Assembly (NCBI RefSeq): GCF_022410465.1
Contig: NZ_JAJSON010000025.1
Span: 434,001-498,000, forward strand
Reading direction: 5' to 3'
Source: Christiangramia crocea
Lineage (GTDB): Bacteria > Bacteroidota > Bacteroidia > Flavobacteriales > Flavobacteriaceae
DNA length: 64,000 nt
Position numbers and translations under genes: made by a program. Positions 1-64,000 of this stretch are shown in pieces. The notes under the pieces were generated by a model. The model was not told the origin of the DNA. It worked only from the letters and a program-made list of their open reading frames with translations, and did not search any database. Position 1 is the stretch's first letter, and each line of letters starts with the position of its first letter.

Positions 1-693
1 CAGAGGCGTCTCAAAAACTTCCCAGGTCTTACCTTTATCCGGAGAATATAATACTCTGGATTTAACACCACCGGTCAGGATCCAGGTCTTATTCCCCACC
101 AGTGCAATATTCGAATTACTGGCCGCGAAGGCAGCTTCTCCTTCAGCAGCAACGGGCAAATTCTCACAATCTAATTTACTCCAGCTTTTCCCTCCATTCC
201 TGGTAATGATTATCGAGATGCAGCCATCTGTGGGATCTCCCATAGCTATACCTTCATTATCATTCCAGAATGCCATAGCATCATAAAATACCTTTTCATT
301 CTCTTCTTTATAAACAAGCTCCATTTGTCCAGAATCTCCTGTTTTATACAAAAGTGCAGGATTAGCCACACTCAGCATAAAAAAGTCATTCGCAGTGCTT
401 GCAACCGCCCTGAAATCAGGAGTTATCGTATCAAATCTCTGAACATTTGTTTTCCATGTATTGTTAGCCGAATTATAAAGGCCGTATTTGCCATTATTTC
501 CCGCAAAAGCAAGGTTCTCCCCTATTACTTCAATCGCCCTCACACTCAGCGAATCATCCACCAAAAGAATCTCGGTTTCAACCGACTCATAATATTTTGG
601 TTTAGATGTATCAATGTTTTCGGCCCCGTTTTTCTTAGGATCGTTTTTGCAGGAAAAAACCAGTAAAACCAGTAAAAAGCTTATTCTTTTCAT
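1..693 (-). CDS. BNR/Asp-box repeat lipoprotein, 3' end cut by window
   Basis: An open frame of 231 codons begins at the ATG complementary to 691-693 and runs off the left edge, so the C-terminal part is missing. The N-terminus is a short lipoprotein signal (hydrophobic LLVLLVF followed by SCK), predicting an envelope lipoprotein. At least two Asp-box-like motifs are visible (TRNGGKSW and SPDKGKTW), typical of BNR/sialidase-like or Ycf48-like beta-propellers. Proteins of this type in flavobacteria are often labelled oxidoreductase or glycosyl hydrolase, but no catalytic residues are recognisable here, so the function is unknown. A TAnnTTTG motif on the minus strand lies 16-23 bases upstream of the start. 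Confidence 0.8.
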   Translation of the reverse strand, partial: MKRISFLLVLLVFSCKNDPKKNGAENIDTSKPKYYESVETEILLVDDSLSVRAIEVIGENLAFAGNNGKYGLYNSANNTWKTNVQRFDTITPDFRAVASTANDFFMLSVANPALLYKTGDSGQMELVYKEENEKVFYDAMAFWNDNEGIAMGDPTDGCISIIITRNGGKSWSKLDCENLPVAAEGEAAFAASNSNIALVGNKTWILTGGVKSRVLYSPDKGKTWEVFETPL

Positions 694-708
694 AATCGGA
701 ATTTGCAC

Positions 709-716
709 CAAATATA
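709..716 (-). promoter_or_regulatory. Bacteroidota -7 promoter motif for the BNR lipoprotein
   Basis: Read on the minus strand this is TATATTTG, an exact match to the TAnnTTTG -7 element of Bacteroidota sigma factors. It lies just upstream of the start at 693. No clear -33 TTG was assigned. Confidence 0.5.
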
Positions 717-739
717 AATTTTTCCCGTTCAAAAAACCG

Positions 740-747
740 TAACTTTG
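740..747 (+). promoter_or_regulatory. Bacteroidota -7 promoter motif for the rRNA methyltransferase
   Basis: TAACTTTG matches TAnnTTTG exactly and lies 18 bases before the ATG at 766. An AAAGGA stretch between the two could serve as ribosome binding site. With the minus-strand motif at 709-716 it makes a compact divergent promoter region. Confidence 0.55.
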
Positions 748-765
748 CCGCTTTAAAGGAAATTT

Positions 766-1977
766 ATGCGCCTACACAGAAATCTGGTTTTCGCCACTAT
801 TGATGCTCTTGCCGAAATTTTTAATGAGGGAAACTATGCCGATAAAGTAATCGAAAAGACCCTGAAAAGAGATAAACGCTGGGGTTCCAGGGATAGAAGT
901 TTTATCGCAGAAACCACTTATGATATTGTAAGATGGAAAAGGCTTTATGCTGAGATCGCTGAAGTGAAAGAACCTTTTTCAAGAGAAGACCTTTTCAGGA
1001 TGTTCTCCGTTTGGTGTGTGCTCCGCGGTATAAAATTACCGGACTGGCCTCAATTTGATGGAACACCTGAACGCCGAATCAAAGGGAGATTTGACGAATT
1101 AAGCAAAGTAAGAAAGTTCAGGGAATCTGTACCGGACTGGCTGGATGAACTTGGAGCAAGTGAACTTGGGGATAAAACCTGGACTAAAGAGCTTCATGCA
1201 CTTAATAATCAGGCACCGGTCGTTATAAGGGCCAATAAACTTAAAACCACTCCCCAACAACTTGCAGAAATTCTGAAAGAAGAAGGTATTGAAACTTCTA
1301 ATCTCAGAAATTATCCTGAAGCCCTGGAATTAAAAGAACGAGCCAATATTTTCAGAACAAAGGCCTTTAAAGATGGTTTATTTGAAGTCCAGGATGCGAG
1401 TTCACAGAGAGTTGCTGAATTTCTTAACGTTGAACCCGGAATGAGGGTGGTGGATACCTGTGCCGGCGCTGGTGGAAAAACTTTGCACCTGGCAGCCTTA
1501 ATGGAAAACAAGGGCCAGATCATCGCTCTGGATATCTATGGAAATAAACTTAAAGAATTAAAACGCCGGGCGAAGCGTGCCGGTGCGCATAATATAGATA
1601 CCAGAAGTATCGAATCCACTAAAGTCATCAAAAAATTATATAACACTGCAGACAGGGTTCTTATAGATGCTCCCTGTAGTGGATTGGGTGTCTTAAGCCG
1701 TAATCCCGATGCAAAATGGAAGTTACAGCCGGAGTTTATTGAAAATATCAGGAATACACAGATCGAGATCCTTCAAAAATATTCTAGAATGGTAAAAAAA
1801 GGAGGCCAGCTGGTATATGCCACCTGCTCTATCCTCCCTTCAGAAAACCAGCAACAGGTACAGAGATTTCTGAAATCTGAAGAAGGAGCTAAGTTCAAAC
1901 TTAAAAAGGAAAAAAACATCCTTTCCAGCGAAAGTGGTTATGACGGATTTTATATGGCCCTGCTGGAAAAAAAATGA
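766..1977 (+). CDS. RsmB/NOL1-type 16S rRNA (cytosine-5)-methyltransferase
   Basis: This is a 403-residue SAM-dependent RNA m5C methyltransferase acting on rRNA in the cytoplasm. The SAM-binding motif I (VVDTCAGAGGKT) is at about residues 228-239. The two hallmark cysteines of the family are present: motif IV DAPCSGLG (Cys304) and motif VI YATCSILP (Cys354, the usual nucleophile). The N-terminal ~140 residues form the helical RNA-binding region seen in RsmB-like proteins, though the match to the NusB-like domain is loose. It is complete and starts at an ATG preceded by a good promoter motif. Which cytosine it modifies cannot be told from sequence, so RsmB versus RsmF is left open. Confidence 0.9.
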   Translation: MRLHRNLVFATIDALAEIFNEGNYADKVIEKTLKRDKRWGSRDRSFIAETTYDIVRWKRLYAEIAEVKEPFSREDLFRMFSVWCVLRGIKLPDWPQFDGTPERRIKGRFDELSKVRKFRESVPDWLDELGASELGDKTWTKELHALNNQAPVVIRANKLKTTPQQLAEILKEEGIETSNLRNYPEALELKERANIFRTKAFKDGLFEVQDASSQRVAEFLNVEPGMRVVDTCAGAGGKTLHLAALMENKGQIIALDIYGNKLKELKRRAKRAGAHNIDTRSIESTKVIKKLYNTADRVLIDAPCSGLGVLSRNPDAKWKLQPEFIENIRNTQIEILQKYSRMVKKGGQLVYATCSILPSENQQQVQRFLKSEEGAKFKLKKEKNILSSESGYDGFYMALLEKK

Positions 1978-2001
1978 ATTAATGGAAGTCTTACCTGATT
2001 T

Positions 2002-2577
2002 TTAAAATTTAGACTCATAGCTGATAGATTGAAGTAAAAGACTTTCGTTTGGACCGTGAGTGAAGCTTCCCGTGACGTTTTCCTGAGTCTCTAAATCTTC
2101 CGATAGGGTTTCACATATACTACCGCAATCTATCTTATATTCATTAAGAAGATAGAGCTCATCCCCGGATTTAGTTACAAAATTTTCACCAAAGGATTTT
2201 AGATAAATCTTAAAGTTTTCTCCTTCAGGAGCCTTTTGTTTAGACCTAACGCTTATGAGTATGTATCTTGCTGAAGAAGCATCCTGAGGCGGATTTTCGA
2301 CAGTTTCTTTCCTTACTTTCAGATCATAGATATAACCTGGTTCGTATTCAAAACCCAGAATTTCATCATACATATACGTCCATTTTTCCCCTCCTATTGC
2401 CTCATCTTCCTGCACAAGGTAGACCAGCTGAAGAGCTTCACCTACCCCGGTTTGTTTAAAATGATTGATCCTCATATCAAGATTCTCAAAGTCTGCATTG
2501 ACGTCAATCATTGAACAGGATTTAAAGGCAAAGAACGTAAGCAATGCCAAAAGGATGATATGAAATTTAAGATGCAT
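2002..2577 (-). CDS. DUF4377-type lipoprotein
   Basis: The protein has 191 residues when started at the ATG complementary to 2575-2577, where a hydrophobic signal (LLALLTFFAF) ending in a cysteine begins. An upstream in-frame start at 2613 would add 12 residues with no signal character. The centre carries the DUF4377 pattern: a Trp-containing segment, then DEILGFEYEPGYIYDL, then NPPQDASSARYILISV. Family members are small envelope lipoproteins, sometimes fused to META/HslJ domains, of unknown function. It is convergent with the methyltransferase with only 24 bases between stops, and no terminator hairpin was seen there. Confidence 0.75.
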   Translation of the reverse strand: MHLKFHIILLALLTFFAFKSCSMIDVNADFENLDMRINHFKQTGVGEALQLVYLVQEDEAIGGEKWTYMYDEILGFEYEPGYIYDLKVRKETVENPPQDASSARYILISVRSKQKAPEGENFKIYLKSFGENFVTKSGDELYLLNEYKIDCGSICETLSEDLETQENVTGSFTHGPNESLLLQSISYESKF

Positions 2578-2673
2578 AGGATGATTTTTGACTGACATAC
2601 AAAAGATAATCATTAATCAAGTAAAATAAAATTTAACTTTCTTAAATTATTTACTCTACCCAAGAAAAAATCA

Positions 2674-2681
2674 TAAATTTG
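2674..2681 (+). promoter_or_regulatory. Bacteroidota -7 promoter motif for purL
   Basis: TAAATTTG is an exact TAnnTTTG match 31 bases before the purL ATG at 2713, so purL probably has its own promoter and a short leader. Confidence 0.5.
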
Positions 2682-2712
2682 TGCCTTTCAAAAACAACAC
2701 AAAATATAATAG

Positions 2713-5700
2713 ATGATCCTTTTCTTCGGAAACCAAACCACGAAGGTTTTTGCTGTAGAGACCCACTCAGAACTTTCAGCTCAGGAAATCGCTAAATTGA
2801 ACTGGCTTTTCGGAAATACTCAACAAATAAATAAATCTGCCCTGGCAGATTTTTTTGTTGGTCCCCGTGCCGCCATGATTACTCCCTGGAGTACCAATGC
2901 TGTGGAAATAACCCAGAATATGGGGATTCACGGACTTATTCGGATAGAGGAGTTTCTGAGGGTAGATGAGCATTTTCATGATTACGACCCTATGCTTTCA
3001 CAGAAATATGAGGGACTGGATCAGGATATTTTTGATATACATATCAACCCCGCTCCTATTATTGAAGTTAATGATATTGAGGCTTTCAACCAGCAGGAAG
3101 GTCTTGCATTGAATATTGAAGAAGTGGCTTACCTGCAGGGTCTGGCAGACAAACTGGGAAGAAAACTTACAGATTCTGAAGTTTTCGGGTTTTCTCAGGT
3201 AAATTCAGAGCATTGCCGACATAAAATATTCAATGGAACCTTTGTGATAGACGGTGAAGAAAAACCGGTGTCCCTATTTAAACTTATCAGAAAGACTTCC
3301 GAAGAGCATCCCAACGAAATAGTTTCAGCCTATAAAGATAATGTGGCCTTTGTAAAGGGACCAAAAGTGGAACAATTTGCCCCTAAATCGGCAGATATTC
3401 CGGACTATTACGAAAACAAGGATTTTGATTCCGTGATCTCCCTGAAAGCTGAAACACATAATTTCCCTACCACTGTTGAACCTTTCAACGGGGCGGCAAC
3501 AGGTAGTGGTGGTGAGATACGCGACAGGCTTGCCGGAGGAAAAGGTTCCCTCCCACTTGCAGGAACCGCAGTGTATATGACTTCTTACTCCCGTCTTGAA
3601 AAAGACAGAAAATGGGAGAATGGGATGAAAGAAAGGGAATGGTTATATCAGACTCCTATGGATATTCTGATAAAAGCATCCAACGGGGCTTCCGATTTTG
3701 GAAATAAATTCGGGCAGCCACTTATTTCCGGTTCAGTTCTAACCTTCGAGCATTCTGAACATGATCGTGCCCTCGGATATGATAAGGTTATTATGCTTGC
3801 CGGCGGTATTGGATATGGAAAGGCCAGCCAGGCTAAAAAAGATGTTCCGAATAAAGGTGATAAAATAGTTGTACTTGGTGGTGAAAACTATCGTATCGGG
3901 ATGGGTGGTGCTGCTGTTTCTTCAGCTGATACAGGAGAGTTCAGTAGCGGAATTGAACTTAACGCCATTCAGCGATCCAACCCTGAAATGCAGAAACGTG
4001 CCGCTAATGCCGTGCGCGGAATGGTAGAAGCCGATGTGAACCCAATTGTTTCCATTCACGATCACGGTGCAGGCGGACATTTGAACTGTCTTAGCGAACT
4101 GGTAGAAGAAAAAGGAGGAAAGATAGATCTTGATGCTCTTCCTGTTGGAGACCCTACCCTTTCAGCAAAAGAGATCATTGGGAACGAATCGCAGGAACGT
4201 ATGGGACTCGTGATAGGTAAGGCCGAAATTGAAAAACTGAAACGAGTTGCCGACAGGGAGCGTTCTCCAATGTATGAGGTTGGTGACGTGACCGGGGATT
4301 ACCGTTTTACTTTTGAAGGTAAGAAATCAGGTCAAAAACCTATGGATCTTGATCTATCAGACATGTTTGGTAGTTCTCCCAAAACGGTAATGACCGATAA
4401 TACAATAAAAAGGAAGTATTCAGAGGTTGAATACCAGACCTCAAAAATACATGACTATCTGAATCAGGTGCTTCAACTGGAAGCCGTAGCCTGTAAAGAC
4501 TGGCTTACCAATAAGGTAGACCGGTGTGTTTCGGGAAGAGTGGCAAAGCAGCAGACTGCAGGGCCGCTTCAATTACCGCTTAATAACTGTGGTGTTATGG
4601 CGCTTGATTATAAAGGAAAAGAAGGAGTTGCCACTTCAATTGGCCACTCCCCTGTATCGGCTCTTGTAGACCCGGTGGCCGGTTCAAAGAATTCAATTGC
4701 TGAATCTCTTTCAAATATCGTATGGGCACCGCTTGAAAAAGGATTAAAATCCATCTCACTTTCAGCCAACTGGATGTGGCCCTGTAATAATGAAGGGGAA
4801 GACGCCAGACTTTATGAAGCCGTTGAAGGAGTTTCCAAATTTGCAATTTCCCTTGGCATAAACGTTCCCACAGGAAAGGATTCACTTTCCATGAAACAGA
4901 GGTATAAGGATGGAGAGGTCATCTCCCCGGGTACAGTTATTATATCTGCGGCAGGACATTGTGATGATATTCGAAAAGTAGTAGAACCAGTTCTACAAAA
5001 GAAAGGTGGAGATATTTATTATATCAACCTGTCACAGGATAAATTTAAACTTGGAGGTTCTTCTTTCGCTCAGATCCTGAATAAAGTAGGAAACGAAGTT
5101 CCAACTATCCAGAATAACAAAAAGTTCGCTGAAACCTTCAATACCATCCAGGAGCTTATCAAAAAGGATTTGATCCTTGCCGGGCATGATGTTGCTTCGG
5201 GTGGCCTCATAACTACACTGCTGGAAATGTGCTTTGCCGATGTTGATCTTTCCGCAGACCTTGATCTTTCGGCATTGAATGAAAAAGATATTGTAAAACT
5301 TCTTTTCAATGAAAACTGCGGAATAGTTTTCCAGGCGAAAGATGCTTCAGTTGAAGATATCCTGAAAGAAAAGAATATCGAATTCTATAATATAGGTAAG
5401 GTTACTGAAGGAAAAGAACTGAAAATAAGAAATACAGGCGCTAATCTGAGCTTCAATATACCTGAACTCAGAGATACCTGGTATAAGACCTCGTTCTTGC
5501 TTGACGAAAGGCAAAGCGGGATAGATAAGGCTACTGAGCGCTATCATAATTATAAGGAGCAGCCGCTTGAATTTAAATTCCCTGAACATTTCACCGGAAA
5601 ACTGCCACAGATAGATTCTTCTAAACCTCGTATAAAGGCAGCTATCATCCGTGAAAAAGGATCAAACTCCGAAAGGGAAATGGCCCGTGCGATGCACCTT

Positions 5701-6378
5701 GCCGGCTTCGATGTAAAGGATGTCCATATGACCGATCTGATTACTGGAAGGGAAACCCTGGAAGATATTCAGTTCATCGCTGCAGTTGGAGGCTTCTCGA
5801 ACTCAGATGTACTTGGAAGTGCGAAGGGTTGGGCAGGCGCATTCCTGTATAACGAAAAGGCGAAAACTGCCCTGGATAATTTCTTTGCCAGAAAAGATAC
5901 CCTCTCGTTAGGAGTTTGTAATGGCTGCCAGTTGTTCATTGAACTTGGGCTGATCAACCCGGATCATGACCAGAAACCAAAAATGCTACATAACGAATCA
6001 CATAAATTCGAATGTAATTTCACTTCTGTTGAAATTCAGAAAAATGATTCAGTAATGCTCTCGACCCTTGCCGGAAGCAAGCTTGGTATCTGGGCAGCTC
6101 ATGGTGAAGGTAAGTTCAGCTTCCCTTATGAAGAGGAGAAATATAAGATCGTTGGGAAATACGGATATGAAGGATATCCTGCCAACCCTAACGGATCTCA
6201 TTATAATACGGCTATTCTCACCGATGATACCGGAAGACATCTGGTAATGATGCCTCATTTAGAGCGATCTACCTTCCAGTGGAACTGGGCTTATTATCCC
6301 AAAGGAAGAAAAGATGAAGTCTCGCCATGGCTGGAAGGATTTGTAAATGCCAGAAAATGGCTGGAAAAAAATAAGTGA
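2713..6378 (+). CDS. purL: Phosphoribosylformylglycinamidine synthase, large fused form
   Basis: This is the fourth step of purine synthesis: FGAR, glutamine and ATP give FGAM. At 1221 residues it is the long PurL, with synthetase and glutaminase fused, as in proteobacteria and many Bacteroidetes rather than the split PurSLQ form. The N-terminus MILFFGNQTTKVFAV is family-like. The PurM-like synthetase region contains HNFPTTVEPFNGAATGSGG. The C-terminal class I glutamine amidotransferase has its nucleophile in GVCNGCQ (first Cys, about residue 1069) and the HGEGKF histidine at about 1130. It is a single-gene unit followed by a strong terminator. No other purine genes are in the window. Confidence 0.97.
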   Translation: MILFFGNQTTKVFAVETHSELSAQEIAKLNWLFGNTQQINKSALADFFVGPRAAMITPWSTNAVEITQNMGIHGLIRIEEFLRVDEHFHDYDPMLSQKYEGLDQDIFDIHINPAPIIEVNDIEAFNQQEGLALNIEEVAYLQGLADKLGRKLTDSEVFGFSQVNSEHCRHKIFNGTFVIDGEEKPVSLFKLIRKTSEEHPNEIVSAYKDNVAFVKGPKVEQFAPKSADIPDYYENKDFDSVISLKAETHNFPTTVEPFNGAATGSGGEIRDRLAGGKGSLPLAGTAVYMTSYSRLEKDRKWENGMKEREWLYQTPMDILIKASNGASDFGNKFGQPLISGSVLTFEHSEHDRALGYDKVIMLAGGIGYGKASQAKKDVPNKGDKIVVLGGENYRIGMGGAAVSSADTGEFSSGIELNAIQRSNPEMQKRAANAVRGMVEADVNPIVSIHDHGAGGHLNCLSELVEEKGGKIDLDALPVGDPTLSAKEIIGNESQERMGLVIGKAEIEKLKRVADRERSPMYEVGDVTGDYRFTFEGKKSGQKPMDLDLSDMFGSSPKTVMTDNTIKRKYSEVEYQTSKIHDYLNQVLQLEAVACKDWLTNKVDRCVSGRVAKQQTAGPLQLPLNNCGVMALDYKGKEGVATSIGHSPVSALVDPVAGSKNSIAESLSNIVWAPLEKGLKSISLSANWMWPCNNEGEDARLYEAVEGVSKFAISLGINVPTGKDSLSMKQRYKDGEVISPGTVIISAAGHCDDIRKVVEPVLQKKGGDIYYINLSQDKFKLGGSSFAQILNKVGNEVPTIQNNKKFAETFNTIQELIKKDLILAGHDVASGGLITTLLEMCFADVDLSADLDLSALNEKDIVKLLFNENCGIVFQAKDASVEDILKEKNIEFYNIGKVTEGKELKIRNTGANLSFNIPELRDTWYKTSFLLDERQSGIDKATERYHNYKEQPLEFKFPEHFTGKLPQIDSSKPRIKAAIIREKGSNSEREMARAMHLAGFDVKDVHMTDLITGRETLEDIQFIAAVGGFSNSDVLGSAKGWAGAFLYNEKAKTALDNFFARKDTLSLGVCNGCQLFIELGLINPDHDQKPKMLHNESHKFECNFTSVEIQKNDSVMLSTLAGSKLGIWAAHGEGKFSFPYEEEKYKIVGKYGYEGYPANPNGSHYNTAILTDDTGRHLVMMPHLERSTFQWNWAYYPKGRKDEVSPWLEGFVNARKWLEKNK

Positions 6379-6396
6379 TATTTTATCTAATAAATT

Positions 6397-6427
6397 GAAG
6401 GGATGTTAAAAACATCCCTTCTTTTTT
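6397..6427 (+). terminator. Rho-independent terminator after purL
   Basis: An 11-bp perfect stem (GAAGGGATGTT with AACATCCCTTC) around a short A-rich loop is followed by a run of T. It starts 18 bases after the purL stop. Confidence 0.9.
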
Positions 6428-6493
6428 AAAAGATCGATTTGAAGTAGCCCTCTTTTTTGCTATTTTGCAAGGGATATTTAATTGATCAACTTC

Positions 6494-8275
6494 ATGAACG
6501 ATATAAAAAGACTCTTTGACTTTCCATATTTTCAACTTGAGAATCATCCTTTAGAGGAAGCATTCGGAACTAAATATAATGGAGAGTGGCAAACTATTTC
6601 CACACAACAATACATTGACCAGGCAAATACAATAAGCCGGGGGCTTTTGAGATTAGGTGTTAAACCTAATGATAAGATAGCGGTGATCTCCACAAACAAC
6701 AGGACAGAATGGAATGTGATGGATATTGGGATCCTTCAGATAGGTGCTCAAAATGTTCCTATCTACCCTACTATTTCAGAAGAAGATTATGAGTATGTCT
6801 TAAATCACAGTGAGGCTATCTACTGTTTCGTTTCAGATGAAGAAGTACTTAAAAAAGTAAATAGTATCAAGGCGAATACGAAATTAAAAGAAATATACAG
6901 CTTTGATAGTTTGAACGATTGTAAAAACTGGACTGAAATACTGGATGAAGGAAAAGACAAGGCGAACCAGGATGAGGTAGAAAAGTTGAAAAAATCAGTG
7001 AAGCCAGATGATCTTGCTACGCTAATATATACTTCAGGAACAACAGGAAGACCAAAAGGGGTAATGCTTAGCCATGAAAATATCGTGAGCAATGTGCTTG
7101 GAAGTGCGCCCCGTGTTCCATTTGAAACTGGAACATACGTGTCCCTGAGTTTTCTACCCGTTTGCCATATCTTTGAAAGAATGATCCTTTATCTGTATCA
7201 GTATTATTCGGTTTCGGTCTATTTTGCCGAATCTATAGATAAGATAAGTGACAACCTTAAAGAGGTAAAACCCCATGTTATTACTGCAGTTCCGAGACTG
7301 CTGGAAAAGGTATATGATAAGATCGTGGCCAAAGGTTCTACCTTAAGCGGAATAAAACAAAAATTATTCTACTGGGCTATTGAACTGGGGCTGGAATATG
7401 AGCCTTATGGAGCGAATGGATGGTGGTATGAATTCAGACTGGGCATTGCGCGTAAGCTTATATTCTCCAAATGGAAAGAAGGCCTTGGAGGAAATATAGA
7501 GCTTATTGTATCTGGAAGTGCCGCTTTACAACCAAGACTCGCGAGGGTTTTCGCTGCGGCGGGAATTCCGGTTATGGAAGGCTACGGATTGACCGAAACT
7601 TCTCCCGTTATAGCTGTAAATGATGAACGTAATCATGGTTTCAGAATTGGAACAGTTGGAAAACCTCTTGACAATGTAGATGTCAAAATTGCCGAAGATG
7701 GTGAGATCCTGGCAAAGGGACCAAATATCATGAAGGGATATTATAAGGACAAAGAAAAGACTGATGAAGTCCTGGAGTCTGATGGTTTCTTTCATACCGG
7801 AGATATAGGTGAAGTTGATAAAGACGGTTTCCTTAGGATCACCGATCGAAAAAAAGAGATGTTCAAGACCTCGGGAGGTAAATATGTTGCCCCGCAGTTA
7901 ATCGAAAATACTATGAAGCAGTCCCGTTTCATTGAACAGATCATGGTTGTGGGTGACGGGGAAAAAATGCCTGCGGCCCTCATACAGCCAAATTTTGAAT
8001 TCATTGAAGAATGGGCCCGCCGTAAAAATATAGATCTGGGTGATGGTAGTGAAGAGAATATTGCCAGTAATGATCTGGTTAGAGAGCGCATTCAGGAAGA
8101 AGTTGACTTCTACAATCAGAAGTTCGGTAAATGGGAGCAGGTTAAAACATTTGCATTGACACCCGAAGCATGGACTGTTGAAGGAGAACACCTCACTCCT
8201 ACTATGAAATTGAAACGGCGTAATATTCGGGATAAATATCACGACTTATATGAAAAGCTGTACGACCGCTTTTAA
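6494..8275 (+). CDS. Long-chain fatty acid--CoA ligase (AMP-forming)
   Basis: This 593-residue adenylate-forming enzyme activates long-chain fatty acids to acyl-CoA with ATP, feeding the beta-oxidation operon that follows. The P-loop-like motif YTSGTTGRPKGVM is at about residues 179-191. Further on are the GYGLTETSP motif, the FHTGDIG hinge region with its aspartate, and the DRKKEMFKTSGGKYV block with the catalytic-lysine-type C-terminal subdomain. The ATG at 6494 gives MNDIKRLFDFPYF, which matches the usual start of flavobacterial homologues. A TTG at 6482 would add four residues and is less likely. It is transcribed separately from marR, since a terminator lies between them. Confidence 0.93.
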   Translation: MNDIKRLFDFPYFQLENHPLEEAFGTKYNGEWQTISTQQYIDQANTISRGLLRLGVKPNDKIAVISTNNRTEWNVMDIGILQIGAQNVPIYPTISEEDYEYVLNHSEAIYCFVSDEEVLKKVNSIKANTKLKEIYSFDSLNDCKNWTEILDEGKDKANQDEVEKLKKSVKPDDLATLIYTSGTTGRPKGVMLSHENIVSNVLGSAPRVPFETGTYVSLSFLPVCHIFERMILYLYQYYSVSVYFAESIDKISDNLKEVKPHVITAVPRLLEKVYDKIVAKGSTLSGIKQKLFYWAIELGLEYEPYGANGWWYEFRLGIARKLIFSKWKEGLGGNIELIVSGSAALQPRLARVFAAAGIPVMEGYGLTETSPVIAVNDERNHGFRIGTVGKPLDNVDVKIAEDGEILAKGPNIMKGYYKDKEKTDEVLESDGFFHTGDIGEVDKDGFLRITDRKKEMFKTSGGKYVAPQLIENTMKQSRFIEQIMVVGDGEKMPAALIQPNFEFIEEWARRKNIDLGDGSEENIASNDLVRERIQEEVDFYNQKFGKWEQVKTFALTPEAWTVEGEHLTPTMKLKRRNIRDKYHDLYEKLYDRF

Positions 8276-8300
8276 TTGAAGCTTTGAAATTTTAATAATA

Positions 8301-8330
8301 AAAACTCCTCCCGACCAGAGGAGTTTTTTT
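8301..8330 (+). terminator. Rho-independent terminator after the acyl-CoA ligase
   Basis: A 10-bp stem (AAAACTCCTC with GAGGAGTTTT) with a short loop runs into a T tract. It separates the ligase from the marR-fad operon. Confidence 0.88.
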
Positions 8331-8384
8331 GTTTTAACAAATTCTGAAGCATTAAATAGGAAAATTAATAATTTTAAATAATTT

Positions 8385-8402
8385 TATTATGCATGCATAA
8401 TA
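8385..8402. promoter_or_regulatory. 18-bp perfect palindrome, probable MarR operator
   Basis: TATTATGCATGCATAATA is a perfect inverted repeat without spacer. It lies 9 bases upstream of the TAnnTTTG motif of the marR-fad operon, so a protein bound here would cover the space between the -33 and -7 elements. Size and symmetry fit MarR-family operators, and the first gene of the operon is a MarR regulator. That suggests autoregulation and control of beta-oxidation, probably relieved by acyl-CoA. This assignment is inferred from position. Confidence 0.6.
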
Positions 8403-8410
8403 TTTTTTCA

Positions 8411-8418
8411 TAACTTTG
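8411..8418 (+). promoter_or_regulatory. Bacteroidota -7 promoter motif of the marR-fad operon
   Basis: TAACTTTG is an exact TAnnTTTG match 19 bases before the ATG of the MarR gene and directly downstream of the palindrome at 8385-8402. Confidence 0.6.
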
Positions 8419-8436
8419 GATTCATTGATATTTAAA

Positions 8437-8889
8437 ATGAAAGAAAAGACAATAGACTATGTGTTACGAGCCACCTGGATGGCCGTTTCAAAAATGTACA
8501 ACGAAGAAGCCGGTAAGGCCGGGAGTACAATGGCAACAGGTTTTGCCCTTTTAAGCATAGATCCAGAAGAAGGAACACCTTCCACTTCACTTGGCCCTAA
8601 AATGGGGATGGAAGCTACAAGCCTGTCAAGGATCCTTAAGTCCATGGAAGAAAAAGGACTCATTATAAGGAAGAAGAATCCACATGATGGCCGCAGTGTT
8701 CTTATTCATCTCACTGAATTCGGCAAAGAGATGAGGGATTATTCCAAGCGGGTGGTACTTCGCTTTGACGAAGCAGTAAAAGAAGCGGTTTCAGAGAAAG
8801 ACCTGCATACCTTTATTGAAGTGGCCAATACCATAATGAACCTCATCAACGAGAAAAAGGTATATACCGAAGAGATCAAAATAAAATAG
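8437..8889 (+). CDS. MarR family transcriptional regulator of fatty acid degradation
   Basis: A 150-residue winged-helix regulator. The core has the MarR pattern: the recognition helix region with GMEATSLSRILKSMEEKGLI at about residues 57-76, and the beta-wing motif KKNPHDGRSVLIHLTEFGKEM. The ATG at 8437 is chosen because the promoter motif at 8411-8418 overlaps the alternative TTG start at 8416. It is the first gene of an operon with three beta-oxidation genes, so a role as acyl-CoA-responsive repressor is likely by context. The ligand cannot be read from the sequence. Confidence 0.9.
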   Translation: MKEKTIDYVLRATWMAVSKMYNEEAGKAGSTMATGFALLSIDPEEGTPSTSLGPKMGMEATSLSRILKSMEEKGLIIRKKNPHDGRSVLIHLTEFGKEMRDYSKRVVLRFDEAVKEAVSEKDLHTFIEVANTIMNLINEKKVYTEEIKIK

Positions 8890-8932
8890 TCTCATAGAAA
8901 AATGAGAGTAAAAAATAAATTAAAACCAACAA

Positions 8933-11338
8933 ATGAAAAGAAGGATTAACAAAGTTGCAGTTATCGGTTCCGGTATAATGGGAAGTGGTATCGCCTGCCA
9001 TTTTGCCAATATTGGCGTGGAAGTACTACTGTTGGACATTGTACCAAGAGAACTGAATGAGAAAGAGCAAAAGAAAGGTTTAAGTTTGAAAGATAAGGTG
9101 GTTCGTAACCGTATTGTTAACGAATCGCTTCAAAGTTCTTTAAAATCCAAACCCTCTCCTATCTACCATCAGGATTTTGCAAGCAGGATAAAAACCGGAA
9201 ATCTTGAAGATGATATTTCAAAGGTTTCCGAAGTTGACTGGATCATTGAAGTTGTGGTTGAACGGCTTGATATTAAGAAGCAGGTCTTCGAAAACCTGGA
9301 AAAACACAGAAAAGAAGGCACTCTAATTACCTCCAACACCTCTGGAATACCGATTAATTTCATGACCGAAGGCCGCAGTGAAGACTTCAAAAAACACTTC
9401 TGCGGTACTCATTTCTTTAATCCACCCCGGTATTTAAGATTGTTTGAGATTATTCCGGGAAAAGAAACATCACAGGAGGTATTGGATTTTCTTCATATGT
9501 ACGGGGAAAAATTCCTTGGTAAAAAACCGGTTCTTGCGAAAGATACTCCTGCATTTATAGGTAACCGAGTAGGGATCTTCAGCATTATGAGTCTTTTCCA
9601 TATGGTGAAGGATATGGGAATGACCATTGAAGAAGTAGATAAACTTACCGGACCGGTTATTGGCCGTCAAAAATCGGCCACTTTCAGAACCGTGGATGTG
9701 GTAGGCTTAGATACCCTGGTGCATGTTGCCAATGGACTACACGAAAATGTTCCGCAAGATGAACAGCATGATCTTTTCGCATTACCTGATTTCATCGATA
9801 CCATGATGGAAAATGAATGGTACGGAAGCAAGACAGGACAGGGATTCTATAAAAAAATAAAAAAAGAAGATGGTTCCAGTGAGATCAAATCTCTTGATCT
9901 GGATACCATGGAATATCGTGACCGAAAGAGCGCTTCTTTCGCCACTCTGGAACAAACAAAATCTATAGATAATGTAGAAGACCGCTTTGAGGTTCTTGTT
10001 AATGGGAAGGATAAAGCAGGAGAGTTCTACAGAAAGACTTTTTCTGCCCTTTTCGCCTATGTTTCTAACCGTATACCAGAGATCTCAGATGAACTTTATA
10101 AGATAGACGATGCCATGAAAGCCGGATTCGGATGGGAACACGGACCCTTCCAGATCTGGGATGCCATAGGAGTTAGGAAGGCTATTGAAATGATGAAGGA
10201 AGAAGGTCATGCACCAGCCAGCTGGGTGAATGAGATGCTTGAAAATGGTAATGATAGTTTCTATACCGTAAAAGAAGGTGAGACCTATTATTACGATATA
10301 GATGCAAAAGAACAGAAGAAAGTTCCGGGTCAGGACGCTTTCATTATTCTTGACAATATCAGAGAGTCCAAAGAGGTATTCAAGAACAGTGGTGTGGTTG
10401 TAGAAGATCTGGGCGACGGAATCCTTAATGTGGAATTCAGAAGCAAGATGAATACTATTGGCGGAGACGTTCTTGATGGAATTAATAAAGCCATAGATAT
10501 GGCCGAAAAAGAATACCAGGGACTGGTAGTGGCCAATAACGGAAAGAATTTTTCTGTAGGTGCAAACATCGGAATGATATTCATGATGGCCGTTGAACAG
10601 GAGTATGAAGAGCTAAATATGGCTATCAAGTACTTCCAGGATACCATGATGCGTATGCGCTACTCCTCTATTCCAACGGTAGCTGCTCCCCATGCAATGA
10701 CTCTTGGTGGTGGTTGTGAGCTTTCACTTCATGCCGATAAAGTGGTTGCTGCAGCTGAAACATACATCGGTCTGGTTGAATTTGGAGTAGGTGTGATACC
10801 AGGTGGTGGCGGAACCAAAGAGATGACCGTTAGAGCTTCAGACACTTTTGAAAAGGACGACGTAGAATTAAACCGATTAAGAGAACACTTTCTCGCCATA
10901 GGTATGGCAAAGGTTTCAACATCAGCATATGAAGCATACGATCTGAACATTCTTCAAAAAGGAAAGGATATCGTAGTTGTGAATCCGGACAGGCAGCTTG
11001 CAATTGCCAAAAAACATGCCCTTTTAATGGCTGAAAACGGATACACCAAACCAATACACAGAACAGATATCAAGGTGCTTGGAAAACAGGCACTGGGAGC
11101 ATTCCTTGTAGGAACCGATCAGATGAAAGCGGGTAACTACATTAGTGAACATGACCAGAAGATCGCCAACAAACTGGCCTATGTTATGGCTGGAGGTGAT
11201 CTTTCAGAAAATCAATTGGTAAGCGAGCAATACCTTCTGGACCTGGAAAGGGAAGCATTCCTTTCCCTTACCGGAGAACGCAAGACCCTGGAAAGACTTC
11301 AGCACATGCTGAAAAAAGGAAAACCGCTTAGAAATTAA
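8933..11338 (+). CDS. 3-hydroxyacyl-CoA dehydrogenase / enoyl-CoA hydratase (FadN/FadB-like)
   Basis: This 801-residue bifunctional beta-oxidation enzyme hydrates enoyl-CoA and oxidises 3-hydroxyacyl-CoA. Domain order is dehydrogenase first: an NAD-binding Rossmann motif (IGSGIMGSGIACHFANIG) at residues 10-27, the HFFNPPRYL active-site histidine region, and HCDH C-terminal segments. The crotonase-type hydratase fold follows in the last ~300 residues (NFSVGANIG, the oxyanion-hole region, then TLGGGCELSLHAD). This order is that of Bacillus FadN and the opposite of E. coli FadB. It lies 43 bases after marR and upstream of the thiolase, in one operon. Confidence 0.93.
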   Translation: MKRRINKVAVIGSGIMGSGIACHFANIGVEVLLLDIVPRELNEKEQKKGLSLKDKVVRNRIVNESLQSSLKSKPSPIYHQDFASRIKTGNLEDDISKVSEVDWIIEVVVERLDIKKQVFENLEKHRKEGTLITSNTSGIPINFMTEGRSEDFKKHFCGTHFFNPPRYLRLFEIIPGKETSQEVLDFLHMYGEKFLGKKPVLAKDTPAFIGNRVGIFSIMSLFHMVKDMGMTIEEVDKLTGPVIGRQKSATFRTVDVVGLDTLVHVANGLHENVPQDEQHDLFALPDFIDTMMENEWYGSKTGQGFYKKIKKEDGSSEIKSLDLDTMEYRDRKSASFATLEQTKSIDNVEDRFEVLVNGKDKAGEFYRKTFSALFAYVSNRIPEISDELYKIDDAMKAGFGWEHGPFQIWDAIGVRKAIEMMKEEGHAPASWVNEMLENGNDSFYTVKEGETYYYDIDAKEQKKVPGQDAFIILDNIRESKEVFKNSGVVVEDLGDGILNVEFRSKMNTIGGDVLDGINKAIDMAEKEYQGLVVANNGKNFSVGANIGMIFMMAVEQEYEELNMAIKYFQDTMMRMRYSSIPTVAAPHAMTLGGGCELSLHADKVVAAAETYIGLVEFGVGVIPGGGGTKEMTVRASDTFEKDDVELNRLREHFLAIGMAKVSTSAYEAYDLNILQKGKDIVVVNPDRQLAIAKKHALLMAENGYTKPIHRTDIKVLGKQALGAFLVGTDQMKAGNYISEHDQKIANKLAYVMAGGDLSENQLVSEQYLLDLEREAFLSLTGERKTLERLQHMLKKGKPLRN

Positions 11339-11402
11339 AAATGGTAAATGTTGAATTTTAGATGAATTGGCATTTAAAATTTCTAATTCAAAATATAAAA
11401 TA

Positions 11403-12593
11403 ATGAAAAAGACAGCATATATAGTAAAAGCATACAGGACGGCAGTAGGAAAGGCTCCGCGCGGAGTGTTCAGGTTCAAAAGACCCGATGAACTGGCGGC
11501 AGAGACCATACAATACATGATGGATAAACTTCCTGAATTCGATAAAAAGCGAATCGATGATGTTATAGTAGGTAATGCAATGCCTGAGGCAGAACAGGGA
11601 CTGAATGTAGGACGTCTAATCTCTCTAATGGGATTAAAGATCGAAGATGTTCCGGGAATGACGGTGAATCGTTATTGTGCTTCAGGATTGGAGACCATCG
11701 CTATTGCCACTGCCAAGATCCAGAACGGAATGGCTGATTGTATCATCGCGGGAGGAGCTGAAAGCATGAGCTACATCCCGATGGGTGGTTACAAACCTGT
11801 ACCCGACTATGAACTGGCAAAACAGGGCCACGAAGATTATTACTGGGGAATGGGACTTACAGCGGAGGCTGTTGCAAAGAAATATAACGTTTCACGAGAA
11901 GACCAGGATGAATTTGCTTATGGTTCCCATCAAAAGGCTATCAAAGCTCAGGAAGAAGACAGGTTTCAGGACCAGATCGTCCCTATAAATATCGACGAAA
12001 CTTATGTAGACGAAAACGGTAAAAAACAAACCAAATCTTATACAGTAAATAAGGATGAAGGTCCCAGAAAGGATACCTCTATAGAGGTTCTCAATAAATT
12101 AAGGCCCGTTTTTGCCGAAGGAGGCAGTGTAACTGCCGGAAATTCCTCACAAATGAGTGATGGAGCTGCTTTCGCAATGATAATGAGCGAGGAAATGGTA
12201 AAAGAACTTAATCTGGAACCGGTTGCCCGACTGGTAAGTTATTCAGCAGTTGGTGTAGAACCCAGGATCATGGGAATAGGTCCGGTTTATGCCATTCCCA
12301 AAGCCCTTAAACAGGCAGGACTTAAGAAGGAGGATCTTGAGCTCATAGAGCTTAATGAAGCTTTTGCCTCACAGTCCCTTGCAGTTATCAGAGAGCTGGA
12401 TCTTGATAAGGATAGACTAAATGTGAATGGCGGTGCAATCTCCATGGGTCACCCTCTTGGATGTACCGGAGCAAAGCTTTCTGTTCAGATCTTTGATGAA
12501 ATGAAAAAGCGTAACCTGAAAGATAAATACGCCATGGTAACGATGTGTGTAGGTACAGGACAGGGTGCTGCGGGAGTTTATGAGGTTTTTTAA
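11403..12593 (+). CDS. Acetyl-CoA acyltransferase (3-ketoacyl-CoA thiolase)
   Basis: A 396-residue thiolase that cleaves 3-ketoacyl-CoA with CoA to give acetyl-CoA and a shortened acyl-CoA. The nucleophilic cysteine is Cys92 in [11 protein letters not shown]. The C-terminal histidine lies in [16 protein letters not shown], and the second catalytic cysteine is in [15 protein letters not shown]. Start: the ATG at 11403 ([16 protein letters not shown]) matches the family. An upstream in-frame start at 11367 would add 12 residues of no family character. It is the third gene of the marR-fad operon and would form the beta-oxidation complex with the preceding protein. Confidence 0.95.
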
Positions 12594-12661
12594 TTCTTGT
12601 AAACAAACAACTAGAACTAAATACAATATAGAGAATCCATTCTCACCAAATAATTACAAAA

Positions 12662-14476
12662 ATGAGTACAGATACAGAAAAAAAAGATATGCTTCGTGGA
12701 GGTCAGTTCCTTGTGAAGGAAACCAAAAGTGAAGATGTTTTCACTCCTGAAGACTTTAATGAGGAGCAGAAAATGATGAAAGATTCGGTCAAAGAATTTG
12801 TAGACCGCGAGATCTGGCCAAAGAAGGAAGAATTTGAAAAGAAGAATTATGCTCTCACTGAGGAGGTCATGACCAAGGCTGCAGAGCTTGGTTTCCTGGG
12901 TGTAGGAGTGCCTGAGGAATATGATGGCCTCGGAATGGGATTTGTTTCCACCGTACTGGTGTGTGATTATATTTCAGGGGCGACTGGCTCTATTGCCACT
13001 GCCTTTGGAGCACATACCGGAATAGGAACCCTTCCTATTCTTCTTTACGGTACAGAAGAGCAAAAGAAAAAATATGTTCCTAAGCTAGCTACTGGAGAAT
13101 GGTTTGGGGCATACTGTCTTACTGAGCCAGGTGCAGGTAGTGACGCCAATTCAGGGAAGACAAAAGCTGTACTTTCTGATGATGGTAAAAGCTACAAGAT
13201 TAGCGGACAGAAAATGTGGATCTCCAATGCAGGATTTGCGTCGGTGTTTATTGTTTTTGCCAGGATAGAGGATGATAAGAATATAACCGGTTTCATTGTG
13301 GAATATGATAAAGAGAATCCAAACGGAATGTCTTTTGGCGAGGAAGAGAAGAAACTTGGTATCCACTCCTCCTCCACTCGCCAGGTATTTTTCGATGAGA
13401 CTGAGGTACCTGTGGAAAATATGCTCTCGGAGCGTGGAAATGGATTTAAGATCGCCATGAATGCTCTTAATGTTGGCCGAATCAAACTTGCAGCCGCAAC
13501 ACTGGATGCTCAGAGAAGGGTAACCGATGTAGCCGTGAAATATGCTAACGAACGTATTCAGTTTAAGACTCCAATCGCGAAGTTTGGGGCTATCAAGTCT
13601 AAACTGGCAGAAATGGCGACTTCAGCTTATGTTGGCGAAGCGGCCAATTACCGTGCAGCCAAGAATATCGAAGAGCGTATTGAAATCAGGCAGCAAGAAG
13701 GAAATTCTCACGCAGAAGCAGAACTCAAGAGTTTTGAGGAATATGCTATCGAATGTTCCATATTAAAGGTTGCTTGTTCGGAAGACGTTCAAAACTGTAC
13801 CGATGAAGGTATACAGATCTTTGGAGGAATGGGCTTCTCAGCCGATACTCCTATGGAATCTGCCTGGAGAGACGCCAGGATTGCCAGGATTTATGAGGGA
13901 ACCAACGAGATCAACCGTATGCTGGCTGTAGGTATGCTGGTCAAAAAAGCAATGAAAGGTCATGTAGATCTTCTTGGACCTGCTATGAAAGTAGCCGATG
14001 AGCTTACCGGTATACCTTCAATGGAAAAACCTGATTATTCAGAGCTTTTCAGTGAAGAAAAAGAAATGATAGGCAAGCTTAAAAAAGTTTTTTTAATGGT
14101 AGCCGGTAGTGCAGTTCAGAAATTCGGGCCCGATCTGGAAGAACATCAGCAACTGTTACTTGCAGCGGCAGATATACTTATCGAAGTCTATATGGCAGAA
14201 TCAGGAATTCTCCGTGCAGAAAAGAATGCTAAAAAATTCGGTGCTGAGACTCAGAAGGAACAGATCGCCATGGCTAAACTATATCTGTACAATGCCGTTG
14301 ATACTATATCAATAAAGGCCAAGGAGGGAATTGTTTCTTTTGCCGAAGGTGATGAGCAGCGTATGATGTTGATGGGACTTAAGAGGTTTACCAAGTATAC
14401 TAATATGCCAAATGTGGTGGAATTGAGGAATACAATTGCGGAAAAGTTAACCTCAGAAAATAAATACTGTTTTTAA
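12662..14476 (+). CDS. Acyl-CoA dehydrogenase, long C-terminally extended type
   Basis: This FAD enzyme makes the first oxidation in beta-oxidation (acyl-CoA to trans-2-enoyl-CoA). At 604 residues it is longer than the ~380-residue classical type and resembles VLCAD-like enzymes with an extra C-terminal helical domain. The middle domain motifs are present (CLTEPGAGSDANS, WISNAG). The catalytic glutamate is in RIYEGTNEINRML at about residues 416-428. The ~150 residues after that form the extra domain. It is the last gene of the marR-fad operon and is followed by a long hairpin shared with the convergent gene. The electron acceptor (ETF) is not encoded in the window. Confidence 0.94.
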   Translation: MSTDTEKKDMLRGGQFLVKETKSEDVFTPEDFNEEQKMMKDSVKEFVDREIWPKKEEFEKKNYALTEEVMTKAAELGFLGVGVPEEYDGLGMGFVSTVLVCDYISGATGSIATAFGAHTGIGTLPILLYGTEEQKKKYVPKLATGEWFGAYCLTEPGAGSDANSGKTKAVLSDDGKSYKISGQKMWISNAGFASVFIVFARIEDDKNITGFIVEYDKENPNGMSFGEEEKKLGIHSSSTRQVFFDETEVPVENMLSERGNGFKIAMNALNVGRIKLAAATLDAQRRVTDVAVKYANERIQFKTPIAKFGAIKSKLAEMATSAYVGEAANYRAAKNIEERIEIRQQEGNSHAEAELKSFEEYAIECSILKVACSEDVQNCTDEGIQIFGGMGFSADTPMESAWRDARIARIYEGTNEINRMLAVGMLVKKAMKGHVDLLGPAMKVADELTGIPSMEKPDYSELFSEEKEMIGKLKKVFLMVAGSAVQKFGPDLEEHQQLLLAAADILIEVYMAESGILRAEKNAKKFGAETQKEQIAMAKLYLYNAVDTISIKAKEGIVSFAEGDEQRMMLMGLKRFTKYTNMPNVVELRNTIAEKLTSENKYCF

Positions 14477-14498
14477 TTAAGTATTCTGTAAACTGAAA

Positions 14499-14568
14499 AA
14501 GCCTGAGGAGTTTTTATCACGCTAAGCTGAAACAAATTCAGTTTAACGATAAAATGCTTCTCAGGCTT
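14499..14568. terminator. Long imperfect hairpin, probable bidirectional terminator
   Basis: The outer arms AAGCCTGAG (14499-14507) and CTCAGGCTT (14560-14568) enclose further pairing (TTTATC with GATAAA) and an inner hairpin (CTGAA 14527-14531 with TTCAG 14537-14541). The 70-base structure lies between two convergent genes, ending 6 bases before the stop at 14575, and probably ends transcription from both sides. Confidence 0.65.
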
Positions 14569-14574
14569 ATTATT

Positions 14575-15468
14575 TTAATTATTTCCTTTTACATCCATCT
14601 GTAGAATATATACTGCATCTGAAGCTGTGATAAAAAGCTGGTCGAAATTTTCTCCACCGAAAGTAACATTTGATGTCCAATTCCTATCTACTGGAATATG
14701 GGCCATCTTTTCACCCTTCTTATTGAATACAGTTACACCTTTCCCGGTTAGGTAAACATTACCTTCCTCATCCATTGTCATTCCGTCAGAACCCATTTCT
14801 GTAAAGAGTTTTTTATCGGTTAAATTACCATTTTTAGATAATCTATAGGAATAGGTCATTCCAGCTCCAATATCGGCGATATACAAAACAGCATTTTCCT
14901 TGGAACCTATAATTCCGTTAGGCTGAACCAGATCATCAGCGACTATTTTAACTTCTCTTTTATCAGGAGTAAGGTAATAAACTCGTTGTTTATCGATATC
15001 AGGGTTTTGCCTTTTCCAATAACCGCGCTGATAATAGGGATCTGTAAAATAGATTCCGCCTTTAGCATCAACCCAAAGATCGTTGGGACCGTTCAATCTT
15101 TTGTTTTGATAATTATCAACCAGAACTTTCACTTTTTTATCAATGTTAATCTGCCATAATTCTGATTTTTCATCGGCTGCCGCAATAAGTCTGCCTTCAT
15201 TATCGAAATACAATCCGTTAGCCCGGCCTGCATTTTCCATATAAACTGAAATTTCACCGGTTTCTGCCGACCATTCCAGAATACGATTGTTTGGTTGATC
15301 GGTGAAATAAACATTCCCTTCTGCATCAGCAGCGGGACCTTCGGTAAATTTGAATTCATCAGAAATTAAAATGGGTTTGGTGTTTTCTTCAATTATAGAT
15401 TGATTTTTTGAAGTCTTACACGATAACATAATTATCCCCAAAAGGAATAGAAAAAGTTTCTTAAGCAT
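14575..15468 (-). CDS. SMP-30/gluconolactonase-like lipoprotein
   Basis: The protein has 297 residues from the ATG complementary to 15466-15468. A TTG at 15477 is the alternative. The N-terminus is a lipoprotein signal (LFLFLLGIIMLSC). The rest is a six-bladed propeller of the SMP-30/LRE/gluconolactonase class, with FTEGPAADAEGNVYFTDQPNNR early, then NGPNDLWVDAKGGIYFTDPYY, then PNGIIGS. In characterised relatives the conserved Glu, Asn and Asp residues bind a divalent metal and the enzymes hydrolyse lactones. A periplasmic lactonase is therefore likely, but the substrate is unknown. It is a single gene, convergent with the fad operon. Confidence 0.85.
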   Translation of the reverse strand: MLKKLFLFLLGIIMLSCKTSKNQSIIEENTKPILISDEFKFTEGPAADAEGNVYFTDQPNNRILEWSAETGEISVYMENAGRANGLYFDNEGRLIAAADEKSELWQINIDKKVKVLVDNYQNKRLNGPNDLWVDAKGGIYFTDPYYQRGYWKRQNPDIDKQRVYYLTPDKREVKIVADDLVQPNGIIGSKENAVLYIADIGAGMTYSYRLSKNGNLTDKKLFTEMGSDGMTMDEEGNVYLTGKGVTVFNKKGEKMAHIPVDRNWTSNVTFGGENFDQLFITASDAVYILQMDVKGNN

Positions 15469-15625
15469 GTGTTCCAAAATTTTAAAGATATTAAGTTAAC
15501 TTATTTCGAAGAAAAGCATGCTTTGTTTCGAAATCCTTTTCGGTTAAATTTATTTAAATATTAAGAGCATTTATATTACAAAGTATTCATTTTTAGTAGC
15601 TTTAGGGATACCAACCAATCAGAAC

Positions 15626-16672
15626 ATGCTCGAACTGGAAAAAAATACTACCACCTATGTTATCGGTGGAATCATTATTCTAATTCTTACTTTCTCCCTG
15701 GCTTTCTACATTCTTAGACGTCTTGGGAAAGATCCACGAAACATACTTCCGGTAAATTTCGCACAAAAAATACGTATCCCTTTACTGATCTTTCTGGCCT
15801 CACTTATTGCCCAGGTTGCAGTAATAGCCGATATTTTCATGTTTGAAACCTCGAAAAAGATCATAGGCCATATCAGCATTATCGGGATCATTTTAAGTAT
15901 AGCCTGGTTTCTGATCCTACTTTTCAAAGTAGTCAAAAAAAGAATGCTAAGAAAATATGATGTGGAAAGCACCGATAACTTAAAAGCCAGGAAAGTATAT
16001 ACGCAGTATATGATCCTGGAGAATATTATCATCTTCATTATTGTAATTCTGGCTCTTGGAATATCTTTAATGAGTTTTGACAGCATTCGATCTGTAGGTA
16101 TAAGTTTACTTACCTCGGCGGGGATCGCTGGAATTATTATAGGTCTGGCTGCTCAAAAGGCAATAGGAACTTTACTGGCGGGTATCCAAATTGCAATTAC
16201 CCAACCCATAAGACTGGATGATGTGGTGATCGTTGAAGGTGAATGGGGCTGGATAGAAGAGATCAATCTTACCTACGTGGTAGTGAGGGTATGGGACAAA
16301 AGAAGACTTGTGGTCCCTACTACGTACTTCATAGAAAAAACATTTCAGAACTGGACGAGGACTTCCGCGGATATTCTGGGAACGGTCTATATCTATGCCG
16401 ATTACGGACTGCCAATAGACGCTATCAGGAAAGAACAGACCAGGTTGCTGAAGACCACAGATCTTTGGGATGGTAATGTGAATGTATTACAGGTTACCAA
16501 TACCACGGAAAAATCTGTTGAACTAAGGGTACTGGTAAGCGCACGCAATTCACCCACAGCCTGGGATCTAAGAGTGTTCCTAAGGGAAAAGCTCTTGGAA
16601 TTTATTCAGAAAGAATATCCCGAGTACCTTCCAAAAGCCAGGATCACGATTAATAAGAATTCCCAGGAATAA
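15626..16672 (+). CDS. MscS family mechanosensitive ion channel
   Basis: This 348-residue inner-membrane channel opens under hypo-osmotic tension. There are about four hydrophobic segments: ~10-30, ~50-70, ~76-96 and the ~130-175 pore region. The pore-lining helix has the small-residue-rich pattern SAGIAGIIIGLAAQKAIGTLLAGIQIA around 163-189. The MscS beta-domain follows (DDVVIVEGEWGWIEEINLTY) and then the cytosolic alpha/beta region. The ATG at 15626 gives a complete protein. Its stop codon abuts the stop codon of the convergent GH15 gene with no base between. The nearby trehalose genes support an osmotic-stress role. Confidence 0.93.
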   Translation: MLELEKNTTTYVIGGIIILILTFSLAFYILRRLGKDPRNILPVNFAQKIRIPLLIFLASLIAQVAVIADIFMFETSKKIIGHISIIGIILSIAWFLILLFKVVKKRMLRKYDVESTDNLKARKVYTQYMILENIIIFIIVILALGISLMSFDSIRSVGISLLTSAGIAGIIIGLAAQKAIGTLLAGIQIAITQPIRLDDVVIVEGEWGWIEEINLTYVVVRVWDKRRLVVPTTYFIEKTFQNWTRTSADILGTVYIYADYGLPIDAIRKEQTRLLKTTDLWDGNVNVLQVTNTTEKSVELRVLVSARNSPTAWDLRVFLREKLLEFIQKEYPEYLPKARITINKNSQE

Positions 16673-18469
16673 TTACTCCTGAAAAATCATTCCGTCGGTG
16701 GCGATACCTTTACTGAAATTGGCTGCAGTTTCTATAAGAGCAAGATGGGAATATGCCTGAGGGAAATTACCTAGCAATCGCTTGGTTTTAAAGTCTATAT
16801 CTTCACTAAATAATCCCAGATGATTGCTATAGGAAAGCAACTGATCGAACATCTGTTTCGCTTTCTTTTTTTCCCCTATTTTATATAAACTATCTATAAG
16901 CCAGAAAGTACAGATGGTAAATGAAGAGGATGGCTCCCCAAAGTCATCACTATTCCTGTATCTATACATCAACCCATCTTCACAAAGTTCTTTTTCTGTT
17001 GCCTCCACTGTGCTGATGAATCTTGGGTCATCGGCTTCAATGAATCCATAGGACTGCATTAATAAAGTAGAAGCGTCCAGATCTTCTGAGCCATAATACT
17101 GGGTATAAGCCTGTTTTTCCTCATTCCAGCCGTTCTTATAGATATCCTGATATATCTCTTCTCTAAGACTCTTCCACTTGGTATCATTGATACCCATACG
17201 CAAAACCTCCCCTATTTTTATGGCCCTGTCAACCGCTACCCAGCATAGAAGCTTGGAGAATATAAAATGGCGGTCTTCGGTTCTAAGCTCCCAGATACCT
17301 TTATCGGGTTTCTTCCAGTTTTCCTGAACAATCATCACAATTCCTCTCACTACAGTCCATAAAGCTTCAGAGTTCTCCAGGGAGGTTTCGAACATCAGGA
17401 ACTGCTGATAGATCACCTCCATCAAAATTCCGTAGATATCGTTCTGCTTCTGTATATAGGCGGCATTCCCGGTACGAACGGGATGAGAATTTTTATAACC
17501 TTTAAGATGATTCAGGATATGTTCCGTAAGCTCTTTTTCTCCATTAATACCATACATTATCTGTATCTTCTCATCTTTATGAGGGATGATGTCGATAATG
17601 AACTGGAGAAAATCCTTGGCCGATTTAATGTGTCCCAATCCGGCCATTACCTTAATCACCATTGAAGCATCCCTAATCCAGCAAAAACGGTAATCCCAAT
17701 TTCGCTCCTCCCCAATGGTTTCAGGAAGCGATGTAGTGGCTGCAGCCAGAACAGCACCCGATTTCTTATAACTCAGCGCCTTGAGGACTAAAGCACTTCG
17801 CATAATCTCATTGCCATAATGAGTATAACGAGTACTCTTGTCACTCCAGTTCATCCAATACACCTTAGTTCGCTGAAATTTGAGGTAAGACCTGTCTAAA
17901 GTCTGTTCAACAAGTTTTTCATGATAACCAACTAGGCAGTATTCATTACCCTTTAGGCTTATTTCTTTTCTATTCATGATACTATTCAGATTCATGCTAG
18001 AATAGAGATACACAGAATCGTATTTTCCTTCTTTGGTAAAGCTTTTTATGTAATCACCTTTATTCTCATTGTGAGTTTTTTCTTTGGCAAAATCAAGTTT
18101 CGGATCATATTTTATCCTAAACTTCGGTTTCCCCCCGATAAGCCGGAAAAACCTTATAATGTCTGGTGGAGCATAATAAGAGCCATCTTCCCGGGCATAC
18201 CTAGGCATGAAATCTATAAGCTGGAAAGAGTCTTTCCCATTGTCAAAAACAGTGCTTAGAATATTGGTTTCCCAGAGATATTCCTGCGTTATTTCGTAAT
18301 CATCGCTTACTTCTATTTCAAAACTTCCGCCAATCTCCTCATCCAGTATCTTTGCGAAAACGGCAGAGGAATCAAAATTGGGCATACAGCACCATTCCAA
18401 AGAACCGGTTTTTGAGATTAATGCGCAGCTTTTGCAGTTACTTATGATACCGTAATCAAGGTTATCCAT
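16673..18469 (-). CDS. Glycoside hydrolase family 15 protein (glucoamylase/trehalase-like)
   Basis: A 598-residue cytoplasmic protein with no signal peptide. Family GH15 motifs in order: the N-terminal MDNLDYGIISNCKSCALIS segment, WDYRFCWIRDASMVI in the (alpha/alpha)6 barrel, RTGNAAYIQKQNDIYG, GIWELRTEDRHFIFSK (probable general acid Glu) and EPSSSFTICTFWLIDSLYKIG (probable base Glu). GH15 includes glucoamylases, glucodextranases and bacterial trehalases. Because it is divergent from the trehalose-6-phosphate synthase/phosphatase gene, trehalose turnover is the best guess. It shares a 93-base intergenic region with that gene. Confidence 0.88.
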   Translation of the reverse strand: MDNLDYGIISNCKSCALISKTGSLEWCCMPNFDSSAVFAKILDEEIGGSFEIEVSDDYEITQEYLWETNILSTVFDNGKDSFQLIDFMPRYAREDGSYYAPPDIIRFFRLIGGKPKFRIKYDPKLDFAKEKTHNENKGDYIKSFTKEGKYDSVYLYSSMNLNSIMNRKEISLKGNEYCLVGYHEKLVEQTLDRSYLKFQRTKVYWMNWSDKSTRYTHYGNEIMRSALVLKALSYKKSGAVLAAATTSLPETIGEERNWDYRFCWIRDASMVIKVMAGLGHIKSAKDFLQFIIDIIPHKDEKIQIMYGINGEKELTEHILNHLKGYKNSHPVRTGNAAYIQKQNDIYGILMEVIYQQFLMFETSLENSEALWTVVRGIVMIVQENWKKPDKGIWELRTEDRHFIFSKLLCWVAVDRAIKIGEVLRMGINDTKWKSLREEIYQDIYKNGWNEEKQAYTQYYGSEDLDASTLLMQSYGFIEADDPRFISTVEATEKELCEDGLMYRYRNSDDFGEPSSSFTICTFWLIDSLYKIGEKKKAKQMFDQLLSYSNHLGLFSEDIDFKTKRLLGNFPQAYSHLALIETAANFSKGIATDGMIFQE

Positions 18470-18562
18470 ATCTTAAAAATCTTATAAATCAATGGCTGTC
18501 TAAAATGATTTTCGGAAATTTAAGAAAAATCAAATTCGTCGCAACAGCATTTACAATTAATT

Positions 18563-20776
18563 ATGAGTAAAACGATCATTATTTCCAACCGACTACCACT
18601 TCAAATTTCCATTGAAAACAACCATCTAGATGTAACTCCGAGCGTAGGAGGACTTGCAACTGGCTTGAAATCATTCCATAAGGATGGAGATAGTATCTGG
18701 ATAGGATGGCCCGGCCTTACCGAAGAAGAAATTCCAGAAAATCTTAAAGATGAAGTTCAAAAAAAGGCACGTGAGGAAAATTGTGTAGCTGTACATCTCA
18801 CTTCTGATGAAATTGATGGTTTCTACTATGGATTCAGTAACCGTACTATCTGGCCGCTTTTCCATTATTTTATGGAGTATACTGAGTCTGATGACCAGTT
18901 CTGGAAATCATACCAGGAGGTGAACCAAAAATATGCTGACGAGATCCTTGAACATTATGAAGATGGTGATGTGATCTGGGTACATGACTACCAGTTACTC
19001 CTTGTTCCTAAAATGATCAGGGAAAAAGCACCCGAGGCGGTTATAGGTTTCTTTAATCATATTCCTTTTCCTTCCTACGAGGTTTTCAGAACATTACCAT
19101 GGAGGGAAAAAGTTCTTGAAGGTGTACTGGGTACAGATCTAATTGGCTTTCATACTTACGATTATGAACGTCATTTTCTAAGTTCTGTAAGCCGTATCTT
19201 AAGACACCAGGTGGATTTTAATGAAGTTACCCTCCCGGACAGGATTGTGAAGGTGGATTCATTCCCAATGGGGATCGATTATAAGAAATTTGAACAGGCA
19301 GCATTAGATCATTTTAAAAGCACTTCCGAAAATCAGTCAGAACTTCAACGCAGGTTGGACCACCATCTGGAAGCCACTCCGGAAGCTAAGATGATCCTGA
19401 GTATAGACAGACTGGATTATACCAAGGGAATTGCGCATCGAATTAGGGCTTATGAGTATTTTCTTGATAAGAACCCTGAATATATTGAAAAGGTAAGACT
19501 GGTTATGCTTGCTGTTCCTTCACGCTCCAATGTGCCTCAATACAGGAGGCTGAAGCGGGAGGTCGATGAGTTGGTTGGTAGGATCAACGGGAAATTCTCT
19601 ACGGTAAGCTGGACTCCCATCTGGTATTTTTATCGTTCTATGCCTTTTGAAAATCTTATTGATCTTTATACCACATGTGAGATCGCTTTACTGACGCCTA
19701 TACGTGACGGTATGAACCTTGTTGCCAAAGAATATGTTGCTACCAGGACCGATCGTACCGGCGTACTTATTCTTAGTGAAATGGCTGGTGCGGCCCATGA
19801 AATGAACGAGGCATTAATCATTAATCCGAATAATTTCGAACAGGTGGCTGAAGCCCTAAAAACTGCCTTCCACATGCCCAAAGAAGAACAGATGGAAAGG
19901 AATAAAATGCTTCAGAAGAGACTTAGAAGGTACAGCGTGGAAAAATGGGCCCAGGACTTCATGAAAGCCCTCAGAGGTACAAAAGAGAACAGAGATAGCT
20001 TCAAAGCGACCAGGATCACCTCTGAAATTTCAGAAGAGATCATGGAGCAATTCAAAAAAGCCAAAAAGAAGATACTTTTCATAGATTATGACGGAACCCT
20101 GGTGAATTTTGTAAATAAACCCGAAGATGCCGAACCAGATGCCGACTTAAAGGAACTGATAAGAACCCTGAATTCTTCCGAAGATACCCATGTTATACTC
20201 ATAAGTGGTAGGGATAAAAACACCCTCGGAAGCTGGTGGAGAGATATACCTGTGGAACTCATCTCAGAACATGGGGTATGGATGAGACAGATAGATGGCG
20301 AATGGGAACTCTCTGAAAATGTTAAAAGTGAGTGGATGGATGCCGTAAGGCCCGTGATAGAGAATTTCGTTGACCGTACTCCCGGTACCTTCATTGAGGA
20401 AAAAAACTATTCTCTTGCCTGGCATTATCGTAAAGCCGACCCTCAACTTGGAGAGATTCGAGCCAATGAATTGAGCAATGTTCTTAAAGAGCTTATTTCC
20501 AACCGTGGTTTAAGTGTTCTTGAAGGAAACAAAGTTCTGGAAATAAAAAGTAGTGATGTAAATAAAGGAAAGGCCTGTACCAAGAAACTTGTCGGTGAGA
20601 ACTATGACTTTATTTTTGCAATTGGGGATGACTGGACAGATGAATACATGTTTCAGGAATTGCCTGAGACTGCCTATACGGTAAAGGTAGGGATCAGAAA
20701 AACCAGTGCAAGATACTATGTGGAAGGTACTCCCAAAGTGAGAACCCTGCTGGAAAAATTCCGGGATAATTTGTAG
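18563..20776 (+). CDS. Bifunctional trehalose-6-phosphate synthase / trehalose-phosphatase
   Basis: A 737-residue fusion making trehalose from UDP-glucose and glucose-6-phosphate. Residues 1 to ~470 are the GT20 synthase (OtsA), with SNRLPLQ, the early VGGLATGL loop, WVHDYQLLLVPKMIR, the substrate-binding DRLDYTKGI and DGMNLVAKEY. Residues ~495-737 are the HAD-type phosphatase (OtsB), with FIDYDGTLVNF (nucleophilic Asp) and AIGDDWTDEYMF (metal-binding Asp). The fused form is the usual one in Bacteroidota. It is divergent from the GH15 gene and close to MscS and YtxH genes, which suits an osmoprotection locus. Confidence 0.95.
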   Translation: MSKTIIISNRLPLQISIENNHLDVTPSVGGLATGLKSFHKDGDSIWIGWPGLTEEEIPENLKDEVQKKAREENCVAVHLTSDEIDGFYYGFSNRTIWPLFHYFMEYTESDDQFWKSYQEVNQKYADEILEHYEDGDVIWVHDYQLLLVPKMIREKAPEAVIGFFNHIPFPSYEVFRTLPWREKVLEGVLGTDLIGFHTYDYERHFLSSVSRILRHQVDFNEVTLPDRIVKVDSFPMGIDYKKFEQAALDHFKSTSENQSELQRRLDHHLEATPEAKMILSIDRLDYTKGIAHRIRAYEYFLDKNPEYIEKVRLVMLAVPSRSNVPQYRRLKREVDELVGRINGKFSTVSWTPIWYFYRSMPFENLIDLYTTCEIALLTPIRDGMNLVAKEYVATRTDRTGVLILSEMAGAAHEMNEALIINPNNFEQVAEALKTAFHMPKEEQMERNKMLQKRLRRYSVEKWAQDFMKALRGTKENRDSFKATRITSEISEEIMEQFKKAKKKILFIDYDGTLVNFVNKPEDAEPDADLKELIRTLNSSEDTHVILISGRDKNTLGSWWRDIPVELISEHGVWMRQIDGEWELSENVKSEWMDAVRPVIENFVDRTPGTFIEEKNYSLAWHYRKADPQLGEIRANELSNVLKELISNRGLSVLEGNKVLEIKSSDVNKGKACTKKLVGENYDFIFAIGDDWTDEYMFQELPETAYTVKVGIRKTSARYYVEGTPKVRTLLEKFRDNL

Positions 20777-20914
20777 ATAAACATCATTGTTAAAATTATT
20801 GGCAATTCCTCAGAAAGTTTAAAAATACATTAACTAGCTCAGTGTGGCATCAGGTATTTTTCTGCTTAATTTTATCTTATGAATTTAAATCGAACCAATT
20901 TAAAACCAAATTCT

Positions 20915-21202
20915 ATGAAATCAGGAAAATTGTTAGTAGGGCTTCTATCAGGAGCGGTTGCTGGAGCAGTTGCAGGTATACTGTTTGCACCCAAAAAAGG
21001 TAAAGATACAAGAAAGGCTATCTCCCAAAAAGGAGATGATTATATCAAAGGAGCAAATAAAAGTATCCATGATTTTACCGATTCTATCAACCATAAAGTT
21101 GAAGCACTGAAGGCCAAAACAAAAGCCAATTTGGCCAGTACCAAATCTAAAGAAAAAATCAACGAGGCTAAGGCAGAAATGCATGAGATGAAAGCCAGTT
21201 AA
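20915..21202 (+). CDS. YtxH domain-containing small membrane protein
   Basis: The protein has 95 residues from the ATG at 20915. An upstream ATG at 20879 would add 12 polar residues before the signal-like segment. A glycine/alanine-rich membrane helix (VGLLSGAVAGAVAGILFAP) is followed by KKGKDTRK and a basic, helical tail, the standard YtxH layout. YtxH-family proteins accumulate under general or osmotic stress, but their molecular role is unknown. It follows the trehalose synthase gene by 138 bases and has its own strong terminator. Confidence 0.82.
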   Translation: MKSGKLLVGLLSGAVAGAVAGILFAPKKGKDTRKAISQKGDDYIKGANKSIHDFTDSINHKVEALKAKTKANLASTKSKEKINEAKAEMHEMKAS

Positions 21203-21223
21203 TTTATAACAAATTGATTATAG

Positions 21224-21261
21224 ATAAGACCCCGGGAGTTTCCCGGGGTCTTATTTTTTTA
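21224..21261 (+). terminator. Rho-independent terminator after the YtxH gene
   Basis: A perfect 14-bp GC-rich stem (21224-21237 with 21241-21254) closes on a 3-base loop and is followed by a T run. It is one of the strongest terminators in the window. Confidence 0.93.
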
Positions 21262-21309
21262 TATATCCCCGAAACTTACGTATTTTAGGAAGCTAATAAA
21301 TACAAAACC

Positions 21310-22665
21310 ATGAATAGATTTTTCCCCCGATTTACCTTTATTCTTATTGCTTTACTGACCTTGAATATTTCCATTCATGCCCAGGATACCGATCAACGCC
21401 TTTATGAAATTATAGAAAAGGTTTCGGCAGATAGTATTGAGCATGATATTAAAAAACTTGCCGGATTTGGAACAAGAAATACTTTTAGTGATACAGTTTC
21501 TGATACCCGCGGTATTGGAGCCGCAAGAAGATGGATAAAGTCTGAATTTGAGGATATCTCCAATAAATGTGATAATTGCCTTGATGTTTTCTATCAGAAG
21601 GATTATGTGACTCCCGAAGACGGTGAGCGAATTCCAAAAGAAGCATGGGTGGTCAACGTCGTGGCGATCCAAAAAGGTACCAGATACCCTAACCGCTATG
21701 TGATTATGAGCGGGGACATAGATTCCAGGGCTAGCAATACTATGGATTTTACTACCGATGCTCCCGGTGCCAATGATAATGCCAGCGGAATGGCTGGTAC
21801 TATTGAAGCTGCAAGGGTGCTTTCTCAGTACGATTTTGAAAGTAGTATCATTTATGTTGGACTTTCGGGTGAAGAACAGGGATTGTTTGGCGGAAAAGGT
21901 CTAGCCGAATATGCCAAAAAGAATGGCTGGGATATTATAGGTATATTAAATAATGACATGATTGGTAATATTGAAGGCGTAGATGGAGTGATAGACAATC
22001 GAAGTTTCAGAATATTTTCAGAACCCGTCCCTCCTACCGAAACAGAACAGGAAAGGAGAATGCGAAGGTTCTATGGAGGTGAGGTAGACGGAATTTCCCG
22101 TCAGCTGGCCCGGTATATTCATAAGAATGTAGAAACCTATATGCCGGAGATGAACCCTATGATGATCTATCGTCTTGACAGGTTTGGACGTGGCGGTCAT
22201 CACCGACCGTTTAACGATATGGGTTTTGCTGGCGTAAGGATCATGGAAGCCCACGAGAACTATAACCGGCAGCATCAGAATATAAGGACCGAGAACGGGA
22301 TCAAATATGGGGATGTTATTGAAGGGGTTAATTTTGATTATGCTAAGAAATTAACGGCTGTAAACGCCATCAATCTTGCAAGCCTTGCCTGGGCTCCACC
22401 GGCTCCTGAAAAAGTAGAGATAGGTGGTATTGTAGAACCAAGCACCAGGTTGAGATGGGAACCGGTTGAAGGAGATATTGCCGGATATAAGATCTACTGG
22501 AGAGATACCACGGCTCCTCAATGGCAACATTCAAGATTTGTAAAAAATGTTACCGAATTCACTTTGGAAGGTATTGTTATAGATAACTATTTATTTGGAG
22601 TTGCAACGGTTGGTAAAAACGGTCACGAAAGCCTGGTTGTTTTTCCTTCAGGCACCTTCAGATAA
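21310..22665 (+). CDS. Secreted M28 family metallopeptidase with Fn3-like C-terminus
   Basis: A 451-residue exported zinc aminopeptidase-like protein. Residues 1-24 are a signal peptide (ending ...ISIHAQ). The M28 zinc-site motifs follow the family order: SGDIDSR in place of the usual first-ligand histidine motif, APGANDNASG (bridging Asp), GLSGEEQGLFG (catalytic and ligand Glu), NNDMIGN (Asp) and a late HHRPF/EAHENYNRQHQ histidine region. The last ~85 residues resemble a fibronectin type III domain (RLRWEPVEGDIAGYKIYW). It probably degrades peptides in the periplasm or outside the cell. The dienelactone-hydrolase gene follows 15 bases later, so the two are likely co-transcribed. Confidence 0.88.
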   Translation: MNRFFPRFTFILIALLTLNISIHAQDTDQRLYEIIEKVSADSIEHDIKKLAGFGTRNTFSDTVSDTRGIGAARRWIKSEFEDISNKCDNCLDVFYQKDYVTPEDGERIPKEAWVVNVVAIQKGTRYPNRYVIMSGDIDSRASNTMDFTTDAPGANDNASGMAGTIEAARVLSQYDFESSIIYVGLSGEEQGLFGGKGLAEYAKKNGWDIIGILNNDMIGNIEGVDGVIDNRSFRIFSEPVPPTETEQERRMRRFYGGEVDGISRQLARYIHKNVETYMPEMNPMMIYRLDRFGRGGHHRPFNDMGFAGVRIMEAHENYNRQHQNIRTENGIKYGDVIEGVNFDYAKKLTAVNAINLASLAWAPPAPEKVEIGGIVEPSTRLRWEPVEGDIAGYKIYWRDTTAPQWQHSRFVKNVTEFTLEGIVIDNYLFGVATVGKNGHESLVVFPSGTFR

Positions 22666-22680
22666 TCAATCCTCGATATT

Positions 22681-23532
22681 ATGAAAAACTCAAAACTGTA
22701 CTTTATTTTATTGCTGAGCATCAGCCTGATGTTTTCCTGTAAGAATAACAGGGAACAAAAAGAGGTAAAAACTGAAACCCTGGAAAAGGCTACCGGTAAA
22801 TCGACCGAAACCGGTGAACTATCCCAATCTCCCAGGCATCATGAATGGGTAAGTCTTTCTCATGAAGATCGGGAATTTGAGGCTTTCGTTGTCTATCCCG
22901 AAAGTGATGAAAAAACAAAATCTGTGATCGTGATCCATGAAAACCGGGGTCTTAATGACTGGGCAAGGTTATTTGCAGATAAACTGGCAGCCCAGGGATA
23001 TCTCGTAATCGCTCCCGACCTTATTTCAAATACGGTAGAAGGAAAAAAACGTACTACAGATTTTGAGAATCCCGATGCTGCAAGAACAGCGATATACGAT
23101 CTTGATAAGGATCAGGTCACGGCCGATCTTAATGCAGCGTATGAGTATATAAAGAACGATGCTGCTTCGACGGGAGAGGTGGCCGTGGTTGGTTTTTGCT
23201 GGGGTGGTTCCCAGACTTTCAGGTATGCTACCAATAATCCTAATATAACTTCGGCACATGTCTTCTATGGAACAGGGCCTTCAGAGGCTGCTTTAATAGA
23301 ACAGATTTCAGCTCCTGTCTATGGATATTATGGAGGAAATGACAACCGGGTTAATTCAACTATCGAGGATACAGAGAAATTGATGAAAGAAGCCGGTAAA
23401 ACCTATGAATATGAGATTTACGAAAATGCGGGGCATGCTTTTATGAGAAGTGGTCACGAGCCCGATGCTCAGCAGGGGAATAAAAATGCTCATGATAAGG
23501 CCTGGAAAAGACTGCTTGAATTACTGAAATAA
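22681..23532 (+). CDS. Dienelactone hydrolase family lipoprotein
   Basis: A 283-residue alpha/beta hydrolase with an N-terminal lipoprotein signal (LLLSISLMFSCKNN), so it is probably anchored in the envelope. Catalytic features match dienelactone hydrolase: a glutamate in VIHENRGLNDW, a nucleophilic cysteine in VGFCWGGSQTF, an aspartate in YYGGNDNRVN and a histidine in NAGHAFMR. The Cys nucleophile distinguishes it from serine esterases. The natural substrate is unknown. It is preceded by the M28 peptidase gene and followed by a terminator. Confidence 0.88.
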   Translation: MKNSKLYFILLLSISLMFSCKNNREQKEVKTETLEKATGKSTETGELSQSPRHHEWVSLSHEDREFEAFVVYPESDEKTKSVIVIHENRGLNDWARLFADKLAAQGYLVIAPDLISNTVEGKKRTTDFENPDAARTAIYDLDKDQVTADLNAAYEYIKNDAASTGEVAVVGFCWGGSQTFRYATNNPNITSAHVFYGTGPSEAALIEQISAPVYGYYGGNDNRVNSTIEDTEKLMKEAGKTYEYEIYENAGHAFMRSGHEPDAQQGNKNAHDKAWKRLLELLK

Positions 23533-23551
23533 AAAGCATCCGATAAGATAG

Positions 23552-23582
23552 AAAAGCCCCGCCTAACAGTGGGGCTTTTTTT
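23552..23582 (+). terminator. Rho-independent terminator after the dienelactone hydrolase gene
   Basis: A stem AAAAGCCCC (23552-23560) with GGGGCTTTT (23571-23579), a 10-base loop and a T tract, 19 bases after the stop. Confidence 0.88.
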
Positions 23583-23695
23583 ATTCCCGAATATTAAACA
23601 AAACGCTAATTAACAATACTTTACACTAACCTTAGAATAAATTAGCATTGCCTATAAGTACTTTAGGTATGATCAAACCAATAAAAACTAGAGAT

Positions 23696-23905
23696 ATGGC
23701 AGATATAAGAGTTGAAAAAAAGAAACCCGTATGGCCGTGGTTATTCCTGATAATAGTGCTGGCGGTAATTATCTTCCTCTACTTCTATGGAAGTATGGAT
23801 ACTGAAGATACCGATGATACCACCATTGAAACCGAAGAGATAGATGAAGTGACAAATATTAATTCAGATTTAAAATTACTTAAAATCAAAAATATCACAG
23901 TTTAA
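23696..23905 (+). CDS. Small single-pass membrane protein, unknown function
   Basis: The protein has 69 residues from the ATG at 23696. A TTG at 23648 would extend it by 16 residues, with no signal character in the extension. A basic N-terminus (MADIRVEKKKPVWPW) is followed by one hydrophobic helix (LFLIIVLAVIIFLYFYG), then an acidic, threonine-rich stretch and a short basic end. The topology is probably cytoplasmic N-terminus and periplasmic tail. It lies 19 bases upstream of the PRC-barrel gene, so the two may form an operon. I do not recognise a family. Confidence 0.65.
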   Translation: MADIRVEKKKPVWPWLFLIIVLAVIIFLYFYGSMDTEDTDDTTIETEEIDEVTNINSDLKLLKIKNITV

Positions 23906-23924
23906 CCAAGTAAAAGACAATGTT

Positions 23925-24776
23925 ATGACCAAGAAAGAGAAACACTTGTATCAAATGAGTGAATTGAAAGGATATAAAATAAACCCAAAGGATCCTGACA
24001 TACGAGGATGGAGTGTTAAAGACCTGGATAACCGGACAATAGGGAAAGTAGATAACTTGCTTGTAAACAAGGAACTAGGAAAGGTAGTTTATGTAGATGT
24101 TGAAGTAGATCAGGCCATTATAGATGCCAATCACGATCCATATGCAGCGCATCCAGACCCCGAAGTCCATGAGTTTATAAACAAGGAAGGAGAAAATCAT
24201 ATTATTATTCCAATAGGTATGGTAAGTCTTAACAGGGATGAAAAATATGCCTTTACAGAAAGTATCAATTACCGGACATTTGCTGAGACCAAACGCTATA
24301 AATCCGGAACTAACATTAGCAGGGATTATGAACACCATGTGCTAGGTTCATATGAACGTAGAAGGAACCATCCTGAAAGAGGGCTTTCGGATGCCGAACT
24401 TAAGGAAAGAGAATTAAGAAGACGTGAAGAAGCCAGATTAGCTGATGAAAAAAGAAGAGAAAGAGAACTGGCAGATGAAGAGCGGTTACATGACCGCCCA
24501 GCCGCTACAGAAGAAGAGCGTATTAGAAGAGAAAAAACCAATCTAAAATATAGTTCTGACAGTGATAGAGGACTACGGGACGATTATGACGAAGAACGTT
24601 CCTACCGGGACGAAGTAAGGGATCTACGCCCAGAGCGCAGCCTGGACGAGAGCACTGAATGGGAAAGGGATCACAGTAGAATTCCAGATAAAGAAGCCTA
24701 CAGGAACCGTAAAAGACGTAGCGTAACAGAGGATTTTTATAATAGAAAGGAATTTCATGACCGGGATTCCAGATAA
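23925..24776 (+). CDS. PRC-barrel domain protein with long charged C-terminal tail
   Basis: A 283-residue protein. Residues ~12-125 contain a PRC-barrel (DIRGWSVKDLDNRTIGKVDNL, then VVYVDVEVDQ, then HIIIPIGMVSLN). This fold is known from the photosynthetic reaction centre H subunit and RimM, and in non-phototrophs is common in stress proteins. From ~140 to the end the sequence is almost entirely Arg, Lys, Glu and Asp, with predicted long helix segments (LKERELRRREEARLADEKRR) and disordered parts. No signal peptide or membrane segment is seen. The partner and function are unknown, and the preceding small membrane protein may anchor it. Confidence 0.8.
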   Translation: MTKKEKHLYQMSELKGYKINPKDPDIRGWSVKDLDNRTIGKVDNLLVNKELGKVVYVDVEVDQAIIDANHDPYAAHPDPEVHEFINKEGENHIIIPIGMVSLNRDEKYAFTESINYRTFAETKRYKSGTNISRDYEHHVLGSYERRRNHPERGLSDAELKERELRRREEARLADEKRRERELADEERLHDRPAATEEERIRREKTNLKYSSDSDRGLRDDYDEERSYRDEVRDLRPERSLDESTEWERDHSRIPDKEAYRNRKRRSVTEDFYNRKEFHDRDSR

Positions 24777-24793
24777 AACTGGCAATTATATCT

Positions 24794-24830
24794 ATAAAAG
24801 GGAGATCAAATTTGATCTCCCTTTTATTTT
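24794..24830. terminator. Terminator: 34-bp perfect palindrome plus T run
   Basis: Positions 24794-24827 form a perfect palindrome (17 bases per arm, with centre at ATCAAA|TTTGAT). T-rich sequence follows on the plus strand and A-rich sequence precedes it, so it could act in both directions. It ends the PRC-barrel transcript. Confidence 0.85.
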
Positions 24831-24918
24831 TATATGGATAAAGTATACTCTAATTTTTCTTTCAAAAATGGTATATTGAGGCGCTTTTAAAAAATTCATT
24901 TATACAATCAATAATTCT

Positions 24919-27900
24919 ATGCGCAAACTTTTTTTAAGTCTGTCTCTACTATTATTTACTTTTTTGGTAGTGGGACAGAATGTTGACTTATCTCTTTTAA
25001 AAAATAAGACCCCAAGAAATATTGGCCCTGCCGGTATGAGCGGCCGGGTAACATCGATCGATGTTGTTACTTCTAATCCTGACATTATGTATGTTGGTAC
25101 GGCTTCCGGAGGCTTATGGAAATCTACCAGCGGCGGAGTTAAATGGGAACCCGTTTTTGAGGACCAGGTTACTGCTTCGATAGGTTCTGTAGCTATACAG
25201 CAATCTAACCCCTCTGTAATATGGGTTGGGACCGGTGAAGGAAATCCACGTAACAGTCTGAATGGGGGATACGGTATATATAGGTCTCTTGATGGTGGCC
25301 GTACCTGGACGAATATGGGGTTAGAAGAAACCCGCCATATTCATAGGGTGGTTGTCCATCCTACAAACCCGGATATCGTATATGCTGCTGCTATAGGCTC
25401 GCCCTGGGGTGCTCATGAAGAAAGAGGAATCTATAAGACTACCGATGGAGGAAAGACCTGGAAGAAAATACTGTATGCTAATACGCTCACCGGAGCTGCT
25501 GATCTTGTAATGGATCCTAATAACCCTAATAAACTTATTGCGGCTATGTGGCAGCACAAAAGGGATCCCTGGTTTTTCAATTCTGGTGGTGAAGGCTCAG
25601 GTATGTATATAACTCACGATGGCGGAGAAACCTGGGAAGAAAGAACTTCTGACGACGGCCTGCCTGAAGGAGAGCTGGGTCGTATAGGTCTTGCTATCGC
25701 ACCGAGCGATTCCAATATCATTTATGCACTGGTAGAGTCTGAGAATAATGCATTATACAAATCTGAAGATGGAGGCTTTAGCTGGAAAATGATCAACGAT
25801 AAGGATGAGATAGGAAACCGTCCTTTCTATTACAGCGATATTTTCGTAGACCCCCAAAATCCTAATCGTTTATATTCTGTTTTTACTTATGTGAATGTAT
25901 CAGAAGATGGAGGAAAGAGTTTTGAATCCCTTATGCCAGCCTATGGGGTGGATAATGGAGTTCATCCGGATCATCATGCATGGTGGATACACCCTGAAGA
26001 TGGTAGCTTTATGATGGATGGGAATGACGGCGGACTGAATATTACCAGAGACGGCGGAAAGACATGGAGGTTCGTGACCAATCTTCCAGTTGCCCAGTTC
26101 TATCACATTGCCGTGGATAACGAATTCCCATATAACGTTTATGGCGGAATGCAGGATAACGGAAGCTGGAGAGGCCCGGCCTATGTTTGGAAATCCCAGG
26201 GAATAAGAAACTCTTACTGGCAGGAAATCTCCTTTGGAGATGGCTTTGATGTGGTTCCAGATAAGGATGACAGTCGCTATGGCTGGAGTATGAGTCAGCA
26301 GGGCTATGTTAGTCGATATGATTACGTAACAGGTAACAATTATACCGTTAAACCAACTCATTCCGATCCTGAAGTAAAACTAAGGTTCAACTGGAATTCG
26401 GCGATCAATATCGATCCTTTCGATAACAATACCCTTTATTTCGGAAGTCAGTTCGTACATAAAAGCACGGATAAAGGGCTTACCTGGGAGGTAATTTCAC
26501 CTGATCTTACTACCAATGATCCTGAAAAACAAAAACAGGAAGAAAGCGGCGGACTTACCATTGATGCTACCGGAGCTGAGAACTACACCACAATCCTGGT
26601 TATAGAACCCTCTCCCGTCGAGAAAGGAATGATGTGGGTTGGAACCGATGACGGAAAAGTTCATTATACCACAGACGGGGGTGAAAACTGGAATGATGTA
26701 TCAGGTAACCTGCCAGGACTGCCGGAAGGAAGCTGGATAGTTCAGATAAAAGCCTCTAATAAAAATAAAGGGGAAGCTTTACTGGTTGCCAATGACTACA
26801 GAAGATACAACTATGCACCTTACGCCTATCGTACCACTAATTATGGAAAGAGCTGGACCCGTATAGTCGAGGAAGGAGAAACTGAAAGCTACGCTTTAAG
26901 CATAGTGGAAGATCCTGAAGAAAAGAACCTGATGTTTCTGGGTACAGATGATGGATTATATGTTTCATTCAACGCCGGAAAAGACTGGCAGAAATACACT
27001 AACGGCTTCCCTACTGTTTCAGTAAAAGATCTGGTGATCCATCCAAGAGAGCAAGATCTGATAATTGGAACTTTCGGAAGGGCTGCATGGGTCCTGGATG
27101 ATATCAGGCCTTTCAGGGCTATTGCACGCAATCAATCTTTGCTTCAGAATAAAGTGGAATTATTTGAGCCACCTACGGCTTATCATACCGCCTATCAGCA
27201 ACCAACGGGAAGCAGGTTTGGAGCAGATGCGACTTATCACGGTGAGAATCGTCCAGGTGGTGCAAGGATATCCTATTTCATAGAAGTACCTGAAAAGGTG
27301 GAAAAAGATGCTGAAACCGATGAGAAGAACCCTAAGAAAAAGTCTAATAAGCGAGGTCGAAAAGATCGTGAAGGTGAATCCGGAGACCTAGAGCCTACAG
27401 ATAAAGATTCAGACACTACAAAAACTGAGACTGCTGAAGTTAAATGGGATTCCATTAAGCTGAATATCTATGATGGTGACCGCCTCATAAGAAGCCTTAA
27501 ACAGAAAGCTCCAGACACCGCGGGAGTACATACCATGATCTGGCGTCTTAATGAAAAGGGAGTTGACCGGCCTTCAAGAGAGATCAAGGAATCTAAAAAT
27601 GAACCTGCTGGAATAGATGTTAAGCCTGGAACATACAGGCTTGTCTTGCACTTTGGGGATAAGACTTCTGAGGAAATGATAAAAGTAGAGTCAGATCCAC
27701 GATTGAATGTTTCCAACGAAAACATTGAAGAAGCATATGCAAGCCTTAAGGAACTGGAGAAAATGACACAGACTGCAGCAGATGCAGTGACACAGCTGGT
27801 AGAAAGCAGGAACATAGCTGAAGGTTTCCAAAAAGACCTTAAGGCCCAGGAAAATGGCGAAGAAATGTTTGAAGAAGAACTGGAGGATAGCGAGGAAATC

Positions 27901-28209
27901 CTTAAATCTATTGATGAAGTAATCGCCTTATACCTTGGCAAAGAAGACAAGAGACAGGGGATTGTTAGAAACAATGAGATGACGGTCATGGAAAGAATAA
28001 GCAATGCTAACTGGTATGTAAGCAGTAGACAAAACGGTCTTACAGAAACCGAGCATACTCTTATTCAGCATGCCAGAGAAGAACTAAAAGCAGCTCTGGA
28101 GAAAACCAATGAATTCTTTAATGAAGAATGGTCTGAATACAGATCGGAAATGGAAAACATTGAATTACCGGTTTTTAAGGAAGTAAAGACCTTTGATCTG
28201 GGCAATTAA
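24919..28209 (+). CDS. Large secreted BNR/VPS10-like beta-propeller protein
   Basis: A 1096-residue exported protein with a signal peptide (LFLSLSLLLFTFLVVGQ). The first ~720 residues hold many Asp-box motifs (SLDGGRTW, TTDGGKTW, THDGGETW, TRDGGKTW, STDKGLTW, TTDGGENW), giving sortilin/VPS10- or Ycf48-like propellers. Residues ~790-840 are a highly charged low-complexity linker (many Lys, Glu, Asp). After it come a beta-rich domain (YDGDRLIRSLKQ...DTAGVHTMIW) resembling flagellar-hook FlgD-like Ig repeats, and a helical tail rich in Glu. Such proteins are common in Bacteroidetes and are often called glycosyl hydrolases, but no active-site residues can be named. It is a single-gene unit with its own terminator. 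Confidence 0.85.
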   Translation: MRKLFLSLSLLLFTFLVVGQNVDLSLLKNKTPRNIGPAGMSGRVTSIDVVTSNPDIMYVGTASGGLWKSTSGGVKWEPVFEDQVTASIGSVAIQQSNPSVIWVGTGEGNPRNSLNGGYGIYRSLDGGRTWTNMGLEETRHIHRVVVHPTNPDIVYAAAIGSPWGAHEERGIYKTTDGGKTWKKILYANTLTGAADLVMDPNNPNKLIAAMWQHKRDPWFFNSGGEGSGMYITHDGGETWEERTSDDGLPEGELGRIGLAIAPSDSNIIYALVESENNALYKSEDGGFSWKMINDKDEIGNRPFYYSDIFVDPQNPNRLYSVFTYVNVSEDGGKSFESLMPAYGVDNGVHPDHHAWWIHPEDGSFMMDGNDGGLNITRDGGKTWRFVTNLPVAQFYHIAVDNEFPYNVYGGMQDNGSWRGPAYVWKSQGIRNSYWQEISFGDGFDVVPDKDDSRYGWSMSQQGYVSRYDYVTGNNYTVKPTHSDPEVKLRFNWNSAINIDPFDNNTLYFGSQFVHKSTDKGLTWEVISPDLTTNDPEKQKQEESGGLTIDATGAENYTTILVIEPSPVEKGMMWVGTDDGKVHYTTDGGENWNDVSGNLPGLPEGSWIVQIKASNKNKGEALLVANDYRRYNYAPYAYRTTNYGKSWTRIVEEGETESYALSIVEDPEEKNLMFLGTDDGLYVSFNAGKDWQKYTNGFPTVSVKDLVIHPREQDLIIGTFGRAAWVLDDIRPFRAIARNQSLLQNKVELFEPPTAYHTAYQQPTGSRFGADATYHGENRPGGARISYFIEVPEKVEKDAETDEKNPKKKSNKRGRKDREGESGDLEPTDKDSDTTKTETAEVKWDSIKLNIYDGDRLIRSLKQKAPDTAGVHTMIWRLNEKGVDRPSREIKESKNEPAGIDVKPGTYRLVLHFGDKTSEEMIKVESDPRLNVSNENIEEAYASLKELEKMTQTAADAVTQLVESRNIAEGFQKDLKAQENGEEMFEEELEDSEEILKSIDEVIALYLGKEDKRQGIVRNNEMTVMERISNANWYVSSRQNGLTETEHTLIQHAREELKAALEKTNEFFNEEWSEYRSEMENIELPVFKEVKTFDLGN

Positions 28210-28229
28210 TGAATATATCTGATTAAGTG

Positions 28230-28262
28230 AAAGCCCCCTGTTTTTTAGCTGGGGGCTTTTTT
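28230..28262. terminator. Rho-independent terminator between convergent genes
   Basis: AAAGCCCCC (28230-28238) pairs with GGGGGCTTT (28251-28259), followed by T. The T tract runs into the stop codon of the convergent App1-type gene (28261). Confidence 0.85.
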
Positions 28263-29226
28263 ATATGAGGCCTTCTCTTTCCGAATGCATAATGGCTTTC
28301 TCACTATTTCTGAAGTAACAGGTATGAACATTCATACTTTCAAGATTGGCCATTACCCTTTGTACCTTCTTCTTTTGTTTATGAGTGGTTTGTCTTACAT
28401 ACACTGCCTTTATATTCATCGGAAATGTTTTACATATTCTTTCATATAAAAATGGGTCATGCTGAGAGTCATCTCCAAGTAAAACATATTGCAGGTGCGG
28501 ATAAAATGAAATGATGTCTTTTATCTTGATGAACTTATGATCATGGTTTCCCCTACCCGAAGTAATAAAATCTCTGAGTCCGGTTTTTATCTTCTTCAAT
28601 TTTATAACCGCTTTGGGAAGGTCATGCAAGTTGGAGAATTCTGAGATAAAGTCGTAAAGATTCCATTCACTACTGGAAACATAGAAAAAGGAATTAGAAG
28701 CCTTCTCACTATCCTGTCCCGCTGAACTAAGCCTTTGATAATGTTTTACCACATCATCAAAGACCATTCTTTTATTAATATTCTTGGAGAGCATCACATA
28801 TAACTTCTTAAAGAAACTTCGGCTGTGGGAAATAAGAAATGTGTCATCAATATCAGAAATAACCCCAAGTTTACTAGGAAAAGGCTTTAAAAGTTCTCCT
28901 TTTTCGATCATACCGAAATCGTACATCTTACAGGTAACAACGTACTCATGCCAGCCTGGTTCGAGATCAGCATCATAGGGCACGGTGAATCTAAAATAAC
29001 CATCCTCCATGGTCTTGGTGGTTATATCAAGATTCTTAAACTGTAAACGCACCTTAAAATTACTAAGAGGTTTAATGCGGAATTTATGCAGGATAGCATA
29101 AGCATGCCTGATCCCCCGCTTATCGATACTGTACTTATCAGGAGCCCAGGATTCAAACAAATGACCAAACACTACCAGTTCCTCCTCATTAACATATCCT
29201 CTGTATAACTTTAGATCGAGTTTCAA
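28261..29226 (-). CDS. App1-family phosphatidate phosphatase-like protein (DUF2183)
   Basis: A 321-residue cytoplasmic protein. The central motif GVISDIDDTFLISHS (about residues 125-139) is the DxDxT-type HAD-like catalytic motif of the App1 catalytic domain. Later comes QYVLLGDDSQHDPFLYERICK, typical of the family. Yeast App1 dephosphorylates phosphatidate, and bacterial homologues are assumed to act on lipid phosphates. The start codon appears to be TTG (complement of 29224-29226). The next in-frame ATG is deep inside the conserved region, so TTG is needed to keep the family-like DLKLYRGYVNEEELVVFG start. It is divergent from a DagK-type lipid kinase, a kinase/phosphatase pair for the same lipid pool. 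Confidence 0.85.
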   Translation of the reverse strand: MKLDLKLYRGYVNEEELVVFGHLFESWAPDKYSIDKRGIRHAYAILHKFRIKPLSNFKVRLQFKNLDITTKTMEDGYFRFTVPYDADLEPGWHEYVVTCKMYDFGMIEKGELLKPFPSKLGVISDIDDTFLISHSRSFFKKLYVMLSKNINKRMVFDDVVKHYQRLSSAGQDSEKASNSFFYVSSSEWNLYDFISEFSNLHDLPKAVIKLKKIKTGLRDFITSGRGNHDHKFIKIKDIISFYPHLQYVLLGDDSQHDPFLYERICKTFPMNIKAVYVRQTTHKQKKKVQRVMANLESMNVHTCYFRNSEKAIMHSEREGLI

Positions 29227-29297
29227 AATATTGGCCTTTTTTTAAAATTCCTTCATTCCAAAATACTTAATTTTAGGCACTTCATAAATACTACTGT

Positions 29298-30170
29298 ATG
29301 AATTTTAAGGAAGTTTTATTGGTTGTAAATCCAATTTCAGGTAATACAGACAAAAAAGGAATAATTTCTGAGGTTCAGAAAGAACTGGAAATGCATGATA
29401 TAGGTTTTCACCAGTATACCACAACGGGGGAAAACGACAGGGAAGAAATAAAATCAATCATTGATAAAAAGAATATAGACCGGGTTATTGTAGCCGGTGG
29501 TGATGGTACCATAAACCTTGTTGCCAAAGTCGTTAAAAAATATAACTTCCCCATAGGGATCATACCTGCCGGTTCAGCGAATGGGCTGGCGGTCAACCTT
29601 AAACTGCCAGATGAGTTAAGCGAACAGATAGAAACGGCAATGGGCGATAATCATATAGATCTGGATATACTGTGCCTTAATAATATTATATGCCTTCATA
29701 TGAGCGACCTGGGAATTAATGCCGAGTTGATAAAGAATTATGAGACCTCTTCCATCCGCGGTAAATTTGGATACCTCATCCAGTCCATACCAACGCTCAT
29801 TCAAAGCGAATTTCCTTTTAAGTTTAAGATAGAAACTGAAAATTGCTCAAAAAATGCTTCGGCAGTTCTACTTGGGTTTGCAAATGCCAGTAAATATGGA
29901 ACAGGAGCCAATGTAAATCCTAAAGGGGAACCCAATGACGGGATTTTTGAAATCCTGATATTTAAAAAATTAAGCCTTTCAGATATACTAAAAACCCTTA
30001 GAAATGAAACAGATCCTGATCCCGACTTTGTAGAAATTATTCCGGCAAAAAAGGCGAAAGTTACCTGTGTGAAACCGGTATCTTTTCAGGTTGATGGAGA
30101 GTATATAGGGAAAGAATCTGAAATAGAAATAAAAATACTTCCAGAAAAATTAAGGATTGCCATTCCTTAA
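29298..30170 (+). CDS. Diacylglycerol kinase family lipid kinase (DagK/YegS-like)
   Basis: A 290-residue member of the DAGK catalytic-domain family. It has the N-terminal NPISGNTDKKG motif, the nucleotide-binding VAGGDGTINLV at about residues 66-76, and GIIPAGSANGLAVNL. These enzymes phosphorylate diacylglycerol or related lipids with ATP at the inner membrane face. The GDGT loop is intact. It is divergent from the App1-type phosphatase gene (71 bases between starts) and convergent with the GyrI-like gene, with 6 bases between stops. Confidence 0.93.
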   Translation: MNFKEVLLVVNPISGNTDKKGIISEVQKELEMHDIGFHQYTTTGENDREEIKSIIDKKNIDRVIVAGGDGTINLVAKVVKKYNFPIGIIPAGSANGLAVNLKLPDELSEQIETAMGDNHIDLDILCLNNIICLHMSDLGINAELIKNYETSSIRGKFGYLIQSIPTLIQSEFPFKFKIETENCSKNASAVLLGFANASKYGTGANVNPKGEPNDGIFEILIFKKLSLSDILKTLRNETDPDPDFVEIIPAKKAKVTCVKPVSFQVDGEYIGKESEIEIKILPEKLRIAIP

Positions 30171-30176
30171 CCCAAA

Positions 30177-31100
30177 TCATTCTATAACCGGTAGGTAGAT
30201 TTCAGCTTTCCACTCCCTTGCAGATTTAGTTTCTACTTTGGGGTTATTAAAAAATATCTCCAGCGGGAGTTCATTAGTGACCTTCCCGGCCTTTTCGGTC
30301 TCTTCAACCAGGTCATACCATGCCAGGTGGGAGTCTCGGTAATTTCCATTAAAAATAGCCCTGAAGGAAGAAAAGGATTTAAGCTGTTTAAAATCTACAT
30401 TAGTAGTTGGTCTTATATCCTGGGCAAGATTAACAGGGAAACAGAAGTCAAAATCTATAATATCCTCCTCTCTGTCCCATCTTGTAACTTTTACAAAAGG
30501 ATTTCCGGTTAATTCCAGTTCTCTTTGCAATACATAATTCTCAAGAAAAAAAATCGTTTTTAGCATCTCATTCGCCTTTTCAGTTAATGGGATATTTGTT
30601 GAACTATGGCAAATACAATCTATTTCGGGAGAAGTCGTTATCTTATCCTCTATTTTTATGGCATAAAGACTCTGTTTTTCATTTAATTTTTTTTTGAAAT
30701 CAAGGATCCTTTGCTTTAAGGTGTCTATATAGATACTCTTTTGAAACGGATTAACGATTGCCAGGCGGTTGCTTAGCTTATTTTCAGAAGATCTTACGTT
30801 CAGGATAACCTCCGTTACAGTGTCATTCTCTTTTTCAAACTCCCAGTGCAATTCAAGTGGAGGATGAATTCCATTATCTACCAGCTGGGTCAAACTTCTA
30901 AACGAATCTTTATCGGTAATAGTGATATCCTCTTTTACCGATTGGGGGGAGAAATTCTTCCACCCGCTTATCTCATAAAATACAGTGCCGGGTCCATATT
31001 TGGCCTCCATATGGAACTGATAATCATATTTCTTGAAAAATAAATACCAGCTAAGTCCGGCCAGCAGCAGGAGTAGAAAAATTGATAAGAGTTTTTTCAT
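30177..31100 (-). CDS. Membrane-anchored GyrI-like (effector-binding domain) protein
   Basis: A 307-residue protein with an N-terminal hydrophobic helix (LLSIFLLLLLAGLSWYLFF) that is not followed by a lipobox, so it is a probable signal anchor. Residues ~20-140 may be an SRPBCC/polyketide-cyclase-like half (weak). Residues ~155-307 resemble the GyrI/AraC effector-binding fold, ending with the characteristic REWKAEIYLPVIE. GyrI-like domains bind small hydrophobic molecules. It is the last gene of the minus-strand series from SusC and lies 3 bases after the PAP2/haloperoxidase-like gene. The function is unknown. A ligand sensor or binding protein for the imported compound is possible. Confidence 0.7.
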   Translation of the reverse strand: MKKLLSIFLLLLLAGLSWYLFFKKYDYQFHMEAKYGPGTVFYEISGWKNFSPQSVKEDITITDKDSFRSLTQLVDNGIHPPLELHWEFEKENDTVTEVILNVRSSENKLSNRLAIVNPFQKSIYIDTLKQRILDFKKKLNEKQSLYAIKIEDKITTSPEIDCICHSSTNIPLTEKANEMLKTIFFLENYVLQRELELTGNPFVKVTRWDREEDIIDFDFCFPVNLAQDIRPTTNVDFKQLKSFSSFRAIFNGNYRDSHLAWYDLVEETEKAGKVTNELPLEIFFNNPKVETKSAREWKAEIYLPVIE

Positions 31101-31103
31101 AAA

Positions 31104-32450
31104 TTATTTGGAAGCAATTTCTGATTCTGGCCTGACCATTTTCAAATTATCCACTACAAAGTTACCAAGCGACTGTCCCTGATCCAGACCAACCTCAATT
31201 GCGGCCCTGTAATGGATACCTCCATATAATCTACTGTTTGCCGCCTCCATGGAAGCTTCTTTAAATGAATTGAAATTCCTTACCGGGAGACCATATTCTA
31301 CTTCAGTATCATCTTCAAAACTGAAGTTATCTCCGAATATATCTGTTAATGCAATGGCCGCGGCTCCTGATATAACCGAGTGCCCACTGGTATATTCAGG
31401 AAACGGAGGTGTTTGAAGTACCGAAGTCCAGTTCTCATCAATGTATTTATTGATAAGGGTTTCAGGTCTTACCAGATTACTACGGTATTTTTCATCCCAA
31501 CAGCTAATAAAACCATCTGCAATGGCCACCGAGGTCTTTGCATAAGCATAAACAGACTTATCAAAATCGGCATCTGATTTCTTACAGGCAATTTTTGTGA
31601 TGCCTATCCAGTGTCCCCCTGGAGTGATTTTTTTAGTGGCAAACATAAGATGACCTCTTGTTATTGAAACATAAGGATTGCAATCCCAGAATTTTGCGAT
31701 CGCCATCTTCTCACTATTCTCTTCATCCTTTGAGATTTCTTCCCTGATATTATAAACCTCCATCAGTTCAGTATGGAACCTACTTCCTGGCTCCATGGAA
31801 AATTCAGGAGGAGGAGCGGGTTTAAACTGGTTGGCAGAATCTATCACGAAAGGCCTTATTTTCATCCAGTGCGGTTCGATTCCGTCCATATATGCTGGAG
31901 GAGTAGGCTGCCATCTGCTCTCGTCTTCGGTTCTAATTGTAAATTTCGGCATTGTGCGGGTCTCAGCATAATTATCCTTACTCATCCAGTCCCTGATATG
32001 TGCAGCAACCTTCAGCCCATATGCTTCAGATACTTTAAAACTTCTCTCGTCCTTCTTTTTCCAGATGTTGAACAGACTATCTCTTTTTACGATCAATCTA
32101 TCCTCAGAAAAAACAAGGCCTCGGCCAATATCGTAAAATGCGACCATAGCCGCGATCCCCGGGTTGGTTATTTCTGATTCAGATTCTGGTGCAGGTCCTA
32201 GATCGGTGAGTTGTCCTGCAAGGCTTTTATATTCAGGGTTGAACTGGGCCATAACCTCATAGGCTGCAATATTGGAATAGGCGTATACCCTGCTTGCCAC
32301 TGGTGGAGAAAAAATATCGTGAACCATGGTTTTGCTCAAATTATCATTTGCATCATGAAAATCATCGCCGGTGACCACGATTTTTTCTGGCTTTTTCTCA
32401 CAGGCACTAATGCTTAAAATTGTGATTAATAAGAGAAGTGTCCTTTTCAT
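31104..32450 (-). CDS. Vanadium-dependent haloperoxidase/PAP2-like lipoprotein
   Basis: The protein has 448 residues from the ATG at 32450, where a lipoprotein signal (LLLLITILSISAC) begins. An ATG at 32486 would overlap the upstream gene. Motifs of the acid phosphatase/vanadium haloperoxidase superfamily are present: K321-x6-RP (KYRSNLVRP), TSGH at 354-357 with the catalytic histidine, and SR-x5-H (SRLYGGIHYRAA) with His413. The aspartate usual four residues after the last histidine is alanine here. It could be a haloperoxidase or a phosphatase, and sequence alone does not decide. It begins one base after the stop of the third FG-GAP gene, so it is tightly coupled to that operon. Confidence 0.82.
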   Translation of the reverse strand: MKRTLLLLITILSISACEKKPEKIVVTGDDFHDANDNLSKTMVHDIFSPPVASRVYAYSNIAAYEVMAQFNPEYKSLAGQLTDLGPAPESESEITNPGIAAMVAFYDIGRGLVFSEDRLIVKRDSLFNIWKKKDERSFKVSEAYGLKVAAHIRDWMSKDNYAETRTMPKFTIRTEDESRWQPTPPAYMDGIEPHWMKIRPFVIDSANQFKPAPPPEFSMEPGSRFHTELMEVYNIREEISKDEENSEKMAIAKFWDCNPYVSITRGHLMFATKKITPGGHWIGITKIACKKSDADFDKSVYAYAKTSVAIADGFISCWDEKYRSNLVRPETLINKYIDENWTSVLQTPPFPEYTSGHSVISGAAAIALTDIFGDNFSFEDDTEVEYGLPVRNFNSFKEASMEAANSRLYGGIHYRAAIEVGLDQGQSLGNFVVDNLKMVRPESEIASK

Positions 32451-32451
32451 C

Positions 32452-35400
32452 TTAAAAGTTGATTTTATATAATTCAGCTTTTTCATTATTTATGGTTACT
32501 AACAGGTAAGGTTTACCTGCAATTTTAATTAAGGAAAATTCTTTAACAGATTTTTGGGATAAATTTAATCCAATTATACTGGAATTCAGAATTTTATCCC
32601 GGTTAATTAGAATAGATCCACCCATAGCATCAAATTTCCCATGATATGGGGTAACTCCAAAATAATTACCTCCTATGAGTACTTCTTCCTTACCGTCTTT
32701 ATTGAAATCATAATTCAACATTGCACGAATAGGGGCGGTTTGTAAAGAATGTTCAAATTCTCTGAAGGTGAAATTTCCGTCATTATTTTCAAGGTAGCCT
32801 GAAGCAAGGGTATGAACCTTGAACTTTTCAGCACTTTTAAGTTCTTCAGGCTTAAAGATTTCGTTCACTTTCTTTCCGGCAAATTCCCGGTAAGTAGTAA
32901 ATCTTTTCCGTATCATTTGACTTAGCTGTCCTGAAAGTTCATCCATTCCATACAAGAAATAATAATCTCCATTCTTTTCGCTGGCCAGTAGTGTCTCTGT
33001 AAGTCCGTTAGAATCAAAATCCTTATAGTACATCAGTAAAGGATAATCCTTCGAAGCCTTCAATTTGGAATTAAGCCCCCAGTTTCCCAGTAAATAGTCC
33101 GTATCTCCATCATGATCCACATCAAAAGGAAGTATCTTTTGCCAGAGACCATTCATGTTTTCAGGTAATTTGGTCGAAGAAACATCCCTGAATTGTCCAT
33201 TGTTATTTTCCAGAAATTTAGGCGACATCCACTCTCCTACCACTATCAGATCCAGATCTTTATCATTATCAAAATCATCCCAAATGGCATCATTAATCAT
33301 ACCTAGATTATTGAATAGATCAGTCTGGGACACTTTTGTAAACTTACCATTCTCATTTTTCAGCAAATAAGATTTTGGTATGGCTCCATAATCATAATTA
33401 ACAGAATTTGATCCAATAAAAATATCCGGATCTCCATCATTGTCATAGTCAGCCGAGCGGATTACCGAAGAATTTCCATACATCTCCGGAAAAAGTGAGT
33501 CTTTTTTAAAACTTCCGTCTGAAGTTCCCAAATAAAGCCTGTCAAGTAACCACTGATCTTTTCCTACAGATTCTCCTCCTCCGGAAACTAAAACCACATC
33601 TTTTATATCATCATTATTAAAATCATCGACCAGGATATCTGTATCTTCTGCTAATGAATCATTTTGCGCTCCCTTTAGTTGTTCAGATACAAATCCATCT
33701 TTATTTTGATAAAAAACCATAGCTGATTTATAACGGGAAGCCCCAAAAATAACATCCTCCATACCGTTTCCATCGAGGTCTGTAACTTTAACGGCCGGCC
33801 CAAAGTCTGACATCTGATGAGGGATAAGCTTCTGCATATCAAAATCGATAAAAGCATTCTCTTCATGAACATAGTTCAAACCAAAGTCATTTTGCTCCTT
33901 TGAAAACCAGGCTTTGGTATCCTTGTAAAACAGTTCTTCTACATCTATTTTTTTATCTGTTGCTTCTGGCTTTAACTTCAGTACAGAATTTGGTTTTACC
34001 GAAGTAAGAGTTTGTATAGTTTGATCAGGCCAGATAATGCTTAATGAATCGATTTGTGCTTTCTTAGATATACCGAAATAAATGATTGGTTCTGATGAGG
34101 ACTGGTATGCCCTGGTTGTATATAACTGACGTACCTGGCGGCCTTCACTGGTATACAGGATCGCTTTTGAACCTATAGCGAAGCTATTCTTACTTTCTGC
34201 CAATAATTGTATCTTAAGATAATTACCTTCTGGCTGTTCATTAATATAGATACTTGCCGGAACATTTATGTTATTGGTCACAATATCCAGATCGCCATCA
34301 TTATCCAGGTCTCCATAAGCCACTCCTGTTGAGATGATGGAATCATTCTCTATCCAGATTCTGGACATATCCTCAAACAATCCGTCCGGTTTTCCCTTAA
34401 AGACATAATTAGTGACGGCTCCCGACGGCATGAGTTCCAGGACTTCGTTGTCAACAAGAGTTGTTTTATCTAGCTTTTGCTGTATCTGTTCATTGGAAGT
34501 ATATTTCACATAATCCAGGTCATTGGGACGTTTTGGAATTCCATTGCTCACAAAAAGATCCTGTTGCCCGTCCTGATCCAGATCTGCGAAAAGAGCACCC
34601 CAACTCCAGTCGGTTGCTGCAACGCCACTCATTAATGCGGTCTCTGAGAAGAATTTGCCTCCCTGGTTGAGCTGTAACATATTACGGGTATACTGCGGAT
34701 GATATCCCAGACGTTCTATTCTGAACTTATGAAGGTTAACATTATCGTCTCCTGCCGAAGATTTTAGTACCTCTTCATCCTCGGGCAGCATATCCAGGGT
34801 TATCAGGTCAATAAAACCGTCATTATTGATATCTGCCGCGTCATTTCCCATGGAAAACCTGGAAACATGTCCAAAATTGGATTTCAGGCTTTCAGTAAAG
34901 GTACCGTCCTGGTTATTCAAATAATAGTAATCGTCCTCATGGAAGTCGTTCCCCACATAAATATCGGTATAACCATCATTGTTAAAATCGGCCGTGCTTA
35001 AGCCGAGACCATAGCTATTAGCTCCACCATATATCCCAGCTTTTTCGCTTATATCGGTAAATTTACCGTTCTCATTAAGGAAGAGTTTATCACCACTTTC
35101 ATAGACCCTGTTATTCCTGATATCGGCCGGTCCGAAAGATTCGGTGGTATGGACTGCATGGTTAAGAATATATACATCCAGATCGCCATCATTTTCAAGG
35201 TCGAAAAAAGCCGCCTGCGAAGAATAGGTGTCAAGATCCAGACCGTATTCTGCCGAACTTTCGGTAAACGTAAGGTCTCCGTTGTTGATAAAAAGTTCGT
35301 TATGACCAGTGAAGCCATTTACACCCACCACCGCAGATACATAAATATCTAAAAGCCCGTCGCCATTCACATCGGCCATGGTAGTTCCAGTATTCCAGCT

Positions 35401-35751
35401 GCTATTACCTTCTACTCCCGCCTTTTTGCTTATATCTTCAAATTTAAGATCTCCCTTATTCAGATAAAGTTTGTTCTTTACCTGATTACCCGTAAAATAG
35501 ATATCCGGCAAGTCATCATTATTAATATCGCCAATACTAACTCCGCCACCATTATAAAAATAGAGGTAGTCCAGAATATTCTGATCACGGTCCTCGGTTA
35601 ATTTATTGGTAAAGTCTATTCCAGAAACTTTTGCCTGAGGGTTCGAGAAAAATTTCTCTTCCTTTTTTGTACAACCGCCCAGGCTAAGAACCAGAATTTG
35701 AAAAATGAATACTCTATAAATTACTAACTTCAAAAATCCTAGGTTTTTCAT
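32452..35751 (-). CDS. FG-GAP/UnbV (CRTAC1-like) repeat lipoprotein C
   Basis: A 1099-residue envelope lipoprotein (signal IFQILVLSLGGC). The first propeller has repeated DxDxDG-type calcium loops (DINNDDLPD, DVNGDGLLD, DFNNDGYTD). An ASPIC/UnbV domain lies near residues 508-600 (YLKIQLLAESKNSFAIGS ... IIWPDQTIQTL), followed by a second FG-GAP propeller. It overlaps the upstream paralogue by 38 bases. It shares a TGHN...LNHAVH insertion with paralogue A that paralogue B lacks. Such proteins are thought to bind ligands or proteins at the cell surface, and no enzymatic residues are identifiable. Confidence 0.88.
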   Translation of the reverse strand: MKNLGFLKLVIYRVFIFQILVLSLGGCTKKEEKFFSNPQAKVSGIDFTNKLTEDRDQNILDYLYFYNGGGVSIGDINNDDLPDIYFTGNQVKNKLYLNKGDLKFEDISKKAGVEGNSSWNTGTTMADVNGDGLLDIYVSAVVGVNGFTGHNELFINNGDLTFTESSAEYGLDLDTYSSQAAFFDLENDGDLDVYILNHAVHTTESFGPADIRNNRVYESGDKLFLNENGKFTDISEKAGIYGGANSYGLGLSTADFNNDGYTDIYVGNDFHEDDYYYLNNQDGTFTESLKSNFGHVSRFSMGNDAADINNDGFIDLITLDMLPEDEEVLKSSAGDDNVNLHKFRIERLGYHPQYTRNMLQLNQGGKFFSETALMSGVAATDWSWGALFADLDQDGQQDLFVSNGIPKRPNDLDYVKYTSNEQIQQKLDKTTLVDNEVLELMPSGAVTNYVFKGKPDGLFEDMSRIWIENDSIISTGVAYGDLDNDGDLDIVTNNINVPASIYINEQPEGNYLKIQLLAESKNSFAIGSKAILYTSEGRQVRQLYTTRAYQSSSEPIIYFGISKKAQIDSLSIIWPDQTIQTLTSVKPNSVLKLKPEATDKKIDVEELFYKDTKAWFSKEQNDFGLNYVHEENAFIDFDMQKLIPHQMSDFGPAVKVTDLDGNGMEDVIFGASRYKSAMVFYQNKDGFVSEQLKGAQNDSLAEDTDILVDDFNNDDIKDVVLVSGGGESVGKDQWLLDRLYLGTSDGSFKKDSLFPEMYGNSSVIRSADYDNDGDPDIFIGSNSVNYDYGAIPKSYLLKNENGKFTKVSQTDLFNNLGMINDAIWDDFDNDKDLDLIVVGEWMSPKFLENNNGQFRDVSSTKLPENMNGLWQKILPFDVDHDGDTDYLLGNWGLNSKLKASKDYPLLMYYKDFDSNGLTETLLASEKNGDYYFLYGMDELSGQLSQMIRKRFTTYREFAGKKVNEIFKPEELKSAEKFKVHTLASGYLENNDGNFTFREFEHSLQTAPIRAMLNYDFNKDGKEEVLIGGNYFGVTPYHGKFDAMGGSILINRDKILNSSIIGLNLSQKSVKEFSLIKIAGKPYLLVTINNEKAELYKINF

Positions 35752-38700
35752 TATTGATTGCGGCTATAATAAAGGTATTCCCCTTCCTGTCTTTAAATTT
35801 TCGCAGATACTTCACTTCGCTTTTTATGTTGAATCCGCTTTTCATGTAGTCCTGCCATTCAAAATTCATATTTCCATCACCCAGTAATACATTTCCGAAA
35901 CTGGCATCCAGCCTGGAGAACTGTGGCTTAAATTCGAAATTATTTCCTCCCATTACGAGATCCAGATTTCCATCATTATTTATATCCATACATGAAATCC
36001 CACAAACACATGAAAACTGAACTCTTCCAGGCAGTTCCTTTATAGTGAAATTTCCATTACCCTCATTCACTGCGATAATGGTTTCTGAGATTACAGCCTG
36101 CTTCATTATGGCATTCTTCAATTTATCCTTAGGCAAGAGTTCATCAATAGATTTTACAGCATATTCAGAAGCTTTAAGGTTTTCTTTTTTAAGTGAAACC
36201 AGCTGGCTCGTCATCTCTTTCTTCATATGTAAAGGATAATCTTTACCATTCTTTTGCTTGGTAACTATCTGCTCTATCGTACCATTGTTATCAAAATCAT
36301 TCACCCACATTTTCATGGGGTCTTTAAACGAAGTCTCATAAGGTATATTAGAACCTTTATTGCCAATTATAAGATCCTGATCCCCGTCATTGTCCAGGTC
36401 GGCAGCTTCTACCACATTCCACCAGCCCTCATATTTGCTGAGGTTGGTTTTATAATTGGCAAGCCTTCGGCCAGAATTCTTAAAGATCTTTGGAGCACCC
36501 CAGTCTGAAACCGTAATAAGATCCATTTTACCGTCCCCGTCAATATCCTGCCAGATAGCATCGGTGATCATCCCCGCATACTTAACGTCATATGCAATCC
36601 TTTCCGTTGAATTCACGAACTCTCCATTTCCCTTGTTTTCAAGGAAAAGATGTTCAGGGTCCAGGCCATAGTTTACAGAAACACTTCTGGACCCCACAAA
36701 TACATCCATATCTCCATCTAAATCGAAATCCTGAGGAGAAATTACTGCAACGTTCTGATTTACCGCAGGTATTATTTTAGTAGATGGTGTAAAATTACCC
36801 TGACCGTCATTTAAATATAGTCTGGGCCTGTAATTTTGTTCTTCACCAATTTCATTCCCTCCAGATCCTACCATCAGATCCTGATCTCCGTCACCATCGG
36901 CATCCAGGAACGCCGCGGCCGTATCCTCAAAGAGAAAATCGGTATCCAGAGCGTCCTGCCTGCTTTTGACCAAATTTCCGTCTCCTTTGTTAAAGTAGAT
37001 CACTCCGGGTTGCTCTTTGGCTCCGCCCACGAAAACATCCTCACTGCCATCGCCATTTACGTCGGCCACGGCAAGCGCAGGACCTTCCTGAGACAGCTTT
37101 TTATAGATCATTCCCTCGTAATCAAAATCGGTATAACTATTCTCCTTATGAGTCTCAAATTTGTCGTTAGATAGCTCGGTTAACAAGGGTTCAGGTTTCT
37201 TGACCGGCTGTGGTTTGAACTTTTCTTTCGCCTCCTTTTGATCTAATACCAGCGTCTGGTTCACAGCTACCTCTTTGAACAGTTGCGTAGCACTGTCCGG
37301 CCAGATTATCCTTAAGGAATCTATCTTATTAACCTTACCAAGACCTATATTCATGGTATAATCCATGGAGGACTGAAATCCACGGGAAGGATTCTGCTCC
37401 TGGAGTACTACCGAATTGCCATAATAAAGTCGCACGATACTTCCGATTCCAAATTTATTCTGTTCGGCTCCCATTAGTTGTATTCGCAGATAATTCCTGT
37501 CTTTAAGTTTATCAGAATTATTGCGGTAAACGAATGAGTTCATATTCACATTATTTACCACCAGGTCCAGGTCACCATCATTATCCAGGTCACCATAGGC
37601 ACATCCATTAGACAAACTTGGTGTACCAAGCCCCCATTCTTCAGCTGCATTACTGAATTTCAGATCTCCTTTGTTTCTAAAAGCGTAATTTGGAAGAGGT
37701 GTTACAGGCATTTTACTGATAATAGAATCCACAGCTTCTTTTTTTCCGGTTAATGCCTGCTTCTGAATGATCTCATTGGCAAAAAACTCCACAAAATCGA
37801 GATCGGTAAGATCATGGTTGATACCATTGGTCACGAATATGTCGCGGTTTCCGTCATTATCCATATCAAAGATAAGGCCCGCCCAGCTCCAGTCGGTACT
37901 TTCAACACCACTAAAATGAGCTATTTCAGAAAAACTGTTATTGCCATTATTCAGCTGAAGTGTATTATGAATATATTGTTGAAAGAAATCTTTGCTCTGC
38001 TTAAGCTTGAATACATTATAACCTTCAAATTCCATTACTGACTTGGTACGTTCTTCAGAATCTGGAAGCATATCAGTAATAAAAATGTCAGCATAACCAT
38101 CATTGTTAATATCAGCCATATCGATTCCCATGGCTGAGAGGCATAAATGAGAGGTCCAGTTTTCAATGTCTTCAGTAAAAGTACCATCCTGATTATTTAT
38201 ATAAAGATAGTCCCTCTCGTAAAAGTCATTTGAAACATAGATATCCGGATACAAATCATTATTGAAATCACTCACCATAACCCCTAAACCGAAACCTATA
38301 AGACTACCATAGATATTCGCCTCTTCACTTACATCCACAAATTTACCGTTATCATTTCTCAAAAGCATATCTCCCACGCCCCTGAATATCTTTGGCACGC
38401 CTTCCCAGTCCTGTGCCCTTACCTCACGCTGTTCGGCATATCCCAAACTACTTACAGGTATATTACTATTGTTAAGTATATAGGCATCCAGATCTCCATC
38501 CTTGTCATAATCAAAAAATGAAGCATGGGTACTAAAACCGGTATTGGCAAGATTAAATTCCTGTGCCTTTTCAGTAAAGGTAAGGTCGCCGTTATTAATA
38601 TACAGGTCATTATTATGATTATCACCTTCCATATTTCCGGCATTGCTCACATAAATATCCAGTAAACCGTCGTTGTTTATATCTACCATATTCACGCCTG

Positions 38701-39079
38701 TAGACCAGGGCTTGTTACCCTCCACGCCAGCTGATTTGGAGATATCTTCAAACTTAAAGTTCCCTTTGTTCAGATAAAGTTTGTTTGGCTTCATATTAGC
38801 GGTCATATAAATATCAGGCAAGCCATCATTATTAACATCGCCAATCGCCACTCCTCCACCATTGTAAAAATTACGGTATTTGAAGATATTGAAATCAGGT
38901 CGGTTCTTTATCTCATTGAAAAAATCAACTCCTGTTTCTTCCGGAGTTAAAAGAGTGTACAGTGTATTCTTATTTTCTTTTGAAGCCTTTTCTTCCTCTG
39001 ATTTTTCATCAGAATTACAGGAAGAGAAAATTATAAAAGAGCTTACTGAAAGAAGGAATATTAATGATCTATATCTCAT
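35714..39079 (-). CDS. FG-GAP/UnbV (CRTAC1-like) repeat lipoprotein B
   Basis: A 1121-residue lipoprotein (signal LIFLLSVSSFIIFSSC). It opens with YNGGGVAIGDVNNDGLPDIY, the conserved entry of this family. Calcium-loop repeats follow (DINNDGLLD, DYDKDGDLD, DFNNDLYPD), then an ASPIC/UnbV domain at about residues 530-630 (YLRIQLMGAEQNKFGIGS ... IIWPDSATQLF) and a second propeller with VADVNGDGSEDVF. Its start overlaps the stop of paralogue A by 4 bases (ATGA), a sign of translational coupling. It is the most divergent of the three by eye, because it lacks the TGHN/LNHSVH segment. Confidence 0.88.
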   Translation of the reverse strand: MRYRSLIFLLSVSSFIIFSSCNSDEKSEEEKASKENKNTLYTLLTPEETGVDFFNEIKNRPDFNIFKYRNFYNGGGVAIGDVNNDGLPDIYMTANMKPNKLYLNKGNFKFEDISKSAGVEGNKPWSTGVNMVDINNDGLLDIYVSNAGNMEGDNHNNDLYINNGDLTFTEKAQEFNLANTGFSTHASFFDYDKDGDLDAYILNNSNIPVSSLGYAEQREVRAQDWEGVPKIFRGVGDMLLRNDNGKFVDVSEEANIYGSLIGFGLGVMVSDFNNDLYPDIYVSNDFYERDYLYINNQDGTFTEDIENWTSHLCLSAMGIDMADINNDGYADIFITDMLPDSEERTKSVMEFEGYNVFKLKQSKDFFQQYIHNTLQLNNGNNSFSEIAHFSGVESTDWSWAGLIFDMDNDGNRDIFVTNGINHDLTDLDFVEFFANEIIQKQALTGKKEAVDSIISKMPVTPLPNYAFRNKGDLKFSNAAEEWGLGTPSLSNGCAYGDLDNDGDLDLVVNNVNMNSFVYRNNSDKLKDRNYLRIQLMGAEQNKFGIGSIVRLYYGNSVVLQEQNPSRGFQSSMDYTMNIGLGKVNKIDSLRIIWPDSATQLFKEVAVNQTLVLDQKEAKEKFKPQPVKKPEPLLTELSNDKFETHKENSYTDFDYEGMIYKKLSQEGPALAVADVNGDGSEDVFVGGAKEQPGVIYFNKGDGNLVKSRQDALDTDFLFEDTAAAFLDADGDGDQDLMVGSGGNEIGEEQNYRPRLYLNDGQGNFTPSTKIIPAVNQNVAVISPQDFDLDGDMDVFVGSRSVSVNYGLDPEHLFLENKGNGEFVNSTERIAYDVKYAGMITDAIWQDIDGDGKMDLITVSDWGAPKIFKNSGRRLANYKTNLSKYEGWWNVVEAADLDNDGDQDLIIGNKGSNIPYETSFKDPMKMWVNDFDNNGTIEQIVTKQKNGKDYPLHMKKEMTSQLVSLKKENLKASEYAVKSIDELLPKDKLKNAIMKQAVISETIIAVNEGNGNFTIKELPGRVQFSCVCGISCMDINNDGNLDLVMGGNNFEFKPQFSRLDASFGNVLLGDGNMNFEWQDYMKSGFNIKSEVKYLRKFKDRKGNTFIIAAINNEKPRIFEVSNL

Positions 39080-42000
39080 TGTGTTTTTGAATTATTTCTC
39101 TTTATAATAACAGGTTTACCATTATTAAAAGTGATTATAAAGTGTGTATCACCATTTATTTTTATTTTTTCTATATCCCTGGCAGGTCCAGAAATATCAG
39201 GTATTATCTTTTCGGAAGCATTAAAATTACCCTTAGTGTCATTTAACAGGACAATGCCATGCAATGCATCTAATCTACCCAATTGGGTGCTAATTTCATA
39301 ATCGTTTCCCACAATAAAAAGATCTAAAAAACCATCATGGTTAAAATCATGTTTTGCTATATCAAAAACCTTGGAAACCTGAGCTTCAAAAGGTAGACGG
39401 TGTTTCTTAAATCTATTGTTCCCAATATTCTCAAAGTAGCAACTTCCCAGTTCATAAACTTTTAATACACTTGCCTTCTTCACTTTATCCGCTGGTAATA
39501 CTTCCGAAAATGGGGCCTTGGCATAATCGCTATAATTCGGGAATTTTTTCTTTAGGAAAGGCATCTGCTTATCCAGTTCATCCTTGGATGAAAAAGCCGT
39601 TTCGGTACCCTTATAAAAATAGGTCATCACGGGATCTATGGATCCATTTTCATCAAAGTCGTTCAGATACATTTTAACAGGTTCATCTTCATTTGCCTGG
39701 AGACGGGAATTTAATCCCCAGTTACCTGCGATTATGTCTATATCTCCATCTTTATCAAAATCGGCTGCATCTATTGAATTCCACCAGCCGTGGGAATTAT
39801 CAAGATTTGTTTCCAAAGGACTAAGCTTTTCCCCATCATTCAGATAGATCGTTATGGGCATCCAGTGGCCTCCAATCAATGCGTCCTTAAAGCCATCATT
39901 GTTTATATCAATCCATTGAATATCCTGAACCATTCCTGCCTCCTGAAATGCTACTGAAAACTCCCGTGTTACATCCTTAAAGTGGCCGTTGCCATCATTT
40001 AGATATAAGTACTGTAATGGGATTTTTCCATATTCATTTGGAACTATACTGGCAGAAAAAGAAACATCGCTGTAGCCATCATTGTTCAGGTCTACAATCC
40101 TTACCCTGGAAGCATTCAGGTTAAGATCGTTAAATTGATCCGGTTCTCTATTAAAAATCCCATTGTCATTTATATACAAACGAGGCTGTAAAGCTTTTCC
40201 CGTACTAAATTCATTTCCTCCACTAACAACGATGAGATCCAGATCTCCATCATTCTCGATATCTATAAATGCCTGGTCCGTATCTTCTGAAATAGAGTTT
40301 TCTTCAAATATTTCTGAATTATAGCTATCGAAACCACCTTCTTTATTTTGCGTCCATAAACTTAAAGACTGTGATTTCCCACCACCTATCACAAGATCCT
40401 CCAGAGTATCATTGTTTATATCTCCTACACTTACTGTGGGTCCAAGGTTGCTATAAGCAAAAGGGATCAATGGTTCTTTATTAAAGTCAAGACTGCTTTG
40501 TTCTATATGCTTATGGTTTATCAAAGAGTCTGCTAGTATGTACATGGTTTCTTCAGGTTTAGCCCTGTATAATGGTTTTACTGCATCCTTTATATCGAAT
40601 AAAACCGAAGAATTAGCTTTGATATTGTATTTGGTTTGGATTGCTGAATTAGGCCAGATCACTTCTACAGAATCTACTTTATCCAGTTGCCCCAGACCAA
40701 AATGTACACCTGGCGCAACCGAAGATAAATAGCCTTTAGTGAGATACTGCTCCTGGAATTGCATTTGCCCATCGTGATAGAGTTTTACTTTTGCCCCTAT
40801 GCCATAGAAGTTTTCCTTATGTCCCCGTAACTCAACTTTTAAATACTTATTCGGAGATTTCAATCGTTCAGAATTATTTTTAAAGACCCCTGCAGCTTCT
40901 TGCATATTATTCACGACAAGGTCCAGATCACCATCATTATCAAGGTCGGCATAAACAAAGCCATGGCTGAAGCTTTCCTCCGGTTTCAACCAGTGATCCT
41001 TTTGATCTATAAAACTATTATCACCCTGATTCTGAAATATATAATTCTGAACCTTCTTTTCGGGAAGGTCCTTTATAAGGTTGGTATAATCTGAAAACTC
41101 TCCCTCACTAAGCTTCTTCTGGATCCTGGAATTGGAAATATATTTTATAAAGTCCATATCATTCGTAGCTCCCTTGATCCCATTGGATATAAAAAGATCC
41201 TTATGGGTATCATTATCAAAATCAGCGAACATAGCACCCCACGACCATTCAGAAGCAGCAATTCCGCTAAGAAAGGCAGTCTCTGAAAAATGAAGATCAC
41301 CAGAATTTATATGAAGCGTGTTTTGCATGTATTGTGGCGCATAACCATTCTTTAAGTAATTGGAATACGTCTGATAAGGATATTCCACCCCTGAGGCCTT
41401 ATAGGTCTGCAGATCTTCAGGTAACATATCAAGGGATAATATATCGGGCCGGCCATCATTATTCATATCTGAAATATCATTTCCCATAGAAAAATGAGTG
41501 GTATGACCTATTTTTCCAGGGCTGCCTGTAATCATTTCTGAAAAGCTTCCATCCCCATTATTAATATACAGATAGTCATTTTCAAAGAAGTCATTACCCA
41601 CATACATATCCGGATATGAATCCCCGTTAAGATCTCCTACAGATAATCCAAGACCATAACCTATTTTTCCCTGGAAGATCCTGGCTTCTGAAGAAACATC
41701 TTTATAAAAACCATCGTCATTTCTAAAAAGACGATCGCCAGATTTTGAATCGAACCCCTTTCTGTTACTTCCCCTGCCATAGTTTTGGTTAGGATGAACG
41801 GAATGATTCAGTAAAAACATGTCCAGATCACCATCAAGGTCGTAATCAAAGAATACAGATTGGGTTGAAAAACCGGAAAAATCAAGGCCGTATTTACCTG
41901 ACATTTCTTCAAATACGGGAATTCCATTATTGTTATTCCCCTTATTTACATACAGTAGATTATGCCCTGTCAAGTTCTGAAAACCACTAACTTTAGAAAT

Positions 42001-42384
42001 ATAGAGATCAAGTAAACCATCGCCATTTATATCTACATTGGTGACACCTGTAGTCCAACCCGTAGAATTCTTTATTCCAGCTTTAGAGGTGATTTCCTCA
42101 AATCTAAAATTTTCCTTATTTAAATAAAGCATATCGGCTCCTTCATTTGAAGTGAAATAAAGGTCAGTAAGGCCATCAGAATTATAATCCCCAGCTGCTA
42201 CACCACCCCCATTAAAATAATAAAGGTAATTGAGAATATTTAGTTTGGAATCCGGATCCAGATCATTGGAAAAATCAATATTAGAGTAGCCCGGATCAAT
42301 TTTTTCAAAAAGAACCCTATCCTTTTCACAAGCCAGGCTAAGTAACATAAGAATAACAATAAAGGCAGGGCTTCTATTCATCAT
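39076..42384 (-). CDS. FG-GAP/UnbV (CRTAC1-like) repeat lipoprotein A
   Basis: A 1102-residue lipoprotein. The first ATG is at 42384 (complement of 42382-42384), with another ATG directly after it at 42381. An in-frame TTG at 42387 is unlikely. The signal is FIVILMLLSLAC. The layout is the same as in the two following paralogues: FG-GAP propeller (DYNSDGLTD, DINGDGLLD), ASPIC/UnbV at about 510-605 (YLKVELRGHKENFYGIGA) and a second propeller. It is the first FG-GAP gene after SusD. A terminator-like hairpin in the 101-base gap means it may be expressed less than SusCD or from its own promoter. Confidence 0.88.
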   Translation of the reverse strand: MMNRSPAFIVILMLLSLACEKDRVLFEKIDPGYSNIDFSNDLDPDSKLNILNYLYYFNGGGVAAGDYNSDGLTDLYFTSNEGADMLYLNKENFRFEEITSKAGIKNSTGWTTGVTNVDINGDGLLDLYISKVSGFQNLTGHNLLYVNKGNNNNGIPVFEEMSGKYGLDFSGFSTQSVFFDYDLDGDLDMFLLNHSVHPNQNYGRGSNRKGFDSKSGDRLFRNDDGFYKDVSSEARIFQGKIGYGLGLSVGDLNGDSYPDMYVGNDFFENDYLYINNGDGSFSEMITGSPGKIGHTTHFSMGNDISDMNNDGRPDILSLDMLPEDLQTYKASGVEYPYQTYSNYLKNGYAPQYMQNTLHINSGDLHFSETAFLSGIAASEWSWGAMFADFDNDTHKDLFISNGIKGATNDMDFIKYISNSRIQKKLSEGEFSDYTNLIKDLPEKKVQNYIFQNQGDNSFIDQKDHWLKPEESFSHGFVYADLDNDGDLDLVVNNMQEAAGVFKNNSERLKSPNKYLKVELRGHKENFYGIGAKVKLYHDGQMQFQEQYLTKGYLSSVAPGVHFGLGQLDKVDSVEVIWPNSAIQTKYNIKANSSVLFDIKDAVKPLYRAKPEETMYILADSLINHKHIEQSSLDFNKEPLIPFAYSNLGPTVSVGDINNDTLEDLVIGGGKSQSLSLWTQNKEGGFDSYNSEIFEENSISEDTDQAFIDIENDGDLDLIVVSGGNEFSTGKALQPRLYINDNGIFNREPDQFNDLNLNASRVRIVDLNNDGYSDVSFSASIVPNEYGKIPLQYLYLNDGNGHFKDVTREFSVAFQEAGMVQDIQWIDINNDGFKDALIGGHWMPITIYLNDGEKLSPLETNLDNSHGWWNSIDAADFDKDGDIDIIAGNWGLNSRLQANEDEPVKMYLNDFDENGSIDPVMTYFYKGTETAFSSKDELDKQMPFLKKKFPNYSDYAKAPFSEVLPADKVKKASVLKVYELGSCYFENIGNNRFKKHRLPFEAQVSKVFDIAKHDFNHDGFLDLFIVGNDYEISTQLGRLDALHGIVLLNDTKGNFNASEKIIPDISGPARDIEKIKINGDTHFIITFNNGKPVIIKRNNSKTQ

Positions 42385-42437
42385 CAAATATTATTGTTAG
42401 ACCTTTAGATTTAAGATAAAGTTAACAATATGAAATA

Positions 42438-42467
42438 AAATAAGAGGGCGACGCCGCCCTCTTATTT
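42438..42467 (-). terminator. Terminator-like hairpin after the SusD gene
   Basis: A 13-bp perfect stem (42438-42450 with 42455-42467) on a 4-base loop. Read on the minus strand it is followed by TTTTATTTC, so it ends or attenuates the SusCD transcript before the FG-GAP genes. Confidence 0.85.
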
Positions 42468-42485
42468 ATTAAAATACTTTAAATA

Positions 42486-44087
42486 TTAATAACCCGGATT
42501 CTGAGTTAGGTTAGGATTAGAAATAATAGCTGAAGCTGGAATTGGGAATAGAACTCTGAACTCTTCAGTGTTATCTTTAAATTCCCAGCTTGAAGTATAT
42601 TTACCAAACCTAATAAGGTCATTCCTTCTCCAGAACTCACTATAAAGTTCCCTTCCTCTTTCATCCAGAATATCATCAGCTGTTACACTTGAAAGAGGGG
42701 ATGCATCACGGATTGTTCTTAACTGGTTAACCAGTTCAGTAGCATCACCACTTGCTCCGTTAAGCGCAGCTTCCGCTTTCATCAATAAAGCATCTGCATA
42801 TCTGAATATAATCTTATGGCCGGTATAAGAACCATTTGACGGGTGGTATTTAATAACTCTCACTCCTGTACCCTGAGAATTACCCAACAGCCCAGGTAGT
42901 TCTTTTGTAAATTCAAGATCTTTTCCGACTTCAGCCTCTAATTTTGATCCATCATAATCATATTGCTGACCTATCAACATACCAAAGCCAATCTGAGACC
43001 CATCCAACAGTCCATCTCCATCTTCATCAAGATCGTCCGTTTCACCATCACCGTCAAAATCAACCCCAACAGGACTGGCTGCTGTAGGTACAAAACCTCT
43101 TCGCTCTTCCTGGCCATCCCCCACAAAATTCGTATTAGGATCACCTTCGAAAAGATCATAAAAGTCAGCTAAAGTTGTAAAACCATTCCATCCTCCACCG
43201 CCATTTGCAGGAGTGGTTTGGTTATAATGGAGTCCATGCCAAATAACATTTCCTACACTTGAACCAGTATACCAAATGGTTTCATTATCTATTTTAGGAG
43301 AGAAAATTCCGAAATAACCATCTTCCAAACCAAATCCTAAAGCTTCGATAGCCTCAACATTGTTAACAACCTGTTGCATATCTGCAGGATCAGCAGTTTC
43401 ATTTCCATAATAAATATGCTTGTTCAGATATAATTTAGCTAAAAGAAAATGAACAGCGGCTTTAGTCACTTTATTGGTTCCCGCACCAGGTCCAGTGGAA
43501 GAAATATTTGTTACGGCAGTATTAAGATCCTCTAAAATGAAATCAAATGCTTCGGTTCTGGATAAAATAATAGGATCTATTTCAATTCCTTCATCAGGTT
43601 CTCTAAAAGGGACCTGTCCATATAAATCCATCACCCAGAACATACTAAAGGCTCTTAGAAATCTGGCTTCCGCTTCCTGTTGAGGAGTAGGATTACTTCT
43701 TTCATCGATAACCTCTGTAGTTCTGAAAACATTCGAGTTCTGTTCATTCCAAACGTCTCGTACATATGGGTGAATAGGAGACCAGGAATGCTGATGAAGC
43801 GTTCTCCATACTCCATTGTCTCCCCAGTCAGTTCCCCTTGTTGGAACTAAAAATTCATCCGAAGTTACTTCATTCAATGCATAAAGATTAGCCTGATTTT
43901 CAAGTTGTCCCCTTACAGCATCATAAATACCACTTAAAGTAGCGTCCACATCACTAACACCGGTGAATTCTCCGGTTTGATTTACAATTATCGAATCTGT
44001 TTCTTCGATCTCGAGATCAGTACACGAGCTTATAGCCAGTGTCCCAAATACCGCGATTATTAAATTTAATTTATAATTTTTCATCAT
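42486..44087 (-). CDS. SusD/RagB family nutrient-binding outer membrane lipoprotein
   Basis: The protein has 533 residues from the ATG at 44087. ATGs at 44084 and 44108 are alternatives, and the last overlaps the SusC gene. The lipoprotein signal is LNLIIAVFGTLAISSC. The SusD pattern is clear: QQEAEARFLRAFSMFWVMDLYGQVPF in the N-terminal TPR-like part, then IIFRYADALLMKAEAALNGA, and a C-terminus ending LFPIPASAIISNPNLTQNPGY. An acidic Asp-rich loop (DFDGDGETDDLDEDGDGLLDG) at mid-length may bind calcium. It forms the lid on the adjacent SusC channel at the cell surface and captures the ligand. Confidence 0.95.
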   Translation of the reverse strand: MMKNYKLNLIIAVFGTLAISSCTDLEIEETDSIIVNQTGEFTGVSDVDATLSGIYDAVRGQLENQANLYALNEVTSDEFLVPTRGTDWGDNGVWRTLHQHSWSPIHPYVRDVWNEQNSNVFRTTEVIDERSNPTPQQEAEARFLRAFSMFWVMDLYGQVPFREPDEGIEIDPIILSRTEAFDFILEDLNTAVTNISSTGPGAGTNKVTKAAVHFLLAKLYLNKHIYYGNETADPADMQQVVNNVEAIEALGFGLEDGYFGIFSPKIDNETIWYTGSSVGNVIWHGLHYNQTTPANGGGGWNGFTTLADFYDLFEGDPNTNFVGDGQEERRGFVPTAASPVGVDFDGDGETDDLDEDGDGLLDGSQIGFGMLIGQQYDYDGSKLEAEVGKDLEFTKELPGLLGNSQGTGVRVIKYHPSNGSYTGHKIIFRYADALLMKAEAALNGASGDATELVNQLRTIRDASPLSSVTADDILDERGRELYSEFWRRNDLIRFGKYTSSWEFKDNTEEFRVLFPIPASAIISNPNLTQNPGY

Positions 44088-44094
44088 CAATTTT

Positions 44095-47000
44095 TTAGAA
44101 TTTAGCATTTAATCCAAAAGTGAATGTTCTCGGTCTGGGAAAAGAAGTATAATCAATACCCGCTGTTGGCAAACCGTTTAACGGTGTCTGAGTGTTCACT
44201 TCTGGATCCAATCCACTATAATCTGTTATAACAAACAAGTTCTGTCCATTAAGATATAATCTCAAATTATCCAAAAACGAATCATCACTTAGATCAAAAG
44301 TGTATCCAACACCAGCATTCTGTAGTCTTAAAAAGTCTCCTTTTTCGAGGAATCTTGTAGATACATCCGGTGCGTTTGCAATTGACTCTCCACTTGTTAA
44401 TACATCTGGAGTTACGTTTTTTCCACTATTTATACTTCCTGCAGTAAAGAAAGCATTGGCAGTATTATTATAGATATAATGTCCGAATTGTCCTGAGAAG
44501 AACAACGACGCATCGAAATTTTTATATTCTGCTCTGGTATTTATTCCCAGGTTGGTCGTGGGCAGTGCACTTTTGCCTACAAACTCCTGTTGGTCACCAT
44601 TAGGGTAAATGGAAAGACCATTTTCGTCATATCCCGCAAATTCTCTAAGGTAATAAGAAAATAAAGGTCTTCCTTCAGCTAATAACTGAGCAAAGGCACC
44701 AGTTAATCCCTGACCTGAAATCTGTGCAGTTTCAATTAGACCGTCAAAATTTTGAAGTTCATTATCGTTGTATGAAATATTGAAACCAAAATTCCAGAAA
44801 AAGTCTTGATCGTTAAAAATGTCATAATCTATAGCGAATTCAATTCCTTTATTAATTACATTTCCATCAATATTGGTAAAAGAAAATGGCACAGGACTCG
44901 GTTGGGCATTCTGGGCTAATAGCAATAGATCCTTAGTGTCTTTATAATAAATGTCCAGACTACCTGACAGGCGATCGCTAATAAATCCAAAATCCAATCC
45001 AAGGTTAGCTTGAGAGGTTTCTTCCCATTTCAAGTTAGGATTTGCAAAACCAGCAGTACCTAAACCACCACCATTAATATTACCTCCATTATCAATACCG
45101 TAACCATTAAGAATTCTCCTGGTAGTAAAGTTACCATATCCTAACCCTTCCTGGTTACCGGTTATACCATAACCTAAACGAAGTTTAAGGGTAGAGAAGG
45201 TTAAAGGAATAAAATCTTCCTGATCAATTTTCCATGCAAAGGCTCCTGAAGGGAAATATCCATATTGATTTTCAGGACCAAATCTTGATGAACCATCAGC
45301 TCTCATGGTAAAAGTAAATAGGTACTTATCCATTAAAGAATAATTAAGTCTTGTAAAGAAAGACTGAAGCTCATCAGTATTATCAAAACGTCCACTAGTA
45401 ATTACTCTGGTACTAATATTACCCGGGCTGGTTAATTCTATACCTGTTTGAACTTCGGGAAATAAGGCATCTATTAAAAAGCCAGCGTCACTATATCTTA
45501 ATTGCTGGTAGGAACGGTCTATACTTCCTTCGAGTGCTCCTAAATCGCTTCTAAACTGACTCATCATTTCACTCATATTCGTAGAAGCAAATCCGAATGC
45601 ACTTCCATATCTTCCTTCTCTCTGGAAATCCTGGAATGAATATCCAACAAGAGCTGAGAAATTAGAATTACTAAATTCCTTCTCATAATTCACCACAAAA
45701 TCTAACAGCCTGTTAGTAGCTTCAAGGTCATTAAGAAGTCCTCTACCGTTTCCTGGAGCACCGTTTGCAAAACCTACCACATCACCTGATACAACAGCGG
45801 TTTTTTCAGATTTAGACCTGTCATAACCAAATGTGATTTTCGCGTTAAGGTTTTCGATTATATCATAATCGGCTGAAAAATTCAATAGAACTCTGTTGGT
45901 TTCGGTTTCATCCTGAACATATTCAAGGATCTGCAATGGGTTAATTGCATTACCTACCGGGTCGAAATCAAGTTCAGCCGGCCATGTTGGATTGGCGTAA
46001 TAGGCGGCTCCTAATAAATCTCCGGTAGAACCGGCATTATTACTAATTGGAGCGGCAATATCTTCTACTCGCGATAATGTTGCCTGCAATGCCAGATTTA
46101 ATTTATCATCAAAAAAACGATGATTAGCATTTAATCGTCCTGTTAAACGTTCTAACTGGGAGTTTTCAACAACCCCTTCAATATCATTATAACCTAAAGA
46201 AGCCCTAAGGTTTCCATTGGTATAACTATTCATATAAGATAAAGCATGATTTTGGGAAAAAGCAGTTCTAGTTACCTCATCCTGCCAGTCAGTGTCAGCT
46301 CCGAAATCCTGAGCTTCCCGGTCTCCTCCAAATTGCTCCACCGCATCTAGAAATTCTTCTCTATTTAGAAGATCATATTCATTTGCCGGACTGGCAGCAC
46401 TTACAGAAGCATCATAAGTAAATGCTCCTCCACGCGTTCCCCTACCAGATTTGGTTTCAATAATCACGACCCCATTAGCTCCTCTGGAACCATAAATAGC
46501 AGTGGCAGAAGCATCTTTTAGAATACTTATGCTCTGGATATCACTTGGGTTAAGGAAGTTTAACGGGTTTCTTGCTGAACTCGATCCAACCCCCAAGTCT
46601 CCGGTTCCTGCAGCGGTATCATCACCTGCCAGAGGCACACCATCCACCACAAATAAAGGGTTATTATTAGAACGCACTGAAGTGGTACCACGAATACGAA
46701 GTGCAACACCTGCTCCCGGTTCACCACTCGCCTGAGTAATTTGCACCCCAGCAGTCTTACCCTGAATAAGCTCCTCAGGAGAAGAGATATTACCTTTGTT
46801 GAATTCTTCTGAAGTTACCGAGGCCACCGCTCCCGTCGCATCCTTAACTGTTGTTTGTCCGTACCCAATAAGTACGACCTCTTCCAGTTCGGAAGCATCT
46901 GTTGTAAGGTTGACATCTATGACAGACCGCCCATCAACGGCAATTTCCTGAGTCTCATAACCTACAAAACTGAAAACCAGTACCGCATCTGTTGGAACAT

Positions 47001-47187
47001 TATTAAGGCTATAGTTTCCATCAAAATCTGTCGTGGTCCCGGTTGATGTTCCCTGTATGGCAACAGTCGCACCCGGCAGCGGACCACTTTCATCCGTCAC
47101 TGTCCCGGACACTGTTTGTGCATTAGCCATACTGTAAAACAGAAAAGCCATGGCACACAAAAAGCTCCTGAAAATAATTTTTTTCAT
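44095..47187 (-). CDS. SusC/RagA family TonB-linked outer membrane transporter
   Basis: A 1030-residue TonB-dependent importer. It has a signal peptide (1-23, ending SMANAQ), a carboxypeptidase-D-like regulatory domain (VSGTVTDESGPLPGATVAI... about 24-105), a plug with ELEEVVLIGYGQ and LKDASATAIYGSRGANGV (about 115-235), and a 22-strand barrel ending in an aromatic-rich TFGLNAKF. It partners with SusD, which overlaps or follows it directly. Carbohydrates are the usual substrate of such pairs, but no glycan-degrading enzymes accompany this one. A LacI-type operator lies about 100 bases upstream. Confidence 0.96.
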   Translation of the reverse strand: MKKIIFRSFLCAMAFLFYSMANAQTVSGTVTDESGPLPGATVAIQGTSTGTTTDFDGNYSLNNVPTDAVLVFSFVGYETQEIAVDGRSVIDVNLTTDASELEEVVLIGYGQTTVKDATGAVASVTSEEFNKGNISSPEELIQGKTAGVQITQASGEPGAGVALRIRGTTSVRSNNNPLFVVDGVPLAGDDTAAGTGDLGVGSSSARNPLNFLNPSDIQSISILKDASATAIYGSRGANGVVIIETKSGRGTRGGAFTYDASVSAASPANEYDLLNREEFLDAVEQFGGDREAQDFGADTDWQDEVTRTAFSQNHALSYMNSYTNGNLRASLGYNDIEGVVENSQLERLTGRLNANHRFFDDKLNLALQATLSRVEDIAAPISNNAGSTGDLLGAAYYANPTWPAELDFDPVGNAINPLQILEYVQDETETNRVLLNFSADYDIIENLNAKITFGYDRSKSEKTAVVSGDVVGFANGAPGNGRGLLNDLEATNRLLDFVVNYEKEFSNSNFSALVGYSFQDFQREGRYGSAFGFASTNMSEMMSQFRSDLGALEGSIDRSYQQLRYSDAGFLIDALFPEVQTGIELTSPGNISTRVITSGRFDNTDELQSFFTRLNYSLMDKYLFTFTMRADGSSRFGPENQYGYFPSGAFAWKIDQEDFIPLTFSTLKLRLGYGITGNQEGLGYGNFTTRRILNGYGIDNGGNINGGGLGTAGFANPNLKWEETSQANLGLDFGFISDRLSGSLDIYYKDTKDLLLLAQNAQPSPVPFSFTNIDGNVINKGIEFAIDYDIFNDQDFFWNFGFNISYNDNELQNFDGLIETAQISGQGLTGAFAQLLAEGRPLFSYYLREFAGYDENGLSIYPNGDQQEFVGKSALPTTNLGINTRAEYKNFDASLFFSGQFGHYIYNNTANAFFTAGSINSGKNVTPDVLTSGESIANAPDVSTRFLEKGDFLRLQNAGVGYTFDLSDDSFLDNLRLYLNGQNLFVITDYSGLDPEVNTQTPLNGLPTAGIDYTSFPRPRTFTFGLNAKF

Positions 47188-47288
47188 AAGAAATAGTTTT
47201 AGTTGGAATTGTTTTTAAAATAAGATCAAAACGCTGGTAAATTTATATAATATATTGTTAATAAAGTATGCATGTCGCAACAAAAATG

Positions 47289-47302
47289 CGAAAACGTTTT
47301 CG
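47289..47302. promoter_or_regulatory. LacI/GalR-type operator palindrome upstream of SusC
   Basis: CGAAAACGTTTTCG is a perfect palindrome with a central CG, the hallmark of LacI-family operators (AAnCGnTT core). It lies 102 bases upstream of the SusC start. A LacI-type regulator is therefore likely to control SusCD, though none is encoded in the window. Confidence 0.6.
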
Positions 47303-47495
47303 ATAAAATTCACTAATACATCATAATTATAACGGAGTATTTTAAGTATCAATAATTTTACCTATAGAGATTATATGCTCCTTTAACATATTCTCAATAA
47401 AATTTAAATTAGTCCGCATTTTTTAAAATAAGTAAATTTTCAGAAAGAAGCGGTAATTGTTAACAAAAATTAAAAACTTACTACTTAATATTTAA

Positions 47496-47546
47496 CTAAA
47501 AAACCTCAAAATTTGAGGTTTTTTGAGGTTTTTTGAGGTTTTTTAG
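47496..47546 (-). terminator. Terminator with triplicated arm after the dehydrogenase operon
   Basis: Read on the minus strand, three tandem copies of AAAAAACCTC precede a single GAGGTTTTTT arm and the T run. The arm can pair with any of the three copies. On the plus strand the repeat unit GAGGTTTTTT occupies 47515-47544. It lies one base beyond the stop of the small-subunit gene. Confidence 0.8.
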
Positions 47547-47547
47547 T

Positions 47548-48192
47548 CTACAATGACATAGCTTTTCCATTGCCAAGTTCTTCTACCGGGCCACATGGAA
47601 TATATTCTCCAGGAACAGGGTCATACCATAATACATTTTCTCCTATTTCCTCACTGGTTTTCCAGGCCCAGACAGCCATATCCCTAACATTAGAAAGGTA
47701 TGCATAGGCTCCGGCATCGGCATCTAATTCCATTTCCGCTTTCTGATCCTGGGCATCCTGGGTTTCAGAATTACGCTTCATATATTCTTCTCTTTTGGCA
47801 GGTGATGCCTTAAGATATTTCTTTACAATATTCTCAAATTCCTCATCATTTCCTTCTTCCTGTGCCTTTTCGTATTCATTCTCAAATGCTCTTGAAAAAG
47901 CCGCTGCCGATTGTTTAAACCGATCCCTTCGATCCAGATCGGCCACTTCTTCCATATATGAATCGATAAACTGAGCGATATTCAGATCGGAGGCCCCTGG
48001 CGTATCGGAAGCAGGAATAATAATATCAAGAATCTTTTTAAGTGCAAATCCGTGAGAGGCGCTAAGGAAAACCGGCTGCCAGTCATATTCTGGTTCATTC
48101 TTACAGCTTTGTAGTAAACTAAGTGTGGACGGACCAACTACCAGTATTCCTGCCCCAAGGCCTAGATTTTTTAAAACTTGTCTCCTATTCAT
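47548..48192 (-). CDS. Gluconate 2-dehydrogenase subunit 3 family protein (Tat-exported small subunit)
   Basis: The protein has 214 residues from the ATG at 48192. A longer in-frame start at 48237 would lie inside the upstream gene and hide the signal. It opens with a twin-arginine signal (NRRQVLKNLGLGAGILVVG) followed by LLQSC, so it may become a lipoprotein. The rest is the helical gamma-subunit fold of flavin dehydrogenases, with DIIIPASDTPGASDLNIAQFID at about 60-80. In known systems this subunit carries the folded catalytic subunit through Tat and is needed for its activity. It is the second gene after the GMC dehydrogenase. Confidence 0.88.
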   Translation of the reverse strand: MNRRQVLKNLGLGAGILVVGPSTLSLLQSCKNEPEYDWQPVFLSASHGFALKKILDIIIPASDTPGASDLNIAQFIDSYMEEVADLDRRDRFKQSAAAFSRAFENEYEKAQEEGNDEEFENIVKKYLKASPAKREEYMKRNSETQDAQDQKAEMELDADAGAYAYLSNVRDMAVWAWKTSEEIGENVLWYDPVPGEYIPCGPVEELGNGKAMSL

Positions 48193-48202
48193 AATTCTAT
48201 TT

Positions 48203-49906
48203 TTAAGCGTTGGATTTTTTAAAATTTTTGGATGCATGATCAGCAGCCCTGGCTGTTAAAGCCATATAAGTAAGAGAAGGGTTCTGGCAACCAGAGGAGG
48301 TCATACAGGCTCCATCAGTCACATACACATTAGGGACCTCATGTAGCTGGTTATTCCCGTTTAGAACTGAAGTTTTAGGATCCCGACCCATTCGAGCCAT
48401 TCCCATTTCATGAATTCCCAGACCCGGAGCCCCAATATCATCATATCCCTGAACATCTCTAAAGCCTGCCTTCTCAAGCATATCGACTGCCTGCGAAATC
48501 ATATCCTTACGCATTTTCAGTTCGTTTTCTTTAAATTCAGCATCAAATGTTATGGTAGGTAATCCCCAATCATCGAGCTTATCATAATCCAATGTCATTT
48601 TATTTTCATGGGCCGGCAGGGTTTCTCCAAATCCCATAAGTCCCATCGTCCAGCCTCCAGGCGCCGATACTGCTTTCTTCAGCTCTTCACCATAAGCTGC
48701 CTCAGCTATACTTTCAGACCAGTTCCCTCTGCTGGCTCCACCCTGATAACCATAACCTCTTAGGAAATCAACATCACTATCCTGTCCTTTTAGATTCCTA
48801 AACCTTGGTAAATAAATTCCATTTGGCTTACGACCTTTATAATAGGAATCTTCAAATCCGTCATATTTCCCTGAAGCACCAGCTTTAAAGTGATGATCCA
48901 TCACATTATGCCCAAGCTCTCCACTATCATTCCCCATACCATCAGGGAATCTGTCAGATTTTGACTGCATTAAAATACCTGTTGAGGCTACCGCTGAAGC
49001 ACATAAGAATATTACATTTGCCTTATACTCAAACTCCTCTTTAGTCTCGGTATCTATTACTTTAACCCCCGTTGCTCTTTTTGTATCCGGATCATATAAC
49101 ACCTCAGACACAATTGAATAAGGTCTCAGATCCATATTCCCGGTTCTGCTAGCAGCAGGTAAGGTAGACGAATTACTGCTGAAGTATCCTCCATAAGGAC
49201 AACCTCTTATACACCTGTTTCGAAACTGACATTTGGAACGGCCTTCGAATTTCTTATCACCTGTTATATGAGCAACCCTGCCGGAAGTCATTATCCTTCC
49301 ATTAAAATTCTCAGCTATGCTTTGCCTAACATAATCTTCAACACAGTTAAGGTCCATCGGTGGTAAGAATTGCCCATCTGGTAACTGACTTAGTCCCAAT
49401 TTCTCTCCGCAAACACCGATGTAAGACTCCACATGGTCGTACCAGCGTGCAATATCCTTATACCTTATTGGCCAGTCTACTGCAATACCGTCTTTTTTGT
49501 TGGCTTCAAAATCGAGATCGCTCAACCTATAACTATGCCTTCCCCACATTATTGACCTTCCACCTACATGATAACCACGCATCCAGTCGAACCGCTTCAC
49601 CTCATTGTAAGGGTGTTTTATATCATCTACAAACCAGTGTTTGCTTGGTTTGCTTGTAGTATAACCTGTTCGGGCCTGTTTGATTTGCCTTTCCTTCTCC
49701 TCCCTGGTAATATGTCCTTTATATTTATAATCCCAAGGATCGTCGTTCATGGTAGGATAGTCCTTTACATGTTCTACCATTCTCCCCCTTTCCAGTACCA
49801 GGGTTTTAAAACCTTTTTCACATAATTCCTTGGCGGCCCAACCACCACTTATGCCTGTTCCTACAACTATGGCATCATAGTTCTCATTTTCATAAATATT
49901 ACTCAC
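48203..49906 (-). CDS. GMC family FAD-dependent dehydrogenase, glucoside 3-dehydrogenase-like
   Basis: A 567-residue catalytic subunit with the ADP-binding motif VVGTGISGGWAAKEL at residues 14-28 and the C-terminal HEMGMARMG and CQNPSLT blocks (active-site His/Asn region). It has no signal peptide of its own, which fits export with the Tat-bearing small subunit. Cys226, Cys232 and Cys236 (CQFRNRCIRGC, spacing C-x5-C-x3-C) match the cysteine spacing of the [3Fe-4S] cluster in bacterial FAD glucose dehydrogenase. The start is GTG (complement of 49904-49906), with no in-frame ATG nearby. Its neighbours (DUF1080, isomerases, Gfo/Idh) suggest oxidation of a glycoside at C3. That substrate is inferred. 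Confidence 0.88.
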   Translation of the reverse strand: MSNIYENENYDAIVVGTGISGGWAAKELCEKGFKTLVLERGRMVEHVKDYPTMNDDPWDYKYKGHITREEKERQIKQARTGYTTSKPSKHWFVDDIKHPYNEVKRFDWMRGYHVGGRSIMWGRHSYRLSDLDFEANKKDGIAVDWPIRYKDIARWYDHVESYIGVCGEKLGLSQLPDGQFLPPMDLNCVEDYVRQSIAENFNGRIMTSGRVAHITGDKKFEGRSKCQFRNRCIRGCPYGGYFSSNSSTLPAASRTGNMDLRPYSIVSEVLYDPDTKRATGVKVIDTETKEEFEYKANVIFLCASAVASTGILMQSKSDRFPDGMGNDSGELGHNVMDHHFKAGASGKYDGFEDSYYKGRKPNGIYLPRFRNLKGQDSDVDFLRGYGYQGGASRGNWSESIAEAAYGEELKKAVSAPGGWTMGLMGFGETLPAHENKMTLDYDKLDDWGLPTITFDAEFKENELKMRKDMISQAVDMLEKAGFRDVQGYDDIGAPGLGIHEMGMARMGRDPKTSVLNGNNQLHEVPNVYVTDGACMTSSGCQNPSLTYMALTARAADHASKNFKKSNA

Positions 49907-49947
49907 AATTATTTGTTTTTTCGGTGAAAATATAGTTCGAAGTGTGT

Positions 49948-49955
49948 CAAATATA
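49948..49955 (-). promoter_or_regulatory. Bacteroidota -7 promoter motif for the GMC dehydrogenase operon
   Basis: On the minus strand this is TATATTTG, an exact TAnnTTTG match 42 bases before the GTG start at 49906. It lies in the 147-base region shared with the divergent isomerase operon. Confidence 0.5.
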
Positions 49956-50053
49956 TAAATTTAAGCTTATAATTTTACATCTTTAAAAAAAAGCCTACAT
50001 TTAAATTTCATTTTTACTAATCATACATAATCTCTCACTTTTTAGCACTTACA

Positions 50054-51058
50054 ATGAACTTTACAACTTTTAAATTACCAAAATTATTGTTTATCAGCTT
50101 ATTACTGATAACTACAGGTTTACTTTCCTGTAAGAACAAATCCGAAAATACTAATGAAACTTCAGAGAAAAATGAAGTCACAGAAAAGAAAAATTCCCTA
50201 TTCTTCAAAATTTCTCTTGCCCAATGGTCTTTGAATAAGCAAATATTTGCTGGAGACCTGGATCCTATGGACTTCGCAGAAAAAGCCAGCTCAATGGGAT
50301 TTGATGGGATTGAATATGTCTCCGGATTCTATGCTGAAAGAATTAAAAGCGCTGATGATCCGCAGGCAGAACTAAAAATTGTTCTGGATAGCTTAAAAGC
50401 TAAGAGCGAAGAATTTGGCGTAAAAAACGTTTTAATAATGGTAGATGGTGAAGGAGATCTTGCTACAACAGATTCTATTGTGCGTAATAAAGCAGTAGAA
50501 AACCATAAGAAATGGGTAGACGCAGCCAATTTTCTGGGATGTCACTCTATTCGGGTAAATCTTTTTGGAGCTGAAGATCCTGAAAAATGGAAAAATGCAG
50601 CGGCCGATGCACTCTCCAAACTTTCAGAATACGCCGCAGGAAAGAATGTGAATGTCCTGGTAGAGAATCATGGATACCTGTCTTCAAATGCCGACCTTCT
50701 GGTAGAGGTCATGGAATTGGTAGATATGAAAAACTGTGGCACCCTTCCCGATTTTGGTAATTTCTGCCTTAAAAGAGAAGATGGTGAAAGGTGGGAGGCA
50801 GAATGTATAGAAGAATATCCTAAATATGAAGGCGTAGAAAAAATGATGCCCTATGCCAAAGCTGTGAGTGCCAAGTCTTATTCATTTAATGAGCAAGGGG
50901 AGGAAGAAGTGATAGATTATAAAAGAATGCTTCAAATTGTGAAAGATGCAGGATATACCGGCTACATTGGTATTGAATTCGAAGGAGAAAACATGGAACC
51001 GGAAAAAGGTATCATGGCTACCAAAGAACTGCTCGTAAAAGCCGGAAAACAATTATAA
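50054..51058 (+). CDS. Sugar phosphate isomerase/epimerase-type TIM-barrel lipoprotein
   Basis: A 334-residue xylose-isomerase-like TIM barrel with a lipoprotein signal (LLLITTGLLSCKN), so it acts in the envelope. Barrel features include GFDGIEYVSGF, the metal-ligand strand VLVENHGYLSSNAD, LPDFGNFC and the final GYIGIEFEGE glutamate. Members of this superfamily act on free sugars or keto-sugars as well as phosphates, and an exported one cannot depend on cytosolic sugar phosphates. It is the first gene of a five-gene operon that ends with DUF1080. It probably acts on an oxidised sugar made by the divergent GMC dehydrogenase. Confidence 0.85.
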   Translation: MNFTTFKLPKLLFISLLLITTGLLSCKNKSENTNETSEKNEVTEKKNSLFFKISLAQWSLNKQIFAGDLDPMDFAEKASSMGFDGIEYVSGFYAERIKSADDPQAELKIVLDSLKAKSEEFGVKNVLIMVDGEGDLATTDSIVRNKAVENHKKWVDAANFLGCHSIRVNLFGAEDPEKWKNAAADALSKLSEYAAGKNVNVLVENHGYLSSNADLLVEVMELVDMKNCGTLPDFGNFCLKREDGERWEAECIEEYPKYEGVEKMMPYAKAVSAKSYSFNEQGEEEVIDYKRMLQIVKDAGYTGYIGIEFEGENMEPEKGIMATKELLVKAGKQL

Positions 51059-51080
51059 ACCAAATACCAATCTATTTACT

Positions 51081-52319
51081 ATGACTAAACTTGTTAGATT
51101 TCAACTTTCCCTGATGATGTTTCTTGAATTCTTCATCTGGGGTGGTTGGTTTGTAACCCTTGGAACATTTCTTGGCTACAACTTAAATGCCACAGATGTA
51201 CAGATTTCAACAGCTTTTTCTACTCAGTCCTGGGGCGCTATTATCGCCCCTTTTATTATAGGATTAATCGCCGACCGATTCTTTAATGCGGAAAGGATAT
51301 TGGGCTTTCTCCATATTATTGGAGCCATTCTTTTATATATGATGTATATAAGTACTGATTTTGCCGAATTCTATCCGTTGGTTCTTGGGTACATGATTGC
51401 CTACATGCCAACACTGGCCCTGGTAAATTCAGTAAGTTTCAATCAAATGAAAGATCCTGCAAAAGAATTCTCTTTTATCAGGGTTTTCGGAACTATTGGC
51501 TGGATAGTAGCCGGATTGGTTATAAGCTATATCTTTTTCTGGGATGCTCCAGGAGCCCGTCAGGAAGGAATGTTAAAATATACTTTCTTAATGGTTAGTA
51601 TTGCATCAGCTTTCCTGGGATTGTTCAGCTTCACCCTTCCAAAAACCCCACCTTCGGTTGATAAATCGAAAAAGGTGAGTATCGTTGAGACTCTAGGTCT
51701 GGATGCTCTTGGACTTTTGAAAGACAAGAACTTCCTGATGTTTTTCCTTGCTTCAGTCCTTATATGTATTCCACTTGCATTCTATTATCAGAATACCAAT
51801 CCCTTTCTTTCTGAAATTGGCGTGGAAAATCCAACGGGGCTAATGACCATTGGCCAGGCATCTGAAGTATTATTCATGTTATTACTTCCTTTCTTTTTCA
51901 AAAGATTTGGTTTTAAAATGACTATAATAGCTGGAATGCTAGCATGGACACTCAGATACCTGCTTTTTGCATATGGTGATACCGGAGAGCTTATCTTTAT
52001 GCTTATCACCGGGATTGCATTACATGGTATATGTTATGATTTCTTCTTCGTTTCGGGACAGATCTATACCGATTTTAAAGCAGGAGACAAGTATAAGAGT
52101 TCAGCGCAGGGATTAATCACCCTTGCTACTTATGGTGTTGGGATGTTAATTGGCTTTTATGTTGCCGGACTCATCACCAACGCCTATCTCACAGGAGATA
52201 AAATGCACGACTGGGAGACCATATGGCTTTATCCATCTGCCTTTGCGTTTGCCGTAATGCTGCTTTTCTCGATATTTTTCCGGAACGAGAAGATCGATAA
52301 AAAAGATATTGAAATATAA
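51081..52319 (+). CDS. MFS transporter, nucleoside:H+ symporter (NupG-like) family
   Basis: A 412-residue inner-membrane permease with about 12 hydrophobic segments. The N-terminus (MTKLVRFQLSLMMFLEFFIWGGWF) and the ADRFFNAERILG loop resemble the NHS/NupG family. In Bacteroidota, members of this family often sit in sugar-catabolic loci and are not restricted to nucleosides. Its place between an exported isomerase and cytosolic Gfo/Idh and isomerase genes suggests that it carries the periplasmic product, probably a keto-sugar, into the cytoplasm. It is 22 bases after the preceding gene and 14 before the next. Confidence 0.87.
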   Translation: MTKLVRFQLSLMMFLEFFIWGGWFVTLGTFLGYNLNATDVQISTAFSTQSWGAIIAPFIIGLIADRFFNAERILGFLHIIGAILLYMMYISTDFAEFYPLVLGYMIAYMPTLALVNSVSFNQMKDPAKEFSFIRVFGTIGWIVAGLVISYIFFWDAPGARQEGMLKYTFLMVSIASAFLGLFSFTLPKTPPSVDKSKKVSIVETLGLDALGLLKDKNFLMFFLASVLICIPLAFYYQNTNPFLSEIGVENPTGLMTIGQASEVLFMLLLPFFFKRFGFKMTIIAGMLAWTLRYLLFAYGDTGELIFMLITGIALHGICYDFFFVSGQIYTDFKAGDKYKSSAQGLITLATYGVGMLIGFYVAGLITNAYLTGDKMHDWETIWLYPSAFAFAVMLLFSIFFRNEKIDKKDIEI

Positions 52320-52333
52320 AATCAACTTTATTT

Positions 52334-53470
52334 ATGAGTAAAATAAAACTGGGCATCCTGGGAGGTGGAGAAGATTCTCTAATCGGAATACTTCACAGAG
52401 TCGCGGCCAATATGTTTGACCAATATGAAATAGTAGGAGGTGTTTTTGATGTGAAACATGAAAAAAGCCTGAAGTTCGGAGAAAAACTTCAGCTTGACCA
52501 GTCCAGAATATATAAGGACCTGGATGATCTTATCCAAAATGAAGCCCGATTACCTGACACTGAAAAGATGCAGGTAGTATCGGTGCTCACTCCTAATTTT
52601 CTTCATTTTCCCATGGCCAAAAAATTGCTGGAGAATGGCTACAATGTGATTTGCGAAAAACCGCTAACCACTACTTACGACGAAGCTAAGGTTCTGGATG
52701 AACTTCAGAAAAAGAACAATTCGATATTTGCCGTTACCTATACCTATACCGGGTACCCAATGGTGAGACAAATGAAGACCATGATCCAGAATGGTGAAAT
52801 TGGACAGGTACAAAAAGTGGACGTCCAGTATTACCAGGGATGGATAAATCCGCTTATACATGATAAGGAGAAAAGAGCGGCTACTTGGAGACTCGATCCT
52901 GATATATCTGGTATTAGTTGTTGTATAGGAGATATAGGAACTCATGCGTTCAATATGGCTGAATATGTGACCGGAATGCAGATAAGTGAGATCCTGGCAG
53001 ATCTTAACTATCTTTATGAGGATAACCCTATGGATATTGATGGTACTGTGCTTTTAAGATTTTCAGATAAAATCAAAGGCGTTCTTAGAGCCAGCCAGAT
53101 TGCCACCGGGGAAGAGAACAATTTTACCGTAAAGGTCTACGGTGATAAAGGCGGACTCAAATGGGAACAGGAAAACCCTAACTATCTTTATTTTTTGAAA
53201 GAAGATCAGGCATTGCAGGTTCTAAAACCCGGCCATGCTTATAATAGTGATTTTTCACTGGAAGGCACCAAGCTTCCTCCCGGACATCCGGAAGGTATCT
53301 TCGACTCGATGGGCAATATTTACTTTGGTATTGCCAATGCCATAAAGAATGAGATAAAATTTGATGGTGCCTATCCTCAGTTGAAAGATGGATTAAAAGG
53401 AATGAGCTTTATTGAAAAAACAGTTGCTTCTCACAAGCAGGGCAACGTTTGGGTAAAAATGCAAGATTAA
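52334..53470 (+). CDS. Gfo/Idh/MocA family oxidoreductase
   Basis: A 378-residue NAD(P)-dependent sugar oxidoreductase without signal peptide. It has the Rossmann N-terminus (KIKLGILGGGEDSLIGIL), the EKP motif (CEKPLTTTYDEA) at about residues 112-123 with the catalytic lysine, and the downstream GDIGTHAFNMAEYV with the active-site Asp/His. In characterised relatives these enzymes oxidise or reduce a sugar hydroxyl, and 3-keto reductases and C3 dehydrogenases occur among them. In this operon a reduction of an imported 3-keto-sugar back to a normal hexose is plausible. The cofactor and direction are inferred. Confidence 0.9.
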   Translation: MSKIKLGILGGGEDSLIGILHRVAANMFDQYEIVGGVFDVKHEKSLKFGEKLQLDQSRIYKDLDDLIQNEARLPDTEKMQVVSVLTPNFLHFPMAKKLLENGYNVICEKPLTTTYDEAKVLDELQKKNNSIFAVTYTYTGYPMVRQMKTMIQNGEIGQVQKVDVQYYQGWINPLIHDKEKRAATWRLDPDISGISCCIGDIGTHAFNMAEYVTGMQISEILADLNYLYEDNPMDIDGTVLLRFSDKIKGVLRASQIATGEENNFTVKVYGDKGGLKWEQENPNYLYFLKEDQALQVLKPGHAYNSDFSLEGTKLPPGHPEGIFDSMGNIYFGIANAIKNEIKFDGAYPQLKDGLKGMSFIEKTVASHKQGNVWVKMQD

Positions 53471-53486
53471 ACCAAAAAATTGAATT

Positions 53487-54548
53487 ATGAAGACTATCAA
53501 AGGACCGGCAGTTTTTTTAGCCCAGTTCATGGATGATAAAGAACCTTTCAATTCGCTGGAAGGGATGTGTAAATGGGCTTCATCTTTAGGTTATAAAGGA
53601 ATACAGATCCCAACCTGGGAAACCAGGCTGATAGATCTTAAGAAAGCTGCTGAAAGCAAAACATATTGTGATGAATTAAAGGGAAAAGTTGAATCTTATG
53701 GATTAGAGATCACCGAGCTGAGCACTCACCTGCAGGGCCAACTTGTGGCGGTGCACCCTGCTTATGACATCATGTTCGATAATTTTGCACCAGATGAATA
53801 TAAAAATAATCCAAAGGAGCGCACCAAATGGGCGGTAGACCAGCTTATGTATGCTGCAAAAGCCAGCAGAAACCTTGGTATTGATGTGCATGGGACCTTC
53901 AGCGGTTCATTATTATGGCATACGGCTCACCCATGGCCACAGCGGCCTGAAGGTCTCCTTGAAATGGGATTTTCTGAACTTGCCAAACGCTGGATACCGA
54001 TCCTGAATGAATTTGATGAACAGGGAGTGGATGTTTGTTATGAGATCCATCCTGGGGAAGACTTGCATGATGGGGTCACTTTTGAGCGTTTTCTGGATCA
54101 TACCCACCACCACAACCGTGTAAAGATACTTTACGACCCCAGTCATTTTATTCTTCAGCAACTGGATTACATTGAGTATATAGACTATTACCACGATTAT
54201 ATAAAAATGTTTCATGTAAAGGATGCCGAATTCAATCCTACCGGTAAGAAAGGAATGTTTGGTGGCTATGGTGACTGGCGTGACAGAGCCGGAAGATATC
54301 GCCACCCTGGAGATGGACAGGTGGATTTTAAGACCATCTTTTCCAAACTTACCGAATATGGTTGTGACGTATGGGCAGTTCTGGAATGGGAATGCTGCAT
54401 AAAATCTCCTGAACAGGGAGCAAAAGAAGGAGCCCCTTTCATTCAGAAACACATTATTGAGGCAACCCAGAAAAGATTTGACGATTTTGCAGGATCTGAG
54501 ATCGATGAAAACAAACTAAAACGAATTCTAGGACTTAACAACGATTGA
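53487..54548 (+). CDS. Sugar phosphate isomerase/epimerase-type TIM-barrel enzyme, cytosolic
   Basis: A 353-residue xylose-isomerase-like TIM barrel with no signal peptide. Likely metal ligands are in CYEIHPGEDLHDG (Glu), LYDPSHFILQQ (Asp/His), KMFHVKDAEF (His) and VLEWECC (Glu). It is the second enzyme of this fold in the operon. The first is an exported lipoprotein, so the two act in different compartments and are distant in sequence. It lies 16 bases after the Gfo/Idh gene and 4 bases before the DUF1080 gene. Isomerisation or epimerisation of a keto-sugar is the likely role. Confidence 0.88.
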   Translation: MKTIKGPAVFLAQFMDDKEPFNSLEGMCKWASSLGYKGIQIPTWETRLIDLKKAAESKTYCDELKGKVESYGLEITELSTHLQGQLVAVHPAYDIMFDNFAPDEYKNNPKERTKWAVDQLMYAAKASRNLGIDVHGTFSGSLLWHTAHPWPQRPEGLLEMGFSELAKRWIPILNEFDEQGVDVCYEIHPGEDLHDGVTFERFLDHTHHHNRVKILYDPSHFILQQLDYIEYIDYYHDYIKMFHVKDAEFNPTGKKGMFGGYGDWRDRAGRYRHPGDGQVDFKTIFSKLTEYGCDVWAVLEWECCIKSPEQGAKEGAPFIQKHIIEATQKRFDDFAGSEIDENKLKRILGLNND

Positions 54549-54552
54549 AAAC

Positions 54553-55308
54553 ATGAAGAAAACACTTTTTATATTAACCTGCTCTGTACTTGCTCTAACG
54601 GCATGTAAGAATGAAAAGAAAGATTCAGCGGAAACAGATATAAAGGAGACTGAAGAAATGGCTGCAAAAGAAGAAAAAGAACAAAGCGAATGGGAGGAGC
54701 TCTTTAACGGCGAAAATCTTGACGGTTGGAAGGCCTATAACAAGGATGAAATTTCTGACCAGTGGAAGGTTGAAGATGGTGTAATCGCCTTTACTCCTTC
54801 TGAAGAAGTGGAAGGCTCAGAAAATCTTATCACAGAAAAAGAATTTGGCAATTTCGAATTATCGATTGAATGGAAAATCTCTGAAGGAGGTAATTCAGGA
54901 ATTATGTGGGGGGTACAGGAAGATGAGAAGTACAATGAACCTTATCTAACCGGACCTGAGATCCAGGTACTTGATAACAAGAGACATCCCGATGCCAAGA
55001 ATGGGCTTAACCGAACTGCAGGAGCTCTATACGATATGGTTCCACCAAGTGAGGATGTAACCAAACCTGCAGGAGAATGGAATAAACAAGTTATCCATAT
55101 AGATCATGAGGAAAATATAGGCTGGGTACAGCTTAATGGAACAAAAGTGGTTGAATTTCCGGTTCATGGTAAAGAATGGGAAGAGATGGTCAGCAATTCA
55201 AAGTTCAAGGACTGGGAAAGCTTCGGTACCAGTAAAAAAGGTCATATCGCCCTGCAGGACCACGGTAATAAAGTATGGTTCAGGAACATTAAAGTTAAAC
55301 AACTATAG
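54553..55308 (+). CDS. DUF1080 lipoprotein (3-keto-disaccharide hydrolase family)
   Basis: A 251-residue lipoprotein (signal FILTCSVLALTACKN) with a ~35-residue acidic linker and then the concanavalin-like DUF1080 jelly roll: WEELFNGENLDGWKAY, EWKISEGGNSGIMWGVQED, the GPEIQVLDN block and a closing HIALQDHGNKVWFRNIKV. The family is now annotated as 3-keto-disaccharide hydrolase, cleaving glycosides whose sugar has been oxidised at C3. That fits the divergent GMC dehydrogenase, which could make the 3-keto substrate in the same compartment. It is the last gene of the operon and is followed by a terminator. Confidence 0.9.
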   Translation: MKKTLFILTCSVLALTACKNEKKDSAETDIKETEEMAAKEEKEQSEWEELFNGENLDGWKAYNKDEISDQWKVEDGVIAFTPSEEVEGSENLITEKEFGNFELSIEWKISEGGNSGIMWGVQEDEKYNEPYLTGPEIQVLDNKRHPDAKNGLNRTAGALYDMVPPSEDVTKPAGEWNKQVIHIDHEENIGWVQLNGTKVVEFPVHGKEWEEMVSNSKFKDWESFGTSKKGHIALQDHGNKVWFRNIKVKQL

Positions 55309-55328
55309 AACTAACACTAAACTGAAAG

Positions 55329-55352
55329 AGCTGCCTGCAATGGCAGCTTTTT
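55329..55352 (+). terminator. Rho-independent terminator after the DUF1080 gene
   Basis: AGCTGCC (55329-55335) pairs with GGCAGCT (55342-55348) around a 6-base loop, followed by a long T run. Confidence 0.9.
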
Positions 55353-55404
55353 TTTTCTTTAGTAATTTTTCAATAAAATCTTACCTTAAACTAAAAATAC
55401 AGTC

Positions 55405-56619
55405 ATGCAGAAGATCGATGTAAGTTTTAAAAATTCCGAATCCCAGACTTTAAGAGGTGTACTTGAACTGCCTACAAACAGAAAGCCTCATAACTTTGCC
55501 ATTTTTGCCCATTGCTTTACCTGTAATAAAAATTTTCATGCGCCAACCAATATTAGTAGAAGTATGGCTTCCAAGGGTTACGGAGTGTTAAGGTTTGACT
55601 TTACGGGACTTGGAGAAAGCGAAGGTGAATTTGCCGAAACGAACTTTTCGGGAAACGTGGAAGACCTTATGGCCGCTTCAGAGTTCCTGGGAAAAGAATA
55701 TAAGGCTCCGAGCCTGATTATTGGACATTCGCTGGGCGGTGCGGCAGCATTGTTCGCATCTAAAAAGACACCTTCAATAAAATGCATAGCGACTATAAAC
55801 TCTCCTTCAAGTTTATCTCATGTTCAGAAACATTTTGAATCGAGCATGGATGAGATTGAGGAAGAAGGGTTTGCGACTGTAAATATAGGCAGCAGAAAAT
55901 TTAAAATAAAAGAGCACTTTGTGGAAGATCTAAAGGCAAATGAAAATGCCACCGCTCTGAAGGATATTAGAAAGTCGATTCTTATCCTGCATTCTCCCCA
56001 GGACAATATAGTATCTATAGATCATGCAGAAGAATTATACCGGGCAGCCCGGCATCCAAAGAGTTTTATATCTCTAGATGGTGCAGACCATTTGCTTAGT
56101 AGGGAAAGCGATTCCTATTATGTGGCAAATGTGATTGCGGCCTGGGCATCCAGGTATATTGAAGAACCGGAAGTACAGGAACTTAATACCGATCATGAGG
56201 TTATGGCTAATCTTGGAGCTGAAGGCTTCTCCACACAAATGATCGCCGGTAACCATCATTTCATAGCAGATGAACCTAAGAGTGTTGGAGGAAACGATTT
56301 TGGGCCTAACCCTTATGAACTAGTTTCCAGTGGTCTTGCTGCCTGTACCTCCATGACCCTGCAAATGTATGCTCGCAGAAAAAAGTGGAAAATAGAAAAT
56401 GTGGAAACCCACGTAAGTTATTCAAAAAAGCATTCCGTAGATTGTGAGAATTGTGAGAAAGATTCTGCGAAAATAGATCATTTTGAAAGAGAGATCATTC
56501 TAAAAGGAGACCTGGAAGAATCTCAGAAAGAACGACTTCTGGAGATAGCAGACAAATGTCCGGTTCACAGAACCTTGTCATCAAAGGCCGAGATAAGCAC
56601 GCAGTTAAAGAATGCCTAA
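55405..56619 (+). CDS. Alpha/beta hydrolase fused to OsmC-family domain
   Basis: A 404-residue two-domain protein. Residues 1-250 are an alpha/beta hydrolase with nucleophile Ser in IIGHSLGGAAAL (about 111-122) and acid and histidine in HSPQDNIVS and DGADHLLSRE. Residues ~265-404 are an OsmC/Ohr-type domain with the paired redox cysteines in GLAACTSMTLQMYARRK and ADKCPVHRTLSS, the arrangement used to reduce organic peroxides. This fusion is known across bacteria under the name bifunctional alpha/beta hydrolase/OsmC. It would detoxify lipid or organic hydroperoxides in the cytoplasm. It is next to the sodC-type gene, consistent with oxidative stress. Confidence 0.92.
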   Translation: MQKIDVSFKNSESQTLRGVLELPTNRKPHNFAIFAHCFTCNKNFHAPTNISRSMASKGYGVLRFDFTGLGESEGEFAETNFSGNVEDLMAASEFLGKEYKAPSLIIGHSLGGAAALFASKKTPSIKCIATINSPSSLSHVQKHFESSMDEIEEEGFATVNIGSRKFKIKEHFVEDLKANENATALKDIRKSILILHSPQDNIVSIDHAEELYRAARHPKSFISLDGADHLLSRESDSYYVANVIAAWASRYIEEPEVQELNTDHEVMANLGAEGFSTQMIAGNHHFIADEPKSVGGNDFGPNPYELVSSGLAACTSMTLQMYARRKKWKIENVETHVSYSKKHSVDCENCEKDSAKIDHFEREIILKGDLEESQKERLLEIADKCPVHRTLSSKAEISTQLKNA

Positions 56620-56732
56620 CAGCGCAAAGGAGCTGAGCAGAGCTTTGTTAAGCAATCCTTAAATCTTTGGTGATACCTGTGAATAGGCTTAATTTAGAAT
56701 ATTAATTAGATAATTAAACCAATCGAGACATT

Positions 56733-57332
56733 ATGAAACGTATTAGTTTATCCCTTATTTTTTGCACAAGCCTTATACTTTTTGGCTGCAAGAATGAGAA
56801 CAAAGAAAATGAAGAAATGGATGACATGTCAGAAACTGAAATGACTTCTGATATGGAAACCGAAACAGAAATGGAAGAAGTTAAGAAGGTAGAGGTAGAG
56901 CTTCAGGCAGTTAGTGATTCTAACCTTAGCGGAAATGTTGTTTTCACAGAAGAAGACGGTGAGGTTTCCATGACGGCAATCATCAGTGGCCTTTCGGAAG
57001 GTACACACGCCATTCACATTCATGAAAAAGGTGACTGCTCTGCTCCTGACGGGAAATCAGCAGGCGGCCACTGGAATCCGACAGATGAGCCTCATGGAGA
57101 ATGGGGGCATGCTGAAGGATATCACAAGGGTGATATAGGAAACTTTGAAGTAGACGCCAATGGTAATGGTACCGTTAATATGAGTACAGACGAATGGTGT
57201 ATTGGTTGTGGTGACGAGAAAAAAGATATATTGGGAAAAGGGATTATAGTTCATGACGGAGTAGATGACTATACCTCCCAGCCATCTGGTGCAGCAGGTA
57301 CCCGTGTGGGTTGTGGTGTAATCCAGCAATAA
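56733..57332 (+). CDS. Cu/Zn superoxide dismutase family lipoprotein
   Basis: A 199-residue envelope lipoprotein (Cys19 in LILFGC). Copper and zinc ligands are all in place: His95 and His97 (HIHEKG), His113 (AGGHWNP), His121, His131, Asp134 (YHKGDIGN) and His174 (IIVHDGVDD). Cys102 and Cys194 can form the conserved disulfide. It converts superoxide to peroxide and oxygen in the periplasm or at the cell surface. Between the lipid anchor and the enzyme is an unusual Met- and acid-rich linker (Met29, 32, 37, 41, 47). It precedes an ECF sigma gene, after a terminator. Confidence 0.92.
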   Translation: MKRISLSLIFCTSLILFGCKNENKENEEMDDMSETEMTSDMETETEMEEVKKVEVELQAVSDSNLSGNVVFTEEDGEVSMTAIISGLSEGTHAIHIHEKGDCSAPDGKSAGGHWNPTDEPHGEWGHAEGYHKGDIGNFEVDANGNGTVNMSTDEWCIGCGDEKKDILGKGIIVHDGVDDYTSQPSGAAGTRVGCGVIQQ

Positions 57333-57357
57333 TATTATCTATTGTTTTTAATTGAAG

Positions 57358-57381
57358 AGCGGCCTCGCAGCCGCTTTTTTT
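57358..57381 (+). terminator. Rho-independent terminator after the sod gene
   Basis: AGCGGC (57358-57363) and GCCGCT (57370-57375) around a 6-base loop, followed by T7. Confidence 0.87.
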
Positions 57382-57423
57382 ATTTGTTATTTAAAACTAT
57401 ATTTAATTCAATAAATAATATTC

Positions 57424-57954
57424 ATGCAGCAGGACGGATTAATTCTCGAATTACAGAAGGGTAATCAGAGAGCTTTTGAAAGGATCTACGAGTTCTATTC
57501 CGAAAGTATTTATGGGATAATTTACAGCATAGTCCATGATGAGAAGGTTGCGGAAGAAATATTACAGGACGTATTTCTGAAAATATGGGAAAACTCAGCT
57601 TCTTACAATTCTGATAAGGGAAGATTCTTTACCTGGATCCTGAATATTGCCAGAAATGCCTCTATAGACCAGATTAGGTCCAAAAGCCATAAGAACAAGC
57701 AAAAAAACCTAAAAGCCGATAATTTCGTAGATATTTTAGAGAACAAATCTCACTTTTCTGCAAAAACTGACGCCATTGGAATTAAAAAATATATTGATAT
57801 TCTAAAACCTGTCTGTAAGAAATTAATAGACCTGCTTTTCTTTAAAGGCTTTACCCAAAAGGAAACAGCCGAAGAACTTGAAATGCCCCTGGGAACAGTA
57901 AAAACCAAGAACAGGGCTTGTATAAATAAACTTCGGGAAATGCTAGTTGAATAA
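57424..57954 (+). CDS. ECF-type RNA polymerase sigma factor
   Basis: A 176-residue sigma-70 family ECF factor. Region 2 is at about residues 10-85 (AFERIYEFYSESIYGIIYSI, DVFLKIWENSASYNSDKGRFFTWILNIARN) and region 4 at about 120-172 (KKLIDLLFFKGFTQKETAEELEMPLGTVKTKNRACINKLR). The next gene, 3 bases later, encodes an RskA-like anti-sigma factor, so the two form a classical pair. The resemblance is to the SigK/RskA class. It probably controls its own operon and genes for redox or envelope stress. Confidence 0.92.
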   Translation: MQQDGLILELQKGNQRAFERIYEFYSESIYGIIYSIVHDEKVAEEILQDVFLKIWENSASYNSDKGRFFTWILNIARNASIDQIRSKSHKNKQKNLKADNFVDILENKSHFSAKTDAIGIKKYIDILKPVCKKLIDLLFFKGFTQKETAEELEMPLGTVKTKNRACINKLREMLVE

Positions 57955-57957
57955 GAA

Positions 57958-58752
57958 ATGGATATAGAAGAATACATCTCATCTGGAATACTTGAACTTT
58001 ATGTTTACGGGGCTCTCACCGAAGAGGAAAGTCGTGAAGTTAGCAAAGCGCTAAAAGAGCATCCCGAGATTCGTAAGGAAGTTGAGGAAATTGAGCATGC
58101 ATTGCAGCAACTTTCTTCTGCAGCCGCTCCTTATAACCCTGATGTTCTCCTTTCAAGTATCAAAGAAAAACTGGCTGATAAGGATGTAATAAGAATAGAA
58201 CGCAAAAGTAAAACTAAATGGGTTTCCTATATCGGCTGGGCTGCATCTATCGTTCTACTTATTGGTCTGTTCTTTTTGATAGGTGATAATAATGAGCTTA
58301 GAGAGCAGCTGAATTCAGAAAAGGCACGCACAGCAAGAATGGAACAGCAGATCGCCGATGCACGGGACGATGCTGAAAAGACGAGGGAGCTCCTTGCCGT
58401 TTTGAGGGATAAAGACGTTTCCAGGATCCAGCTGCAAGGCCAGAATGTTGCGCCCGAAGCTTATGCGACCGTTTACTGGAACAAAAACGAAAATAAAGCC
58501 TATATAGATGCTAAAGATCTTCCTGAGCCTCCAAGAGGAAAAGTTTACCAGGTTTGGTCATTAAAACTTGAACCGCTTACTCCAACCAGTATTGGTCTCC
58601 TCGATGAGTTCAGTAGTGATGAGAATAAGATTTTTACCCTGGAAAATGCGAACCAGTCTGAAGCATTTGGAATAACACTTGAGCCTGAAGGCGGCAGTGA
58701 ATCTCCAACCATGGATCAGCTCTATGTACTGGGTGCTGTTGCAGCTCCCTAA
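57958..58752 (+). CDS. Anti-sigma factor, RskA family
   Basis: A 264-residue membrane anti-sigma factor. The N-terminal ~80 residues form the sigma-binding part (ISSGILELYVYGALTEEESREVSKALKEHPEIR, without a zinc-binding HxxxCxxC motif). A single membrane helix lies at about 87-107 (YIGWAASIVLLIGLFFLIG). A short coiled-coil region follows, and then the RskA-type periplasmic domain (ATVYWNKNENKAYIDAKDLPEPPRGKVYQVWSLK). It would hold the upstream sigma factor until a periplasmic signal arrives. Only 3 bases separate it from the sigma gene. Confidence 0.9.
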   Translation: MDIEEYISSGILELYVYGALTEEESREVSKALKEHPEIRKEVEEIEHALQQLSSAAAPYNPDVLLSSIKEKLADKDVIRIERKSKTKWVSYIGWAASIVLLIGLFFLIGDNNELREQLNSEKARTARMEQQIADARDDAEKTRELLAVLRDKDVSRIQLQGQNVAPEAYATVYWNKNENKAYIDAKDLPEPPRGKVYQVWSLKLEPLTPTSIGLLDEFSSDENKIFTLENANQSEAFGITLEPEGGSESPTMDQLYVLGAVAAP

Positions 58753-58775
58753 TTTAAATTTTCATACTGGAAAAT

Positions 58776-58812
58776 AAGAAGGCCCTACGCCTTAGCGTGG
58801 AGCTTTCTTTAG
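58776..58812 (+). terminator. Imperfect hairpin terminator after the sigma/anti-sigma operon
   Basis: A 15-base arm (58776-58790) pairs with 58795-58809 across a 4-base loop. There is one A-C mismatch and two G-T wobbles, and a short T-rich tail follows. Confidence 0.7.
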
Positions 58813-58817
58813 TAAAT

Positions 58818-58856
58818 ACCGGGAGAGTATTCCAGGGGAATTTGAACTCTCCGGGC
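58818..58856. other. Second nested hairpin without T tract
   Basis: The outer arms GGAGAGT (58822-58828) and ACTCTCC (58846-58852) enclose an inner hairpin ATTCC (58829-58833) with GGAAT (58837-58841). It lies between convergent operons, after the sigma-operon terminator. No T run follows, so it is not a standard terminator. Its role is unknown. Confidence 0.45.
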
Positions 58857-58994
58857 ATCTAACCAACCAAAAAATCAAATCGACATAATTTGACCAAAGA
58901 AATTATTCAAACAAAAATTTAAGGTTCTGTAACTAGATATACGGAAAGAAATGGAAAGCGGTTTTTTAAAGGAACAATTTTAACAATTTCGATC

Positions 58995-59750
58995 TTAGTT
59001 GTTCAACCAGACCTTAAAATCCTTTACGCGCTCCCGGCTAACAATGAGCTGAAATTCATCGAAGTTATTGAGTTTTATTTCAAGTCTTGAATTCGTATAG
59101 GAAACTATATCCCTGATGGCATCGATATTCAATAGGCACTTCCGGTTGATTCGGAAGAACTTTTCCGGGTCCAGTTCTTCGTCCAGCTGCTCCAGAGAGA
59201 CCTCAACAGGATAGTTCCTGCCGGAATAACAGTGCATATAGGTGGTTTTGTTCTCGGAAAAAAAACAGGCAATATCCGAAGTTTCCACAAGTTTTAAATG
59301 CTGCCCCACCTGCGCCGTGAACCTGTTTTTATAATTTTTACCGCCGGAGAGATTCAGTAACGATCTTAATTCCTTTACATTAATATTTTCAGCCTGATGC
59401 TGCGTGTGCCTGAATTTTTTGATGGCTGTTTCCAGCTCTTCCTCATCTATGGGTTTCAGTAAATAATCAATACTATTCAGTTTAAAAGCCCTTAATGCAT
59501 ATTCATCATAGGCAGTGGTGAAAATAATGGCGCTATCGGTCTTTATATGGTCGAATATCTCAAAAGAAAGTCCGTCGCTTAACTGGATATCCAGGAAGAT
59601 AAGATCGGGATGTTCATGTGAACTGAACCATTCTACCGCTTCTGCAACCGAATGTAACATGGTTTTTGTTTCTATACCTAATTTAGAAAGCATACGCTGC
59701 AAACGTCTTGCTGCAGGCTTTTCGTCTTCAATAATTATTACTTCGATCAC
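58995..59750 (-). CDS. LytTR family response regulator
   Basis: A 251-residue LytR/AlgR-type regulator. The receiver domain (1 to ~120) has its phosphoacceptor Asp in DLIFLDIQLSDG and the lysine of the KPID motif. A LytTR DNA-binding domain occupies about 140-251 (CFFSENKTTYMHCYSGRNYPV, FFRINRKCLLNIDAI). The start is GTG (complement of 59748-59750), and no ATG lies close by. It is the last gene of a three-gene operon with a LytS-type kinase and a 2TM protein. Confidence 0.9.
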   Translation of the reverse strand: MIEVIIIEDEKPAARRLQRMLSKLGIETKTMLHSVAEAVEWFSSHEHPDLIFLDIQLSDGLSFEIFDHIKTDSAIIFTTAYDEYALRAFKLNSIDYLLKPIDEEELETAIKKFRHTQHQAENINVKELRSLLNLSGGKNYKNRFTAQVGQHLKLVETSDIACFFSENKTTYMHCYSGRNYPVEVSLEQLDEELDPEKFFRINRKCLLNIDAIRDIVSYTNSRLEIKLNNFDEFQLIVSRERVKDFKVWLNN

Positions 59751-59774
59751 GTCAAGCTTAATAAGTGAATAGTC

Positions 59775-60089
59775 CTATTTCCAGATCTTCTTTTTGTCCT
59801 GTTCCATAATCTCTTTAATCTTCTTTTCTTCCCACTTTTTGGTAAACAGGAAGTTGGGACCAAAAACGCTTGCCCAATGGGCTATAATTCCGATCCCCCA
59901 AAAGAAAACAGTTGAGTAATTAGAAATATCCGTAAGTCCCTCAATAAAACCATCGCCCCTTGCATTAACGATAAAAATAGCAATATTGATGAAGATATAA
60001 ACGGTTAAATGAACATAGAAACCTTTAATGTCCTTAACTCTTTTTTGAGCTGCCTTATACCTTATGTTCTGCTTATAATTAGTTTCCAT
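59775..60089 (-). CDS. 2TM domain-containing protein
   Basis: A 104-residue protein from the ATG at 60089, which overlaps the stop of the kinase gene as TAATG. An ATG at 60098 is an alternative. It contains the 2TM domain: a basic amphipathic helix (YKAAQKRVKDIKGFYVHL), two hydrophobic hairpin segments (VYIFINIAIFIV and FFWGIGIIAHWASVFG), and an acidic/basic end (KKWEEKKIKEIMEQDKKK). The upstream kinase carries the same domain at its C-terminus. Its role in signalling is unknown. It probably associates with the kinase in the membrane. Confidence 0.85.
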   Translation of the reverse strand: METNYKQNIRYKAAQKRVKDIKGFYVHLTVYIFINIAIFIVNARGDGFIEGLTDISNYSTVFFWGIGIIAHWASVFGPNFLFTKKWEEKKIKEIMEQDKKKIWK

Positions 60090-61414
60090 TATTTCCATGA
60101 GTTTGTTTGAGCATTATCTTTTTCCATTAGTTCCCTTATCTTACGTTCTTCCCAGTCTGATCCATATCCAAAAACCGAGAAACCGTGAATGGTAAGTCCT
60201 ATACCCCATCCAAAGAGCGGGAACCAAAACCATTGAAATTCCCAATAAGTATAATAGTTTATAAAGATAAGGAACGGAATTACCACACAATATGAAATTA
60301 GATTGCCGTAAAATTCCTTGATCTCCTTTACCCGCTGTTTAGCCTTGAAATAGGCATTTTCCTGATTGTTTTCGTTCGTGTTCATAATTGAAATTTGTTT
60401 AGTTAATACAGGTAATTTAACTCTGAAGTACTCTTCAGTTTGTTCTATGATGACCTCGCGTTTGGTAATTTCATTATAGCGGTTCACTATATTTTGAAGT
60501 CCTACTCCTTTTCGGGTACCGAGAACTTCTTTCTTCTGAAAATTGTTTTCTATAACCAGGCAACCATCTTCTTCATAGATCCTTATATGCAAAGGTTTTT
60601 CTTCACTAACAATGTTATGCTTGATGGTATTTTCAAGCAGTAATTGTAATGATAATGGAACCACTTTTGCTTCTTCCGTTGAGATAGCTTCCGGGATCTC
60701 AAAGGAAATACTATTCTCAAAACGCATTTTCAGCAACTTCATGTAGGTCTGGGCAAAGGCAAGTTCCTCTTCCAGGCTTACAAGCTCCTTATCTTTTTGT
60801 TCCAGTACATATCTGTATACTTTAGAAAGGGACGTAGTAAATCGTTGGGCCTGTTCAGGGTTCTCATCGATTAATGAAGCCAGCACATTAAGGCTATTAA
60901 AAAGGAAATGCGGGTCAAGCTGATTCTTCAAGGCATCGAATTTTGCCGAAGCCGTACCTGCTATGATCTTCTGTTCCTTTACCTTTTTTTCCTGAAGCGC
61001 CTTGTAGAAATAAATAAGGTGAAAGAAAAGCGATATTATGGTGGTGAACAGCAAAGGGAAAAAGTAAAACCCGATACTTTCATTCTCGAAAAATGTTTGC
61101 AGTTCCTTTCCCTCAAAAACCGTCTCATCCACCATCCGACAAAAAAAGAAACCTATAAGGGTAACAACAATAGATCCGCCAGAAGCCATAGCCACCCTCT
61201 TTAAATCGGCTCCCTCCCAGCCTATCTTCTTGCTGAAGAATTTAAAATAGAAAATGTTGATGGCGGTAAGTATAAAAGTGTAGAAAAAATGGATACCCCA
61301 GTATTTGAAATCCAGCATTTTTTGGAAATGCAATCCGCTAAAGGTTATATCCAGCAGAATAATAATAATTGAGATCGCAACGCTGATCCTTAATATTTTA
61401 TAAAAGTATTTCAT
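60089..61414 (-). CDS. LytS-type sensor histidine kinase fused to a C-terminal 2TM domain
   Basis: The protein has 441 residues from the ATG at 61414. A TTG at 61417 adds one residue. About four N-terminal membrane helices are followed by a His_kinase domain with KNQLDPHFLFNSLNVLASL (phosphoacceptor His) and a compact HATPase (LLLENTIKHNI, GVGLQNIVNRY). The kinase part normally ends near residue 340. Here translation continues, at an internal Met (60385), into a ~98-residue 2TM domain like that encoded by the next gene. It signals to the LytTR regulator downstream. The ligand is unknown. Confidence 0.9.
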   Translation of the reverse strand: MKYFYKILRISVAISIIIILLDITFSGLHFQKMLDFKYWGIHFFYTFILTAINIFYFKFFSKKIGWEGADLKRVAMASGGSIVVTLIGFFFCRMVDETVFEGKELQTFFENESIGFYFFPLLFTTIISLFFHLIYFYKALQEKKVKEQKIIAGTASAKFDALKNQLDPHFLFNSLNVLASLIDENPEQAQRFTTSLSKVYRYVLEQKDKELVSLEEELAFAQTYMKLLKMRFENSISFEIPEAISTEEAKVVPLSLQLLLENTIKHNIVSEEKPLHIRIYEEDGCLVIENNFQKKEVLGTRKGVGLQNIVNRYNEITKREVIIEQTEEYFRVKLPVLTKQISIMNTNENNQENAYFKAKQRVKEIKEFYGNLISYCVVIPFLIFINYYTYWEFQWFWFPLFGWGIGLTIHGFSVFGYGSDWEERKIRELMEKDNAQTNSWK

Positions 61415-61599
61415 CAATTTCCTTTAATCTTCTGCTAAGATGGATTCCTTTAATAAATTCCGGAAATTAAACTTTCTGAATTGTAGATTCTCTTTCCTGA
61501 ATTGTAGTCTTGTCTCAATTTTGGCTTTTCAACCTGAAAATTAAATAATCTTTAACATTAAAATGAATAACTTGGAATCAAATCAAAAAAAATTAAATA

Positions 61600-62034
61600 A
61601 TGACCATATTTGAAGCCTTAAGACAGGAACATGAAATTCAGAGAGATCTGATTGACAAACTCATAAAAACTGAAGGAAAGACCGAAGAAAGAAAAAAGAT
61701 ATTTGCAAAACTGAAGCACGAATTAAAGATTCATGAAGATGCCGAAGAACGTCATTTTTATGTACCGCTAATGGAGAAGGATCTTACCCAGGAAAAGGCT
61801 CGGCATAGCGTGGCGGAGCATCATGAAATGGATGAACTGGTAGAGCAACTGGAAGATACCGAAATGGATGCTTCTAACTGGTTGAAGATCGCCAAAGATT
61901 TGGAACACCAACTCATACACCACCTGGACGAAGAAGAACATGAGGTATTTCAAATGGCGGGAAAGGCGCTAACCGAAAAGCAAAAGACCGACCTGGCTTC
62001 AAGTTATAACAAGGAAATCAGGGAAAATAGATAA
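61600..62034 (+). CDS. Hemerythrin HHE domain protein
   Basis: A 144-residue cytosolic four-helix protein. His/Glu pairs are arranged as in HHE cation-binding hemerythrin-like proteins: LRQEHEIQRD, LKIHEDAEERHFYVPL, SVAEHHEMDEL and HLDEEEHEVF. Members bind a di-iron centre and serve in oxygen, nitric oxide or iron sensing or in repair of iron-sulfur proteins. It begins at an ATG within TAATG and has no partner gene. It is followed by a bidirectional terminator. The actual role is unknown. Confidence 0.88.
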   Translation: MTIFEALRQEHEIQRDLIDKLIKTEGKTEERKKIFAKLKHELKIHEDAEERHFYVPLMEKDLTQEKARHSVAEHHEMDELVEQLEDTEMDASNWLKIAKDLEHQLIHHLDEEEHEVFQMAGKALTEKQKTDLASSYNKEIRENR

Positions 62035-62043
62035 AAAAAGAGA

Positions 62044-62083
62044 TTGTCTGGAAAGTACTTAAGTACTTTTTAGACAGTTTTTT
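62044..62083. terminator. Bidirectional terminator between convergent genes
   Basis: TGTCT (62045-62049) pairs with AGACA (62072-62076), two G-T wobbles follow, and then AAAGTACTT with AAGTACTTT. T-rich sequence on the plus strand and A-rich sequence before it allow ends in both directions. It fills the gap between the hemerythrin and NDH-2 genes. Confidence 0.8.
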
Positions 62084-63391
62084 CTAAACCTTATCCCTTT
62101 CAATGGTCATGGTCTCTTCTTTTCCCTTGAAAGGACGTATAATCAATCTGGCTGCTTTATCATAATTTATATAATTATAGATCCAGTTAAAGAAAGTCAC
62201 GGTTCGGTTTCTAAAGCCTACAAGAAACCATAAGTGCACAAACATCCATACGAACCAGGCAAAGAAACCTGAGAACCTCCATTTTCCAAGGTCTACCACC
62301 GCCCGGTTTCTTCCTACTGTAGCCATAGTACCTTTATCGTAATATTCAAACGGCTCTAATTTTTCGCCCCTTACAAGATGTTTGATATTCTTTGCCAGAT
62401 GCTTACCCTGTTGTATTGCAGGTTGTGCAACCATGGGATGCCCTTTTGGAAATTCCTCGGTTTGCATAAGGGCTATATCTCCTATCGCGAAGATATTCTC
62501 ATAACCCTGTACCTGATTAAAAGCATTTACCTCATAACGCCCGGCTCTTTCAACCATAGCAGAAGCATTAAGGCCAGCTACAGGCGCTCCTTTTACACCG
62601 GCTGACCAGATAAAGGTTTCCGATTTAATGGCAAGTTCTGTATTGGTCTTTACAATATGACCATCGTAACTCTCCACCATGGTATTAAGATGTATCTTCA
62701 CACCCAGTTCTTCCAGAAATCTATGGGCTTTCCTGGAGGCATGCTCACTCATTGGCGGCAATACCCTGTCCAGACCTTCCAGTAAATGTATGTTCATCTC
62801 ATTGGGATCAATATCAGGGTAATCCTTGGGCACAATGTGATTTCTGAGTTCTGCAATAGCTCCACTCAATTCCACTCCCGTGGGTCCTGCTCCTACAAGT
62901 ACAAAATTGAGCAGGGCTTTCCTTTCTTCGGGATCTTCAGTTATGGTAGCCTGTTCAAGGTTTTCCAGAATAAGACTTCTAATATTGAGGGCCTGCGGAA
63001 CGGTTTTCATCCACATTCCATGTTTCTCTATACTTTCATTTCCGAAGAAGTTGGTCTTGGAGCCCGTTGCAATTACAAGGTAATCATACACGAGATCACC
63101 AATGCTGGTATGAATAGTGTTGGAATCAGCTGAAATAGAAGAGACCTCAGCAAGCCTGAAAAAACATTTCGGGTTGTCTCTGGTGATCTTTCTAAGCGGA
63201 TAGGCAATGGAATCAGGTTCCAGTCCTGATGTTGATACCTGATAAAGCAAAGGCTGAAAGGTATGATAGTTATGCCTGTCCAGCATTACCATTTGCATAT
63301 CTTCCTTCAGGATTTTTCGGGCTAAGGCCATTCCGGCAAAACCACCACCTATGATTACAACTCTGGGTAATTCAGTTTTTGGAATATTCAT
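62084..63391 (-). CDS. Type II NADH dehydrogenase-like FAD oxidoreductase
   Basis: A 435-residue two-dinucleotide-fold flavoprotein. The FAD motif is VVIIGGGFAGMALARKIL at residues 10-27 and the NAD motif VLVGAGPTGVELSGAIAEL at about 165-183. Further on are the AIGDIALM block and a hydrophobic C-terminal segment (FFAWFVWMFVHLWFLVGF) that anchors it to the membrane. It matches NDH-2, passing electrons from NADH to quinone without proton pumping. It is a single-gene unit with a TAnnTTTG motif upstream. Confidence 0.9.
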   Translation of the reverse strand: MNIPKTELPRVVIIGGGFAGMALARKILKEDMQMVMLDRHNYHTFQPLLYQVSTSGLEPDSIAYPLRKITRDNPKCFFRLAEVSSISADSNTIHTSIGDLVYDYLVIATGSKTNFFGNESIEKHGMWMKTVPQALNIRSLILENLEQATITEDPEERKALLNFVLVGAGPTGVELSGAIAELRNHIVPKDYPDIDPNEMNIHLLEGLDRVLPPMSEHASRKAHRFLEELGVKIHLNTMVESYDGHIVKTNTELAIKSETFIWSAGVKGAPVAGLNASAMVERAGRYEVNAFNQVQGYENIFAIGDIALMQTEEFPKGHPMVAQPAIQQGKHLAKNIKHLVRGEKLEPFEYYDKGTMATVGRNRAVVDLGKWRFSGFFAWFVWMFVHLWFLVGFRNRTVTFFNWIYNYINYDKAARLIIRPFKGKEETMTIERDKV

Positions 63392-63410
63392 ACTCTCGGC
63401 TGGTTTTAGC

Positions 63411-63418
63411 CAAATTTA
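63411..63418 (-). promoter_or_regulatory. Bacteroidota -7 promoter motif for the NDH-2-like gene
   Basis: On the minus strand this is TAAATTTG, an exact TAnnTTTG match 20 bases before the start at 63391. Confidence 0.55.
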
Positions 63419-63467
63419 AGATTTATGTAAGGAATTGGGGATGGATTAACTTTAAATTAAAGTTTTT

Positions 63468-63494
63468 TGTAACATAGCATTCTGTTTGGCTACC
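63468..63494 (+). promoter_or_regulatory. Possible ECF autoregulatory promoter
   Basis: TGTAAC (63468-63473) is followed about 16 bases later by CTACC (63490-63494). AAC-type -35 elements are usual for ECF promoters, and a sigma gene follows. No TAnnTTTG motif was found for this gene. The pairing is tentative. Confidence 0.3.
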
Positions 63495-63517
63495 TATTAA
63501 ATGCTAACCAAAGTTTC

Positions 63518-64000
63518 GTGAACAAGGAATTAGAACATCAGTTTGTAAAAAATCTGGAGAAACACCAGAATATAGCACATAAAATCTGTCGTATCTATAC
63601 CCATGATCAGGAATCACATAACGATCTTTTCCAGGAAATTACTATTCAGCTTTGGAAAGCCTATCCAAAATTCAGAGGGGATTCTAAATTCAGTACATGG
63701 ATGTACCGGGTAGCCCTGAACACGGCAATTACGCTTTACCGAAAGAAGAAAAGAAGCATAAAAACCCAGGATTATGATAATGTGCATTTTAAGATTAAGG
63801 CTGAAGTATACAACGATGAAGCCGAACAGCATTTAAAGCTGATGTATGAGGCTATACGCCAGTTGAACGATATTGATAAGGCCCTGGTATTTCTTTATCT
63901 CGAAGACAAGAATTATGCAGAGATCTCAGATACCCTTGGGATCTCTGAAGTAAATGCAAGAGTGAAAATGAACAGAGTAAAAACCAAATTGAAAAATATT
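63518..64000 (+). CDS. ECF-type RNA polymerase sigma factor, 3' end cut by window
   Basis: 161 codons are visible, starting at a GTG (63518-63520) and running off the right edge. Region 2 is clear (HKICRIYTHDQESHNDLFQE, QLWKAYPKFRGDSKFSTWMYRVALN), as is the helix-turn-helix of region 4 (LEDKNYAEISDTLGISEVNARVKMNRVKTKLK). Little should be missing at the C-terminus. The start overlaps, as GTGA, the stop of a possible 6-codon reading frame (63501-63521). The only other in-frame ATG is too far inside region 2 to be the start. Any downstream anti-sigma gene lies outside the window. Confidence 0.88.
   Translation, partial: MNKELEHQFVKNLEKHQNIAHKICRIYTHDQESHNDLFQEITIQLWKAYPKFRGDSKFSTWMYRVALNTAITLYRKKKRSIKTQDYDNVHFKIKAEVYNDEAEQHLKLMYEAIRQLNDIDKALVFLYLEDKNYAEISDTLGISEVNARVKMNRVKTKLKNI

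Follow-up and report, generated by a model that had tools for sequence, protein, structure and literature searches.

What becomes of a 3-keto-sugar that is formed in the periplasm? For LacABC/DUF1080 systems its fate is stated to be unknown in the available text of one report (PMC9007349). A locus in Christiangramia crocea would supply a concrete answer, as candidate genes for an importer, a hydratase and a reductase adjoin those for an oxidase and a lyase. The stretch of DNA analyzed (the window) is 64,000 nucleotides long, and the locus within it consists of the following features.

47497 to 47525, no strand assigned (listed on plus; near-symmetric): inverted repeat resembling a terminator, downstream of the GMC/small-subunit unit (inverted-repeat scan)
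47548 to 48192 (open reading frame to 48237), minus: Gluconate_2-dh3 small subunit, predicted Tat lipoprotein (PF13618, 67.3 bits; R18, R19 and C45 in 18/18)
48203 to 49906, minus: catalytic FAD subunit of GMC oxidoreductase type, a likely glycoside 3-dehydrogenase (PF00732/PF05199; among solved proteins, fructose and glucose dehydrogenases match best)
49907 to 50053, no strand: divergent intergenic region of 147 bases (open reading frame coordinates)
50054 to 51058, plus: predicted exported TIM-barrel lipoprotein, candidate second lyase or epimerase (PF01261; C26 in 18/18)
51081 to 52319, plus: MFS permease of NupG type that may import the cleaved sugar (PF03825, 382.8 bits)
52334 to 53470, plus: cytosolic Gfo/Idh oxidoreductase, likely 3-keto-glucose reductase (PF01408/PF22725/PF02894)
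53487 to 54548, plus: cytosolic TIM barrel, likely 2-hydroxy-3-keto-glucal hydratase (match to 8ro4)
54553 to 55308, plus: DUF1080 (PF06439) lipoprotein that is likely an eliminase for 3-keto-glycosides and may be a hydratase too (180.8 bits)
55324 to 55353, plus: terminator-like repeat after the five-gene unit (inverted-repeat scan)

A preliminary description of this DNA had proposed seven genes in two divergent units separated by 147 bases. That layout is confirmed by the open reading frame list of the window and by Pfam matches above cut-off for every gene, in order Gluconate_2-dh3, GMC_oxred_N with GMC_oxred_C, AP_endonuc_2, Nuc_H_symport (MFS), GFO_IDH_MocA, AP_endonuc_2 and 3keto-disac_hyd. 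We give a probability of about 0.7 to the reading that the locus degrades glycosides by oxidation, elimination, hydration and reduction, with some of the steps in the periplasm and the others in the cytoplasm. In the periplasm the GMC protein and its Tat-exported small subunit would oxidize a glucoside, the presumed substrate, at C3; FAD and then an iron-sulfur cluster would relay the electrons, which a c-type cytochrome would accept. The DUF1080 protein, perhaps together with the exported TIM barrel, would eliminate the aglycone from the 3-keto-glycoside to give 2-hydroxy-3-keto-glucal, and it may convert some of this product to 3-keto-glucose by hydration. One or both products would be imported by the MFS protein, after which the cytosolic TIM barrel would hydrate 2-hydroxy-3-keto-glucal and the Gfo/Idh enzyme would reduce 3-keto-glucose to glucose. 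The split is supported by export signals, which three of the proteins carry and which the finishing enzymes, Gfo/Idh and the second TIM barrel, lack; a crude script found the hydrophobic N-terminus absent from each of these two in 60/60 related loci.

The gene set is conserved well beyond this genome. Among 199 sampled genomes of the family, the hydratase occurs in 101 (own genome included) and the exported TIM barrel in 101, with both in 96, while the GMC gene occurs in 106 and accompanies the hydratase in 97; because related genomes are not independent, Fisher values for these co-occurrences overstate. Sixty family loci were picked non-randomly from the 101 hydratase genomes, most of them having the higher scores and sufficient contig to either side. 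In these loci, where the hydratase is present by selection, Gfo/Idh was found in 60, GMC and the exported TIM barrel in 59 each, the small subunit in 58, the NupG-type MFS in 52 and DUF1080 in 48 (at least 90 bits), or in 55 with DUF1080 at any score. A second set of named loci, the best 80 of at least 588 confirmed, contained DUF1080 in 62 at any score and in 53 at 90 bits or more; its organisms overlap with those of the family loci and the sets were not summed. Five plasmid records, hand-picked among 30 of 311, were also examined. The same gene content in a different order is present in Hymenobacter and Pseudoalteromonas, although in Pseudoalteromonas neither the TIM barrel nor the MFS genes are evidently related to those of the window. 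Recurrence of the same divergent set across the family, together with the co-occurrence of its genes, indicates more than chance.

SusC/SusD genes lie below 47187 and probably form a separate unit from the GMC and small-subunit genes, because terminator-like repeats flank the locus (13 such sites were found in the scan, compared with 7.6 in shuffled sequences). The idea that SusC/SusD generally belongs to the system was rejected, since the SusC or SusD of the window was matched in 3/60 family loci, one of them strongly (L076), within stretches of limited length. In Christiangramia sediminis (L110) SusC/SusD are linked to the gene set, and a genus-level link is therefore possible. A Bacteroidetes-type promoter pattern matched once in the window against 3.6 expected, and nowhere at the locus. 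The palindrome at 47289-47302, upstream of SusC, has no second exact copy elsewhere in the genome; with one mismatch allowed it has 4 genome copies versus 5 for the reversed control, and is thus no commoner.

The cleavage step is one point at which the preliminary description needs revision. The DUF1080 protein scores 180.8 bits against a PF06439 cut-off of 26.8 and is a predicted lipoprotein (lipobox C18 in 11/11). It also keeps the DHG histidine, H237, in 11/11, and so has both features used to recognize PF06439 eliminase-hydratases. Its structure model matches 8rr2, 9fbe, 8tda and 8v31. The nearest functionally titled relatives are ‘3-keto-glycoside eliminase/hydratases’, not plain hydrolases, and two titled relatives are complexes with 3-keto-glucose and 2-hydroxy-3-keto-glucal. 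By homology alone, to 8rr2 and 9fbe, the protein would be an eliminase for 3-keto-glycosides. ‘Hydrolysis’ would therefore consist of elimination followed by addition of water, so that periplasmic cleavage by DUF1080 is retained as an interpretation but the plain hydrolase label is not.

The second TIM barrel, formerly called an isomerase, keeps its place in the cytoplasm but not its name. Residues 1-350 of 353 match 8ro4, a solved 2-hydroxy-3-keto-glucal hydratase (533.9 bits, E 2.3e-159), and by this homology alone it is likely to be such a hydratase. Its neighbor Gfo/Idh adjoins it in 60/60 family loci and in five other records from three phylum or class lineages (38-43% identity), and is likely a 3-keto-glucose reductase. 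Gfo/Idh falls below the NCBIfam cut-offs for BT_2158_fam (37.2 of 750 bits), BT_2159_fam (25.4 of 650) and levoglucosan dehydrogenase (102.8 of 650). Finishing by Gfo/Idh in the cytoplasm would thus stand, with hydration taking the place of the isomerization once suggested.

If DUF1080 hydrates its product in the periplasm, as the titles of its relatives suggest, the cytosolic hydratase looks redundant, and this counts against the split pathway. DUF1080 could then complete a net hydrolysis outside, 3-keto-glucose alone being imported and reduced by Gfo/Idh while the cytosolic hydratase scavenges leaked enone. We regard this as a credible minority reading. Besides the eliminase/hydratase or hydratase titles and the invariant H237, it is favored by a B. 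thetaiotaomicron lyase whose H275N variant is hydration-deficient (PMC13273386); from alignment offsets, H275 would correspond to H237. However, the constant adjacency of Gfo/Idh and hydratase (60/60) and the 96 genomes sharing exported TIM barrel and hydratase fit a main-line enzyme better.

Export of the first TIM barrel, as first described, agrees with the lipobox cysteine C26 (18/18), which predicts a lipoprotein; in place of an isomerase, we propose a second lyase or an epimerase as its candidate role, and its metal site is unusual. E204, H206, D233 and E308 of that site are kept, and Ser272 occupies the metal-site His position in 18/18. DgpC/AtOGE lyases are recognized by [Glu/His]-x-His, Asp, His and Glu, and with Ser272 replacing His the protein is not filed as a lyase of that type but as a possible functional analogue only. 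Foldseek with the structure model (pLDDT 89) placed 4ovx first, followed by DgpC/CGD C-glycoside lyases; AtOGE by name was absent among the listed rows, which is no evidence of unrelatedness. By Z, lyases and epimerases fall within 1 to 2 units of each other, so the fold is not decisive. An epimerase acting on 3-keto-glycosides or 3-keto-sugars, in a locus that also handles galactosides or other epimers, is a tentative alternative to the lyase role. Ketose epimerases and E. coli YcjR (6wn6), a 3-keto-D-glucoside 4-epimerase, are among the structural neighbors, yet the best rows after 4ovx are the C-glycoside lyases, even if Z fails to decide, and the Ser-for-His change fits neither function.

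Transport by the MFS protein is kept as an interpretation, but not with keto-sugar as the sole cargo; that the protein belongs to a nucleoside-transporter family (NupG-type; PF03825) counts against the split pathway. If the hydratase is cytosolic, the unsaturated sugar should also enter the cytoplasm, and considered with the eliminase/hydratase titles of DUF1080 relatives, the species crossing the inner membrane may be 2-hydroxy-3-keto-glucal, 3-keto-glucose or both. In seven of the eight family loci that lack the NupG-type MFS, its slot is taken by an MFS of an unrelated family, an exchange that speaks for the split pathway. Neither type was seen in the stretch examined in 8/63 GMC-bearing named loci, one of them (L143) cut by the contig and five being marine MAGs also without the exported TIM barrel in that stretch; these eight count against a fixed importer. 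A bolder version of the split pathway, which we think unlikely, would have reactive 2-hydroxy-3-keto-glucal as the inner-membrane traffic, with DUF1080 producing it outside, joined perhaps by the exported TIM barrel as a second lyase of opposite anomer preference whose metal site has Ser for His, and with two unrelated MFS families serving as alternative importers. In that version, with oxidation periplasmic and reduction cytosolic, every glycoside cut would transfer electrons of NAD(P)H to cytochromes in the periplasm.

For the oxidase, Met16 of the small subunit (48192) coincides with the start of 17 aligned relatives and is most likely the true start, so that the open reading frame probably overlaps GMC by 35 bases only as an artefact. 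R18, R19 and C45 are each kept in 18/18, upholding the proposed Tat signal and adding a lipobox; the subunit is a predicted Tat lipoprotein, and no solved structure related to it was found at E up to 1. In GMC, C226-x5-C232-x3-C236, H499 and N542 are kept in 16/16 and 6/6 aligned sequences. That a GMC enzyme of two subunits oxidizes the substrate in the periplasm, as originally suggested, is upheld as our interpretation, with the export signal on the small subunit. The enzyme is likely a glycoside 3-dehydrogenase; its presumed C3 specificity is taken from gene linkage, not from the sequence. That it instead oxidizes an alcohol, polyol, gluconate or fructose-like sugar beside an unrelated sugar route is very unlikely, for although its best solved relatives are those fructose and glucose dehydrogenases and no NCBIfam model attains its cut-off, GMC co-occurs with a hydratase whose solved relative carries a 3-keto product name, and does so again in rearranged sets of other lineages.

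No CxxCH c-type cytochrome motif was found in window open reading frames of at least 80 residues, so that the third cytochrome c subunit of LacABC-type enzymes is not encoded alongside, which counts against the split pathway. In its favor, a lipoprotein cytochrome c lies near the small subunit in 5/60 family loci and in 9/80 named loci (best 80 of at least 588), and a 55% identical relative of it in the C. crocea genome, at C11:147146-147640, is a candidate for that subunit. A Hymenobacter cytochrome used as query gave weak matches in this genome (best 34% identity); the flavobacterial family query was better.

If the split pathway is correct, genes annotated as ‘isomerase’, ‘nucleoside permease’ and ‘hydrolase’ would gain new roles in many flavobacteria, and the identity of the sugar crossing the inner membrane would be a directly testable question. 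Our literature search recognized no description of this locus; subscription papers were mostly outside its scope, and we do not claim that it is undescribed.

Related systems are known. In the Agrobacterium tumefaciens GlycDH/AtOGE/AtHYD/Gfo operon, as far as the available text describes it, flavoprotein glycoside 3-oxidation with a Tat protein is likewise followed by an eliminase, a hydratase of the same class, for whose reaction the evidence is preliminary, and a Gfo enzyme that carries out the reduction (PMC10628242). There, however, the TIM-barrel AtOGE performs the cleavage and DUF1080 is not among the four enzymes described in that text, which does not take up compartments; the window set adds an MFS gene and two predicted lipoprotein cleavage candidates. 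Bacteroides thetaiotaomicron BT2156-BT2160 shares a DUF1080 eliminase/hydratase (BT2157), on the portion of its description available; the Gfo/Idh protein here falls below the BT_2158/BT_2159 dehydrogenase models and oxidation is assigned to GMC. Caulobacter LacABC with DUF1080, and its Bacteroidetes counterparts, are alike in a periplasmic three-part dehydrogenase with DUF1080 nearby and proposed periplasmic cleavage, according to the available text (PMC9007349), but no cytochrome gene was seen beside the oxidase of the window, whose locus includes an importer, a hydratase and a reductase. The Bacillus smithii levoglucosan pathway (LgdA/B1/B2/C) also proceeds through oxidation, elimination, hydration and reduction to glucose; its first enzyme is the levoglucosan dehydrogenase LgdA, and neither GMC nor DUF1080 is named in the part of the report available (PMC7676230). 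The four-step chemistry is thus already published, and the split over two compartments proposed here, with an importer of its own, would be a testable variant of it.

The seven open reading frames of the locus and the 147-base gap between its two divergent units, as claimed in the preliminary description, are present in the ORF listing, with the following Pfam assignments:

47548-48237, minus strand, small subunit (Gluconate_2-dh3)
48203-49906, minus strand, GMC dehydrogenase (GMC)
50054-51058, plus strand, exported TIM barrel (AP_endonuc_2)
51081-52319, plus strand, MFS permease (Nuc_H_symport)
52334-53470, plus strand, Gfo/Idh oxidoreductase (GFO_IDH_MocA)
53487-54548, plus strand, cytosolic TIM barrel (AP_endonuc_2)
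54553-55308, plus strand, DUF1080 protein (3keto-disac_hyd)

The likely start of the small subunit is 48192, because 17 aligned relatives begin at that methionine. Terminator-like repeats follow each of the two units, and SusC/SusD (42486-47187) is therefore probably transcribed separately from the locus. The minus-strand region 30177-47187 holds this SusC/SusD pair, then three FG-GAP-type proteins, each roughly 1100 residues long (UnbV_ASPIC is present as well in the single one scanned), and a PAP2-superfamily protein; FG-GAP and PAP2 relatives likewise lie near the module at two of the compared loci, L044 and L112. A perfect 14-base palindrome (47289-47302, CGAAAACGTTTTCG), similar to LacI-family operators, is found about 100 bases upstream of SusC and has no second exact copy anywhere in the genome. 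Downstream on the plus strand (55405-58752) are a hydrolase-OsmC fusion, a Cu/Zn superoxide dismutase lipoprotein-like protein, a sigma-factor-like protein and an RskA-type anti-sigma protein, a group kept in part in L043, L044, L110 and L112.

The locus most likely encodes a route from periplasmic oxidation to cytosolic glucose. GMC and the small subunit would oxidise C3 of a glycoside in the periplasm, where DUF1080, and perhaps the exported TIM barrel too, would carry out elimination; the MFS protein would import the product, which would be hydrated in the cytosol and reduced by Gfo/Idh to glucose. The families, signals, conservation and hydratase assignment are established at the level of sequence; the C3 position, substrate, transported species, acceptor and role of the exported TIM barrel we infer.

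In a family sample of 199 genomes, C. crocea included, the hydratase and the exported TIM barrel each occur in 101 and together in 96 (Fisher 1e-43), while GMC (E up to 1e-200) occurs in 106 and is joined by the hydratase in 97 of these (Fisher 2e-40); kinship makes both p values too strong. Sixty loci chosen, not at random, from the 101 hydratase-bearing genomes contain Gfo (60), GMC (59), exported TIM barrel (59), small subunit (58), NupG-type MFS (52) and DUF1080 (55 at any score, 48 at ≥90 bits), with gene order and orientation fully kept in 41. In 39 to 41 of the 60, yicC-, gmk- and nadD-like genes, named by eye, come next after the module, pointing to an old chromosomal place for it; an OsmC-type gene occupies that place in the window. 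Among 80 named loci, the best of at least 588 and several truncated at contig ends, we counted Gfo in 73, GMC in 63, DUF1080 at any score in 62, exported TIM barrel in 57, small subunit in 56 and NupG-type MFS in 44. At L144 (Maribacter litopenaei) the small subunit, exported TIM barrel, Gfo and a second GMC are each broken across two ORFs, through either decay or sequencing error; the main GMC, MFS, hydratase and DUF1080 each give a single match.

The Tat signal proposed for the small subunit fits a twin arginine (R18/R19) kept in 18/18 sequences together with an invariant lipobox cysteine. The lipobox cysteine is also invariant in the exported TIM barrel (18/18) and DUF1080 (11/11). GMC itself lacks an export signal and would depend on the small subunit to carry it out. 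A crude script run over the 60 family loci called a hydrophobic N-terminus in 45/48 DUF1080, 40/59 exported TIM barrel and 29/58 small-subunit proteins, and in none of the 60 Gfo/Idh or 60 hydratases. Its lipobox pattern matched 44/48, 36/59 and 53/58 of the same three proteins, respectively, and also 8/60 Gfo/Idh and 1/59 GMC.

The cytosolic TIM barrel, previously proposed to be an isomerase, is instead best read as a 2-hydroxy-3-keto-glucal hydratase, given its match to 8ro4, a hydratase of that name (residues 1-350 of 353, 533.9 bits, E 2.3e-159). We take 8ro4 to be AtHYD of Agrobacterium. The protein is single-copy in the C. crocea genome, and its E186, H188, D217, H243 and E302, by pattern the likely metal-site set, are invariant in 15 family and 6 cross-lineage sequences. 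As the hydratase is located in the cytosol, the enone would be encountered there. In the excerpts of PMC10628242 concerned, AtHYD is without activity on 3-keto-phlorizin, and preliminary evidence assigns it the hydration step, a Gfo enzyme of Agrobacterium reducing the product.

For DUF1080 (model pLDDT 86), the first structural matches were 3u1x and 4hxc, whose titles mark them as untested proteins, followed by 8rr2 and 9fbe, titled '3-keto-glycoside eliminase/hydratase'; 8tda ('3-Keto-2-hydroxy-glucal-hydratase', B. thetaiotaomicron), 3osd (BT2157) and 8v31 (Alistipes) also matched. Given these titles, the family name 'hydrolase' conceals elimination and hydration: DUF1080 would keep the cleaving role first proposed, but probably not by plain hydrolysis. 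The B. thetaiotaomicron lyase variant H275N is described as hydration-deficient in an excerpt of PMC13273386. Alignment offsets suggest that H275 corresponds to the DHG histidine H237 here, kept in 11/11 sequences. The C. crocea genome holds nine more PF06439 matches, two within one 480-residue frame and one weak (28.9 bits).

The exported TIM barrel (model pLDDT 89) is nearest to the planctomycete structure 4ovx (Z 41.8, rmsd 1.2, 268 residues, 51% identity), followed by Art22 (Z 29.2, rmsd 2.1, 248 residues), a tagatose-epimerase-like protein (Z 26.8, rmsd 2.3, 244 residues) and the DgpC/CGD lyases (Z 26.5 downwards; 7exz, rmsd 3.2, 261 residues). Foldseek placed 4ovx first and DgpC next, and the sequence profile 4ovx and then DgpC relatives. 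Ketose epimerases score 1 to 2 Z units less than the top lyase, and the fold therefore does not discriminate between the two roles. E204-x-H206, D233 and E308 agree with the metal-site pattern of such TIM-barrel lyases excerpted from PMC10628242, whereas Ser272 replaces the His ligand in 18/18 aligned sequences. A further exported TIM barrel lies behind the small subunit in 30/60 loci (e.g. L045:12507-13430), its top NCBIfam score being hydroxypyruvate isomerase, under cut-off; none was seen at the matching place in the window.

Of the 60 family loci, 8 lack the NupG-type MFS: 7 of them hold a different MFS family, flanked by the exported TIM barrel and Gfo/Idh, and the eighth has neither type. 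A replacement member matches MFS_1 alone in Pfam and shares 61% identity with the MFS protein of a Pseudoalteromonas set. Because 59/60 loci carry one of the two families, inner-membrane crossing would belong to the pathway, MFS presence being the best evidence. Against a fixed MFS, 8 of the 63 GMC-bearing loci among the best 80 of at least 588 have neither type in the stretch examined (L116, L118, L120, L122, L135, L143, which ends at a contig edge, L149 and L162). In the marine MAG loci L116, L118, L120, L122 and L135 the exported TIM barrel and MFS are jointly absent from that stretch, GMC being directly divergent from Gfo/Idh.

The closest solved relatives of GMC are fructose dehydrogenase large subunits and one glucose dehydrogenase; action at C3 is suggested by linkage. 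Its C226-x5-C232-x3-C236 aligns with the fructose dehydrogenase cysteines, which we take to hold a 3Fe-4S cluster, and this motif, H499 and N542 are kept in 16/16 and 6/6 sequences. As to the electron acceptor, no CxxCH motif occurs in window ORFs of ≥80 residues. In 5/60 family loci the small subunit has a member of a lipoprotein cytochrome c family close by (8-17 bases off in three, about 940 off in the other two), and in 9 of the best 80 of at least 588 named loci one lies within 2 kb of it; elsewhere in the C. crocea genome, C11:147146-147640 encodes a relative 55% identical to the flavobacterial cytochrome. Were Gfo/Idh to use NAD(P)H, every cleavage of a glycoside would transfer electrons from that cofactor to cytochromes in the periplasm. 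Locus L103 (G000:C11:196000-215999, the C. crocea genome) carries at 8778-19935 a second GMC, 65% identical, paired with a small subunit and separated from it by a TIM barrel, near an FG-GAP protein, a Tat-type Gfo/Idh and a DUF1080 protein. Gfo/Idh and hydratase are also separated by a second GMC gene, on the opposite strand, in 11/60 loci (L054, L058, L060, L065, L067, L072, L075, L079, L085, L088, L089).

Related sets occur in other lineages, where the Gfo/Idh adjoining the hydratase is 38-43% identical to that of the window:

Hymenobacter: GMC, small subunit, nucleoside permease, Gfo, hydratase, c-type cytochrome of another kind, TIM, TIM, DUF1080
Pseudoalteromonas: Gfo, hydratase, MFS, DUF1080, GMC, small subunit, TIM
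Croceicoccus: Gfo, hydratase, small subunit, GMC
Phyllobacterium: hydratase and Gfo accompanied by ABC transporter genes, GMC absent from the stretch
Pantoea: hydratase and Gfo accompanied by a binding-protein gene, GMC absent from the stretch

Two papers of 2024, cited in an excerpt of PMC13273386, treat enzyme sets of this type and may already describe such loci; one of them is said to speak of a glycoside utilization gene locus. The four-step chemistry is published (excerpts of PMC7676230 and PMC10628242), as is a periplasmic LacABC with DUF1080 for lactose in Bacteroidetes, the fate of the keto-sugar being left open in the excerpt concerned (PMC9007349). With these published, and such loci perhaps covered by the 2024 papers, the locus is therefore a variant of a known system.
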